Positions 1-64,000 of a stretch of DNA of 64,000 nt are shown here, piece after piece. The notes beneath the pieces were generated by a model. The model saw only the letters and a list, made by a program, of their open reading frames with translations. It was not told where the DNA came from and searched no databases. This stretch comes from Cryoendolithus antarcticus (Eukaryota > Ascomycota > Dothideomycetes > Cladosporiales > Cladosporiaceae), in assembly GCA_002077065.1 (NCBI GenBank), contig NAJO01000013.1, positions 1,021,140 through 1,085,139 of the forward strand, written 5' to 3'. A program made the translations under genes and the position numbers. The stretch's first letter is position 1. Every line of letters starts with the position of its first letter.

Positions 1-243
1 CACGCTGCAGAGGCCAAGCCATGCTTGCACATCATCAGGCTTGGACTTCGTAGCAGCACGGTATGTGCCGATTGCGTCCTCGGGTTTGCCGGACTTCTCG
101 TACGCCCTACCTAACAGGAGGCGGGCATTGTAATTCTCGGCATCGGATTGGAGCACTATCTGCGCTTGCAAGATAGTCTCATCATGGTTCCCTGCGTCTA
201 ACGCCGATTTGGCTGCTTTCAGCGCAGCTTTGTTGTTGGACAT
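1..243 (-). CDS. ski3: Ski3 superkiller TPR protein, N-terminal 81 codons (partial)
   Basis: The gene starts with ATG at 243 on the minus strand and runs off the left edge of the window in an open frame of 81 codons. The N-terminus begins MSNNKAALKAAKSALDAG and continues as helical TPR repeats, with LLLGRAYEKSGKPEDAI and KSKPDDVQAWLGL as recognisable TPR halves. This matches the start of Ski3, the TPR scaffold of the cytoplasmic Ski2-Ski3-Ski8 complex that feeds mRNA to the exosome. Only the first one or two repeats are visible, so the assignment rests on the N-terminal pattern; another TPR protein is the main alternative. Confidence 0.6.
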   Translation of the reverse strand, partial: MSNNKAALKAAKSALDAGNHDETILQAQIVLQSDAENYNARLLLGRAYEKSGKPEDAIGTYRAATKSKPDDVQAWLGLCSV

Positions 244-638
244 GCTATGGCATAGCGTTGCACGTCCTGAACCTCGCTTGCAATCTGACAGGCGACCACG
301 ATACCTCAGGATGGTAGATGTAGCGAGTGTAACGGGTAAGGCGTTTGCTGTTGTTGATCGAGGTGAACTTGAAGATCGCCACTTCCAGTCCTCACAAGTG
401 GAGTCTTGGCGGTGCTACCTCCTACCTATCGCGTGCTCTTACCTTAGGCTGCTTGTATCACCTTAGGCACTAGGTACATATACATGACAAGGGTCGCGAC
501 ACCAATGGCAGCGTACACTGCTTTCATCTCTATTGTACATCAAGCGCTGTGACGAGGCTGCTATGGCTAGAACGCTACAAATCGAAAGATCCACTCGTCA
601 TCCTCGCCTCAATATCCTACAGATCACGACTGGCTTAT
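244..638. other. Intergenic, ski3 5' region and carrier 3' region
   Basis: Both neighbours are on the minus strand, so this holds the ski3 promoter/5' UTR and the downstream region of the carrier gene. I see no conserved reading frame or RNA here. Confidence 0.5.
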
Positions 639-1946
639 TTAATCCTTCAGATCCTCCTTTCGCTCGTTCACGCTTCCTGCCATCTTCTTGCCTATCTCGT
701 AGCTGCTGATCATGATGGCGCACGCCGGTGCGACCTTCAACGTCCTCGCTGTCCAGCCCTTGAACAAGCCCGGAAAGCCGTCGTTACAGTATATGTACCA
801 AAGAAATCGCGGCATACTCCTGCTTTCGGGTAGGTCTTTCATCTTTGCGCTGGCATCGTGTAACACGGTCTGCTGTCGTGTTTTGCCAACATCGAAGGGC
901 GTCGTTACAACAGCTGCAATGCCTCCCGATGCTGCTCCCGCGATGAATGAGTCCGCCAATACTGCACTATGCGACAGCTCCGAGTTGCTCCGTTGCCGTC
1001 CAAGCGCCGAGTCGACATCTCGTTGTCGCAAGTCGTGTAACCGCTCTCGTCCATACTCGTAGCCCCACCAGTAGAAGGCCGAGAAAGGCACATCTCGCCA
1101 GAGCGTCAACGACAAGCCTCTCCACAGCGAAGTATAGCCATCCGTCGCCACAGTATCTTTCAAGCCGGCGATCGTCGCCCGCATGATGCTTCCCTCCTTC
1201 GACTGGCTTGCCTGCATCCTCGTCCGCAGCATCTCGATCGGACTCACGAACAGCGCTGCAGTTACCCTCGCGACCGATCCAGCAACAAGCGGCGCATAGT
1301 CATCGCTCACCCTGCCCGGTAGCGGACTCCTCGGACTCGCCCTCAACCAATCATAACCCGCAAAGTAGATCACATTCCCAGGCACAGCCATCATCAAGGT
1401 CGGACTCAATCCCCGCCATAACGTCAGGATCCCCTCATTCCGCGAGATTTTCCTCAATCCATCAATCGTCGAGTTGAAGCTTTTCCGTTGCGTTTCCTCT
1501 ACGACGCAGTCAGATATTGCTGATTCCGAGGCCGCGTTGAAGGGCGCGGCAACGCAGAACTGCGTCTGATTCTGCACCCAGAAGACTTCGCGGCAACAGG
1601 CGCTGACACCGAGATTTGGGGGCAGTTGGATGAAGGAGGGAAGGCGTGTGGAGGGGGCGGGTGACGGACTGGGTTGGGCTTGTAATCGTACGCGGACAAC
1701 GTCGAGGGGTGTGACTGCATGGGTTTCTTAGTACGCACGTGATGAGTGGGACCTATCGGGAGCCATACCAAGTAACGAAGTCAGGACGCTGCCGGAGACC
1801 GCCGACAACATCTTTTGCGAGAGGGAGGTATCTGCCTCCGTCTTCGGCGGCGATATTCGAGGCGACGAAGGCATATCGAGGGCGCTATTACCTGCTGGAC
1901 CGTCTATTCTGTCATGCTTCTGACCTTGTGTGAAAACTGATGCCAT
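639..1946 (-). CDS. mtm1: Mitochondrial carrier protein, MTM1/SLC25A39-40 type
   Basis: Model complement(join(639..1714,1769..1946)), 417 aa, with one 54-nt GT-AG intron. All three carrier signatures are present, one per repeat: TPLDVVRVRLQ right after the splice, SPIEMLRTRMQ, and TPFDVGKTRQQ. Splicing recreates the first Val-Thr-Pro of the first signature, which supports the intron. Together with QKMLSAVSGSVLTSLL before it and the long insert before GILTLWRGLSPTLMMAVP, this fits the MTM1 branch (inner mitochondrial membrane, linked to manganese/glutathione handling). The start at 1946 is the first ATG of the open frame; a second ATG about 31 codons later (MPSSPR) is possible. Confidence 0.8.
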
Positions 1947-2352
1947 CTCCTCTCGTGTAGCCACCGCCGTGGCGGGATTAGTCAGTGGTGCCGCCCCTCT
2001 GTGTAGTAGTCGAGGGTCCTGCTGCAATCAGATGAAGCACACGCAAAGGACTTCGTGGTGTGGAGATCCGGTGTTGCGATCCTTCGAAAGTATATGCAAT
2101 GCTATGCGCGTAGGACGTAGGAACAATGGGTGATAGATGGAAAGTTTATCAGATTCATTGATGCGTCGTTGATGAAGTCACGGCCTCGGTCGATCTTGCC
2201 GACCGGCCCGAGCCCAGATTCAAGCCACTGCCACGCGATCTGACGTCGACGATACCGCATGGCCTGATACGGACGTCGACTTCGAGTCGTCCGTATATAT
2301 ATGATCTAGCGCTTTGCAAGTTCGCTGGTCACAATCGACCTGAAAAGCAGTC
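1947..2352. promoter_or_regulatory. Divergent promoter region mtm1 / F-box gene
   Basis: The two genes start in opposite directions from this 406-bp gap. A run of alternating TA lies at about 2293-2302, some 50 bp upstream of the F-box ATG, and could serve as its TATA element. No other site is claimed. Confidence 0.4.
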
Positions 2353-3993
2353 ATGAGCGATCAGGCGCCGACAGAGACTGAGGCAGAGCTAGCCGCCTTT
2401 CGCCAGCGATGGCGGGAGGAGGTGACAGCACGAAACAAGAAGCCCGAAGCATTACTAAACAGACCGACTGCGCAACGACGAAAGGCTAGCGTCCATGCAC
2501 CGCCGACAGTACCAGCACCTTCTACCGCTCGGCGGAGAGATGATACTCACGAGGTTGACTTCGCTCCAACAGCGTACCACGACCTCCCAGACAAAGAAGA
2601 TCGTCTGAAGCTTGGCACAGAAGGTCAGGCCCATGACAGAGATGTCAATCCGGCCGAGCCTTCTTCAGCGCTCGAGCACTTTGAACGAGCAGTGGAGCGA
2701 GAGTCATCCGGCATGCTTGGAGACAGCCTCAAGCACTACCGCCAAGCGTTCAGAGTGGGTCTCATTCATTTTCATGCCTGGCGAGCAATCAGCTAAGGTA
2801 GGTTGCAGATTGATGCCAAAGTGCAAGATACGTACAGCAAGAAGCACTTCCCTCAACCCTCCTCTTCCAAGCCCAAACCTTCCAACCCCAATCCATCCAA
2901 CGCGGCGGTCACAGTGCCCGGTACCGCCCACCACTCCCTACATGGTAGCGCCGCGCTGCCTCAGTCACTGAAGCAGCTTGTCGACTCATTCGCCACTCTC
3001 GCGATTGAGCCAGCACCGCCAGCAACAGACGCTTCACCCCAGGAACCTAGCCCGCTGGCAGAGCTACCGGAGGAGATTTTAACGCAAGTGCTCCGCGAGC
3101 TTGCAGTCAAAGACCTTGCGTCTTTCGCACACACAGCACAGGTGTGCAAACGACTCGCGTATCTTGTACTGACAGAGGAGAGCATCTGGAAGCGCGTAGC
3201 TCTCGGCTCGGAGATCGGCTTCGCAGCAATGCACTATGACTTTGCGTGCGATGTGGAGGGCTTCTCAATCCGAGCAAACGACTCCATAGCCCGGTACCTA
3301 GACTTTGATGACGATATCGACACCGAGACCGACGAAGAAAGAATCGAGTCTCCAGCATCACCCATCCAGCACCACACTACACAGCTTCTCCACACAACCT
3401 ACAACCACTCCTATCGCCAGCTCCTGCGCTCCCGTCCCCGCCTCCGCTTCAACGGCTGCTACATAAGCACAGTGAACTACACACGCGCCGGTGCAAACAG
3501 CGCAAACAGCCTCTCCTGGGGCAGCACACCTGTGCACGTGGTGACGTATTTCCGCTACCTCCGTTTCTTCCGGGATGGCACAGTTATCTCGCTCTTGACG
3601 ACGGTGGAGCCGGTGGACGTGGTGCACCATCTGACCAGGGAGAACATGCATACGCATCACTCCGCTACGTCCGCGCTGCCCTCGGCTGTTATGCGAGATG
3701 CTCTCCGCGGCCGATGGCGGCTCTCCGGCCCGCTTTGCTCGATGACCGACCCTTCCACAGGAGAAGCAGAGGTTGAAGGCGATATACACATCGAGACGCA
3801 AGGCGTGACGCCCAAGTACACTTACCGCATGCAGCTCGGTTTGACGCACGCTGGAAAGAGTGCAAGGAATAACAAGCTCGTGTGGAAGGGCTTCTGGAGC
3901 TGGAACCGGCTGACGGATGACTGGGCTGAGTTTGGACTGAGGAATGATCGGGCATATTGGTGGAGTCGCGTGAAGAGCTTCGAGGGGGAGTGA
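2353..3993 (+). CDS. hrt3: F-box protein, FBXO9/Hrt3/Pof7 type
   Basis: Model join(2353..2754,2809..3993), 528 aa, one 54-nt intron. Residues about 95-150 contain a TPR/MIT-like helix pair (LEHFERAVERESSGML, DSLKHYRQAFR) ending in DAKVQDTY, as in FBXO9. The F-box follows with LAELPEEILTQVLRELAVKD and CKRLAYLVLTEESIWK. The C-terminal half has the family's conserved block around YLRFFRDGTVISLLTT and a tryptophan-rich end. Members are substrate receptors of SCF ubiquitin ligases. The exon join restores FR-IDAKVQDTY across the intron, which makes the model solid. Confidence 0.85.
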
Positions 3994-4075
3994 GGTCGTC
4001 TGATTGCGAGCGTTCAGCGTTGTAAATTGGGCTCAGCGTTGTATATGGAATTTGACAGAATTGTGGTGAAGCCGC

Positions 4076-6643
4076 CTAGTACAGCGAGCTTGCGAGCTCG
4101 ACCCGTCTCTCCAGCACACTCCTCGCATCGGCTTCACTCAGATTCTCCAAACCGAGTCTCTCAAGTGCATGTCGCGCACTCTCGTTGTCCATGAAGACCA
4201 GTCTCTCAGCTTCGAACAATCCCATCTGCTTCGGTGTCTCATTCTCCATTGTGTACTCATCGTCGTCGTCTACCTCATCCCAAGCAGCGGCCTCGTCATC
4301 TGCGCCGTCCTGCACGACAGCGATCTCGCCTCTTATAGGCAGGCCAAGCAGTCTTGCACCATCGATCAGCCGCACCATGACACGCTGTGCTAGGGGATGG
4401 TCGGAGTACTGATCAATGGCAGAGATGATTGCGGTGACATCGGCTGTAAGCTGTGTAGCGCCGGCGGCCGAGAACGTCTGACGTAGCAGGATGCTGTCCC
4501 AAATTGAAGTCTGTATGGCGAAGCAGAGCTGTCTTGTCACTCGCCGCATGGGCACTTTGCCTAGCGCACGCGAGAGGAAGCCGAAGTAATCGGCAAGCAC
4601 GCGTAGGAGCGGATCGAGCTCGGCTGATACAGCGCCGCCGGCGGTGCTTGAAGACAGAGATGCCCAGCTTGTGATGCGGGTGTAGGATCGGAGTGCCTCG
4701 CGAACATTGTATGCAAAGGTCTCAACAATGATGCCTTCACTGCGGACTCGCAGGCGACGGTACGCTTCGGCTGTCTCGTCAAACAGTGCGCCTTGTACGC
4801 CACCGTCCTCATTGCCTACAGCGCCGTATGTCTGCCTCTGAAGCTCTTGAAGGCTGCCAAGCTTGCTCGAGAAGCTGTCGCGATTGTTAACTCGGTCTTG
4901 GAGTTCCTGCCACAGCTCCAAGAAGAAGACGTCGTCACTCCAGTCTCGCATAGCCCGCTCGAGGTACTCCGCCGAGCCAAAGACACGGCACAGTCTGTCT
5001 AGTCCCTTGATGCCCTGCAGTTCGCTCTGCTCTTCCCGACTCACGCCGTGAACTGTACGTGCAAGTGTCGATGTCATGGTCAGGTATGCCTCAAGACTGG
5101 AGTGCAGTCTAACGTGGAATTGGTCGAAGATGGCGATCTGGATATCAATGAGGAACTTCAGCTTCTGACTAAAGCTAACGAGTGGCTTGTAACGGTCAGT
5201 GATTGTCTCAAGGAGGTCGTTTACTCTGATCGCTGCCTTCGTCGGTTTCGTAGCATCAGCAGCAACAGAGTCGTAGTCCAGCTCGCCAGCCTTCGGATCG
5301 TCGATGATGGCTCTGTACCGGCTCAGGGCGAACTCACGCTCAACATGCAGCCACTGCTTCGAGTAGCCAAGTGTGTCAAGCAGGTAGTATGCTAGTCCCC
5401 GCCAGGTCATTGATGGCGAGATGGGGGCGTACCCATATGTCTCTTGGATGTTAGTGTCGAACGCCATCACTTCGTGCACGAGATGACTGATCAAATTTGG
5501 CTGTGCAGCGACTTGCTGTGCTATACTTGCCAGCTTCCGCTGTAGCATTGGCAGAGTAGCAGTGATCAATGCACAAGTGGCATCCATGTAAGCTGGGGTC
5601 ATGGCAAGATCGGTCCCTCGGAAGTGCTGAGAGAGCAGCCCCTGTAGTGCGTTCTCAACGAAGTCCGAATACTGCAGTATCAGGTCTGCAGCGTGTGAGA
5701 GAAAATACTCGGGCTTGTCAAGTCGGTTCGTCTGTCGATTGCCAGAGAAGTGGTAAGTAAAGCGTTGCTCCAGTGGTCTCATTAGAACCTCGAGTGGGAG
5801 CAAGACGGGTGGCTCTTCCTGTGATGATCTCGACATGACATTCGCCTCGCGTGCTTCCAAATCGGGTCGCTGCAGATCGAGAAGTCTGTGGACGTTCTTC
5901 TCCCACTCATTCTGCAATGCCATTGGGACCATGCTGGTAGCCTTAGGCCACTGCATCTTCTTCATCGTCTTCTCGAGATCATCAGAGAAGTGCTGCTGGA
6001 TTGCTGTGCGGAGTTTCTGGGCCGCACCGCTGACATGATCGAGGAGATGTGGCGCTGCGCCTTCTGCTGATTGATGGAGGGGTTGTAAGGCGAATGTCAG
6101 CTTCTGCAGCTTCCTGTATGGCTCCAGCGCTGCCTCGTCAGACTTTCCGAGCTGCGTCACACATTCTGAACTGCCAACCTCGTTAGGAGCATTCCAGCCT
6201 AATCATACTGCATAGAGCATACCTCAGCTTGTCAACTTCGCCCAACAGCTCAACGTAGCCAGCCGCTACCTCCAACTTTCCCAGTCTATTCGTGCTCTCC
6301 TGGAACTTCTCTGCAGCCTCATCGCTTGTCTCGGACTGCGTTACTACTAGCAGTCGAATGTCGATATTGGCTTGCTCCTTCTGGAATGCGTGTGCCTTCT
6401 TTCGCAGTAATGTTGCATGTTCCTCTGCCCCACGCTCCCCATTCTCATATTCTCGCCGCGCGTCCGCAAGCTGCGCTATCGTTAGCTTCGATATTCCAGG
6501 GAAAGCGGCGTATCCCATTCACTAACTTGCTGCTTCAGCAGATCTTGCTGCGTCTTGACACTATCAAGTAATGTGTCAAGGTCCTGGAAGTCGGACGCCG
6601 TGGCAATCTTGTCATCTATCCAGTCCAGTACTCGGGCGTCCAT
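4076..6643 (-). CDS. tip20: Tip20/RINT-1 family vesicle-tethering protein
   Basis: Model complement(join(4076..6170,6223..6470,6527..6643)), 819 aa, two introns (52 and 56 nt). RINT-1/Tip20 proteins are Dsl1-complex subunits that tether Golgi-derived COPI vesicles at the ER. Visible features are the short helical N-terminus (MDARVLDWIDDKIATASDFQ), a coiled-coil stretch in exon 2, the family block LEPYRKLQKLTFALQPLHQ and the long helical C-terminal domain ending SSLY. Both splices restore family-like sequence, for example VDKLSSECVTQLGKSDEA. It diverges from rmi1 across 251 bp. Confidence 0.85.
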
Positions 6644-6894
6644 TGCTAGGGACTGGTACTCTCAATGTGAGCTGTATGGGAATGTCCATAGTTGGTACCA
6701 AAAGTTGGTCACTTCGTAGCGCAGTCTCGCCCGCAGCGGGCCGGGTACTCTAACCTTCGCCTTGTTTCCACGACTTCTATCTGTGACATTGATATCGAAT
6801 GCTCGGCCATGGCATGCAGATGCGGGATCTGTAGATGAGGAGGGCTGGCTTAGATGTGGTGATTGTTGAAGAGGATGATCGATTTCGCCTAATC

Positions 6895-7614
6895 ATGACC
6901 ACCCAGCGCCCAGCTGCGGCGACAGCAGTCAACAACACATCAATGGACACCATCAGAACCTCAATCGCCGACCATCTAGCATCAAAGAATGTCCCCCCAA
7001 CCCAAGCCTGGCTCTCATCCTTCCTCCCCAGCATTCGCACCTCTACACCCCTGCAAGCCCTGCAGAAGACAGCCCTCTTCCGCATCCTAGCAACAGACAT
7101 CACAACCTCGCTCGCCACCAGCCCAGCCACAACTCTCCCAGCAAACATCACCAACGCAGCAGTCATAGAACTCCGTCTCCCCGGTCCCATCGTTGTTCAA
7201 GTCTTCGACATCGAAGACATAGGCCACAGCCGGTGGTCGCAATTCGAGGCGGTCGAAGCGCAAGAACGTGGCGAGACGAGGCGAGGACATGAGGTCATTC
7301 GTGTCATTCCTGAGGAGGGGAATGTGCCTGCGTCTGTGAACGCTTCTGCTGGGCCGCATAAGTTGTTGCTGCAGGATGGGAAGGGGACGAAGGTTTATGG
7401 GTTTGAGATGAGGGATGTGGGTGGGGTGAACGTGGGGATGGGGATTGGGGCGAAGCTGGTGCTGAGGGGTGTTACTGTGGCGAGAGGGGTTGTCATGTTG
7501 GAGCCGGGGAGTGTGGAAGTGTTGGGAGGGAAGGCTGAGGCGTGGGATAAGAAATGGAGGGAAGAGAGGAAGGAGGTGTTGAAGCAGCAGGCTGGGGTTG
7601 GGCAGGGAGGGTGA
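6895..7614 (+). CDS. rmi1: RecQ-mediated genome instability protein 1
   Basis: Single exon, 239 aa from the ATG at 6895; 20 further codons are open upstream to 6835, but the later start gives the usual N-terminus. Rmi1 binds the Sgs1-Top3 complex and helps dissolve double Holliday junctions. The helical N-terminal region (VPPTQAWLSSFLPSI) is followed by the OB-fold with the family hallmark HKLLLQDGKGTKVYGFEMRD and VTVARGVVMLEPGSVEVLGG. Length and motif order match fungal Rmi1. Confidence 0.85.
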   Translation: MTTQRPAAATAVNNTSMDTIRTSIADHLASKNVPPTQAWLSSFLPSIRTSTPLQALQKTALFRILATDITTSLATSPATTLPANITNAAVIELRLPGPIVVQVFDIEDIGHSRWSQFEAVEAQERGETRRGHEVIRVIPEEGNVPASVNASAGPHKLLLQDGKGTKVYGFEMRDVGGVNVGMGIGAKLVLRGVTVARGVVMLEPGSVEVLGGKAEAWDKKWREERKEVLKQQAGVGQGG

Positions 7615-7867
7615 GGTTCACGCGATGACTTCTTCATTGCTATTAAAACTTCTCAAGCTAGTCCAGCGCTCTCACTGGCTCTATTTGGACAGAAGAACCG
7701 AAGCGAGAAGGCGATTCTCGAGGCTGCTTGCCAGGAAGCTGGAGCCATGACACAACAGCGTATCCCCAGGTCCACCCACGAAGCGGCGAGCTCAGCATGG
7801 TCCTCCGGTAGCTATGACCCCGCTGTTCAGTGGTAGACGATGAGCAACTCTCTGCAGCAGAGTACCA

Positions 7868-10800
7868 TCAGCCAAGCTTCGGCAAGGTGTACATCCCGAA
7901 TGTCGTAATGCGATACCGCAGCAACTCCTGCAGACACACTGCCGCAGCAATATACTGGAAGCTCTTCAGCTCTCCCAGCCTCGGATCGATCGTTCCACTC
8001 TCGTTGATTCCAACGCTCGGACAAGCGATCGCGCGCGGGAGAGCCTCGATCTCTCGCTCGTTCATATCGTACAGCTCGTCCAGATACTCTGTGGCATGAA
8101 TGACTTGGTTGCCATGTACGATGCGCACTCTGCAGTACTCCGCGACAGGCTCGAAGCATTCGCGCATTTGCATGCCGAGCTCACGCAGTGGCTTGCCTTG
8201 AGCACCACCTTGACGGCCGACAATGGTCCCGGAGAAGACTTCTGTCTCCGAGAGTGGTGTGCCGGCAGTGGGACTGTAGTTGTACAGGATATCGAGAAAG
8301 CTGTCTTCGTATCTGGAAGATAACAGCGGCATGCATATCACAGAGGTAGAAGTACTCACCCACTGCTGATGTCTCTCGCCAACTCTACCTGATGATCCCA
8401 TGATTCGCCATACTCGGCCGCGAACTTGAGCACGTAGTCGTGTAACGTGACCAGCACATCACTGTGCGAGTGCCGAGCGATAGCAAGATGGCGACCCTTC
8501 TGCATGTCTTTGAGGAACTGCTTCTCATCGATGTTGCGATGCCAGTCTTCGAGAAGTCGACTGCAGTGGATGCCATGCTAGCAAGCTTGATACAGCGTAG
8601 GTCAAGCGTGCCGGAACCGCTCTGATACGCGAGCTCCTGGTGTACGTTACAGAGCATACCGAGCTGGTCAGATTGCATGAACTGGACGAAGAAGTCGCCC
8701 ATGTCTTTTGCGGTCACTGGTCTGTCGAGCTCTCTGGCTTTGACTCTCGGGTATTCCGCTGCCTGATATGTGATTGGCGGGATGAGGCAGTCGTCGTAGA
8801 TGACATTGTATAGATCGCCATCGAGATCGCCACCGCTCAACTGGCTGGCCAAGTCTCTCTTCACGTGCTGAGAGAAGACCACGACATTACGGAGGGACTG
8901 CAATGGCGAATCGTGTGGCACTTTGACCGCGTTGACGCGTTGGATGTCGCCGGGGTGCATGGCTGGCGAGCGCGTAATGATGATTCCGTCTTTTACGAGC
9001 ACACGCTTGCCTCCACTTGCTGACGGGAGCATCAGCGTGGTAGCAGATGCGCTAGGGCGCGGTGCCTGAGTCTCGGAGATAACGAAGATCTGACCTTCCT
9101 GCAGGTAGCCAGTCTCGTCCATTATGCCATATAGAGTGAAATCTGGCATATGTTAGTAGAAGCCTTGAACAACGACTCGTGCACGCCTCTCACCCTTTGG
9201 CACTGGGATGCGGCCTCTGTACTTGACGTCTCTCAACTTCGAGACGACCGCCACTCCACAACGCTGTACAGGAAGTCGTCCGTGCGATAGTCTATCCCAA
9301 TCCAAACTAGTTTGCCGGTCAGATCAGGCATTTGCGTGACCTTCGACACGGAGGCCTCCTCCAAGAACGTCTCGGTATTTACGGAGTCGGCAGTCATGCA
9401 ACGCAATGCCTTGACTATTGCCTCCTGTAGCTGGATACAGCTGTCGTTCGGTACCTTCAGATCCTCCCGACCTTGATGAACTGCCGGTTCAGGACCATAG
9501 GCAGTGGGCGAGAGGCTGTACCGCAGATTCCAAGGTTGCGCGAGTTGGGTGCCCAAAATTCGACCATGCTGGGTCGCAGACATAGTTGATTGCCTGGAAG
9601 CCGAGAGTCGAACGGCATCATGCCTTTGGCACCAGCGTAACGAATCTGCAGTGCTGTTGGCTTTAGCGTGCGTCGAGTTCCACACACCCGCCAAATCTTC
9701 TGCAGCAGCGCCAACGATATTGTGCCAACACCATCGCTAAAGTCGTAGTTGTTCCGCGTAAGGTCTTTCATACCGAACAGCTCATCCTCTTCAATATCGA
9801 TTGTGGCATTGGTGTCGGTGAAGTTCTGCCCGATTCGAGATGCGCATTTGGCAGGCACACGAATGGAGTCGAACGATCCAAGCTCCTTCAGTACCATCGG
9901 CGGATACATCATGACGCCGTTGAGAACGAGCGGCGCCATGAACCAGCATGACTGAGCTCGTAGTGAAGAGTGCGAGAACCCAAGAAAGGTGAAGCCCTGA
10001 CTAGCGATGATGGTCGAGCCGTCCAAGACGGATTTGAACCGGCCATGGTACACGAGCTCTTGCGTGGCTTGCGAGTCGTATCTGACAGAGCCTCCATCCT
10101 CATCCTGAAAGATCACCCGCATGAAATTGTCGGTGTGAGAAGGATATTTGCGAAGCACTCGATTGACAGGCTCGGGTTCAGGACCGTGAAGGAACGTACC
10201 TGTTGGGGTGATGATAATCTTATGTATGAGCTTGATGTGCTGATGCCGCTTGACCAGCTCGTATGGGTTCAAGTGGTGATGGTAGCGATCCGACGTCTCG
10301 CATAGCTCCTCAAGTTGGTCCACAAGGCCTGCCTCAGAGAAGATCTTAGATTCCACGAATGGCCCTGCAGGGGAAAGCTTCAAGTACAGTCGGCTGATGG
10401 CATACGCGACACTTTGGCTGCGTTTGAAGTCACACAGCCTCTGCACTGTAGGAAGCAACGCCATGACTGCCAATGGAGAGAGCCGGCCGTTCCTTGCGAG
10501 ACGATCGAGTTGGTAGCGCACGTGAAATGACAACGAGCCGTAGAGCTTGACGTCCGTGATGTCGTTGTGCAGTCTCCGCGTTATGACGTGGCGGGGCAGG
10601 GCAGGGAAGACCATCCTGGTCGGCTTTGCAATGTTTGTCGGCACCTTCGGCGTCCGTTGAACGAGCCGACGTATGTGTCCGAAGTCGTCACTGCTGGCGA
10701 CGCTGATGCGATAAACTCTGCAGGTGCCTGTCACTGCGTGGGGATCATTCGGAAACTCCCAAGCAGTCTCTTCTTCATGGGCGTAGGCTGCCTCGCCTCT

Positions 10801-11497
10801 CTCCTGCCCAGCATCAATGCTTCGAGTCCAGCAGCCAGCATATCAGTACCACCGAGTTGGTAGAACTTCGGAGATTGCCGGAGTGTGAACGTAACGCTTG
10901 AGTGTGATCTCCACCCAGCACAACATTCTCGCAAGCCCAGTAATCGAAGTCAATGCGCAGTTGATCGCTGCCTGCACATCCAAACAGTAGGACTGCTTCT
11001 CGCGATCCGAAGTAGATCGTGCCTGCTTGTCGGTGAGTAGTCTCCGGAGTGAAGACAAGATCAAATCCATCGTAATCCCATGTGCCGCAATGCACGCCCG
11101 TCACTTCAAAGCGCCGTCTTTGAATTTGCTGCTTGCCTTTACTGGCCACTGGTCGAGCCAGCGCCTCCGCTGCTCGCTCTGCCGCCTCGTGTCGAAGCGC
11201 CTTGAGGCTCCAGTCACTGGGATCATCTTTGCTTCGCCCACATCGAAGAGTGCGTCCGCCGCAGTTGATAGACTTGCGTGGGCGAGCGTTGGCAGGGGAT
11301 CGTGCGAGGACACCATACTGACTCAAAAAGCGGTCGCCTACTGCTGAGTCCAGGACAGTGATCTTGGCGAGTGGATGATTGCGAAACGGTTCGCAATGAT
11401 AGTCGTGTATCCCGCATTCTGCAAGTGGTGCAGCGAAAGCTGCCTTCAGTTGGCGTACGCTGACATTCGCCGGGACGTTGCGCACAATGACGTCCAT
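7868..11497 (-). pseudogene. RNA-dependent RNA polymerase (RNAi/quelling), frame broken five times
   Basis: A full-length eukaryotic-type RdRP lies here: N-terminal RRM-like region (MDVIVRNVPANVSVRQLKAA), a middle block (GFTFLGFSHSSLRAQSCWF), CLRPSMVEFWAPN, NRQFIK, and the catalytic QLSGGDLDGDLYNVIYD with the DxDGD aspartates intact. Two ordinary introns are seen (9143-9193 and 8313-8359). Conserved sequence changes frame at about 10900-10910, 10750-10760, 9463-9474, 9250-9262 and 8540-8552. Each time the next frame lies one base back, as after a 1-nt deletion or 2-nt insertion, and none of these places can hold a 45-60 nt intron. The segments between them have no internal stop. Either the gene is recently inactivated or the sequence has local errors. 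Family members make double-stranded RNA for silencing. Confidence 0.8.
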
Positions 11498-12127
11498 GGT
11501 GGACCACTTGTGCGCGATCCGAGAGGTCAGGAGTTTAAAGTGAGTTGGAACATACTAAAGGAGAAATGAGTATTATAAGAAAGACAAACGCTCGACTTGG
11601 CGTGGCGGACGCTGCCGCTGCGCTGCAGGCAGTCGTATAACATTGGGTCCGTCGTGCCTTCCTTCAGTTGAGTGGGATGCAGCTGACATGGGCGTTCAAT
11701 GTATCGATGAATCGTTCTAGCTTCGTAAGTATTGATGGGCGGATAGGTGTATAGCACGGGATTGTGCCGGCATATATTGAATGCGCCGACGTTATGCTGC
11801 TCCCGTCTGTCGCGTCTGAAGCGTGACCAACATGGATGAGCGTACAGGGCATCTGACTGCACTCAGGCGATTGGCCATCCCGCCCGACTCAGCACATCCT
11901 CTGGAACATGTTGAGGAAGTAATTGCACTTCGTATGCAAATTTGAATACATGTAGCACAATGGCAAAGTGATAGGTGCGACTGATGTGCAGTGAAGTGAG
12001 GAAGTTGAGAGCGTCTTCCACGCCATACCCGAATGAGCGTAGTCGGAACGCGACCAGCCTTCACGCGACGAAGACAGAGCCGCAATGTCCTCGCGACTGA
12101 TATTGCAACGCGGTTTGCACTTGTACC
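11498..12127. promoter_or_regulatory. Divergent promoter region RdRP / vps51
   Basis: 630 bp between two outward-facing gene starts. I see no conserved frame, repeat or RNA gene in it. Confidence 0.4.
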
Positions 12128-12886
12128 ATGTCCACCATCGCCTCACCACGCCCTTCAATCAGTTTGTCGTCCCGCCGCGGTTCGGCCTCCACCGACCGCT
12201 CCGCCTCCACCTCGCGCCAAGGCGGGCCGGGCCCAGCGACAGGAAGCCTTCGCCGTAATCGCGCAGATCGCTCAGCACTACGCGACTACTACAATCTCAA
12301 GGCTGGAGAAGGGAATGTGCCGCCCACTCCAACGCTAGACGTCCAGACTGAGTCTGAACTCGACAAAGTGGGCTTTGATGCGGACGAGTATGTCAAAGGC
12401 ATTCTTGCTACGGAGAGCCTGGAGGGTGTTCTACGTGTTGAGGCTGGGTTGATCGGCGAGATCAGGACGCTGGACGGGGAGAAGAAGGCGTTGGTGTATG
12501 ACAATTACTCGAAGCTGATAGCGGCGACGGACACGATCCGGAAGATGAGGATGAACATGGATCCTCTCACCCCGATGACTGGCTCGCTGGAAGAGGACGT
12601 AGGGAAGATTGCAGAAAGCGCGAAAGTGCTGTCCAAACAGCTGAGGCGGCAGCACGGTGTCAGCGACGGCGGTGCCGGCAATGTAAAGCAGCGGCGAAAG
12701 CACCAAGAAACCGTGAATTGGGTCTTGCAAGCACCCGCCCGACTCCAGCAGCTTGTGCGAGATGGGCGTGGAGATGATGCTGCGCAGCAGTGGACTGTCA
12801 TATCTGAACTGCTGGACAGCTGGGCACACGTCGAAGGGTCTGCGAAGGTGAGAGCAGATTGTCTGGCTGTGCTTGAGACAGAGTGA
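12128..12886 (+). CDS. vps51: Vps51, GARP/EARP tethering complex subunit
   Basis: Single exon, 252 aa. After a Ser/Arg-rich leader the protein has LRDYYNLKAGEG, the acidic link DKVGFDADEYVKGIL, and the Vps51 core LEGVLRVEAGLIGEIRTLDG followed by LVYDNYSKLIAATDTIRKMR, the defining helical motif of the family. GARP tethers endosome-derived vesicles at the trans-Golgi. The length is usual for ascomycete Vps51. It is the last conserved cellular gene before the metallopeptidase array. Confidence 0.85.
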   Translation: MSTIASPRPSISLSSRRGSASTDRSASTSRQGGPGPATGSLRRNRADRSALRDYYNLKAGEGNVPPTPTLDVQTESELDKVGFDADEYVKGILATESLEGVLRVEAGLIGEIRTLDGEKKALVYDNYSKLIAATDTIRKMRMNMDPLTPMTGSLEEDVGKIAESAKVLSKQLRRQHGVSDGGAGNVKQRRKHQETVNWVLQAPARLQQLVRDGRGDDAAQQWTVISELLDSWAHVEGSAKVRADCLAVLETE

Positions 12887-13227
12887 ACTTGATACTCTGT
12901 GATGGAGCAGCAAAACGCTCTCGGCCTAACGCGACTCTCTCACACGAATGCTGTACCCACTGGTGCTGTATAGCAGAGAGGCGGAACGATCTGTGACTTG
13001 CGAAGATCAACAGCACGCGAAAGCATAATACACCAGATTGCCGGGCATAGGTCTTCGGCACGAGTCCATTCCAACGATCACCGTGCCTCAACACAATGAG
13101 CAAGCGGTCCAGTCGATACAGGGTGGGTCGCGCATGTCGCTGTCGAGCTTGCATGGGCCTAGAGGCCCCGCTATCTTTTCCATAACTCGATACCTCGACC
13201 TTGAAGGGCTCGCCACTGAGGTCGAGG
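12887..13227. other. Intergenic, vps51 3' side and upstream of copy A
   Basis: 341 bp with short frames only. Nothing recognisable. Confidence 0.4.
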
Positions 13228-14365
13228 ATGCTGGCTCTGGCATCGCGAGTTCGCCGGATGGTGCTCAGTTGCACTTTGGCAGCATTTTCGGGTATTGCCA
13301 TCTGGAGTACCGTGGAGTACAGCAATAAGGAAGCTGGAACCGTATTGAAGCGCTTCTTCAGGATACAAAGCGACCACGAGCACAGCCAGGCTCACAACAC
13401 ACCAGTGCCTGAACTTGCTCGAAGGCCAAGTGTGCCATGGCCGGGTCAGACATCCTGGTGCTTGACTCGGATGGCATGAGCTGATTATCTCCCAGCCACG
13501 ACTTGTGCGCCTGATGCAGGCCTGGGTGGGATACAGTATTGCTTCGCCGACCAAGCAAGCTGGACAGCCTTGCACACAATCTGGAATGCTGCCACTGCTT
13601 GGTGTAAGGGAACGGATGTTATGTTCCGCGCATTTCCGTGGCATGCGCTGACTTCATGAGGGACAACTGCAATGGTATTGTCATCTCTCAGAATACAGAT
13701 TGCCGAGACCTGCGACCCAATGTCTCTGCAGCCCTGCCTGTGCACGATCTCTGGCGTCAACGCACTCACAACACTCAAGCTCAAGCACACTCCCTTCACC
13801 AACGTCACTTTGTTACTACAGGCTTCGCAGTAGGGAGCAAATTACCTTGGCGGCACAGGTTGCTATTCGACGACCAGCTTCTGCACCATCTTGCAGACAG
13901 TGCAGAAGTACTTAACCAGCAGCAGCTTGCCTTCGTATAGAACATTATGATGATGGCTCATGAGATCGGACATGCCATTGCTCTGCAGCACGAACATCAG
14001 CGGTCTGATGCACACGACGTCTACAATAAGAAAGACGCGAGCCTGGTGTTGCACCTCGAGAACTTAGAGAGCTACGATGTTGCGCTGCACGATATCATGA
14101 CCATAAAAGCGAGTGAAGATGGGACTCTAAGCGGGCTGCCGCTCGGCCGGCAGTCTTCGAAGCGCGACACCATTAGTGAGCCGGCGTTTCACCCATGAGA
14201 GTCATCGTTCAGGACTATACCACAACGATTCGGCCTCTTCCGGCGCGAACACTGTCCGTCGGGTCCATGATCGGCAATACTCAGGCCGAGCGCTGCTTGC
14301 CGCAAGCATTGCTAGCCGCTGTGAACGGTGGGTCCGAGGATGAGGACGCCGACGGATTCGTCTAG
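13228..14365 (+). pseudogene. Astacin-like metallopeptidase copy A, pseudogene with internal deletion
   Basis: Exon 1 (13228-13444) encodes a hydrophobic leader and ends SVPWPG at a phase-1 donor. Exon 2 (13496-13603, 108 nt) reads TCAPDAGLGGIQYCFADQ. Exon 3 keeps CLCTISGVNALTTLKLK and then loses frame. The zinc site HEIGHAIALQHEHQRSDAHD is at about 13954-14010. Directly after the exon-3-like SEPAFH the sequence jumps, with a frame change, to the C-terminal module (PMRVIVQDYTTTIRPLP, about 14193-14240). Exons 4, 5 and most of 6, including the Met-turn, are missing. With no Met-turn and broken frames this copy cannot encode the enzyme. Confidence 0.8.
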
Positions 14366-14998
14366 ACGATCGATATTGACTGATCAGGAAGGAGCGGCAG
14401 TCCCGATTTTCGCCGAGGCTCTAGGTACACCACTGTCAGTCTTGATTAGTTTCGGCAAGTACGGCTGACCTCTCCTACCCGTTCGTCCCTCAGTTCATGA
14501 AGTCGCTCATCCTTCCTCCATTCTATTTATCGCCCAGCTAGTCGCGCCGCTTCAAGAGTAGATGCTTCAACGCCGCCTGCTGGCATCCCGTTTCACAGCT
14601 AAGGTCACCAATTTCACCACCGGAGCATTGCTTTCCGGTTCACGAAGTTCAAGAAGACACAGCCACAACTTTCAGACGTCTCTCAGCTTCGCATGTGTAT
14701 CTAAATCTTTGTTTGCTAGCCTCCAGTCAGCTACTTAGTATGGCACAAATCAGCACAAGATGAAGCAGTGTCAAAGCATCTGCGGGCATGGGTACCTTAC
14801 TGCCTTGTTCTACTTCCTCTACTGCCGCCGAGTTGAACAAGGCCATTCAGATATGCTTACACGTGGACACAGTTCTGTTCCGACGTTTCGTGATGAACAT
14901 AGCCTTGTGTATAATAGTACCTGTCACCCACGCAGTCTCCGCAACCGCTGGAGGGCTTCGCATCTTTCCACTATACATCACCCCCTCTGCAGCAAAGT
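14366..14998. other. Spacer between copies A and B
   Basis: 633 bp without a supported gene. It probably contains the copy B promoter. No copy-like exon was found in it. Confidence 0.4.
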
Positions 14999-16746
14999 AT
15001 GCGCACCGTGCAAAGAACGCGCCACCTCGTTGCGTTCGCCGCAGTCGTAGCACTTGGAATGACCGCACTGACGGTCCTATGGAGTTCGAAGCTACGCAGT
15101 GTCCACGCTCTTTCGCAACATTTGGCACTCACAATCTTCAAGCGCTACTTCACCTTTCCGAGTGACGATGAGTATGCGCATCAATCGAAGCAAATACCGG
15201 ATCGACTCCGCGTCTGGCCAAGTCAGTGCTCGCAAGCCCGCATACTATGTGAGACTAACAGGTTCAAGAGTCGACATGTCCCAGTTTCAGCGACACACAC
15301 GAGATCACATATTGCTTCGAAAAGAACGTACGGCGGAGAGACTGCAGGACTTGTTCATCCAAGCATGGCTGAATTGTAATGTTGCACGAGGTTGCTGGAC
15401 GGGGCAAAAGTGCTGACTGTATAGGGACTCCTGCCCTCATGCGATCTTCCTTGCTTGTTCGTCCCGCCTCGCCGTGCGCGATCGACGATTTCGGCTGCAT
15501 ATGTATACACCCGGTATAGATCCAAACGGCACCTTGATCATCGAGGGAGTGACCAAGAAGGGCACGCAAGCATCTGTAGGATACTACAGGTCTCGGACGA
15601 AGCTTGGGACAACTACGCCCAAATACGGGTCAAGATGCCAGAGTGTGTTTTGTCTACGGCGATGGACCATGTCACCTGACAACTCAGGGACTACTGGATC
15701 AGCGTCAATGTCCAGACATTCGCTCACAAGCCTGGTCATGTCATGGGACTGCAGCATGAGCATCAGCGTCCCGGAGCGTATGATATCAACAACAAGATTA
15801 ACCCTAGACTGGTCTTGAAGTATTGGGAGGTGTCGAGGTTTCGAAAAGGCAAAGCGCACTGTTGCGGCGCTTAAAGTCGAGCAAGAGCCCTGGCTGAAAG
15901 GTCTGGACATCGAAGCTCGAATACGGGGATTGTATGATACCACCCATCATGCAAACGATCACAAATTAATTGACGTGACAGACTTTCGGATTCGCGGCTC
16001 GCAGATAAGCACTGAAAAGGTATGTATCTGTCGTCACACTGCTTTGTGGCTATGCTGATATTTCATAGCTGTGTCTGGGTGGGCCCAAAGGGTTCCTAGT
16101 GTAGCAGCAGAGGATGCGCTAGTTGCTAGAGGCCCAATTGACACCAGGTCCCTCATGATCTATGGCACACCTCCCGGAACTGAGTACAACCTTCCACATA
16201 CACACGTCCTAGTCGCCATACACTGCTGACACCAATCCCTACTTTAGATTTGACAATCAAGGTGAAGCAACCGCCCTGATTGTCGATGCAAACCGCGGTA
16301 TACCTCTGTCGACAGAACCAGGTGGTATGTATTACCCACCTGTGTATCAGTGCGGTACCTGGGATCCCAGTCTTTGTGTACCATCGGACAGTGACATTGC
16401 GCGCCTGGCCCAGCTATACCCACTCCCCTCCCCGGCAGCTGGAGGCGAAAGTACAAATGCGCTATGGGGCAGACACCTTGCAAGAAGCGCGTCGAATGCT
16501 CCTCCAATCTGGCGGCCGATGCGCGTCACCTTGGGCAACGTGACCGCTACCCTGCGACCTTTGCCTTCTCAACCGCCGTTGAGATTCGGTAGCGACGAAT
16601 ACAAGAAGCTGAAAGCGTCGGTGCCTGCGGACTACGAGAAGCTTATAGACTCAGGCCTGTACTTCGTTAGTCAGCCCTTGTGGTCGTGTGCGTCTGGCAG
16701 TGGTGCTAAACTTTTCACAGGACGTCACCGATTCGGGCGGAAATAG
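14999..16746 (+). pseudogene. Astacin-like metallopeptidase copy B, pseudogene, catalytic Glu lost
   Basis: Exon 1 (14999-15221) gives a signal-anchor leader and ends VWPS at a phase-1 donor. Exon 2 keeps EITYCFEKN but then shifts frame. Exon 3 starts WTPALMRSSLLV, carries CICIHP and shifts again before GIDPNGTL. The zinc site reads HKPGHVMGLQHEHQRP instead of HELGH, so the general-base Glu is Lys. Another shift follows at about 15838-15845. Exon 4 has TGA where intact copies have Trp (DKH-stop). The Met-turn exon (DTRSLMIYG), the YQCGTWDPSLCVPSDSDIAR segment and the C-terminal module (PMRVTLGNVTATLRPLP) are still readable. Confidence 0.8.
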
Positions 16747-16837
16747 AAATGCAGCGCTCTCACACGGTGGGCCTTGACTGCGTTCTCGGATCTGTCGCGA
16801 CTGTTAGCGAAGCATAGCATCAGAGCTTGCTTTGCGT

Positions 16838-17270
16838 CGTAATCCCTTACCCTTTGACATTGACTACACATGCTATGCATGATTGAAGGGTCGAAGCACG
16901 TGGTGATATCTGGCTCTTCGTAGTGCATAGCAACTGCTACCTGTGCGGTACTTCGCACCCTGTTGCGTGCGTTCACTCGGCGGGCGACATGGCTCGAATT
17001 GCTCAGTTGTGGTCTCGTGATCTATTGGCTCGGAGTAAGTGACGAGCCAATCCATCGCAGGGTGCGAAGGTACTTCCGTCTAGTGCCACGCATTGGCGGC
17101 CCATGCGTGTCAGCCTTGGCAAACACTCTGCAGCTCTTCGACCGCTGCCGTCACCAACACCGATGCACTTTGGCAGTGAGGCTTGCAAGAAGCCGAAAGC
17201 TTCCCTATCACCAGGATCTGCAAAACGAATGAGCTTGAGGACGTATTTCGTGCTTCAACGGACGCAGGGA
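16838..17270 (+). pseudogene. Partial 3' copy of the metallopeptidase gene (fragment B')
   Basis: A second, partial 3' end follows copy B. It retains an eroded Met-turn exon (PFDIDYTCYA at about 16849-16882, Met lost), then YLCGTSHPVACVHSAGDMAR (about 16938-16997), then WRPMRVSLGKHSAALRPLP (about 17098-17155). Stop codons separate the pieces. Its C-terminal module resembles copy B most closely, with KKPKAS against KKLKAS downstream, so I infer a partial tandem duplication of copy B. No exon 1-3 material is recognisable. Confidence 0.65.
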
Positions 17271-17576
17271 CCCGATGATCGCTACGGCGGGCAATTTGCT
17301 GAAAGTGTCACCATGTCGAGATCATCGGCAATGAAAGTCACCAGGCATCGGCAAGTGGTGGAGTGTAAGAGGCACGATTTCACGCAGTCATGTCTGCTCC
17401 ATAGCATCAATGGTAGCAGTCGGTACCATCGGAGTACGTGATTGCATGGGCGCATAGTACAGACGGATCGGCTGTCACGTTGACCACACACAGCCAGCAA
17501 ACCACATCCACGCGCCAATGGTCGATCTGTAGCTCCTCCATGGTACCATATACGGTAATGTCGACACATCACGCAC
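17271..17576. other. Spacer upstream of copy C
   Basis: 306 bp with no supported gene. Presumed promoter of copy C. Confidence 0.35.
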
Positions 17577-19580
17577 ATGGGGGTTTCTACCATGCGTCTC
17601 CTCACAATCTTGAGACTTGCGGTCCTGGTCCTCACTACTCTGTCCACCTACCACCGATACTCTCGGAATGACTTCGTAACGAGACTCCGACAAGTCACAC
17701 GCCCCATCGTGGCTAGCGCCGCTTATCTCGATGAAAAGTTCCTGAAGCGCTACATCAGTGTAATGACGGACGACGAGTACACAGCAGCTATTCGACTGAA
17801 AGGCGAGAGGGTCCGAAAAGAGCAGCCCTGGCCAGGTAGGTTCTGCCACAACCCGACGAAAATTACTGATCATATCGCGCGCTAACAGTGCTTCTCCAAG
17901 AGTGTGCGCCACACTCTGGGAAGCGTACCCTACGGTACTGCTTCGAAGACGAGTACACCATGTCACAAATGCGAGTCGAGTTCATCGGTGCCTGGGCCTT
18001 TTGTATGGTCTTCCGTACATAGTCGGACCCCCGTTAATATCTAACGCATTTAACAGGGCAACCAGCACTTTCGGACAATAATACTGCGTCTTCGATCAGG
18101 ATAGCGCCTGCAAGGGAGTGCGGAGCGACAACTGACTGTCTATGTTCGACGCCCGGAATCAACAAGAGGCGAGTGTTAAAGCTCATGTACAGCGAGAATG
18201 CGACGCTAATCTCAAACTGTACACTTGGTTTCAACACAAACTCCAGTTCCCCTCATGATCCTTGGCCAAACAGATTGTTCTTTGTCCGTCGTTTCCTCAA
18301 GCAACTTGCAGAGCCGATCGAGACGGACGATGACCAGGACTTCCACGATTGGTTTGCAGCAGACAATAATCTCACTGTTGCACATGAGCTTGGCCACTGT
18401 TTCGGCTTGCTCCACGAGCACCAACGTCCAGGGGTGTACGATGCGTGGGGTGCAAGCGACCCAAGTATCATCTTCCGACCGCAGTATATTCGTGGCTATA
18501 ATGTCACGTTCAAGAAGATCAGGAACATGACGAATGAGCCAGCCTTTGATGGACTCGATGGACCCGCGCGGATCTGGGCTCTGTAAGCAGGAGGAGTGTC
18601 AGCAACGCGCTGAATAAGATACTGAACTATTATGCAGACTGCGGAACCTTTCCTTGGTCGACAAGCATTGGCCAGGTGAGACATTGAATGGCGCAAAGGT
18701 CTTTACGGCCCGCTGACCCAGACACAGAAGCCGGAGCATGGGCACCCATCGACAACGGTGGAATGGAACACATGTTCTATGCCAGCGGCGGACCGGTAGA
18801 CCTCAAGAGTGTCATGATCTACAGTTCGACCACAGGCGTATCGTATGTAGTCACATCGCTGGAAATCTGTCTCCTAATTGCGCTAATCCATTCAGCGTGG
18901 ATGGTAAGGGCGAAGCCAGGGGGTCTATCATACGCGATCTCAAGACCTGGGAGGACGACCTCGATTGGCCTCAAGGTCGCCGGTACAATCAGATCCATCC
19001 GTGTGGCACCCCAGATCCACGGAAATGTACCGGACCATCTGATGGCGATATTGCTCGGATGCTCGCGCTGTATCCTGCTAGGGGTCCGACGACTCCCAGG
19101 GATTCGCTTGAAGATCGAGCGCTGCAGCGAGTCGCGGTGGGATCAGCTTATAGGCCAATGGTCGTAATCAGAGGCGACGTCTCGAGGATCGTTCGACCAG
19201 GGGCACCGCAGACGCCGTCCAAAGGTGACTATAATGGGTATCCTTCTGGATACCTTGCACAGAAAAGTGCAGATTTGGACTACGATACGGTGGGAAGCCC
19301 GTTGGTATCATGTAGAAGCTCGCTAATGCATCACGAAGTAGGTCTTGCGCAGAGTGGACCACATGGGTATCGCTGCTACACGCTAAGTGACAACAACGTT
19401 GCGAAGCATGGAACGATGGATAAAACTGTTACTGTGCCTGCGGCTGAGAAATCTCATGTCCAGATCTCTTCGTCGATAGTCGCACAGAACGCGCATGGGA
19501 GACCTGCAGCGGCAGCAGGAGGCATCGTGGTCTCGATCTGTCAGAGGTTTGGAGCCGCACGAACGAAATTGGTTCGCTGA
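17577..19580 (+). CDS. Secreted astacin-like (M12A) zinc metallopeptidase, copy C, intact
   Basis: Model join(17577..17835,17889..18002,18057..18582,18638..18675,18728..18842,18896..19580), 578 aa; a second ATG at 17592 is equally good. Intron phases 1,1,2,1,2 match the other copies. The leader RLLTILRLAVLVLTTLST suggests secretion. Exon 2 has ECAPHSGKRTLRYCF, exon 3 CLCSTPGINKRR and the full zinc site HELGHCFGLLHEHQRPGVYD. Exon 5 has the Met-turn SVMIYSS. CGTPDPRKCTGPSDGDIAR then leads to LALYP, comparable with the closing helix of astacin domains. The C-terminal module (PMVVIRGDVSRIVRP) is followed by an extra tail of about 120 residues. All zinc ligands and the catalytic Glu are present. 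Predicted to be an active secreted endopeptidase; substrate unknown. Confidence 0.85.
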
Positions 19581-20000
19581 GATACTCGGTCGAAGGAGGT
19601 TTCCCTAACGTTGATCTTCATCTCTCGTGATTGATCATGTTACCTCAGTTAATGCTGCGCTTTTCTACTCGAGAAATCTGGCGTTAACGCTCCGCTTGTA
19701 TCGCGGCACCTGCTGACACGAGGGTATACGTTTAGCGAACCATGTGTGCCAACATGCTCTGATACAACCCACAACGACTATACTGATCAACGCAGGGCTG
19801 CTGGAGTTCGTTGGATCAGCCCATGCTCTACGACTGCGGGGCAGTTCTATGGTAGATTCTCGCTGACGCGCAATGCAAATGAGAACGGTGCTTCTCTTGA
19901 TTTCAACTTTCAATCGCAACCGTTTTCATGCTCATGTCGGACCTCATCACCGGTTAACTCAGCTTTCCTGCGCAGCGACATCGTGGTACGCTCTCAATTA
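19581..20000. other. Spacer between copies C and D
   Basis: 420 bp. The leader-encoding start of copy D should lie here, but I could not find an open leader in frame with its exon 1; the frame meets TAA upstream of it. Confidence 0.35.
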
Positions 20001-21536
20001 GGAGACTCAAGCGCTTCTTCGGCATCGTCACTGGAGCTGGTTATGATGCTCGGAAGCAGGGCAACCCGATAGTTGAAGTCTACAAGCTCTTCGGTGCCAT
20101 GCCCGGGTAAGTCAATTCGCTGCATCATGCCTTCGGTCAGGTTCTGAAGTGTACAGACTATTCAACAGGTCGGGACGCCATGTGTTGCGTTACTGCGTTG
20201 ACGATGTAGAAGCCGTGGACGCGCCATGGGTCCTCTTCCAAGCTGCTGCAATGTTTTGTACGCTATCACCACACTCTTGTACACCTTTCGGAGGCTCACG
20301 AACACAGGGACACCGGCGGTACAGCAGTCGTCGTTGGTGATCGCACCGGCAACGCCGTGAGGTGGGAACACTAGATGTCAATGCAACGAGTTTGGAATCG
20401 ATCAGCAACGCACGCGCAATATCACCCTCGCTCCCACAGACAGCCACTCCCTTTGCTCCGTCGGCTTCATGTACACGTCGGCTTTGCTATGGCATCATAC
20501 CCTATCTTCACGCATCCCGTACGTCGCTGGAAGCCAGAGGATCCCTCATACTCTGCTCGAGCTGGATTGGGACGAGTACTTCACTCGCCTTGCGGTCATC
20601 AATATGGCCCACGAGCTTGGTCACGCCATTGGTCTGCTTCATGAACACCAGCGGCCTGGCATGTACGACAACTTCAATTATAAGGATCCCACGATCATGC
20701 TCCGCCCTCAGGATATCGAAGGGTACACCGCCGCATTCGAGAACGTTAGCAAAACAAGTGAGCAAGCTGAACCGACCTTCAAAGATCTCAACAATCCAGC
20801 CCGGATTAACATACTGTACGTAGGTCGTTGCAGAACAAAACGCGCGAGTATGCTAATGGCTGATGCAGGCTCAGCGACATCGGTCTCTCAGAGAGACATT
20901 GGCCAAGTACAAGCGCGAGATTCGTCTGGCATAGGAACTAGACTGATCCAAGTCTCAGACACCACCAATCACGTACAAGTGTCTGAGTAAGACATCATGT
21001 CTATGGAGCTGATCGACGGTGGACCTTTTGACAACCAGAGTGTCATGTTATACAATGGCTATGATGGTCGTAAGATAGCCGGCCGGATTCATCGAATCTG
21101 GCCGAACACTAACGAACGACAGGCAAACCAGTGGATGGATGGATCAGAGAAGCTATGTTGGGCGCAAGGGTGACTGACTCTGCGCGACGCACGTGGGGAG
21201 CGGCGCTACGGTCTATTGCGCACCTGCGATGTTACGAATATCACGAAGGGTGAAGGACCATCCAAAGGCTACATCGCAAGGGTCGTGCAGCGCTATCCTC
21301 GTGGCGCTGCGGAGTCGAGTACAACGCAGATCAGCCCTGCTGCTACTAGACGAGCGATAAAGCAAACCCGAGAAGAGCCAGCGATCAAGCCCATTCGAGT
21401 GATCATGGAAGGTCTTACCATGACACTGCGGCCGGCGGTGTCGCAAGTCCCGGTTATAAATGGAAGCGGATACGATACCAATTTGTGGAAAGCGATGCCA
21501 TCGGCGTGGACAGGACGCCGTTCTTCTCGCCAATGA
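20001..21536 (+). pseudogene. Astacin-like metallopeptidase copy D, pseudogene with nonsense codons
   Basis: Readable parts in order: end of exon 1 (RLKRFFGIVTGAGYDARK, to 20106), exon 2 (20169-20257, GRHVLRYCVDD), exon 3 from 20308 (WTPAVQQSSLVIAPATP, then TGA at 20358-20360 where copy C has Cys), CQCNEFGIDQQRTRNITL, and a complete zinc site HELGHAIGLLHEHQRPGMYD. Exon 4 reads LLSDIGLSERHWP. Exon 5 has an in-frame TAA before the Met-turn QSVMLYNG. A further shift precedes CDVTNITKGEGPSKGYIAR, and PIRVIMEGLTMTLRP closes it. The active-site sequence is intact, but two stops and a frameshift make expression of an enzyme unlikely. No leader peptide was found. Confidence 0.75.
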
Positions 21537-21722
21537 TACAGCGATGTAGACATAATGTCGGGCTCATCTCAGCTGCAGTACTTCCCATATGGCCGCCCAC
21601 GCACGCTCACATCTACTGTCGGCGCCACGTGTCAGACACTAGAAGCTCACTTGACAGCAGAACCTTGTGTGGTCGCGACTTGAACCCTCTTCAGGAACAA
21701 CTCCAAGCGACTGACTTCGGCG

Positions 21723-24057
21723 TCATCTCTGCTCAAAGTTAAAGCCGCCTGTATCGAAATCACCAAGCATCTGCCATTGGTCTGGGCCGTAAGCATCGTG
21801 CGCTAGGAATGGCAGCACTCCAGAGATCTCCATGAGCCAGCTGTTTGGATCAGTCGTCACCCCATCCAGCGGCATCGCGCTGGCAAGTGCACCAGTTTCC
21901 GGGACCCGCATAGAGGCTGCACTTTGGGTTCCTTGCATCTGAGATGGTAGAGCAGAGTTGCCAGTCGATGATCCCTCCGACATTGGGTCCTGGCGCCTGA
22001 TGTGTATCCTACCCAGCAGAGGAACCCTCAGGCTGACGTATCGTGAGTTTGCCAGGTTGTTGTTACTCAGAAGTGCGGACAGTGATCGTATAGTACGTGC
22101 AGCCTCTTGGGCGAATTGCCCGCCCCCAGTTGCCTTTGACGCCAAGTCCATGCTGTCTACGACTTGCTGTATCAGCACAAGAGAAGTCGGTGTTCGGGAT
22201 GAGTCCATTAGTTGCGAGCTGCCTGGACTATAACACGTATGAAGGAGGAAGACTGCAGCGGTGAGTGCTTGCACGTCGAACAATCGTACCGGAAAGAACC
22301 CGCCTAGCACCAGAGGGCGTAGTACAGCGTAACGGGCAGCCAGATCTCGACAAACTTCGGTGCAGACCATGTGACTATAAGCGTATGTGTTGCTTCGATT
22401 GTTGTGGAGGGCGAGCTGCAGGTGCGCCCTCGCTGTAAAGTATTGCTGGAAATACTGGAGGACCAGATCCAGTGTGATCTTCTTGTGATCCGGACGCACG
22501 TCCCACCAAGACATGGGCGCGAGACTTGTCAACTCTCGAAACTCTTGATCTATGCTCAACACCATGTCACAGACTTGACGAGATGGCCGTTCTTTGACGG
22601 AGAGATCGTCCAGCGCTGGGATCTTGCCGGCGATATCTGCCAAGCGGCAGAAGTACGCTTGGGGAACGAGATGCGTGCCTACGAAGACCGGTCGATCTAT
22701 TGCAAACGAAGACATTCTGGCAGTTATGGGGAGACCGAACATGCAGCCCGCTAGTCGTTCCATTGTGCAGGCCGATTGCCAAAGTAAGGCACCGGCTTCT
22801 TCACGGGTCTGTCCATTTCGAGTCCGGCCAGACTCCCCAGATCGATCCGTGGAGGACGTGTCAGAAGCACGAGGCAACCCGATGATCTCTGCGAGGGCGA
22901 TTGTACGGCGAAGACCGAGCCAGACTTTCTGGAACCTAGCATGCGCAAAATGCCTTCAAAGTCAGTAAGCGAATGTCCAAAGATTTAGCACTATACCTAC
23001 AGTCGCTGAAAGAGCAAGGAGACTTCGATGCCCTCCAGCGTTCCTGCGAATACATCGTCATTCACTATGTAAGTCTCGATCGCATCTGAGACGGCTTGAG
23101 AGTACGCTGATACATCGATCAGCTGGCCGTGTAGAGAGCTCTGTGGCGTGAGGTGGATCGCCTGAGCCGTGATCAAAAGGACGGCGGCTATTGCCGCTGG
23201 TTGTGCATCAAGTCCCCTCACTTGGTCCCAGTCCAGCATGAGCTCATCCTTCGTCCTAGCAATGAAAACCAGAGGTGCGATTGAGTTCGCCCACGTCAGC
23301 CATTCCATAGCTTGTGCTACAAGGACATTGGCGTTCTCTCTAGAGACCATCAGAGCCTGGAGCGCATTCCTTGCTCGGGACAACCGCCCCTCGGAGAATT
23401 TGGGTGAGTGTCGCGGAGCATGCTCTCGGACGTTGAGCAGACCGTGGTTGAAAAGTACCCGAAGATGCGATGGCTGAAAGAGTTGACCATAGCCGTCAGC
23501 GAGAGTAACAGAATTGTCGAGGGTTTGTAGCTGTCACTCGCTTACCGTGCTCGCTACTTGGTCCGACATTTCTGATTCCGAGTCCATGTCGATATGCTCG
23601 CCATGCCTACCTTCAGTCACGTCGTCGAACACAGGCTCAAGTGCAGCAGGTGGTGTGTTGGGCCACTGAGCCTTCACATATCTCGAAAGGCTTGTGTGCT
23701 TTCCCTCGAGCCGCGCAATGCGCTCTTCAAGCCGTGCAATACGCTCTCGAGAGCCCAGCCTCAGCGAATCAACGTTCCGAGCTGCGACTGTTTGAAGCTC
23801 GCATGCTCGATTGCGCTCCGAACAATGTCGACACGACTGTGCCTCTGCGGATGGCCACAAGCAGCGGATCTTCCGTTGCCGGCCTGTGAATGTTCAGCAA
23901 TGCACGAAAAGGTGGTACACCATGCTGACATTCGATACAGCTGCCCAGATGTCAGCTTGATGATACTTTGTTGCCAAGATTGGAGTGGGTGATACACGCC
24001 TCTGCGTCCCCCGACGAAACTTGTGCGGTGCGTCGTCTTGCATTGTCGAGTCCGCAT
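21723..24057 (-). CDS. Zn2Cys6 fungal-specific transcription factor
   Basis: Model complement(join(21723..22953,23001..23473,23546..23883,23930..23940,23996..24057)), 704 aa. The zinc cluster is assembled across three exons as CIECRQRKIRC, a nine-residue loop, then CRHCSERNRAC: spacing C-x2-C-x6-C-x9-C-x2-C-x6-C, a perfect Gal4-type cluster. The middle exon is only 11 nt. A short coiled coil (RIARLEERIARLEGKH) follows for dimerisation. The large C-terminal region (PSHLRVLFNHGLLN, FAHARFQKVWLGLRR) is the usual fungal TF middle region. It diverges from the membrane-protein gene and splits the metallopeptidase array. Whether it controls neighbouring genes is unknown. Confidence 0.8.
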
Positions 24058-24493
24058 TCATGTCTTGGTGCGCGCGCGGTCCGAAACACTGATTGCGCGA
24101 GGCTGAACTTGAGAGAAAGTTGGAATGTCAGAGGATGGACCAGAATGATCGGGTAGCCGAACGCTACGGATATTTCGGCGCGGAGATGGACGAGAGTTGG
24201 GGCGCAAGCGGATGAAATTGCAAGAAACGGCGAACTTGGGTAAGACAGTAAGTTTTGGGATCTGATTGATTGATGATGGATTTCTAATATCAACGGCGTG
24301 ATAGCGATATGGTGGCAAGTCACCAGGAGGCTCCAGTGATGCCTAATCCAAAGTCTCCGTCAAAGAAAGGTGCAATAACCGCACCCAAGAAGCGCCAGCC
24401 GCCGAACCAACACAGATACCCTTTTTCAACGAGCGCTACAGAATCTTTATTTCTTAGCACTATTGACGAGGCCGTCCTGCCGCCTCGTCATCG
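24058..24493. promoter_or_regulatory. Divergent promoter region TF / 7-TM protein
   Basis: 436 bp between two outward-facing starts. No feature other than this shared promoter role is supported. Confidence 0.35.
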
Positions 24494-25543
24494 ATGGCAA
24501 GCCCTTCAAGCTTCCCCCAGCGTGTTAGTATTCACCCTCAGAAGCCTGATCAATCACACTGACTGCCGGAGAGCCACCGTATGCGCAAGATACCGCCAGC
24601 GTTGGTGGAGTACCCAACAAGACCCTCGATGTACCCGTGACGGCCGTCTTCCTCTTCGTATACTTTTGCCTTGCGGCCACGAACATAACGATCTTCCGAC
24701 TCAATCAACGCAGAAATCACAAGTTCATCATCTCTGGACTACTCGGAGGGTTTTGCAACGTACGGACAATCACCTGCTCTCTGCGCATCGCTTGGGCATA
24801 CAATCTCGACAATGTCAGTCTTGTGATCGCAGCAGAGATCCTCTTAAACGCTGGAACTCTTCTCATCTATTTCGTCAACGTGGCCTTCGCACAACGTATC
24901 CTGAGGGCGAAGCAACCAGGGATCGGCTGGAAGCGTTGGTTGAGCGTTGCAATCAAAAGCCTATACGCTGTGATCGGAGTCGTTCTCGTCATGACCATTT
25001 CGACCCTCGTTCTGAGTTTCTATACGCTCAATCAGCACACTCGCAACGTCTGTCGGGACGTTTACCTGTTCGCGACCAGTTACCTTCTGTTCACCGCAAT
25101 ATTACCCATCGCCCTCTTGCTATCCGCCTATCTGCCCAAGCGCTCTCCTCACGCCGAGCAGTTCGGCCATGGGACTACCGAGCTCAAGACGCTCATCTTG
25201 GTTGTGACGAGCTCACTTGGTATCATCATTGCTGGATTCCGAGCTGGCACCACATATATGACACCTAGGTCGGTAACGACACCGGCATGGTACGTAGGCA
25301 TATCCAATTCGTGCAGACGTTTAATGACATTTTGACCGGCTCAGGTACGACTCAAAAGCCTCCTTCTACTGCTTCGACTTCGTACCGGAAGTCCTGGTCC
25401 TGCTACTATTCGTCATCGCGCGCGTAGACTTGCTCTTCATAGTGCCCGGTGACAGCAGTAAAACTCACTGCTACAGTCAGTCCAGAGGTGTAGAGGAGCA
25501 GAACGATTTAAAGGAGTCCGTTGAGTCGGGAGTGTCGGGATGA
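24494..25543 (+). CDS. 7-TM integral membrane protein, fungal DUF3112-type
   Basis: Model join(24494..24521,24572..25289,25345..25543), 314 aa. The short first exon (MASPSSFPQ) is joined by a 50-nt intron with a weak GTGTTA donor but a good CTGAC branch site. This restores GGVPNKTLDVPVTAVFLFVY, the usual start of the family. Seven hydrophobic segments follow, with the family landmarks RIAWAYNLDNVSLVIAAEI, FAQRILRAKQPGIGW, GFRAGTTYMTPR and PAWYDSKASFYCFDFVPEV, and a short polar tail. Such proteins are often labelled family-C-like GPCR or DUF3112; the function is not established. Confidence 0.75.
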
Positions 25544-26127
25544 GGTAGAAGAACACGAGCACTACGTAACAAGTCGATCGACGCGCACTGCATCTGCAGA
25601 GTCACCAAGCAGGTTTCACTATCACGGCCACCGTCGGCGATGTTGACGTATGTGATATGGCAGACTCATCGCTTGAATGGTGTCCTACAGCGAAGACCGT
25701 ACAGTATGTGCAATCGATTTTGAGTTGTAGGGTTGCCAATAGGAACGAACCAGGTACGTGTTCCGGTATGTGATAAAGCAGCGTGACGCTGGTCGAACAT
25801 TGTAAGTTGATGAGCATGGCACATGACGTAGATTCCTCTCGTTGATTGTGTATTCCTCCGAAATTCTGCCGCGCGGAGCCGAGAATGGACGAAAGTTGAA
25901 CGTTCATGGCCCGACGCACGCTGCAGGCGGCTCATCAGACCAAGTGTACCAACTTCTCCGTCGTTGATTGCTAATAGCACGCGGTGGCTGACGAACCCAT
26001 CAGTCGTAGATCCCGGCGTTAAGATGAGGGTGCTTCACCCCATATGTAGTGATACTGCTTCGAATCGAGTGAAAGTCAAAGATCTCATTCCATAGCGGAA
26101 GCATCAGGTCCACTAGGAGTCAACAAC
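25544..26127. other. Intergenic, upstream of the cupin gene
   Basis: 584 bp. Short antisense frames only; no conserved protein or RNA recognised. Confidence 0.4.
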
Positions 26128-26691
26128 ATGGCAGCCCTCTCCCCCAACGATAAGTCTGGGTTCTCAGCACCAAGCCGACACATCACCACACACGACGAGA
26201 AAGGAGTCTCTAAATTCCTACCTGACGATGTCATCTCGGCGAACCCTTCATGGGGGCAATTTTCGCCGCATATATTCGGCACCTTGCTGTGGGGCACAGT
26301 CACGTCGCCGGCGAAGATGAGCGATGAGGCGGACGTGGTGGCGTTCACGTCGGGAACGCTCAACCCCTCCGACATCGTCACGAGAAATGGGACCAACATG
26401 CGCATCTTCGACTTCGCGCCCGGCTTCAAGAGCGAAATGCACCGTACGAATAGCGTCGACTACAGTATCGTCCTTCTCGGTTCCATCGAGAATCAAGTGG
26501 ATGACGGCGATGTTCGAGTGGGTAAGCCTGGGGATGTCTTCATTCAGCGAGGCACGAATCATCTGTGGCGGAACCCGAGTGAGACGGAATGGACCCGCAT
26601 GGCCTTCTTCGTGGTGGCGGCAGACCCGGTGGTGGTGGGTGGTAAGGAGCTCGAGACGACAACGTCGGTCGAGTCAACGGGGGAGAAGTGA
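26128..26691 (+). CDS. Small cupin-domain protein
   Basis: Single exon, 187 aa. The C-terminal half is a single beta-barrel cupin: FDFAPGFKSEMHRTNSVDY is the first motif with its His, and GKPGDVFIQRGTNHLWRN is the second with its His. The N-terminal half (GFSAPSRHITTHDEKG, FGTLLWGTVTSPAKM) is typical of fungal cupins found near oxidoreductases. The substrate cannot be told from sequence. It lies between the 7-TM protein gene and a convergent dehydrogenase gene. Confidence 0.75.
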   Translation: MAALSPNDKSGFSAPSRHITTHDEKGVSKFLPDDVISANPSWGQFSPHIFGTLLWGTVTSPAKMSDEADVVAFTSGTLNPSDIVTRNGTNMRIFDFAPGFKSEMHRTNSVDYSIVLLGSIENQVDDGDVRVGKPGDVFIQRGTNHLWRNPSETEWTRMAFFVVAADPVVVGGKELETTTSVESTGEK

Positions 26692-27109
26692 TGTCTTGTC
26701 AGAGGATGCGTCAATAGTTGCTCTGGTCTCCAGGCAGTGGAATGTCATTAGAAGTGGGCTTGAGATGATATGTTAATCCTTAGTACCGAGATGTGTCTGG
26801 GACAATCAAACACCCTTGCCAGCGATCAATTCGTGGCAATCTCTCTGCATCCAGGATACCTTACCTCACGTCTCACAAGAATACTCCATCTACCCCATAC
26901 TGCAGCATCTAAGCAAATCGTAGGCAGGGGTACATTTGACACTCCCGCAGCTCTGCATAAGCACTTCAGCCACAAGTCGTCGACTTGCTACAGCCACGCC
27001 GCAGGCAGTGAGCGTAGTTTGCTTCTCCGTCCAACCACTCGAGCACAGTCCAACTATGTGCTTCTGCATGGACATCTTCGACTTCCGCATCTCTAATCTC
27101 AGACCTGTT
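26692..27109. other. Convergent intergenic region, cupin / SDR
   Basis: 418 bp between two 3' ends; no gene supported. Confidence 0.4.
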
Positions 27110-28167
27110 TCACATTGGAACTCCATTCAGTCCACAGGTGAGCAACATCGAGTTCTCGATCTCGCTTGACCTTGCGACCAGCTCGTCCACATCCCAATTC
27201 GCCCAGACGATCTTGTTCTTGAGGAACCTGGCCTCTGGCGATGCCAACCAGACGCAGAAGTGACCAGGCAACTCAGCTGTTCGTTGTCATCAGCGAGCTC
27301 TCATACTGGCCATCTACTTGTAAGCAACTTGCCTGAGTCGGGCGCTTTGACTCCCATCTGCGCGCTCATATTCGTAGCAACCGTACCAGGCTGCATGCTC
27401 ACAATGTGGAATCTGGGGTTCTCCGCCGCGAAGTAGTCCATCATCTTCAGCGTGGCGGCCTTACCGACTGCATAGGCGCTCGCGCCCGGCAGTGGAGCAA
27501 TGTGTGCCGCAGCGGCCGTTATGCTGATGATCGTAGCATTCGGTGGAGCCAGCGGGAGGAAAGCATGAACAGTGTTGAAGGTCGAGAGCACGTTGATGCT
27601 GAAACCGATTGTGAACTCGTCGGCTTCGTAGCCTGCGAGAGGTCCAATAGCTGGCAGGACAGCTGCATTACACACGAGGATGTCGATCTTTCTGATTTGG
27701 GCCAGAATGGATCGGAGCGCTCTGTCAACCTCCTCACGCTTGAGCAGATCGGCTATCTCGTAACCAACAACGGAGGCGGCATTTGTAGCGGCAGCTCTGA
27801 TGTCGGCCACAGCGGCTATAAGACGACCGTCGTGACGTCCGAGAATCGATACTGACTGTGCGCCAGCTTGAGCGAAACCTATTGCGATTGCTTTTCCAAT
27901 TCCTACACTCATGCACGGTCAAGTCAGCTAGCTGGTCTCAAGGTGCTACAACACAATGCGGATCTTCCCCATTGAGAAAGTGAATTTCGCACCTGTGCCT
28001 CCTCCAGTCACGACGACGTTCTTGCCATTGGCAGAGAGCGCAGGCCGAGAAGGTGAAATTCTGTCATAAGCCTCGTGGTGTACATGATTTGTGAAGTACA
28101 CCTTGATAGGGACCCTGACTCTCGCCGTGGCGCCTGAATCTGAGCGCAATGACATCTCACTCTCCAT
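27110..28167 (-). CDS. Short-chain dehydrogenase/reductase (NAD(P)-dependent)
   Basis: Model complement(join(27110..27276,27333..27902,27993..28167)), 303 aa. Joining exons 1 and 2 gives VVVTGGGTGIGKAIAIGF, the Rossmann TGxxxGIG motif. ILVCNAAV is the NAG-type motif, ISITAAAAH the catalytic Ser strand, and YAVGKAA the YxxxK site; SMQPGTVATNM follows. Exon 3 supplies the substrate-side end (LPGHFCVWLASPEARFLK, WANWDVDEL). The second intron is best read with a GC donor (AG|GCAAGT, 56 nt); a GT donor 21 nt downstream would give an unusually short 41-nt intron. The long N-terminal leader before the Rossmann fold is unusual. The substrate is unknown. Confidence 0.8.
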
Positions 28168-29013
28168 AGCTTGAAGACTGTGCGAAGTATGGTCCCCCGG
28201 GTAAGTGCGGTGTTGGAGAGCTAACGCACGAGATCGTGCTATCGCATTACATTTGTAACCTCTGAGATCGTATTGCCACTAGAGCCGCACGTGGAGCGTC
28301 TGTCAGTCAAGCTGATATGCCATGACTCGTCCGGCCTACCACTCAAACGCAACGGATCTGGTTCTCCCAAGCGATGGCCAGATTCGCCTTTGATCTTATC
28401 AACCGCAGCGTACGGTCCGGCTCGACTGCATGCCGGACCCGAGAATGGACGAAGGTGCGTCGGCTAGTCTTGAATCGACTTCGTCAACAGACCGACAATC
28501 CTCTCAGAGGTACCTTCGCATGCAAACTTGTCTACACCTCCTAGATATACTGTGGAAGTGATGGAGAGCTTGCACTTGTTCCTCCGAAGGACCCATCATA
28601 CTGCTGTCCTCAATTAGGCATTCAAGTTCTTAGCGTCAGGACTCCGACTATAGCATAAGCCGCAGCTGATGCGTGCGTTCGAAGACGATCTTATGCATGC
28701 AAACACGAGCCATTTGGATTTGGCTTTGGCTTTACGTTTGGTGTCCTGGATAGTCCATAGCCTGGCCAACAGTCACACATGCCAGTGCGTGATAGCTCGT
28801 TGCACGGTCCCGCAACATCCACCAATACGGCTGTTTCCTGCCTGTCGACATGTCGAACGAAGAGCGACTTGCTTGGGCATCTGGCTCGTGTGACGCCCCC
28901 TAGCGATGTTTGCTACAACAATTAGGCAGAACCTGTGTTGATGGCTTTCGTAATCGCTCCAGGCGTAAGCAAATCAAGACCACGACCAGCTGGGGGCATT
29001 ACAGTCAGTCAGA
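28168..29013. other. Intergenic spacer upstream of copy E
   Basis: 846 bp between the SDR start and copy E. No conserved frame or protease exon was found. The minus-strand side carries the SDR promoter, the other side the copy E promoter. Confidence 0.4.
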
Positions 29014-30713
29014 ATGCTCCCCAATCGTCGACGGTCGACACTTTTTGTGGTTGTAGTCGTCGCCTTCTTGCTCCTGGTGCGACACATGCGAGCCGGCAAA
29101 GTCGAGATTGGAAGCCCTCTGGGAAGTGCGAATGCAAGCCCCATGACGATACCCGCGACTCTCCCCGCACGACTGCTGTCCGCACGCAACGCGGCCACAA
29201 AATGATTCCTGAGCATCATGACCCCTTCCGAGTGGGCTGCAGTCGGGGGCAAACCGAGCGGGGCGGCAACAGGCTCATATAGATCCCAAATACCATGGAA
29301 AGGTGAGCGCAATGCATGGCTTTGGGAGCGTACTCTGCTGACTTATACGTTGGGACAGGTTGTGAATCTTCTTTGGATCGCCCCACCATACCGGTCTGCT
29401 TTGCAGATCAGAGATCACTCCTTCTGTTGTCCGACATCTTTGCCGAAGCGGTAGCGTTCTGTAAGTCAGCTCCATGGGCAGAGTGAACCATTGACATCAG
29501 CATGTCACTGACAACCATCGAAGGGACGCCAGCGCGGCGTGCTTGCTGGAGGGTCGGCACTTGACATCTCTGCAGCTCCCCCTTGCCGGGACTCCAAGTG
29601 TCTCTGCAACAAGGCGGGCATTGACAGCATGAAGACTCTCAAAATCATATACATTGATCCCAACGGGCCGTAAATTCGCAAACCCAACGGGCCTCCAGTC
29701 AATAGTCGTTGTAGGATAGGTTTCCAGTCCGGCGACCAAGTGGAGTGGATGAAGAAGCTACATTTCCGGCCACAGAGTATGACCTGGAAAGCTGCGTCAT
29801 CTAGCAATGCCGACAAAGAGTGGTACAGAGGATATGACAGAGTGACATTCGCACATGAATTGGGTCATGCAATGGGCCTCAAACACAAGCATCAAAGACC
29901 TGGCGCCCATGATCTTCTCGCAGGTGCTACTGCACCGTTGCAGTTCCATCCGGAACATACACCTGGTTTCTTCGACGTGATGAACAAAGTCACTAGTGCG
30001 AGCGATACAGCGTTCCACGGATTGCTGCCCGTGGCACGGGTACTCAAACTGTAGGCTGCTTCTACACCGCGAGTAGCTTAGACACCAACGTCTGCGAAGA
30101 TTCTAAGACAGAGACATGATGAAGAAGTACTAGAAAGGTACGGCATGACATAAAGCGCAGCCACTGAGTCAGACTGATCATTCCAGATGCACGGCCCTGG
30201 ACAGTAGAAGACCACGCCTTTACCTTGCCAGGCATCAACTCACAGTGGGGAGGCGATTTCGACTTCAACAGTTTCATGCTATACAGCGGTTGGCAGGGCG
30301 TACAGTGAGTCGGCCGCAGTGGCAATGAGCTCCTCCCAATTGACATACTGACAGCACCGTCCGTTAGGCCAATAGAAGGACTTTCTCACGATGAGATTAT
30401 GCAAAAGGCTGATGGAAGTCCCGTGTACATGTGTGGTGTTAGAGAATGGCCTAATTGTTCTCGACCTTCACCGGGAGACACAGCTAGAATCGCAGCGCTA
30501 TACCCTAGGTCAAGCACGACGACTGCATTGCCTGCTCTAACTTCGGGGTCGGAGTTCAGACCGATGAGGGTCGGAGTCGGAGTTGTGACAGTCACTGTAC
30601 GGCCTCATCCACTTTCAACAACATCGCCAGATTCAGTCACTAGCAACAAAAGTGCATTCGAGGGTTATCCGGACGGCTTCTTCGACAACCTCGATTTTCG
30701 AACCAAGTGGTAA
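29014..30713 (+). pseudogene. Astacin-like metallopeptidase copy E, pseudogene
   Basis: Exon 1 (29014-29302) has a strong hydrophobic leader (STLFVVVVVAFLLLV) but a TGA at 29203-29205, just before FLSIMTPSEWAAVGGKPSG. Exon 2 (29359-29460, 102 nt) is intact with IPVCFADQ. Exon 3 shifts frame near 29535 before CLCNKAGIDSMKTLK and then contains a 45-nt intron-like insert (29670-29714). The zinc site HELGHAMGLKHKHQRPGAHD keeps all ligands. Exon 4 reads with two stops, one in place of the conserved Trp. The Met-turn (FDFNSFMLYSG) and C-terminal module (PMRVGVGVVTVTVRPHP) are in good condition. Several independent lesions make this a pseudogene. Confidence 0.8.
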
Positions 30714-31263
30714 GAGTACACCCGCAAAGAAAGCAGAACCGGAGGGCTCGTGATGCTGACCCAGAGACCGCAGGATTACATCGAAGACGCTTTTGGGGCG
30801 TCCAGCGTTGATGAGAAGCAGTAGCTCACGGGCGGGATTGGGTTTTGATGATATCTGGACATGATTTGCCTGGCCATAGTGATGAATGAGTAAGCTGCTC
30901 GCTTGAACGGTCCAAGCACGCTGAGCGCTCGTTTGGTGCTTGCTTCTCAACCAGCCTGTTGCTGATAGAGGGGGTCCCGATGACCAGGACACTGAAGTAC
31001 ACCCACTGCATGACGCGGGCAGATCTAAATGCACTTGGAAGCCCGGGATTCGGCAGAGCGGTTGAGCGCTACGGATGCTGGTCGATGGCGCTCAACCGGA
31101 TAGATCATAGGTGTCCTATATTCTCGTGCGTGCATGGCCGGCCTACGTGCCAATGTGTGCTAGAGGTGACAAACATTGTCGTGCCAGACTTTCTTTCAGG
31201 AATAGAGACCTAAATCGAGGTAGCACTGTTGAAACACCAAGACATGACTGTAATTTGCCCGCC
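30714..31263. other. Spacer between copies E and F
   Basis: 550 bp; no gene supported. Presumed promoter of copy F. Confidence 0.4.
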
Positions 31264-33085
31264 ATGCCATCGAGATCAAAGTGGCCGACCGCGATCATTA
31301 TCTGCGCCGCACTGCTGCTCTTCATCGCAGCACCCGCAAGTTACGAGCAACACCACAGTCCGGGATCTCCTCCCACACGAACGATCGATAGTTCGACATG
31401 GCATTGGATTGGACTTGAGCGCAGAATGCGCACCAGTCGTTTGCCTGACAAGCGCTGGTCGAGCATCATGACGACCGCCGAATGGAATGCCGCAGTGGGG
31501 AAGCCTGGAGGCGCTGAGAAGGGCTTCAGATACCAGAGGCTGTGGCCACGTGAACTCCAGCTATCGAGTCGCTCACACGCTGAACCTCCGTGCTAACTTG
31601 CTGACAGCTTGTGCGCCGGGATCTGATCGCAGTACGATGCCAATCTGTTTTATGGACCAGAATTCATATGATGAGCTGTACGAGATGTTCAGCCAGGCAC
31701 TCGCCTTCTGTACGTACAAAGCATTCCGCTGAGCCCTCCCCCTGCGGAACTTCTTGGGAGCAAGGCACTGATCACCGTCTAGGGGCACCGGCGTTGCGCG
31801 TCGGAGGAGGCTCGTCGCTGGACATCATTCCTGCACCTCCCTGTACAGGATATAAGTGCTTCTGCAGCACACAAGGCGTGGATCCTCTGAATACACTCAA
31901 AATATCCGTGCTTGCGCGGGACAGCGACGTGGATAGCGCGACGAGCGTCGGGTTCTCATGGACTGGTATACACCCATGGTTGAATACCTTAGAATTCTAC
32001 CCGGAGGGCCGTGAGCCTTATACCAAACCGGATGCTGCAAACAGGGCAGCTTGGTACAAAGAAGCGAATAGGGTGACCTTCGCGCACGAGCTCGGACATG
32101 CGATAGGGCTGTACCACGAGCAACAGAGACCTGACTCATATGACAAGCTCGCTGGTCAGAGTGCGCCTCTAGAGTTCCGCCCTTGGTTTGTCCCAGGATA
32201 TGCGGATGCTCTGAAAAAGGTGGCTGGTGCCAACGAACCCATATTCAAGGGCCTTGCTCCTGTAGCTAAGTTGCTCAAAGTGTGAGCACTCATAGCACAC
32301 AATTCCGTGATAAGCGGAACCAAAGCTGATAAGATTGCAGGATCGCAGATGTCCGCTTGCAGTCGATTTATTGGGAAGGTACGATGCGCACTTTCCTCCG
32401 TAGGCTGATACACTAAGCTCACTTTACACTAGATGCTGGAGACTGGGTGGTTGAGTACCATGAGAACGCCCCCGAGGGACAGAGCGTACGATCGGGAGGT
32501 CCATTTGACTTCTATAGCATCATGCTATACAGCGGCACCACAGGGAACGAGTAAGTCAGCGTAACAATAGGCCGCGCAGGGACCGGACCAATACTAATTT
32601 AGGCATACACCAGTGTACCAGAAGGGCAACCCAGAGAAGAGATCTACCGCAAACGTAATGGCGATCCAGTCTATAAGTGTGGGTTCAAGGATCCCAAGTT
32701 CTGCCAAGGACCATCGTCCGGAGACGTCTCGAGAGTCGCCCAGCTGTACCCAACAATGACTGGCACGCCATCAAGACCGAGTACTGCATCCCGCCTGACC
32801 GATGCACCATCAAAGCCGAGTACTACATCTCGCTTGCCATATGGGCCGATGAGAGTGATCGTCGAAGGTGTCACTGTGACCGTGAGGCCGACACCAACAA
32901 GCATGCCGTCTGCAGCGGAGGAGAAGAATGCAACAGACTTCCGAGGGTTTCCGGACGACTACTTCAAGCAGCGGCGACCTCGAAGGCGGCCGGTCAGTGT
33001 TTGCACTTTCACATCATCTGAACTGGAGACGTACGCTGACCATGTCCAGGACTACGTGATTCCTACTCCCAAGGCGGGCACGTGA
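31264..33085 (+). CDS. Secreted astacin-like (M12A) zinc metallopeptidase, copy F, intact
   Basis: Model join(31264..31549,31608..31709,31783..32281,32341..32378,32433..32550,32614..32992,33050..33085), 485 aa, intron phases 1,1,2,1,2,0. The signal peptide is PTAIIICAALLLFIAAPASY. The pro-like region holds MTTAEWNAAVGKPGGAEKG, and exon 2 CAPGSDRSTMPICF. The catalytic exon has PPCTGYKCFCSTQGVDP and the zinc site HELGHAIGLYHEQQRPDSYD. Exon 5 gives the Met-turn YSIMLYSG. CGFKDPKFCQGPSSGDVSRV and AQLYP end the peptidase domain; the C-terminal module is PMRVIVEGVTVTVRPTP. The last 57-nt intron is a multiple of three and open, so it might be retained. All catalytic residues are present. Confidence 0.87.
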
Positions 33086-33582
33086 GTCAAAACCGGAGGA
33101 CAACATTGAATGCCAGCCGGACCTTGATAAATATTCGGGGGAGGCATTCCCAGTGGAGAAAACCAGATGATCAGGCCAAGACGGAAGTTTGTCAACCCGC
33201 TGAAGATGACCGTCGATCGTGATTGGACCGCGGGATGCTGGATCGAACGAAATCGCCAGCAAATATGCTCCCATCACTGCTTCACTTCCCAATTGTCATC
33301 TCTGCATTTCCATGAAGCACATCTAGGAAGCCTATGACAGCCGGATTCACATGCGTCCAGGTATAAAGTTGTGGAACGTATCTGCATGCACGACCGTTGA
33401 TAGTCCGTTTCTTTGTGAGCAAGCATTACCATGCCATCTCTCATCATATGCCACGAATTTGCTTCGCTGGCGGTGTTTGCCTAGGCCAAGACAGTCGTCA
33501 TGGATCCGAGCTGAGCTGTGACCGGAACTGCTTCGAAAAACCTTTCCATCAGCACGTACCACCCCCTCCGAAGTCGACCAGT
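33086..33582. other. Spacer between copies F and G
   Basis: 497 bp; no gene supported. Presumed promoter of copy G. Confidence 0.4.
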
Positions 33583-35323
33583 ATGACCTGCGGTGTCGGC
33601 CGACTGAGAGTCGCAGCGTTGGGCAGCGTCGCCCTGCTCGCCCTCGTGACCTCTGTGAGCTACGGCTACGACGTCAGCGTTGCCGACCTCCCCTCGCAGA
33701 CATCAGCATCCCTGTCATGGCATGCAGGTCTGATGCAACACGTGCGCTCCGTAGGGCGAGCGCAGCACATGCGTTTCTCGAGCATCATGACATCACTAGA
33801 GTGGGACGCAGCGGTTGGTAAGCCTGGAGGCGCTGCAATGGGGGCGAGACATCAATCAGTGTGGCCGCGTGAGTGGCGAGACGTTCTTTGTCGAATTGTT
33901 GGCAGGTTCGTGCTAGCCGTTCGCCAGCCTGTTCACCTGGATCAGATGTACACACTCTTCCAATTTGTTTCCGGAACCAGGAAGCCATGGACGTTCTGTT
34001 TGAGATGACTCTCCAGGCAATCGGATTCTGTATGTCGTTCTGAAGTTCCTCCTTACTACCTAGGATCACCAGGAAGGCGCTAATCGATCGCCAGGGACGC
34101 CCGCACTGCGCGCAGGGAAGGGCTCGGCACTGATGATCTCCGCTGCGCCACCCTGTGTAGGGTACAAGTGTCTATGTACCGCTCCAGGTGTGGATCCTAC
34201 GCGCACACTCAAGATAGCACTAATAGCACTGGACGATGAGGACGAGGACAGCAATTGCAACGTAGGCTTCTACTCCAAAGATGGCAAGCCGTGCCAGAAT
34301 CGATTGGCATTTTGGCCAGAAGGTCGCGATCCATACACTGGTCCTCAAGTCGCAGCGAGAACAGAGTGGTATAAGAAAGTCAACAAGGTGAACTTGGCAC
34401 ACGAACTTGGGCATGCGATTGGTCTATACCACGAACACCAGAGACCGGGTTCGTACGATAAGATTTCAGGCAAGGGTGCGCCTTTAGAACTCCGTCCATG
34501 GCTTATTCCAGGCTATCCCGAAGCTCTCAAGGCGGTTGATGGCAAGAGTGACGCGGTCTTCCATGGCCTCAACCCGGCGGCCAGACTGCTCAAAGTGTGA
34601 GTGAAGACTCAGCCGTACGTGACACCGGAGCTCACTTAGCTCACACAGTTCACAGGCTTGCAGATCAGCGGCTGGTAAACACGCATTGGAAAGGTATGGC
34701 GTGCATCTTCCTCACCCTTCATATACGCCGAGCTTACTGCTGCCAGCGGCCGGAGATTGGGGAGTCGAGGACCATGCGAATCTCCCCAATGGAGAAAGTC
34801 TACAAGCGGGAAAAGACTTTGACATCGATAGTGTCATGTTGTATAGCAGTACAGCAGGGGTCGAGTGAGTCCAATGGAGAGTCGTTCATGTGACCACTGA
34901 ATGCAAGACTGATGAGCATGGCCTAGTGCACCAGCGGGTCAGCCTCAGGACTGGATTTACCGAAAAGCCAACGGCGATCCAGTGTACGAATGTGGGGTGG
35001 AGAATCCGACACTATGTCAAGGACCCTGACCCGGAGGCATCGCAAGGATCGCCCAGCTATACCTGACGACGACATCTGGCACGCAATCGGGGCCAAGTTC
35101 CACGCCAGGCCTCCAGTACGGACCGATGAGAGTGATGATCGAGAGCGTCACTATGACTGTAAGATCGCGACCGACTGATGCAGTGGCGAGGAATACAACA
35201 AGTGTCCAAGACTACCCAGAGGACTACTTCAAGAATCTGCGGATACCCAAGGGACCAGTAAGTCGCGTCGTGATATGTTTAGAGTGAGACGTGGCTGATC
35301 GTGTGTAGGATCACATCATATGA
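33583..35323 (+). CDS. Astacin-like metallopeptidase copy G, C-terminal module cut off by one stop codon
   Basis: Exons 33583..33868, 33928..34029, 34095..34596, 34656..34693, 34747..34864, 34927..35257 and 35309..35323. Sizes match copy F almost exactly (286, 102, 502, 38 and 118 nt). Leader: RVAALGSVALLALVTSVSYG. The zinc site HELGHAIGLYHEHQRPGSYD and Met-turn IDSVMLYSS are intact. A TGA at 35027-35029 replaces the Ser of the GPSxGD segment, giving a 382-aa product. After it the frame stays open through IARIAQLY and YGPMRVMIESVTMTV to a natural TGA at 35321. The encoded protein lacks the end of the peptidase domain and the C-terminal module; activity is uncertain. The natural end lies 36 bp from the end of sro7 on the other strand. 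Confidence 0.8.
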
Positions 35324-35359
35324 GTCTCGGACGTGCAGAAGACGATCGCAATGCAGGAC

Positions 35360-38300
35360 TCACAGGCCGAAGCGTGCCTTGATCACTGTCTCTAGTTAGC
35401 TCTCCGATCGCGAACGTTTGAATTGGGACGCAACACTCACGTCCAGTAGCAGCACTTCTCTTCTGCTTCCCCACAAACTTATTCACATCCTCCAGCCAGT
35501 TACTGCTGCTCTCCTCAAGGTTGTTCATGCTGTCGCCCACAAGTCCCAGTCGTTCAGTCCGTTCCTGGACCTGTCGCTGCATGTACGACCAGTAGCCCTC
35601 GTCTTGCTGTGAGGCATTCGCACTCGAGCTCGCGCCGGCTCTGCCGGCGGTCAAATGTTGTACTTCGTCTGCCTTGGCCTGTGCGACCATGCGCTTGCTG
35701 GGTGGACGACCGGGTCCGCCGATCAGGAGATCGAGATCGGAAGGTGTGATGTACTGCGTTCCTGTCACCCACTGCACTGCAGAGATCGTTGGGCGAGGTG
35801 TTATGAGTGCTTCCGGATTGTACAGCTTGTCCGGAGATCGAGGCAGCGGCTGCCCGGTACCGAAGACACTGAGCAGTGCCAGCTCGCTGGGTCCAGTGAA
35901 GCCGATGATGTGGCCTGATGGCGTGATACGGGCATCGCTGAATCGCCGTACGTCTAGATTAGTGCCCAGTGGAATCGATGCGATCTCTCGCAGGGCAGGA
36001 AGAGAGTATGCTCGGGCAAAGCCGTCGCCGTTGAGAGTCAATAGGGCGTAGCCTTGGTCCAGAAACCTCACCATGCCAGCAGTATCGCAGAAATACCCAT
36101 CGAAGGACTTGTGCGAGCCTTTGCTCGACGCTGGACGGAAGACGTGTACACCGACCGGCGTCACCGCGATAAGCACGCCATTTGTCTTGGCGCCGGTTCT
36201 CAAACTTGCGAGTGCGTTTGGCGTTGCGTGCGCCGACCGGCCATTCTCTGCATGAATCGGGAAGAGGTGAGTGATCTTGCTATCAAGATGCACGCTTCCC
36301 ACGTACTGCACACTGTATCGTCCGCTTTGATCCGGTATGATCTTAAACGTAACGACGTTACCGAGATTGGTGCTAACGTGCAACAGTATACTGCTCCAGT
36401 CTTCGTGCTCGAGTGTCATCACACTGAACTCCATTTGCGTCGCACACTCTGGCCTCGATGAACCACTATTGCCCCGTCGTCGCAATGAGCCACCCTTCTC
36501 AGCACGTTTGAAATCAGTGACTGAAGCGTTGTAGATGATCGCGGGCCCGCGGAGGTCAATCACTACGAGACTGCCGCCTTCGAAACCCGCGGCGACGAAG
36601 CCGACATCACTCATTTTGAGGGCTGTGACCGATCCATTCTGTTGGTCCAGCAGAGTCAGAGGAATGAGTCCTTCTGTCAGTGAAGGCTCAGTGCGCTCCA
36701 TGACATTGGTGAGCTGGCCAGGCGAGTTTGGCTTGCTTGTGGGTGGCTCCCGACCAGCAGTGCGGTTTCGGCCCCACCTGAATACCACAACCTCACCACT
36801 TCGCAGCCCAATGGCCAGCTCTCCAGTCGCACCTGCAAGGCAAGTACTTACGATGTCCAGGTTGTCGTAGCGACCAACGGCACGCGCAACGTCAACTTGC
36901 AGCACTTTATCATTTTCAATCTCGTCGCCATGGCCGATGTCCCACAGCCGTATCGTGGCGTCTGCATGCGATGTCTGGATGATGCTTCTTCGCTCCGATC
37001 TCCGTACCGGTAGTGTCGCCTCTACACCGCCCTTGAGCATGGCCGGGCCCTGTGTTCTCGTCTCGGTCATGCCAAGCCATCTCTCACGATCGACCGAGGC
37101 GACTTCCATGATCTTCATGAATGGTGTGACAAAGGTCAGCGAAGGGTGCAGTTGATTTGTTGGTGTAATGGGCATGCCACTTGGGAAACTGAGCGCCAGC
37201 AGCTCGCCAGATGACAATAGTGCAAGTACAGCGATCGGATCGTGAGCACCAGCAAAGTGAGGCGAAGTCCGAGGGATGAGGCAGAAGTCGACCACTTCCG
37301 CGCCAGGTGGTGTCGGCAAGATACGCTGTCTCTTTGGGTCTCGGAAGTGGTTGGTCAGAACATCCCAGCTGCTCGTCGTATACACAGGTGTTCTGCCGAG
37401 CTCGAGGAAGCATAGTCCTTTCGTAGGCGTCTGTGTGGATGCACCGCCTGCAATCAGGACGCCCGTATCATCCGGATCTTGTCCGTTCGCACACCAAGAC
37501 AGCTTGAAGATCGGCTCCTTTACACCGACGCTGCCGCCAGCGCTAGCTGCGATGCTCGGCGCCTTGCCGGGTGTTGCGACGTCAATGTCAGTCCGGGTGC
37601 GAGCAGCGAGCATGCGACCGTCCTTGTTCACGTCCCAGAACACGATGGAAGAGTCCTCGTAGCCAGTCATGATGAAGGTGCCAGTGGGATGCCATACAGC
37701 CTGGGTCAATCTTGGCTTGCGTACAGCACTGGCTTGGCTCGGCAAGCCATCTCCACCAGGTGCTCCTCGAGGAATCTCGTAGCTGTAGTATTTCATCACC
37801 TTCGCAAGCTTGAAGCTATATGTTACTGCGCCTTGCGCATAGCCGACGAGTAGAGTGCCAATGTCACGCGGATGGAATTGCAGGCTGACGACGGGTGCAA
37901 CCCGAGACCGTGGGTCCATGTCTAGCCATAAGTTTGGAATCTTGAACGGTGTGAGCACTTCGCGGTCGAGGTCATAAGCCAGTACATCGCCCGACTGCAT
38001 GCCAAGAAGGGCATAGTCGAGGGTTGGATCTGTGCAGAGTACAGTCACTACACCGGGCGGGGAGTAGCTAGCCAGCAATCTCTTGGTGTCGAGTGAGTAC
38101 ACAGCTACGTTGTGCTTACTGTCTAGGCAGACCAGCTTTTCCGCACAGAACTGTAGCGTCCGGATGGAGGCTCCTCGGGCATGGGAAGGTAGTGTCACCT
38201 GTACTCTGCCGCGTCCATGGATGTAGATTCGGCCTGGTCCAAATTTGCTTTCGCGAGTGCCGACTACCAGCAGAGATTGTACTGGGTCGTATACAAGCGT

Positions 38301-38420
38301 GGAGACTTGCGAGTTGACTCCAAAGCGAGCCAGGTCATCAAGAGCGAAGAGATCGGACGTCAGGCCAGCTGAGAGGTCATTGGCGATGCCGGCTTGCTTA
38401 CCGCGGAGCAGGTGGGCCAT
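35360..38420 (-). CDS. sro7: Sro7/Lgl-family exocytosis and polarity protein
   Basis: Model complement(join(35360..35385,35441..38420)), 1001 aa. The start at 38420 (MAHLLRGKQAGIANDLSAGL) is the usual N-terminus; upstream codons are open but unlike the family. It has double seven-bladed WD40 propellers (TGYEDSSIVFWDVNKDG, TSHADATIRLWDIGHG) and the Lgl C-terminal domain. Near the end comes the SNARE-like tail YMQRQVQERTERLGL and SNWLEDVNKFVGKQ. A 55-nt intron leads to a 26-nt last exon ending LIKARFGL, a typical Sro7 finish. The protein binds t-SNAREs and Rab GTPase for exocytosis at the plasma membrane. It marks the right edge of the protease array. Confidence 0.9.
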
Positions 38421-38916
38421 ATCGAGTGTTATAGCTGAGTCTCTAGTACATAGACGTGAGCACAGAGCGCTGATCACCGTGGAAGAACTCGCCTTGCGTT
38501 CAAGCAAGGAATGGTATGGCCTGGACGGAAGCTCTCATCGAAGGTCGTGAGCTGCTCAATTTCTGCGTAGCACTCCTCGACAGTGAGTAGTGCACATCAT
38601 ACACCCCTTTCCGAGTTTTCCGCAGCGCCAATGTACTTGGCGCGTCTTCGGCGAGTAGATGGTGAGATCAACTGAAGGCAGTGATGTGAAGTGAATTAAG
38701 GCAGCATTTCAGGCATGCACGGTGACGGAATTATCTCCGGAGCCTACGCGAACTTTTTGTAGCGCGACGCGAACAGCTTTAGCGTAGAGGCAGTAGGAAG
38801 AGGTTAACATACATTGCCCCGTGACCTGCTACTCTACCGTTTCATACCTCTCCAGCAGCCTCGAATCACCAGACTGATCAACCTGAGTCCCCTGTATACA
38901 CCTCGAACCCCTCACA
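38421..38916. promoter_or_regulatory. Divergent promoter region sro7 / cct7
   Basis: 496 bp between outward-facing starts. Pyrimidine-rich runs precede the cct7 ATG. No specific site is claimed. Confidence 0.4.
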
Positions 38917-40643
38917 ATGTCGTTCGGCGGGCAAACGCCCACGATCGTTGTCCTCAAAGAGGGCAAGTCGCTCATATCGCACCATACAGCAGTTGATCAT
39001 ACTAACAACGTACAGGCACCGACCAATCCCAGGGCCGCGGCCAAATTGTCTCCAACATCAATGCCTGCATTGCCGTCCAAACAACCATAAAATCCACGCT
39101 CGGCCCTTATGGCGGCGACCTCATGCTGGTGGACGAGAATGGCCGGCAAACAATCACAAATGACGGCGCCACAGTGATGAAGCTGCTAGATATCGTACAC
39201 CCAGCAGCACGCATACTAACCGATATTGCACGGTCACAAGATGCGGAAGTTGGAGACGGGACGACGTCAGTCGTAGTGCTCGCAGGCGAAGTGCTGAAGG
39301 AAGTGAAGGAGCATGTCGAGGCGGGTGTGAGCAGTCAGACGATCATCAAGGCGCTGCGGAGAGCGAGTCTGATGGCTACGAACAAGATCAAGGAGATAGC
39401 TGTGAACACCAAGGAGACGAATCAGCGGGATACGTTGAGGAAACTGGCTGCAACAGCGATGTCAAGCAAGCTCATTCACAGGAACTCGGACTTTTTCACG
39501 AAGATGGTGGTAGATGCTGTGCTTTCGCTGGACCAGGAGGATCTGGACGAGAAGTTGATCGGGATTAAGAAGATAACAGGAGGTGCATTGCAGGACTCGC
39601 TGTTCGTCAATGGTGTCGCATTCAAGAAGACATTCGCATACGCTGGATTCGAGCAACAGCCAAAGTCCTTCAAGGACCCGAAGATCGTCTGTCTGAACGT
39701 CGAACTGGAGCTGAAGAGCGAAAAAGACAATGCTGAAGTCCGCGTCGAGCAAGTCTCGGAGTACCAAGCAATCGTCGACGCAGAGTGGAAGATCATCTAC
39801 GACAAGATGGAAGCATTGTATAAGACTGGGGCGAAGGTGGTCTTATCAAAACTCCCCATAGGCGATCTCGCAACCCAATACTTCGCCGACCGCGACGTCT
39901 TCTGCGCCGGCCGCGTCGCCTCCGAGGACCTCGAGCGCGTCTGCCAAGCCACAGGCGCTGCCATCCAGTCCACATGCTCTGACATCCACCCCTCGCATCT
40001 CGGCACTTGCGCCAATTTCGAAGAACGCCAGATCGGCTCCGAGCGGTACAACTTCTTTGAAGGCTGCCCTGCCGCGAAGACATGCACTCTAGTCCTCCGT
40101 GGCGGCGCAGAGCAATTCATAGCGGAAGTCGAGCGCTCGCTCCACGACGCTATCATGATTGTCCGTCGCGCGATCAAGAACACCACCATCGTAGCCGGTG
40201 GCGGTGCGTGTGAGATGGAAGTCTCAGCATACCTGCACAACTTCGCAGACAAGAATATCCCCCACAAACAACAGGGCATTATCAAAGCCTTCGCCAAAGC
40301 GCTTGAAGTCATTCCTCGCCAACTCTGCGATAATGCCGGTTTTGACGCAACGGACATCCTGAACCGGCTGCGCGTAGAGCACCGCAAAGGCAACACCTGG
40401 GCTGGTGTTGACTTTGACCATGAGGGTGTGAGGGACAATCTAGAGGCGTTTGTGTGGGAGCCGGCGTTGGTGAAGATCAACGCTATACAGGCTGCTGTTG
40501 AGGCTACTTGTCTGATCCTCAGTGTCGATGAGACGATAAGGAATCAGGAGTCACAGGCGCCACAGGGACCGCAGAGGGGTTTGCCGGCTGGTGCGGCGCA
40601 GAGAGCGATCAGAGGAAGAGGAAGGGGCATGCCAAGGCGATAG
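38917..40643 (+). CDS. cct7: Chaperonin-containing TCP-1 subunit eta
   Basis: Model join(38917..38962,39016..40643), 557 aa. The single 53-nt intron has a GC donor (AGG|GCAAGT) and AG acceptor; no GT site gives the correct frame. Joined, it reads [18 protein letters not shown], the conserved CCT7 start. Group II chaperonin motifs follow: [34 protein letters not shown], and [11 protein letters not shown] appears here as [11 protein letters not shown]. The C-terminus is an [10 protein letters not shown] tail. CCT folds actin and tubulin in the cytosol. Length and motifs are normal. Confidence 0.95.
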
Positions 40644-41072
40644 ATAGACATCAGACTTCCAACGCTTCATAGAGCTACATCTGGCGCTCGTACGAGTTAT
40701 GAAGTGGAGCGCCAGTGTTACGAGGCGCATCGTGTCGCCTTGGGGCTGGCGAGTGCTCTCGTAGCAAGACCCACGGCTTGAGACTCTACTTGGCGGACAC
40801 TGCGATCAGCCTTAGGCCTCACAAACCGCATCCGACTGCGTGTTAGCCGGAATAGGCATGTTGAGATGAGGACGACAAGAGCTGTAGAGTATACGCAAAG
40901 TGTTAATGCCAGTCACAGATCGTGCAGGAGCTGAGCTTGCTGATCATGAAGTCTGTTCACGTATATACCTCCCAAAATAATCCCACGCTCGCCGCAAACA
41001 GACGCTGCTCGATGACATCCAATCGAACCTCCGCACGAGGGTATCACACAATGAAAAGCACATCCCACTTCC
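40644..41072. other. Convergent intergenic region cct7 / CaM kinase
   Basis: 429 bp between two 3' ends; nothing recognised. Confidence 0.4.
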
Positions 41073-42263
41073 TCACGCAGCCTGCCCCTGCCCCTGTTGC
41101 TGCCGTCCATCCCACAACCCCCTAGTAGTCTCCTCAATGCGTCTCTGCTGCTCCCTCATCTGCTCCTCCGTCTGCCCCCTCCCATGACCCCTCGGATCCA
41201 CCCCCTGCGGCGCATCCTGCATCCCCACATCGCCATCCCCGTCCTCGCCTTCTCGTCCCGAGAACCGCTCTGGATTCGTGCTCTGCGCGCCGTCCATCAT
41301 GCCCAGCCCGCCTGCTCGGAGCTGGTTGATGGCGCGGACTGTGTCGATGGCTTTATGCAGCGTTCTACGCGCGTTGAAGTTCTTCTTCACTACTGGCAAC
41401 AGGTCCTCGCCGCCGTGGTCTTCGCTGGGCCCGGCGATCCAGGCATGGGAGAGGGCTTCGTGGGAGGTCATGCGTTTTGTGGGGTCGATTGTCAGACAGC
41501 GTTTGATGAATTGGCGGGCTTGGATGCTGACGCCTCGCCAGTATTCCAGCGGGGTGAATGAATAATCCGCCACAAGGATTGCTTGCATTTCTTCGAGATT
41601 GCTATCTCGGTCGAAGGGCGTGTAGCCGCAGAGGAGGAAGTAGGCTATCACGCCTATGGCCCAGACGTCTACTGGTTTTCCGTGGCCGCTCTTCTTGAAT
41701 ATTTCGGGCGCCATGTAGCCTGGGGTGCCGCAGGTTGTGGTCAGGACGTGGAACTGGTTCGGCTCCATAATTCTACTCAGACCGAAGTCTGCGATTAGCA
41801 GATCCGCGTTGTCTTCGGGCGTGCGGAAGAGGAGGTTCTCGGGTTTGAGGTCTCGATGCACAATGCCATGATCATGCAGATAAGCCACTGCACTCAAGGT
41901 CGCGCGAATCAAGTCCGCAGCATCACTCTCGAAATAGCTCCCTTTCCTACAAATCCGATCGAACAGCTCTCCACCCAGCGCCAGGTCCGTGACGAGGTAT
42001 AGGTTATTCATCGTCTCGAAGTAGTCGACCAGGGTGAGGATGTTCTGGTGGCCCATTGAGACGCGCTTCAGGACTGCGATCTCATTCCGCACCATGTGTT
42101 CCCGCCCGGACATGAGGCGTTTGTTGATCACCTTGGCGGCATAGTAGCGGCCTGTGTCGATGTGCACGCATTCTTTCACTACGCTGTAGGATCCGGCGCC
42201 CAGGGTCTTGCCGGTTTTGTAGCGGCAGGGCTGCACTGAGGCTTGGGGTTGAGCAGCAGCCAT
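41073..42263 (-). CDS. cmk1: Calcium/calmodulin-dependent protein kinase
   Basis: Single exon, 396 aa from ATG at 42263; 59 extra codons upstream are open but unlike the family. The kinase domain is complete: TLGAGSYSVVKECVH (Gly loop), AAKVINKRL (VAIK Lys), IVHRDLKPENLLF (catalytic loop), ADFGLSRI (DFG), TTCGTPGYMAPEIFKK (activation loop and APE) and the DVWAIGVIAYFLLCG helix. KKNFNARRTLHKAIDTVRA after the kinase fits the autoinhibitory/calmodulin-binding segment. The tail is Gly/Gln-rich. Such kinases transmit calcium signals in stress and growth. Confidence 0.88.
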   Translation of the reverse strand: MAAAQPQASVQPCRYKTGKTLGAGSYSVVKECVHIDTGRYYAAKVINKRLMSGREHMVRNEIAVLKRVSMGHQNILTLVDYFETMNNLYLVTDLALGGELFDRICRKGSYFESDAADLIRATLSAVAYLHDHGIVHRDLKPENLLFRTPEDNADLLIADFGLSRIMEPNQFHVLTTTCGTPGYMAPEIFKKSGHGKPVDVWAIGVIAYFLLCGYTPFDRDSNLEEMQAILVADYSFTPLEYWRGVSIQARQFIKRCLTIDPTKRMTSHEALSHAWIAGPSEDHGGEDLLPVVKKNFNARRTLHKAIDTVRAINQLRAGGLGMMDGAQSTNPERFSGREGEDGDGDVGMQDAPQGVDPRGHGRGQTEEQMREQQRRIEETTRGLWDGRQQQGQGQAA

Positions 42264-42848
42264 GATGGGGCCTGAGATGTTGTGTTGTTGATGGAAGCTA
42301 TGGGAATAGTGGCTAAGGTAGCAAACGAGTGTGGGAGTGAGGACAAATTCTGCTATCGATATTGCGCAAGCGATGCTCGTGAACGGCACGGCGTCGAGCT
42401 GACTGAAGTCAACGGTATGGCGCAAGCGGAGGAGGTGCAATGTGGGGTGCCACGTGGGGGCCGGGCGGCAAGTCCAACCCTGTCGGCACCGGAACTCAAT
42501 TCGAGTGGACCATCTCGACCTCGAGGTCTGGAGAATGTAATTTCGAGATGGGTGAACGCTGAGTCTGTGCGGTTGTGACTGGTCTCATGAGTGGCGGCCC
42601 TACTATGGAGCGCCCATCACATACACGTGATCACTCACGCGGCCTGATCTTGACACAGCCTTTTGGGCGCTGTGGCGAAGATAGGCGTGTAAGGTAGGGA
42701 GACTGCACACACGCAGCACTTCAATACACAAGTCATCGTCCGGATCTTGCTACCCAGAGGTTCATCTCCTTCACGGTCGTTGAGCCCAAGCTGATCCATG
42801 CCCGAGTGATGGTCTCGGGACTGCCATGTGCACTTTGCTAAACTCGAC
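42264..42848. promoter_or_regulatory. Divergent promoter region CaM kinase / HET gene
   Basis: 585 bp between outward-facing starts. No further feature is supported. Confidence 0.35.
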
Positions 42849-45078
42849 ATGGAGGCGCCACTGCTGACTGAGTGTCATCCCGCGATGAGCAACACGACCG
42901 TGAATCTTGCACAGCAGCCTGGACTGGAGTCTCTACTTGCGTATCAGTACGCTCCGCTGGATTCGGGCGAGATCAGGCTGGTCACGCTGCTTCCGGGAAC
43001 TCCCAATGATGATATCCGTGTAAAGTTTCGTCACTGTCGCCTGCCAGTCCCTCCAGCGTCTGCTGAGAATGCTGTTCATGTAAGCCTTAAGCAGGTGAAG
43101 GAAGAACTGCGTGACGGCTGGGGGGCGCAGGAGACTCTCGGCGGTCGGATTCTGTTCCTTCACGATCGCTGGTACAATCGGGAAGAACCACGGGAGACGC
43201 AATGGCAGCATCCGATCACAGGACAGGAACTGTGGACATGGCACAATCGAGATGGTGTAACCGAGTACGAGGCTCTCTCATATGTCTGGGGTGATGATTG
43301 TCACAAAGAGTACCTCCATGTCGAGACGGCCGCTGGGTCAAAGATTATCAATCCGCGAGAATCTCGCTTCGGCTCTGCGACATCTGAGGCGCAATGGAGA
43401 CTCACGGGACCTATGGATTGATGCGTTGTGCATAGACCAACTCAACGACACCGAACGTGGCCTCCAAGTTGAGCAAATGCATCACATATATCAGCTTGCT
43501 GATCGAGTCGTCATCTGGCTCGGAGCTGCGACAGACGATAGTGGCCATGCTCTGTCAACGCTACACTATCTCCCTGCACGACCCGAGATAAGGTTGGCGC
43601 ATGTCGCAACAGCCAATGCACCAGACCGTGTTGAGCCTGAGTGGTCCCTGTCGAACGTCACAATGCCGTCCAATCACATTACAGTGCAGGCTCTTTCATC
43701 ATTGTTGCGCAGACCATGGTTCGATCGGCTGTGGGTTGTGCAAGAGGTCAAACTTGCCAATGTCCGCTCCGTCATGCTGTGCGGACCCGATGAAATACGT
43801 GTGACTGATTTTCTGGCTGCGACGATTGTTCTAGACAATAAGAAGGGCACGAACCCACTTGACTCGACGGCTTTGGTTGGTGCCGTGGAAAGGATCATGA
43901 AGCCCTTGGGTGACGACCCTTTCCTTGAAGTGCTACAAGACCTCCGGAGCCAGAAGTGCAGTAACCCGAGGGACCACATATATGGTGCGCTGGGTACTGC
44001 GCCTCCAGAAATCAGAGACACCATTAAGCCGAATTATCGGGCATCCGTTGCACAAGTATACACGGACGCATGTGTGGCAATTGCAAGCGCTACGACCCGC
44101 GCTGATATACTCATGTACTGTCAGCCCGCAAGTGCGCGACCTGACTTACCAAGTTGGGTCCCCGACTGGTCAGACGCTAGATCTCGTTTGAGCGACTTCC
44201 AACAAGCTGCGGGTATGTCAAGATCCGCGACTCTGTTCGCCGAAGGACATGTGCCTTTTATGTCGGTGCACGCTGTGCGTTGTGGTACTGTTGGGATAGT
44301 CGGTGAGCGTGCATCTGGCGACCCTAGCACCAGGTTGGGTACTGTGCGTGAGTGGTATCGTGCGTGCGCAGATGTGGAGGCGCAGTTGGGGAATGTCTTT
44401 GATGAGAATACGTTCATTAGAACCATGGCCTGCGACGAGCTTGAGGAACGCACTCCGCACCAAGGCTTTCCGCCACTGGCAGACGCTCGGTCGCTAATGA
44501 TCAGCACGCTTGGACTCGGCTTGGACAATTCCCAGATTTCTGGTCCAACGACGGCTGACATGGCCTCCTTGGATCAAATCTTTAGGGTTTCGGGCAGTCG
44601 TATGTTTCGGACCGCAGGTGGCTACGTTGGACTGACATCAGCAGAGGTTAGGGCTGGTGATATACTGGTTGTCATTCTTGGCTGCCCAGCACCACTCGTC
44701 ATCCGTGCCAAAGGGCCACTGTCTACACTGCACGAAGTTGTGGGTCCTTGCCACGTCGTCGGGTTGATGGACGCAGAAGCTCTGCTCGTGGAGCTGCCAG
44801 ATTACCGGCACGTAGAGTGTCTACCGCGAACCTTTGGGCGGATGGCGTTTTTTTATCGCGATGTGCGCACCAAGGCGATGACCCTCGAGGATCCGCGCCT
44901 GCCGCCACTCCAGTATACGTGGGTGAAGCTTAACAGATCTCTCACATCAGCGGACCCCGTCAACGCGTCCTGGTATCGCAATGAGGAGACCGGGGAAGAG
45001 ATCAACGGCGATCCGAGACTCGAGCCGGAGGCTTTGCGAGAGCGTGGCGTGAAGCTTGAGCGTATCACGCTCGTGTGA
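42849..45078 (+). pseudogene. HET-domain (heterokaryon incompatibility) gene with one frameshift
   Basis: The HET domain is split over two frames. Frame 1 (from ATG 42849) has TEYEALSYVWGDDCHKEYLH. Frame 2 carries LSIRENLASALRHLR, LWIDALCIDQLND, RVVIWLGAA and LLRRPWFDRLWVVQEVKL, then a long C-terminal region to 45078. The change occurs at about 43341-43352 in the middle of the conserved domain and equals one extra base or two missing bases. A spliced explanation would need a 34-nt intron and would delete conserved residues. The gene is therefore a recent pseudogene or carries a sequence error. HET proteins trigger cell death after fusion of unlike individuals; the partner and specificity are unknown. 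Confidence 0.8.
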
Positions 45079-45558
45079 AGTAGATCAGCCCCTCGACACG
45101 ACGGTGAATGTTTGATGCCTTGTGGCGTCGGGTTTCATTAAGTTCGAACGTTGACTTGATGAGCACTTCCATCCAGGGACCATACTTGCGCGCATATCTA
45201 CGGACGCCAATTACCAGCCTCGAAGCCCGACTCGGTCTTGCTACGATCCTGAGCTATGAAGCAACGGCTGTAAGCGTTACGTGCTGGCACGATTAGGCCG
45301 TGCCGCATATCATTCGGACAAATGAATGAGTTGGACATTCATATGTCGGAGCGAACGTAGAACATGTTAGAGATCATCTGGATCGTTCTGCCAATTTGCA
45401 GCTGGTGTCCAGGCCCGGCGCAACGACATATACATCGTGTGGGTACATAGAAGCATATTACAGTACTGTCATCGCTCCGAGGTCGTCAGCGCATGTCGTG
45501 CGAGGGCATAATGCTTTGCCGACGCAAAGGATACCATCAGGTACAGCAAAAGGGAAAA
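45079..45558. other. Intergenic region between HET gene and tRNA
   Basis: 480 bp; no gene supported. Confidence 0.4.
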
Positions 45559-45644
45559 AGTTCCGAAGGCGGGTCGAACGCCTGACCTTAGGATGATTGC
45601 TGCGTGTGCTGCAATCCCACGCTCTACCACTGAGCTACCGAAAC
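45559..45644 (-). tRNA. tRNA-Cys(GCA) with a 14-nt intron
   Basis: The minus strand folds as a complete tRNA. The acceptor stem pairs GTTTCGG with TCGGAAC, including two G-U pairs. The D-arm is GCTC-AGTGGTA-GAGC, the anticodon stem TGGGA/TCCTA, the variable loop AGGTC, and the T-arm AGGCG-TTCGACC-CGCCT. The anticodon loop is 21 nt, so a 14-nt intron after position 37 leaves TTGCAG...A with anticodon GCA. A T-run just downstream fits a Pol III terminator. Intron borders are inferred from loop geometry. Confidence 0.85.
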
Positions 45645-45936
45645 AGGTACAGCATGGGTTTGGTGATAACTGCAATGTATATATACCACAAAGATTACCC
45701 GCGTGAATAAAATTTCGTGCGGAAAGAATAACCAGTTGGCAATTGAGAATACATGAACAACGCGCCTGCCATACAAACTTATATGTAGTCGAGATGAAAA
45801 ACGCCGCCAACGTCTGCCGCTCTGCCTGTGATGTAAAGTGCACGTGCCCTTCACAGAAATCCACCCTCGAACTTCACGTGCAAAATTCCACCACGACCTC
45901 TTCTCCCCCACTACACTCCTACGTATATCACCCGCC

Positions 45937-47256
45937 ATGTCCGCCGCCAGCGACCGCGCGCGCTACTACCTCGAGCGCTCCGTCCCCGAACTCCAACTCT
46001 TCTCGCGCCTCGCCCTCTTCACCCCCGCGGAGATAACCGCCATCGCTCGCAAACGAAGCGATTTCGAACATGTGCTAAATTCGAACGGCTCCACGCCTCG
46101 CGACTATATCCGCTATGCAACCTATGAGATGAATCTCGATGCGCTGCGGAAGAAACGGTGTAAGCGGCTCGGAGTGAAGGGACGTGTGGGCGAGCAGCAG
46201 TGGAGTGGGCAGAGGACTGTGTTCTTTATCTTTGAACGAGGGGTGAAGAAGTTTCCTGGTGAGAAGGGGCTGTGGAATGAGTACATCTCGTTCTGTACAC
46301 AGGCGAGGGCGAATAAGAAGTTGGCGAAAGTTTTCACCGCCGTACTCAGACTACGACCGAGGGATTGGGCCATGTGGGTTAGGGCTGCGAAGTACTACGC
46401 TGAAGTGCAGGGGGATATCGGGACTGCGCGGAGCTATTTGCAGAGGGGACTGAGGTTTTGTCCAGAGGAGAGGAGGCTGTGGATTGAGTATGCCAGGCTG
46501 GAGATGGGCTATCTTGGGAAGCTTGCTGCGAGACGGAGGATCTTGGGGCTTGAGGGCAGAGAGGAGAAAACGGAGGAGGAGCAGGGGAGCGAGGACGTCA
46601 TCGCGTTGCCGGAGATCTCAGCGGAGGACATGCGGGGCGATGAGATGAAGGGCGTTGAGGAGGTGGATGTCAATGCGTTGGTGAGGCTTAAGGATGCGCC
46701 AGCTTACACTGGAGCAATACCCATGGCGATCTTTGATGCGGGAATGAAGCAGTTTGGGGACGAAGTCGGGTTTGCGGTGCAGTTCTTTGAGCTGGTGGCG
46801 CTGTACGAGAGTGTGCCTGCAGCGAAGACGGTGTTGGAGCATATCCACAATCGCATACAGAGTGCTGGACCGGAGTCTGCAGAGCTTGTGGTCTGCGAGG
46901 CGATCCTGCACACATTTGGCATCGAGACCACCTCAGCAGAGTTCCCTGCAGCGCTGAGCGCAAGCCTAGGGACGTTGAAGCGAGGTACTCTACATTTACC
47001 AGCTGCAGAGCACGCCAGGCTTGGTGAACGAGCTGTGCAGTACCTCGCGACCTGTTTGCAGCACGATGGCGAGCTGGATGAGGGAATTCAGCAAGTGCTG
47101 GAGGCTAGCATTGCGCGCCACGCTCGGCTTGTGGACACTGGGTCTTCGGGACGCCATGAACAGCTTGATGTACTGGCAGACAGTCTGGCACACGAAGGGA
47201 GAATTGCGGCAGCGGGAGTGCTGCGCGCAATCGCTACCAGCCAAACAGCGACTTGA
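45937..47256 (+). CDS. utp6: U3 small nucleolar RNA-associated protein 6
   Basis: Single exon, 439 aa, starting at MSAASDRARYYLERSVPELQ; in-frame codons upstream are open but not conserved. The N-terminal Utp6 block (LFTPAEITAIARKRSDFEHVL, YIRYATYEMNLDALRKKR) is followed by HAT repeats (GLWNEYISFCTQARANKK, DWAMWVRAAKYYAEVQGD, ERRLWIEYARLEMGYLGK). Utp6 is part of the UTP-B module of the small-subunit processome in the nucleolus, acting in 18S rRNA maturation. The acidic linker at about residues 205-240 is less conserved. Confidence 0.9.
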   Translation: MSAASDRARYYLERSVPELQLFSRLALFTPAEITAIARKRSDFEHVLNSNGSTPRDYIRYATYEMNLDALRKKRCKRLGVKGRVGEQQWSGQRTVFFIFERGVKKFPGEKGLWNEYISFCTQARANKKLAKVFTAVLRLRPRDWAMWVRAAKYYAEVQGDIGTARSYLQRGLRFCPEERRLWIEYARLEMGYLGKLAARRRILGLEGREEKTEEEQGSEDVIALPEISAEDMRGDEMKGVEEVDVNALVRLKDAPAYTGAIPMAIFDAGMKQFGDEVGFAVQFFELVALYESVPAAKTVLEHIHNRIQSAGPESAELVVCEAILHTFGIETTSAEFPAALSASLGTLKRGTLHLPAAEHARLGERAVQYLATCLQHDGELDEGIQQVLEASIARHARLVDTGSSGRHEQLDVLADSLAHEGRIAAAGVLRAIATSQTAT

Positions 47257-47365
47257 GCTATGGTTAGAGCTACGTACCTACTCGGTGCCGAGCGGACTGC
47301 ATATTCGCGCGCGGTTGCGACATCCCGATCGATTGAGGCGACTCTGGTGTGCATTGGGACAGTGT

Positions 47366-48538
47366 TCAATCGGCATACACAAGCCAGCCATACGTTCTGC
47401 CACACCACTTCCTCGCCAGCCTCGCGCCCATCTCCGTTGGTTGGCTGAACGCGACATCCGCCTTGCTGATACCCGGCCTCGCTCCCTCGACTGGAGATGC
47501 CCCATACATGATTTCTGATGGAGGCAGGTCATGGCGTGTATTCGATTCGTGTGGTCTTATTTGGCCGTCAAAGTGTGATCGCGCTCGATCAAGCAATGCA
47601 ATCGCAATGCCTTGACCACGCTGTGTCGGCGAAGTCCATATTCGCGAAATGCCCATCTTGGCAGGTACTGGTGTGATGGCGAGTTCAAGAGGTCCAACAG
47701 GATCATGCGTCGTCTCATCGGGCGTCCGAGAAGCGGTGCGTCGTGCTTTGAGCGCAGCAAGCGATGTAGGTGGTCGTTTCTCCTCGATCGCTAGAGTTCT
47801 CCCGCCGGTCGATTGCCGTCTCGCAGGCGCCACAACTTCCCTGGCCTCGGTAATGCATTCAGCCAGCAGGAGACCAACGCACTTGGTGCCTCGTACATAT
47901 AGATACGCAATATGCCTTCCCGGCTCCCATAACTTCACGTCTGGAATGTCCACCGCTCCCAGCTCCCTCTGCACCACATCCAATGCCATCCTCACTCGCC
48001 TCCTCCGCCATACGGTGTCGCGCGAGTCTACTGCGACTATTGCGTCGTCACCGAGTGCGCAGCTCAACACACTGCCCTGCCTTGCCTTGGCGATGAAGTC
48101 CTTCCCCACGTCGCATCCCTCGGAGTGTTGGCGATGGTACTTGTCGTGCAGCTGCCTGTCTTCGGCTGACGACGCGATGTACTCCATTCCGCAGTCTTTG
48201 CATCGCTTCTGCGTCTCCTGCCCAAGACTGATCTGCATCTGCGTGAGAGCATGCCGGTGCGGCTTCGCTGGTATTGGTGCTGGCCGCTTTGTAGGCCGTG
48301 CATTCTCCGTGATGGTATCAAGTACCTTCCGCTTGCCGAGCACACTGAATGCGTTCCTAGAGCTCGTTGCTGGCTTAGTCGGTGATATACGCGTCTGCTG
48401 CTCCCATGGAAAGCCAGGTGGTGATGAAGGCAGACTGGTCTCGTGGGGAGCGGTATCGGAGAAGATGGCATCGTCGCTCGTAGGTGGTGTGGAGGGTGCG
48501 GCGGGCTCCGATGAGAGGGCAAACGCTGGGAGAGCCAT
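47366..48538 (-). CDS. eco1: Sister-chromatid cohesion N-acetyltransferase Eco1
   Basis: Single exon, 390 aa from MALPAFALSSEP; 81 further codons upstream are open but unlikely. It has a C2H2 zinc finger of the Eco1/Ctf7 type (CKDCGMEYIASSAEDRQLHD, then YHRQH), followed by the acetyltransferase domain with GISRIWTSPTQRGQGIAIAL (acetyl-CoA loop) and the closing VAFSQPTEMGARLARKW. Eco1 acetylates Smc3 during S phase to establish cohesion. A fungal-style linker rich in Arg/Pro sits inside the transferase domain. It is convergent with utp6, 109 bp apart. Confidence 0.9.
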   Translation of the reverse strand: MALPAFALSSEPAAPSTPPTSDDAIFSDTAPHETSLPSSPPGFPWEQQTRISPTKPATSSRNAFSVLGKRKVLDTITENARPTKRPAPIPAKPHRHALTQMQISLGQETQKRCKDCGMEYIASSAEDRQLHDKYHRQHSEGCDVGKDFIAKARQGSVLSCALGDDAIVAVDSRDTVWRRRRVRMALDVVQRELGAVDIPDVKLWEPGRHIAYLYVRGTKCVGLLLAECITEAREVVAPARRQSTGGRTLAIEEKRPPTSLAALKARRTASRTPDETTHDPVGPLELAITPVPAKMGISRIWTSPTQRGQGIAIALLDRARSHFDGQIRPHESNTRHDLPPSEIMYGASPVEGARPGISKADVAFSQPTEMGARLARKWCGRTYGWLVYAD

Positions 48539-48832
48539 TGCAGGCAGCAATCTGTTCGTGCGAGCTTTTGGGATATGCGCAAGGAAACGCGTCGATAGAG
48601 GTGCAAGCTCGCGTCGCGATTGCCCCGCAACACGTGGCGCCGGAAGCAAGAGCAACCGCTTCCGGCTCAGCCCTGCAGTACATACCAAGAACCCCGCATT
48701 CACATGCCAGTTCAACCATCTGACTCCAATGCATCGAAGTGTGAAGGAGCAGAGCAAAATTCCAATAGCGGCGGTACTCAATCGTCAGGAGATGATACTG
48801 GCTGCGCCATCAACGATATTCAGTCGATTGCA

Positions 48833-49693
48833 ATGCCACTCCAAATCACAGCACCGTCTCGACTCATCCGCGTCACCCCTCTCACAGGCAAGGCATTCCA
48901 GGACTTCGGCCAAGTGATCGAGAATCCCAGCACCCACAATGATACCACGCCTCGCACGACAGTGTCAGCAAATCAAGGCTCAGCCAGCAAAGTTCTCGAT
49001 GTCACCCAGATGCTCAATCACTACTATCTCGCCTCATCCCAGAAGCCTGCTCGTCCCGTGATGAACATGTTCATCTGCAAGCCTCGCAAACTCCGGAAGC
49101 TCTCATCTGGCCAATCAGTCCTCTCAGTCGAGGTCCTGGAACGCCACCCTTTCACACCGCAGACCTTCATCCCAATGGGTCTGGACAAGACCGACAAGAG
49201 TACAACCTACCTCGTCATCGTCGCGCCCACTCTTCCCCTTTCACCCCGCTCCCGCGAAGCAGCGGAGCTCTCGCCTCCATATCCTGCGCCAGCGCCGCGA
49301 CGGAAACGAAGTCTCAAGGAACGTCTATTGGGTGCGAGACCAAATCCCTTCACGAATGACTACGCTCCATCTACCACACCGCCTGTGACAGTCGACCTCT
49401 CGACTTCGCTCAAGCCCAAAGGCCCGGGACTGCCGGATCTGGCGAGCTTGCGGGCGTTCATTGCGAGAGGGGATCAGGCTGTCACTTATGGGCCGGGAAC
49501 ATGGCATGCGCCTATGGTTGTGCTGGGGCAGAGAGAGGTGGAGTTTGTGGTCGTGCAGCATGCTAACGGGGTGGCGGTGGAGGACTGTCAGGAGGTTGAG
49601 GTAGTAAGTGGGGATGGAGGGGGTCTCGGCGTGGTGGTTGAAGAGAAGGGGTCTGATGGAGGTTCTGGAGAGAGTGTGAAGGCGAAATTGTAG
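48833..49693 (+). CDS. dal3: Ureidoglycolate lyase (allantoin degradation)
   Basis: Single exon, 286 aa from ATG at 48833, 294 bp from the divergent eco1 start. The family's opening IRVTPLTGKAFQDFGQVIEN is followed by MNMFICKPRKLRKLSSG and VEVLERHPFTPQTFIPMG. The active-site region is PDLASLRAFIARGDQAVTYG and GTWHAPMVVLGQREVEFVVV. Known members cleave ureidoglycolate to glyoxylate and urea in purine catabolism. It is longer than the bacterial form because of a low-complexity insert (residues about 130-200) and an acidic, Gly-rich tail. Confidence 0.85.
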   Translation: MPLQITAPSRLIRVTPLTGKAFQDFGQVIENPSTHNDTTPRTTVSANQGSASKVLDVTQMLNHYYLASSQKPARPVMNMFICKPRKLRKLSSGQSVLSVEVLERHPFTPQTFIPMGLDKTDKSTTYLVIVAPTLPLSPRSREAAELSPPYPAPAPRRKRSLKERLLGARPNPFTNDYAPSTTPPVTVDLSTSLKPKGPGLPDLASLRAFIARGDQAVTYGPGTWHAPMVVLGQREVEFVVVQHANGVAVEDCQEVEVVSGDGGGLGVVVEEKGSDGGSGESVKAKL

Positions 49694-50353
49694 AGAATGC
49701 CTGCTTAGCCTACGAATGAGGTGATTGACGATCCCACGGGAATGCATTACACATGATGCATGGGAAAACTACATAGCAGGACGACCCACACTCATGACTG
49801 TCACCCCTCCTGCAAAATCCAATCTCTATAATGAGCTCAGCGTCCTTGGTCTTCCTCTCGCCTCAATTCTCCGATCACCGATTAGGCTGCATCCTCACGT
49901 GTCCTGGAATGCCATGGGAAATCGTTACAGCGCAGCTTTGCCCTCTTCAGAGTCCACGAGCTACGTCGCCAACGCGATCGTCCTAAGGGATGCTACACCG
50001 GTCACGGTGCTCTCGTCACATAATCCATGTCTCCGTGCCTGAATATTTGGTTATCGTCACCGTACACTACAATAATTGGAGTTCAGTTGTGTCAATAATG
50101 TTGAGACCTGACAAGCATCGCGGAGCGCCGCGGGGGAAGGCTGGGTTGTGAGGAAGCGTGGGGTCATCCTCGTCAGCTCACTCCTCTCACCTCCTTCGTT
50201 CGAGCACATATATGAACCGGGCATCTTTGGACATTTGATCATCGGAGTAGGGCGTACATCGCACATAGATGCAGGCCGCGTGCTAGCAAATCCGCATTGC
50301 ATGGACAGACGGGTGAAAGTGCACGATACCCATGACCGCCCCATTGCGCCAGC
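49694..50353. other. Intergenic, dal3 3' side and upstream of the proline-rich gene
   Basis: 660 bp; no conserved frame recognised. Confidence 0.4.
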
Positions 50354-52110
50354 ATGTCAGGCAACCCGTTCCGCCGTTCTCGGATCGAGCGCCTCCCTGA
50401 TGAGGCATTTGATGTGAATGTCGACGCAGACCCGGGTAGAGCGTGTAAGCAATCGCCCAGCAGCAGGGTTCGTCGCGCGAGCTAAGCCGGAATGCTGCAG
50501 CGCCGCACAAGACAAAGAAGCCGAAGAAGAGGGTGCAGATTGTCTCGCCTCCGCAGTCGCCTCTCGAAACATACGATGGTGCGAATGGGATTATCCATGG
50601 CTGGCCGACATCGACGTCCTTGAGTGTCCCAGTTGCGCAGGCAAACGGGCCTAGTGCAGCGGACGGTCACTCACTCCAGACGGACTCGAATACGACACAG
50701 TCGTCCCTTCGGTCGGACTCGACTTCAAAGCCTAGCATGCAAGCGGCAGTAGCAAGTCGGGCGCCTCACAACCCGTTCGCGAGAACGCTGGCTACGAGCG
50801 AAGCTGCGTTCGGACTGCAGCGGGAGGATGATGACGGGATTGCCTCCAGGCGAGAGGGAGGACCGTCCAAGATGAACGTGGATATGTTCAAAAACATACT
50901 GCTACATGGCAGTCCGAGTCCGTCGCCGCCTGTCGGCCAACTTTTGCGGCCACAAGATAGTAGCAGTGGGACGGACACATCTTCGATATCCCGTCAATCG
51001 CTATTTGATCACACCCACGAACTACATCCAGAGTCCCCTAAGACATCATATGATCACGCGGAATCATCGGATGATGACGAACAGACCGAGAAGTCGAGCC
51101 TCATGAGTCCAAGTGAGACAAGACCGGAAGCTGAGGGACCACCACTACCTCCCAAGCACACGCATGGTCGAGCAGCACGTGCTAAGGGACCACAAACGGT
51201 GTCATTCGCGGTCTTTGATCAATCAATCCCGAACGACTGGAGACCATCCATACGTCCGAGAACACCACCTCCGGGCAGCCCGTTGACAAGCATACTGCGG
51301 CCGTCGAGTCCACGATCGCCTGGTAACCTCAACAAACCACTCCCTCCTCCACCTGAGGTGGTAGCAGTACCGCAGCTGGGCCCGCAGACGGATGAGATAC
51401 GACACTCACCGGCAGCTCAGCCTCCAAAATCAGGTTCGAGTGACGCAGACACGCAAGTCAAGAAGCCACCGCCTCCACCTCCAGCTGCGCGAAAACAGGC
51501 ACAGACAACCCATGGGCGCCCTCGAAGTAGCTCGAATCTTACACAAAGCTCAACGCAGGAAGAGATTGCACCCACTGAACCTTCGTCAAGTGTTTCTCCT
51601 TCGAGCACGAAGATGGCACCACCTCCGCCTCCCACACGGAGAGCTGGGCAGACGTCAGGTACTCTTGACCCACCAATGGTGCCCACACAGCCACAACGCA
51701 CGCCATCAGACGAGACCCGTCCAGTGCCACCGCCACCTCGACGTCAGTACTCACGATCTTCTGTGAACTTGACCCGCACTCCATCAAACAGCTCTCACAC
51801 TAGCATCGCTCGATCCGAGCACACTGTCGCGCCTCCTGCACCGCCACCGCGACGGACGTCCGGCTCGGCGCGTAATAGTATGGATGGAGCACCAAACACG
51901 CGACGCTGGAGTGGGCAGGAAGTGCGGAGGACGAGTGAGCAGAGTGTTGGATCGGAGGTGGGGAGCTTGCAGGAGGTAGATGAAAGTGCTGGAGTGGCAG
52001 AAGCATCGACGCGGGATGATGTGGGCAAAGCGGATATGCTGGCTGAGCTGGAAAGGCTACAAGCTGAAGTCGATGCGTTGAGAGTTGCGCAGGAGAGAGG
52101 GGGGGGATGA
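50354..52110 (+). CDS. Proline/serine-rich disordered protein, function unknown
   Basis: Model join(50354..50435,50501..52110), 563 aa, one 65-nt intron. The N-terminus MSGNPFRRSRIERLPDEAF with KTKKPKKRVQIVSPPQSP looks like a conserved fungal family start. The middle has a short motif NPFARTLATSEAAFGLQ. The remainder is low-complexity with PxxP and polyproline runs (KPPPPPPAARK, APPPPPTRR, PVPPPPRRQYS), candidate SH3 or profilin ligands, and a short C-terminal coiled coil (DMLAELERLQAEVDALR). I infer an actin- or trafficking-linked adaptor only from the polyproline content; the function is not known. Confidence 0.75.
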
Positions 52111-52470
52111 GAGGTCTTGTGTCAACTTGTAGATACTCTGTGCTGCACACTTGCCAGCACTACTGTGATCACTTCCCCTTCCCTTTCTCATGTCTTTGAG
52201 CACTGATAAAGCTGGGCCAAGCTTCAGTCTAGCGGACGGCACAGAAAGCTTAGCGAGATCATCTCATCTCCCCCGGCGGACTCGCTACCTCCTTCACGCG
52301 GTAAATCTCTCCACCGCGTCTACATGTTGATACCGCCACTCGGCGCTGCGAAGCTCTCCCGAGTTGTGACTGTTTTTGAGGTGAGCCAGCGTAGAGGTAT
52401 TCTTAATGTCTCTCGATCTCCTTTTGCAGGTCCCTTTACTTGCAGCCATCACCCTTCCATCATATATCGC
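52111..52470. other. Intergenic, upstream of MFS transporter
   Basis: 360 bp; presumed promoter of the transporter. Nothing else recognised. Confidence 0.4.
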
Positions 52471-54287
52471 ATGGCGACTACTACAATCACGCAGGTCGAG
52501 CTGGAGGTACTGCCATCGGTGCAGCATTACTCTGCGAGCGCACAGAAGTCAGACGCTATCTCTGGCGTACCACAGCGTTCTACGGATCGATCCCACGATG
52601 AGTCTCCCCGTGTCCGCCCCGTCGCGGCCGTCGCGGCTGACGAGACTCGATACCTCACTGGTGTCAAGTTCTGGCTGCTTATGTTAAATCTGGCAGCGGT
52701 GATAATGCTGTACGCGATCGACATGGCCATTGTAGCTACTGCGGTGCCTGCGATTACAGATCACTTTCACACCGTTGCTGACATTGGCTGGTACTCGGTC
52801 GCCTTCAGACTCTCTCAGTGCGGCTTCCAATTTGTGTGAGTGATTCATCCCGAGTCACTTGTTCGTACTGACTGACACACAAAAGATACGGCAAAGCATA
52901 TAAGCTGTTCCCGATCAAGAACGTTTTTCTCATCGCCAATGCGTTCTCGTTTATCGGGTCGTTGCTGTGCGGCGCAGCGACATCGTCATCTATGCTCGTA
53001 GCTGGACGCGCTATTGCTGGTATCGGCACGGCTGGCCTTGGAGCTGGTTCGAATGCAATGCTCATCCAGTCCGTGCCACTTCGCAAGCGACCGACTTTCC
53101 TCGGTCTCTGGGCAGCAGTCGAAGGCACGTCCGCAGTGCTTGCCCCGCTACTCGGCGGTGCGTTGACCCAATCAGCTGGCTGGCGGTGGTGCTTTTACAT
53201 CTCGCTACCACTCGGCGGCGCTACTCTGCTGCTGACCTACGCTCTCTTTTCCGAGGCTCCCAAGGGGAGCGAGGTGGCTCGACTTACGACTAAGTCTAAG
53301 CTCATGCAGCTGGATCCAATCAGTAATGTCATTTTGGTCTCGAGCCTGATTAGCCTCTTCTTCGCGCTCAACTGGGCAGGCACGAAGTACGCCTGGAACA
53401 GTGGCACCGTTATCGGGTTACTGGTCACATCGGTTGTCCTTGCCGCATTGTTCGGCTACCGTCAGTACCAACAAGGCGAGAAGGCAGTCTTGGCTCCTCG
53501 TATATTGAGGTCTCGTGTTGTGTTGACAAGTCTGCTCTTTATTGCACTGTTCAATAGTGCGCAGAACGTGCTCGAGTGGTACTTGCCGACATACTACCAG
53601 GTCGTACACGGGTACACACCAGCGCAAAGTGGTCTACTAATGTTGCCGATTTTGATCGCGGCCACCATTGGAGCGATCGGCTCTGGTACTCTGATGTCAG
53701 TGGTCGGCTACTACGCACCGTTCATGGTCTTCGCCTCGGTGACAATGCCTGTGGCAGCTGGACTCATCACGACACTTCAGATTGATACTAGTCTGGCAAA
53801 GCTCATCTTCTACACTGCGCTTATCGGACTCGGCTATGGCATTGGCTCTGTGGGGCCAACCGTAGCTGTGCAGACTGTGCTATCAGACGCCGATACGACG
53901 CTGGGTATAGCCGTGCTCATGTTCGGCTCGAGCCTCGGTCCGGCCATCACAATTGCTATTGCACAGGTTATCTTCACTAGTGAATTATCGAAGGACCTGG
54001 GCGGCTTGGGCTCGAGCGTGAACGGTACATCGATAGAGAGCAATGGCTTGACACAACTACTCACACAGGCGCCAGCGTCGCAGCGACTCGATGTCTTAGA
54101 AGGCATTGACAAGAGCATTACGCATACTTGGTACCTGGTCGTCGCTCTGGCTTGTCTAATGGCGTTTGGTGGGTTTGGCGCGGAGTGGCGATCTCTCAAG
54201 AAGGACGACCCGGCCGAGTCGACTACTGCAAGACGCGAGGGCTTGACTACACCAGATATCGGCGGATCACAGTCGCATGATACTTGA
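52471..54287 (+). CDS. MFS drug/toxin exporter, DHA2 (14-TM) family
   Basis: Model join(52471..52835,52886..54287), 588 aa, one 50-nt intron. After a polar N-terminus the first helix is FWLLMLNLAAVIMLYAIDM with the DHA2-style IDMAIVATAVPAITDHF. Motif A/B regions read VYGKAYKLFPIKNVF and AGRAIAGIGTAGLGAGSNAM, and motif C is LLGGALTQSAGWRWCFYIS, a hallmark of 14-TM drug:H+ antiporters. The rest is alternating hydrophobic helices with a polar C-terminal tail. The substrate cannot be predicted; no biosynthetic backbone gene is nearby. Confidence 0.88.
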
Positions 54288-55011
54288 GCACTGACTCAAG
54301 TATGATACTGATTCGAAGCAACTCCGGCTTAACTTGGGCAAGTAAGCTCGTGCGTTGGCTCTAGTCCTCCCAATGCAACATCCCCGCAACGTACTGGTGC
54401 CGCATACCCGTCAAGGTGTCTTGGGAGCCAATGTTGCTGGGGTCGTCAATACAATATGGGTCACTTTCTGGCACCCCGCAGTGTTGTTTCCCCGCAATAT
54501 ATGCATCCTGCAGCTTGTATACTGCACGTCCACTCTACACACTTCAGGCAAAAGCTTGCACCTCTTGACTTTGACCATGATCACCTTGGATCGAAGTTTC
54601 TGACAGCTCGCTACACCATATTTGCTTTTAGCCGGTGCCTGGTACCTGCAGGTGGGCGCACTCCAGCGGTCAGGCTCAAATCTGCACGACATTGCATCGC
54701 GTCAAGAGAGTAATGTCACGCACACTGGGCCGCTGCGAGCTAGGATAGCAGCACGCAAATGCAATCGGGCACTACCACTGGACTCGAGTGTCTCCACTCG
54801 GGACAAAACTACGCTGCCTACGATGCAACGCGAATAACCGGCGTCGACCAGGACCAGCATTCGGGCATTGTGAAAATGAGCTGCCCTTCTCAGCAGTAGA
54901 GTGGAGCCGACAACCAATACTTGGAGCGATGGGATCCAGCTGGTATATATACGATGATCTACGATGTTCTGGCGAAGAAGCTGCCTTGCCCACGAGCATC
55001 GGTACACCAAC
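54288..55011. promoter_or_regulatory. Intergenic with putative promoter of the WSC-GH3 gene
   Basis: 724 bp. A TATATATA stretch lies at about 54944-54951, some 60 bp before the downstream ATG, with CCAAT at about 54914-54918. These could be the core promoter of the glycosidase gene. The rest shows nothing. Confidence 0.4.
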
Positions 55012-58000
55012 ATGGCGCCTATGATGATGATCATTAAGAGCCTTGCTTTCTTTGCTGTCTCCGGAGCACTGGCACAGAGTTCGAATTTCGTCTGTACTGC
55101 AAGCGCACCGAACGCAACGCAGTACAATGCTTCGACTACCTATTTGGGTTGCTGGACCGATGCCACAGTCCGCACGCTTGATGGGCCGCAGATCAACAAT
55201 GCTCAGCTCTCGCCTCAATATTGTGCCAACCGCTGCGGCAACGCTGGGTACATCTACAGCGGAGTTGAGTACACAACGTGAGTGTCGCAGATCATCCCGT
55301 TGCTCTGGTGCTGACTTGCCTTGCCAGTCAATGCTTTTGCGGTACGGCCATCAATCCGGTCGCCAGCCAGACGAACGAGAGCGCTTGCACGTACATCTGC
55401 CCGGGCGATACTAGTGCAAAATGCGGCGGTACTTACCTGTGAGTCTTCCGCACCAATTCATTCCATTGGCACTGACACAGCGCAAGCATGAACTTGTACA
55501 AGATCAATAATCCGAACCCCAACCCACCTCCTCGCCAGACCAAGTTCCAGCCGGCTTGCTTGACCAACCCCTTCTGCTCTCAGAAGGCTTGTGATACCAG
55601 TCTGAGCATTGCCGCTCGTGTTGCTGCGCTTATTAGTAACATGACACTCATTGAGAAAGCACAGAATCTTGTCGATGCTGCGAATGGAGTCGAGAGAATC
55701 GGACTTCCTTCGTATGAGTGGTGGTCCGAGGTAAGAAGACTCAAGGCAATGGCGTGAAAGTAAGCCGCCGCTGACCAAGACAGGCTTTGCATGGTGTAGC
55801 GAGCTCGCCGGGCGTAACTTTCAACTCGCCCAATGGATCCGACTTCTCCTACGCCACTAGCTTTCCCACTCCGATCTTGCTAGGTGCAGCATTCGATGAC
55901 CCACTCATCTACCAGATCGCGAGTACTGTAGGCAAGGAAGCGCGAGCGTTTGGGAATTACATGCAGTCAGGCTTCGACTTCTGGACTCCAAACATTAACA
56001 CGTTCCTCGATCCGGTATGCCGATGGATCTCAGCCTCTGCGAGAACCTTTCTGACTGTCAACAGCGCTGGGGACGCGGCCTGGAAGTGCCCACTGAAGAC
56101 TCTTTCCATGCACAGAGTTACGTGTCGCAGCTCATTCCCGGCCTACAGGGTGGCTTGACAGCCGGCCCATCGAAGCAAATCATTGCAACTTGCAAACATT
56201 ATGCGGTACGCCCCCACATGTCCTACTCACATCGAAGTCCATTAGGCTGATGACTATACAGGTGTACGATGTCGAAGAGCTGCGCAACTCGCAGAACTAC
56301 AATCCTACGCAGCAGGATCTGGGCGAGTATTATCTGACACCGTTCAAGACCTGTGTTCGGGATGTCGGTACGTCAGGCTGGAAGCTTCATGTGCTGTGGC
56401 TATGAGCTGACAGGTGGAACAGACGTCGGCTCGGTAATGTGCAGCTACAACGCAGTCGATGGAGTGCCAGCTTGTGCAAGCGAATATCTCCTCCAGGACG
56501 TGCTGAGAGACGCATATGGCTTCGACAATGAGCCCTACCGCTATGGTACGCAAAGCGTAAATCAGCTTACCTAACCATACTGACCTCGAGTCCAGTAACC
56601 TCCGATTGTGGCGCTGTTGATGATATCTACAACCAGCACAACTTCACCGATAGCTTCGCCGCCGCCGCAGCTGTGGCCATCAATGCAGGGTACGAGGACC
56701 GTCATGATGTTCCATGACGTTTACTAACACCGTCACAGAACAGACACCAACTGCGGAAGCACTTACCTCCAGCTCAACACCTCTGTGGCAAGAGGCTTCA
56801 CGACCAATGCGACGCTTGATCGTGCATTGACGCGACTCTACACAGCACTCTTCACTGTTGGCTACTTCGACGGGCAGCCAAAGTATGACCAGCTATCGTT
56901 CTCTGACGTCTCGACTGGAGCTGCGCAGAGCCTGGCATACACTGCTGCGTGGGAGGGCATGACTTTGTTGAAGAATAATGGAGTGCTGCCGCTCAAGAAG
57001 TATAATAAAGTGGCTATGATTGGGCCGTGGGCGAATGCAACAGGCCAGATGCAGGGTAAGGCCGTGACGACACTCTCAGCGGGAGCTATGCTTACATGAT
57101 TACAGGCAACTATCAAGGCATCGCACCGTATCTCATCTCGCCATTGCAATCTGCACAGGCACAGTGGGGAGCTGGCAATGTGGTGTACGCACAGGGTACT
57201 GCCATCAACAGCACCAACACCACCGGCTTCGCTGCAGCACTTAGTGCCGCCAAATCAGCAGACCTAGTTGTCTTCCTCGGTGGCATTGACACCTCGATCG
57301 AGTCGGAAGGCCATGATCGAACCAACATTGACTGGCCTGGCAATCAGCTTGATCTTGTTGCTCAGCTGTCACAGCTCCGCAAACCGCTGGTAGTCGCCCA
57401 ATTCGGCGGTGGTCAGGTCGATGATACTGCGCTCTTGCAGAACCGCAATGTTCATGCACTCATCTGGGGTGGCTATCCCGGTCAAGCTGGCGGGGCTGCT
57501 CTTATTGATGTCCTGATTGGCAAGCAAGCTCCTGCTGGTCGACTTGCGATCACGCAGTACGCTGGTAGCTACATCAACCAGGTTAGCAAGTTCGATCCGA
57601 ATCTCCGCCCTGGTCCAAACAACGTGGGACGCACATACAAGTGGCTTACAACCAAGGCCGTTCTCCCTTTCGGATACGGGCTGCACTACACTTCCTTCAA
57701 AGCCAGCTGGTCGAAGAAGCTACAACGCCAGTACAATATCGCAGACCTGGTCTCTTCGGGACACGGCGGTTACGGCAAATCTACCAAAAACGATGCCTCA
57801 CAATTCGCTACTGTCACCGCTACTGTCCGTAACACTGGTAGAATTGCCTCCGACTACGTCGCGCTGCTGTTCCTATCATCCAGCAACGCCGGTCCGACGC
57901 CTCGCCCGAAGAAGTCACTCGTCTCTTACAATCGGGCGCACAACATCGCTCCCCGAGGACAGCAGCAAGTCTCGCTCCCACTCACTCTGGGCTCCATCGC

Positions 58001-58178
58001 AAGGGCCGATGTCAACGGCGATCTGACCATATACCCTGGCGATTATCAACTGGCTTTGGACTTCGATGGCCAAGCCTCGTTCAGCTTCTCGCTACGAGGT
58101 CGTCCCACGATCATCGATCCATTACCCAGGCAGCGCACTTCTTACAACTACACGGTGCCGGTCCACCCTCAGGCTTAG
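55012..58178 (+). CDS. Secreted WSC-domain GH3 beta-xylosidase/beta-glucosidase
   Basis: Ten exons: 55012..55277, 55328..55438, 55481..55730, 55784..56014, 56065..56205, 56262..56367, 56414..56545, 56596..56689, 56739..57055, 57106..58178; 906 aa. It has a signal peptide (SLAFFAVSGALAQ), then a WSC domain of eight-cysteine type (TYLGCWTDATVRTLDG, YCANRCGNAGYIYSGVEY, QCFCGTAI). A Pro/Asn-rich link leads into a full GH3 enzyme: FWTPNINTFLDPRWGRGLE, CKHYAVYDVEE, VMCSYNAVDGVPACAS, the nucleophile region YVTSDCGAVDD, and the C-terminal and fibronectin-III-like domains. Motifs are closest to XlnD-type xylan 1,4-beta-xylosidases. The exon-3 acceptor has an alternative 6 nt downstream. Confidence 0.88.
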
Positions 58179-58856
58179 GCCAGTGCATCGCAGGACCAAC
58201 GGTGCTGGATCTGTCACGTGCCTCACTGGCGGCTTGGATGTGCTTGGCTGTGGACCCCACGTGGAAGTGGGGAAGCTTATCAGCGAGAGCGGGGCTGCTG
58301 TGCTGACTGTATCAGATCCAGATGTAGCTTTCCACTGCAAACTTCGCACTCCCTTTTGGTGGCTTGCAGCTCGACCAGCAACAATGTGCATGCCAAGATC
58401 ACCCCACTCGTGTGCTTCACGGCCAGACCGATGGCCATACGCATTTCACTACCGGCATTGCTCGCATGCCTCATGCAGCTTCGCTTCGCAGCGTGCGACA
58501 CGTGACAGGCAGCCAGCCACGAAACTCTTACAATGGTATATCCCACGAAAGAATGGTCTAGCCATCAAGTACTCGGCAATCTCGCAGGACTGGCAACGAC
58601 CGCCATTGGACGCCAAAGTCGCCTGATACTGGACCCCTGACTTCCTATTGGCGGTCATACCTTGAGCTCGGTCGTGTCTCACCGTTCACTTCATGGTACG
58701 TCTCGGAGAGCAAGACTTGCATTGTTGTCGATTTCAGTTGCCCGAAGAGTTGCTCAGATAAGTCGTGCGCTCCCCTTCCCATATTCTGCTTTTCTCGATT
58801 TGCTGCTCGTCAACTCGATCATCTCATCGCCCAGGCTCGGGCATCTACCACTCAAG
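58179..58856. other. Intergenic, upstream of the DUF2235 gene
   Basis: 678 bp. An open frame continues upstream of the chosen ATG, but it begins without ATG and is not family-like. Nothing else seen. Confidence 0.4.
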
Positions 58857-60965
58857 ATGTCAAGTAACAGGAGTCACTCCCGTGTCGGTAGCTACGACGA
58901 GGTCACGCGATATAAAATTGTTACGACCTCAGACGACAACGGTCGTGCGCGAAGTTGCTCGCGCAACAGAACGACCGAGACAGACGAGCGATATGACTTG
59001 ACCACCACACGTTCCAGGAGCAAATCGAGGTCAAGGCCCGGAGAGAACGGGACAGGGATCCAGTGCATACCATGCAGCTATGTTGCGCCTGCGAGTACCC
59101 TACGCAAGCGGCTGATCGTGTGCTTTGATGGGACGTTCTGCGCCGCAGACCAGGGCAAGGAGAACAATCCTACCAACATCGCACGACTGACCCGCGCCAT
59201 TGCGAATGTCGGGCGCGACGAACGAGGCCTGCCGATCATGCAGGTGGTGAGCTATGTGTCTGGCGTGGGAACGGGCAAGCTTAGCATGCTGACCAAGGCT
59301 GCGCAAGGTGCGCATTTCCACTTGACTAATCTGAGGATGCGCTGCTGATGGTAGACAGGTGGCATGGGTCAGGGCCTCAACGAGAAGGTCTGCGAAGGTT
59401 ATAGCTTCATCGTCAACAACTATGGGCCCGGGGATGAGATCTTCATCTTCGGATTCTCTCGAGGTCCGTGTTCGCATTAGGTGTAGTCCATCCTCAACTG
59501 CTGACTTGACTCAACAGGCGCTTACGCTGCTCGATCGCTTGCCAGCTTCATCTGCCAGATCGGTCTACTCAGTCCCGGTATGATGGACTACTTCAATGAG
59601 ATTTTCAGTGCCTACAAGCACCGTGATCGCAGAGCTGGAGAACGCGGCTTCCGTGATATGGAGTGGGCGAGACACTACGTGCGACCTGGCGAGCTCGGCT
59701 TCGAAACAGGGTCTCGAGAGCGTCTTACACGGTACGAGTGGGTATGCCGATGGAGTCATCAGCACCCGAAGGTGAAGGTAGTCGGCGTGTATGACACTGT
59801 CGGCAGTATCGGGATGCCCGGTTGGATGCCGCAGCCGGGAGAGGACGCTGACTGGCATGCTACCAGATTGCATCCGAGTAAGTTCGTCAGTACCGGGACG
59901 ACATTGAAGATGATGGCTGACCAACGGGCAGAGATCGAGTATGCGTTCCATGCACTAGCGTTAGATGAGCATCGTGGCAACTTTCCACCTACGATGTTCT
60001 ATCTTGATCAAGCATGCCGAGATGCCGGGGTGAAGCTGCGACAGTGCTGGTTTCCCGGCTACCATTCCTGCGTTGGTGGCGAGAGCAGCTCCAAGTACGA
60101 CGTCAACAGCGTCGATGAGATTACGTTCGCCTGGATGATCGACCAGCTCACAACCTATAACTTGCTGCAGATCAATGCGAAGGCACTTGAGTATCCGATT
60201 CTCAATCGCCTCTCGATGAAGCTGCCACCAAACGGACACGACCCTGTGCCGCCGCAAACACCGCAGGAAGCGCATGAGCGTAGCATTGATTGGTCTGATG
60301 GCAGGCTTGTTGAGTCACAGACTCTATTCTATCATATTGCCTCCGAGATCGCAACGCATCGATGGGACTATGTGCGCCAGCCGGGTCAGTACCATGCCTT
60401 CGACGACAAGACTAAGCAGGAGCTCGAGACTGCGGACTTCAAGGAGACTGTCCATCCCACGGTCTGGCATCGCATTCAGACTCGTAACTATGAGCCCAAA
60501 TGCATGCCGTTGAATCAGTGGAAGCGCCACAGAGTCTCCGACAGCAATGGCTCCGGCTATGAGTGGGTCAAGGCCAGCAAGAGCGGCTACATCCAAGTCA
60601 GGATCCCGGAGTACAAGATTCCGTACCTGCCTCGCGTCGACTCGAGTATGGCGCATTGGAGTGGCAGTCTCGAGGCCAGGATCGCGCCGCCGGACTATCT
60701 GCGCAAGCTTGACGATGCGAATGGGATCGTTCGTGGCCGACCACGTCTTGTGACAAGCGGAAGTGGCTCCAGTCGAGATGAAGGGTATGACAGGAACTAT
60801 CTCTCCCCGACGATCTCGCGCACCGACTCGGGCTACTCTGGTGGGGTGAAGTACGGCTCAGACTACGTCGAGCGGGAGACGCTGGCTATTCGTTCGACTT
60901 CGCCGCGGCCGTCTTCGCGAGGCGAAGCTTCGGACTATTTCGATAGCTTTGCCGGTGCGCGGTGA
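58857..60965 (+). CDS. DUF2235 alpha/beta-hydrolase-like protein
   Basis: Model join(58857..59307,59359..59463,59518..60965), 667 aa. A basic Ser/Arg-rich N-terminus precedes RKRLIVCFDGTFCAADQG, the DUF2235 opening strand. SYVSGVGTGKL and GMGQGLNEKVCEGYSFIV follow. The nucleophile elbow GFSRGAYAAR is restored by splicing and matches GxSxG. VVGVYDTVGSIGMPGW holds the acid-strand region, and RQCWFPGYHSCVGGESS the catalytic His region. The tail is Ser-rich. Bacterial relatives include Tle1 phospholipase effectors; the role of fungal members is not established. Confidence 0.82.
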
Positions 60966-61489
60966 GACCGGTCTGGAACACAGAATTGGTGAGGTAAGTG
61001 TGATGACTTCACGGTAGATTGATACCTAGCTAGTATGCTATGCGGATTCCACCATCCTCTCTCGTGATGCACTGTCGAAGGGAACACCAGCGTCGCCCAG
61101 GCCATTACGGTATCAACTTGAAACCAACAACCCCCTTTCCCCCAGTAGGGCTGTTACCATTGTCTCCCGAACAACTTGGGTCCCAGACAATGTGGTCCAG
61201 AGTGCGAAACGAGCAGCCAATCCTCAAGGACCCAACGCTTTTCGTGCTATACCCTGGGATCCAGCATGAAAGCTCATAGCCACCACTGCAGTGACGAATC
61301 TTGCGCCCATCTCCAGCGTTGAAGCAGAACTACTGGCGGTCATTTTCCCAACGCGCTATGTACGCTGCGAGTACCGAACTTCGCACTGTCTAGAGTTGAC
61401 TCTAGTACGCTCATCTGACATGCAATCATGCAATGCATGTACGGTATCGTGTTAAATATAGTTGCCGGAGGCCGGTGCGGGACGGTTGA
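60966..61489. other. Last unique sequence before the subtelomere
   Basis: 524 bp with normal dinucleotide use. An 80-codon frame at 61040-61279 has no recognisable similarity and is not annotated as a gene. Confidence 0.4.
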
Positions 61490-63893
61490 TTAGTAGTACT
61501 AGTAGTGCTTCTTAAAGTTCGAGTGCTAAGATCTTCGACTTCGTGTAGTACTAGCTTTATCTACGACCTATTCGCTACGTATTCGCCTATCTACGAGGTC
61601 GCTTCGCTAACTACCGAGGCCTTTAATATCTCTAACTCTTACTATACTACTACTAAGTCACTCTTAAGTCCTTAGTTAGCCTCCTTTAACGCCGCTATTA
61701 CCTTCTAATAAAGAATATCTATAGTATAGGTATCTCGTAGCGTATAGGACGATACTAAGTAAGTACTACCTAGATCCTAAGACTAATCGCTACTCTACGC
61801 ATTATCCGCCTATAACTCGTAGGTAGTGCGCACGTAGCTACTAAGTATAGTGCCTTAGGCACTAAGGCCACTATAACTTTACTATATACTAACTACGCCC
61901 TATAACAATTACCTCCCTCTCTACGTAAGTCGTCCCCGACTATATAGGAAGACAATAAACAATATAGATAATAACTTAAAGTAATTATAGAATGTATTAT
62001 ACTAATGCGTAATTATAGTTAGCTTAGGAATGTTTATTCCTAAGCCTCGTAGGTAGGTCGTATACGCGCTTCGTGCGTAGCGTATACGTGCTTTAGTATC
62101 TCGCGTACCTTCCTTATAAGTAAATTGTAGAACTTCTATATTAAGATAATAATAATAATAAAGCCCGCTACTTACTTAAAGCAAGCGACACGCATACTAT
62201 TCTCTTATAACACTAATACTCCTATTAAGCATATATTTAGCTAGCGCCTACTAAGCTCTCTATATACGATTCGCACGTACCTCGTAGGCGCCTAGTAATA
62301 GATTCGCTAACTCCCTTATTATTACGGGTAAGTAACGTATATACTAAGGCTTAACGTAGTATATAGCAAGTTCGATATCGGAGGAAGAGAGGTTCTACGC
62401 TAAGTCCGTAATAAAAGGAGCAGCCTCCTATATATAGACATAGCATCGTACGGGCGAAGCCCGTGTCTTTGTCCTAGGGCTCGCCCCTTATATTACCCCC
62501 CTCCTCCCCGTTATAATCGAGTAGAGACTATAGAAAAAACAAATTCCGTTTACTTTAGAGCGCGTATTCACTTCGACTATGACCTAGATATGCCTGTCTC
62601 CGGCGCTTAATATCGGGGTCCGGTTAGTATATAGCGGCTTCCGACTTTAGTGTCTTTAGTTCACGTCTTTATTATGAGTAAATTCGCTATATCCGGCGAA
62701 GTAAAATGACCTATTTCTAGGCCCCGGGCATTTCTCCAGGGACCCGACGACTTCACGTCGGGCTCCGCCGACTACCCTTAGGGCCCTCCTTCCTATTATT
62801 ACCTACCCTATTATCCTGGTTTTATTATTACACGAGCTCTTGGCATTTACTCGTGATCATGCTATAAACCAACTGTTTCCGCTCCCTTTCCTTCTTCTCT
62901 TTATTACTAACTACTAACGTAAGTAAGAAGACACCCTCCCTAAAGCTCTCTAGCGGAATCCGCTTGAAATTGACCAGGAACTAGATGTCTAACATCTACT
63001 ACCTGCCCTACGCTTCCGCCGGAATTAACTACGTGTCCTAAGGAGTATATACCGGATCCCGCTCTATTCTAATCGGGCCCTACTAATAATCTTCAGACTA
63101 AAGGCGGTCGTTCCTGCAAGTCTTATACCGACAAGAAGAAGAACTACTACGATCTATATATATACCGGAGTCCGATCGATTTACGTCGCTAACTAGTGAT
63201 AGTCTAACTATGGCCCATGTCGCCTACGCTATATAGACTCGTTCTAGAGAGAACGACAAGTAAATACTACGGAATCCGGTTGTTTTCGGTCGGCTAACGG
63301 TCTGTTCTTATAGGAAGGAGGCCTAGGAGGATCTCTATCATGTCCTTAAGGCGTATAAGGCCTTAAAGCCTCTCTAAGCTTCTAGGTTGCTCTCTAGGTT
63401 AGTTCACTAACTCCGCTCACTTTACGTCGCTAACCGTCGATTCTAGTACGGTGGCCGCGGAGATTACTAGGAAATTAGTAGATACTATGGCTTAGTAGGG
63501 CTAGACGTGAGTTTACCCCGGGCTCCGCTCTATTACTATCGCTTACCGTTCGTTTAGTCCCGGAGGAACTCCCTAGGCGTTCGTCCTCGGGCCCCGTCGT
63601 TCCGGTAGCGGTCCTCCGCCTAAGAAGGGTAATAAGAAGGCTAAGGCCTAAGTAGTGTTTTTATAGGGGTCCGGCGTGTTCTTAACGGAGTCCGGTTAGT
63701 TGGCATAGCGGCGGTTTTAGGATAGAGTCCCTAGAATTAGCGCGGAGTCCGGCGTCCGCCTCTCCTAGCATGTAGTAATCCCTCCCCTTCTTATTCTCTT
63801 CTCCTCCCGTTCTATTAACGCCTATTCCCGTATATTTCTTAGCGGGGTCCGATTCCCTTATAAAACGCCTAATACCTATTTATTCTCTTAGGA
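61490..63893. repeat. Subtelomeric repeat-derived sequence with RIP signature
   Basis: Composition changes abruptly near 61490. By eye count, 61501-61920 contains only about 4 CpA and 5 TpG against dozens of TpA, while CpG remains common. That pattern is what repeat-induced point mutation (CpA to TpA on either strand) leaves behind. There are no open reading frames of note. A degenerate motif close to GGAGTCCGG recurs in the distal half (for example near 62616, 63168, 63272, 63666, 63687, 63743 and 63843). The original element cannot be identified. Confidence 0.75.
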
Positions 63894-64000
63894 GGGTTAG
63901 GGTTAGGGTTAGGGTTAGGGTTAGGGTTAGGGTTAGGGTTAGGGTTAGGGTTAGGGTTAGGGTTAGGGTTAGGGTTAGGGTTAGGGTTAGGGTTAGGGTT
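63894..64000 (+). repeat. Telomere repeat array (TTAGGG)n
   Basis: About 107 bp, nearly 18 uninterrupted copies of GGGTTA, running to the end of the window. The G-rich strand reads 5' to 3' towards the end, as expected for a right-hand chromosome terminus. Confidence 0.99.

Follow-up and report, generated by a model that had tools for sequence, protein, structure and literature searches.

The window analysed here, a 64-kb stretch of DNA at the end of contig C35 of Cryoendolithus antarcticus, contains eight related loci. With a probability of about 70%, they represent an old gene cluster near the telomere, encoding astacin-like zinc metalloendopeptidases that are divergent and probably exported. 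Those loci for which a partner can be assigned would already have been separate before the two homeologous chromosome sets of this fungus split, and the losses that followed would differ from one set to the other. All eight loci (A, B, B', C, D, E, F and G) lie on the + strand at about 13.3-35.3 kb, where the original prediction had placed them, and the TTAGGG repeats in which the window ends, about 28.6 kb from the array, agree with its description as subtelomeric. The features of the region are the following:

12101..12886, + strand: left flank, gene with a Vps51/Exo84 N-terminal domain
13345..14250, + strand: locus A, relic with an in-frame stop, later exons not found; zinc motif at 13959-14003, remnant of the tail motif near 14190-14250
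15140..16695, + strand: locus B, relic with stops and broken frames, in which the Met-turn and the end segment can still be recognised; zinc motif altered to HKPGH at 15725
16923..17162, + strand: locus B', 3' end alone, matching the 3' end of copy b on contig C74
17577..19580, + strand: locus C, open, 6 exons, 578 aa from the first ATG; zinc motif at 18383-18427
19985..21452, + strand: locus D, relic interrupted by stops, deleted from C74 almost entirely; zinc motif intact at 20610-20654
21723-22955, - strand: large ORF between D and E, no Pfam hit
24550-25335: DUF3112 gene between D and E
26053-26691: cupin-like sequence between D and E (25.5 bits, under the cut-off of 27.2)
27301-27918: short-chain dehydrogenase gene between D and E
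29014..30683, + strand: locus E, relic with stops, one small exon lost; zinc motif at 29854-29898, HKHQR variant
31264..33085, + strand: locus F, open, 7 exons, 485 aa, above the Pfam Astacin cut-off; zinc motif at 32085-32129
33583..35320, + strand: locus G, gene structure complete, the last large exon interrupted by a single in-frame stop; zinc motif at 34400-34444
35316..38534, - strand: right flank, Sro7/Lgl-type WD40 gene
63893..64000: telomeric TTAGGG repeats at the contig end

The repeats of the predicted tandem array are real, but they do not form one run, because about 7.5 kb with unrelated genes separates two clusters, A-D and E-G. The predicted states of the copies were borne out: C and F are open and have GT-AG introns, G is interrupted by one stop, and A, B, B', D and E are broken by stops, missing exons or frame breaks. 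The intron phases (1,1,2,1,2) are common to C, F and G, as had been expected, and the paralogs align to F with 31-46% identity. For C, an alternative start at the sixth codon (17592) gives a protein of 573 aa; this start is likelier than the first ATG, since it is the one used by the GenBank model P0009 and, in the counterpart on C74, the longer reading is interrupted by a stop at codon 4.

In a six-frame translation of the whole 64-kb window, the pattern H[EK]x8H[EKD][HQ]QR gave seven matches, all within the array and one each in A, B, C, D, E, F and G. The strict HExxHxxGxxH, altered in A and B, was found five times (C, D, E, F and G); for both patterns the mean in 60 first-order Markov simulations of the window was 0.0. 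The claim that all eight loci share the same motifs therefore stands in part: the zinc motif or its remains are present in seven, while A could be aligned only up to a point before the Met-turn, the CG..C..GDIAR end segment is degraded in D and B' is a 3' end only. Met-turns were taken from spliced alignments; a D...SxMxY pattern proved too strict and gave one unrelated place. The S and Y of SxMxY are invariant in six aligned rows, in which the M column has one Ile (copy b of C74), and all three residues are invariant in a second alignment of 13 rows.

The proteins encoded by the complete copies have a hydrophobic stretch at the N-terminus and then a pro-segment, which in most cases closes with a dibasic site followed by an aromatic residue; a metzincin domain containing HExxHxxGxxH and SxMxY comes next, and the tail is variable. 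The N-terminus is hydrophobic in all seven rows examined, and the dibasic site occurs in 19 of 21 hand-picked rows (it is absent from G of the window and from P0014; E was outside the row set). On this basis, the hydrophobic stretch would export the protein and a kexin-type protease would remove the pro-segment; the three His residues would bind zinc, with the Glu as general base and the Tyr of the Met-turn as an extra ligand. The predicted enzyme might digest protein outside the cell for nutrition.

C. antarcticus was previously known as Rachicladosporium antarcticum CCFEE 5527 (PMC10739867), and its published assembly is described as comprising 47.4 Mb and 18,781 genes (PMC5502844). Since a Tibetan Rachicladosporium genome is given as 24.6 Mb (PMC12560822), this size fits a doubled or hybrid genome. 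The homeologous telomere lies on C74, which starts with CCCTAA repeats; most stretches of its first 65 kb that align to the window are 85-88% identical and a few 63-77%, and residues 1-326 of the Sro7-type neighbour have two matches in the genome, one on C35 and one on C74. The cluster is present on both homeologs, but the surviving copies differ. C, E and G have counterparts on C74 (c, e and g), of which c has a shortened tail and e is broken as well. At the place of A, the flanks and the end segment are kept on C74 and the zinc exon is gone, and of D only the 3' end is left. On C74, copy b, of which the window has only the 3' end (B'), is open as far as it aligns. An F-type copy was not found on C74, where a different copy, f, is present and open over its aligned length. 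Remains of f beside F in the window were considered and rejected, the alignments being short and weak (scores 45 and 30). The open copies would thus be C and F on C35 and b, f and the short-tailed c on C74.

A tree of the zinc exon with 27 rows (B', C110b, C62b, C61, C70 and C74 a were left out) joined C with c (support 100/98), E with e (100/99) and G with g (83/95), its deep branching being weak. Since C, E and G pair across the homeologs, the duplications behind these pairs are dated before the homeolog split, and by parsimony the change since then looks like mainly loss. The G homeologs have their stops at different codons (380, and 383 in the window), which indicates that they were truncated separately; a G-type sequence is intact in protein P0003. 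The truncation removes the GDIAR segment, which we take to be the last helix of the metzincin domain, so that the truncated G is probably impaired.

The ratio dN/dS between homeologs was 0.119 for the catalytic part of C (bootstrap 0.07-0.18) and 0.088 for that of G (0.05-0.14). Higher values were obtained for the pro-region and tail of C (0.40, 0.21-0.77, and 0.80, 0.36-2.06) and for the pro-region of G and the part after its stops (0.87, 0.52-1.50, and 0.53, 0.26-1.23). For E, the zinc exon gave 0.215 (0.11-0.40) and the last exon 0.37 (0.18-0.79); the Sro7-type neighbour gave 0.056. None of the homeolog estimates was significantly above 1. The catalytic parts of C and G are under purifying selection, and their pro-regions and tails are more loosely constrained. 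Introns diverge between homeologs by 0.186 in C and 0.176 in G, and this divergence (0.18-0.19) is below the homeolog dS of 0.29-0.34, so that dS is no clean neutral yardstick.

Between the array and the telomere there is a HET-domain (heterokaryon incompatibility) gene at 43261-45078, and near the telomere an ORF with a Tle1-like phospholipase catalytic domain (Pfam, 135 bits) at 59505-60965. The segment 60001-64000 has a RIP-like signature, unlike the remainder of the window (for 62001-64000, TA/AT 1.95 and (CA+TG)/(AC+GT) 0.31). RIP was rejected as the cause of the decay, because the indices of the array match those of the remaining window and are abnormal only in the last 2-4 kb.

Three protein searches, in each of which about 8000 candidates with the most words in common were scored and distant relatives may therefore be missed, gave 14 proteins, 13 of them at E ≤ 0.001 and P0014 at 0.31. 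The named sources are Rachicladosporium sp. CCFEE 5018 (four), Oleoguttula sp. CCFEE 5521 (three), C. antarcticus (two, P0004 and P0009) and Meristemomyces frigidus (one). Direct counterparts of C, D, F, G and copy f of C74 occur in CCFEE 5018 (P0001, P0002, P0008) and CCFEE 5521 (P0003). P0001 is 98% identical to F over 78% of the query and has F- and G-type stretches, P0002 has F- and f-type, P0008 C- and D-type and P0003 f- and G-type stretches; as regards the original refuting condition of a single-copy gene in relatives, CCFEE 5018, judging from its proteins, has neighbouring copies as well. The public models P0001, P0002, P0008 and P0009 fuse adjacent array copies, P0009 being C plus D. 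The proteins of Oleoguttula sp. CCFEE 5521 (P0003, P0006, P0007), which is filed under Teratosphaeriaceae, are nearly identical to the C74 copies, and P0003 and P0004 share 97% identity; the name of strain CCFEE 5521 may be wrong, or the strain may be closely related to one parent.

Further members of the family were found in the same genome on C110, C57/C71, C62, C1, C61 and C70. A second, smaller tandem pair lies at C110:72192-75914, and its first member appears to have no introns between the first exons. The copy at C71:296667-298164 has an in-frame TAG just before the zinc motif, at a place where its C57 counterpart and P0005 are open. The minus-strand frame at C61:246555-247061 aligns only in its N-terminal part and has no zinc motif; its likely counterpart at C70:82516-83828 has an altered one.

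The original prediction that the proteins are astacins was upheld in part. Checked against Pfam PF01400 (Astacin, cut-off 22.5 bits), F (30 bits) and P0004 (27 bits) pass, whereas C (17.5) and P0005 (19.1) remain below. All six aligned family members touch PF01400 at E values up to 0.1, and the matches span only about 20 residues around the zinc site. No NCBIfam model scored above its cut-off for seven proteins. Profile hits in the PDB were weak (the best, TLL-1, with E 3.4e-4 over 19 residues), and the predicted structure models were poor (mean pLDDT 48.8 and 52.8); Foldseek with these models gave no match at E 0.001 or better, and their structure matches were scattered over several metzincin families. 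The strict M12A signatures, which we take to be HExxHxxGxxHExxRxDRD and SxMHY at the Met-turn, are missing: the DRD is absent from C, F, G and copies b, c, f and g of C74, and SxMHY from the window copies, in which the Met-turn is SxM[LI]Y. With these signatures missing and C under the Pfam cut-off, we regard the array proteins, from their sequences, as astacin-like and not as clean M12A members.

The comparison with known proteins bears on the reading that these are members of a separate metzincin family, whose resemblance to astacins is limited to the zinc site. The shortness of the Pfam matches, the low scores of C and P0005, the lack of RxDRD and MHY, the distance of more than 90 residues from the zinc loop to the Met-turn and the spread of the structure matches would all fit it. 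The array copies share the zinc loop and SxMxY with animal astacins and bacterial myroilysin (BMP1, crayfish astacin, 5zjk), but differ from them in the strict signatures, in a longer stretch from zinc loop to Met-turn, in the dibasic pro-segment and in the extra tail. However, when a four-row profile of the array family was compared by hhalign with one made of five Astacin-positive rows from fungi and metagenomes, the two matched across 333 columns (E 2.5e-43, probability 100). This homology to P0012 (M. frigidus LTR85_007585) and P0014, which both pass PF01400, is whole-length, and the P0012/P0014 group shares with the array copies the WP...CF strand, HExxHxxGxxHEHQR, SxMxY and the GDIAR segment. 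P0012, which has the dibasic pro-site too and also a tail with PMRV, carries HExxHxxGxxHExxRPDRD and SIMHY and reaches 54 bits, as compared to RP[GD]xYD-type loops, SxM[LI]Y and 17.5-30 bits in the array copies. A separate family is thus very unlikely.

That no copy yields a working enzyme in this fungus, the cluster being a relic, is unlikely, though a little less so. Five of the eight window loci are broken, copies are deleted on C74 and G is truncated on both homeologs by different stops; on the other side, uninterrupted frames are found in C and F, whose introns are canonical, and in b and f as far as these align, and the catalytic dN/dS values are 0.12 and 0.09. The array had also been proposed to consist of secreted proteases diversifying rapidly against hosts or competitors. 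Clustering, subtelomeric position, the divergence of the paralogs and the faster pro-regions and tails would suit such a role, and astacin-family gains have been tied to plant-pathogenic members of Mycosphaerella (PMC3087541). Yet the fungus comes from inside Antarctic rock (PMC5502844), the paired loci were probably separate before the split with no evident new copy after it, the catalytic parts are constrained and no dN/dS is significantly above 1. We consider this proposal, whose host-directed part has only the looser pro-regions and tails behind it and which our results do not support, quite unlikely.

The reading of an old cluster of astacin-like genes with differing homeolog losses is thus preferred. 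The supposed rarity of the family in ascomycetes holds to some extent: M12 genes are given as 0-3 per genome for nine ascomycetes (values outside brackets, PMC3158057) and PF01400 genes as 0-2 in a fungal set (PMC2409186), but nine M12A are given for Ochroconis mirabilis (PMC4738786), and there are the gains in Mycosphaerella. We found no paper on the present array in the open-licence PMC literature.

Subtelomeric tandem gene families of fungi gain, lose and break copies near the telomere. The predicted ascomycete gene turnover with decay is supported, and the array is an example of such turnover and no new kind of system; it differs from other fungal subtelomeric families in that its copies can be compared one by one between two homeologous telomeres. 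Given the five broken loci and the stop in both G homeologs, the family may be disappearing. More tentatively, the genes could belong to a lineage-restricted, astacin-derived subfamily of exported peptidases of Antarctic rock fungi, with a repertoire pieced together from two telomeres with complementary losses, the core being held and pro-region and tail free to vary. The region offers a copy-by-copy natural experiment on the erosion of a subtelomeric family after genome doubling or hybridisation, in which constrained catalytic cores are seen beside loosely constrained pro-regions and tails, and in which fused public gene models would mislead family counts in rock-inhabiting fungi.
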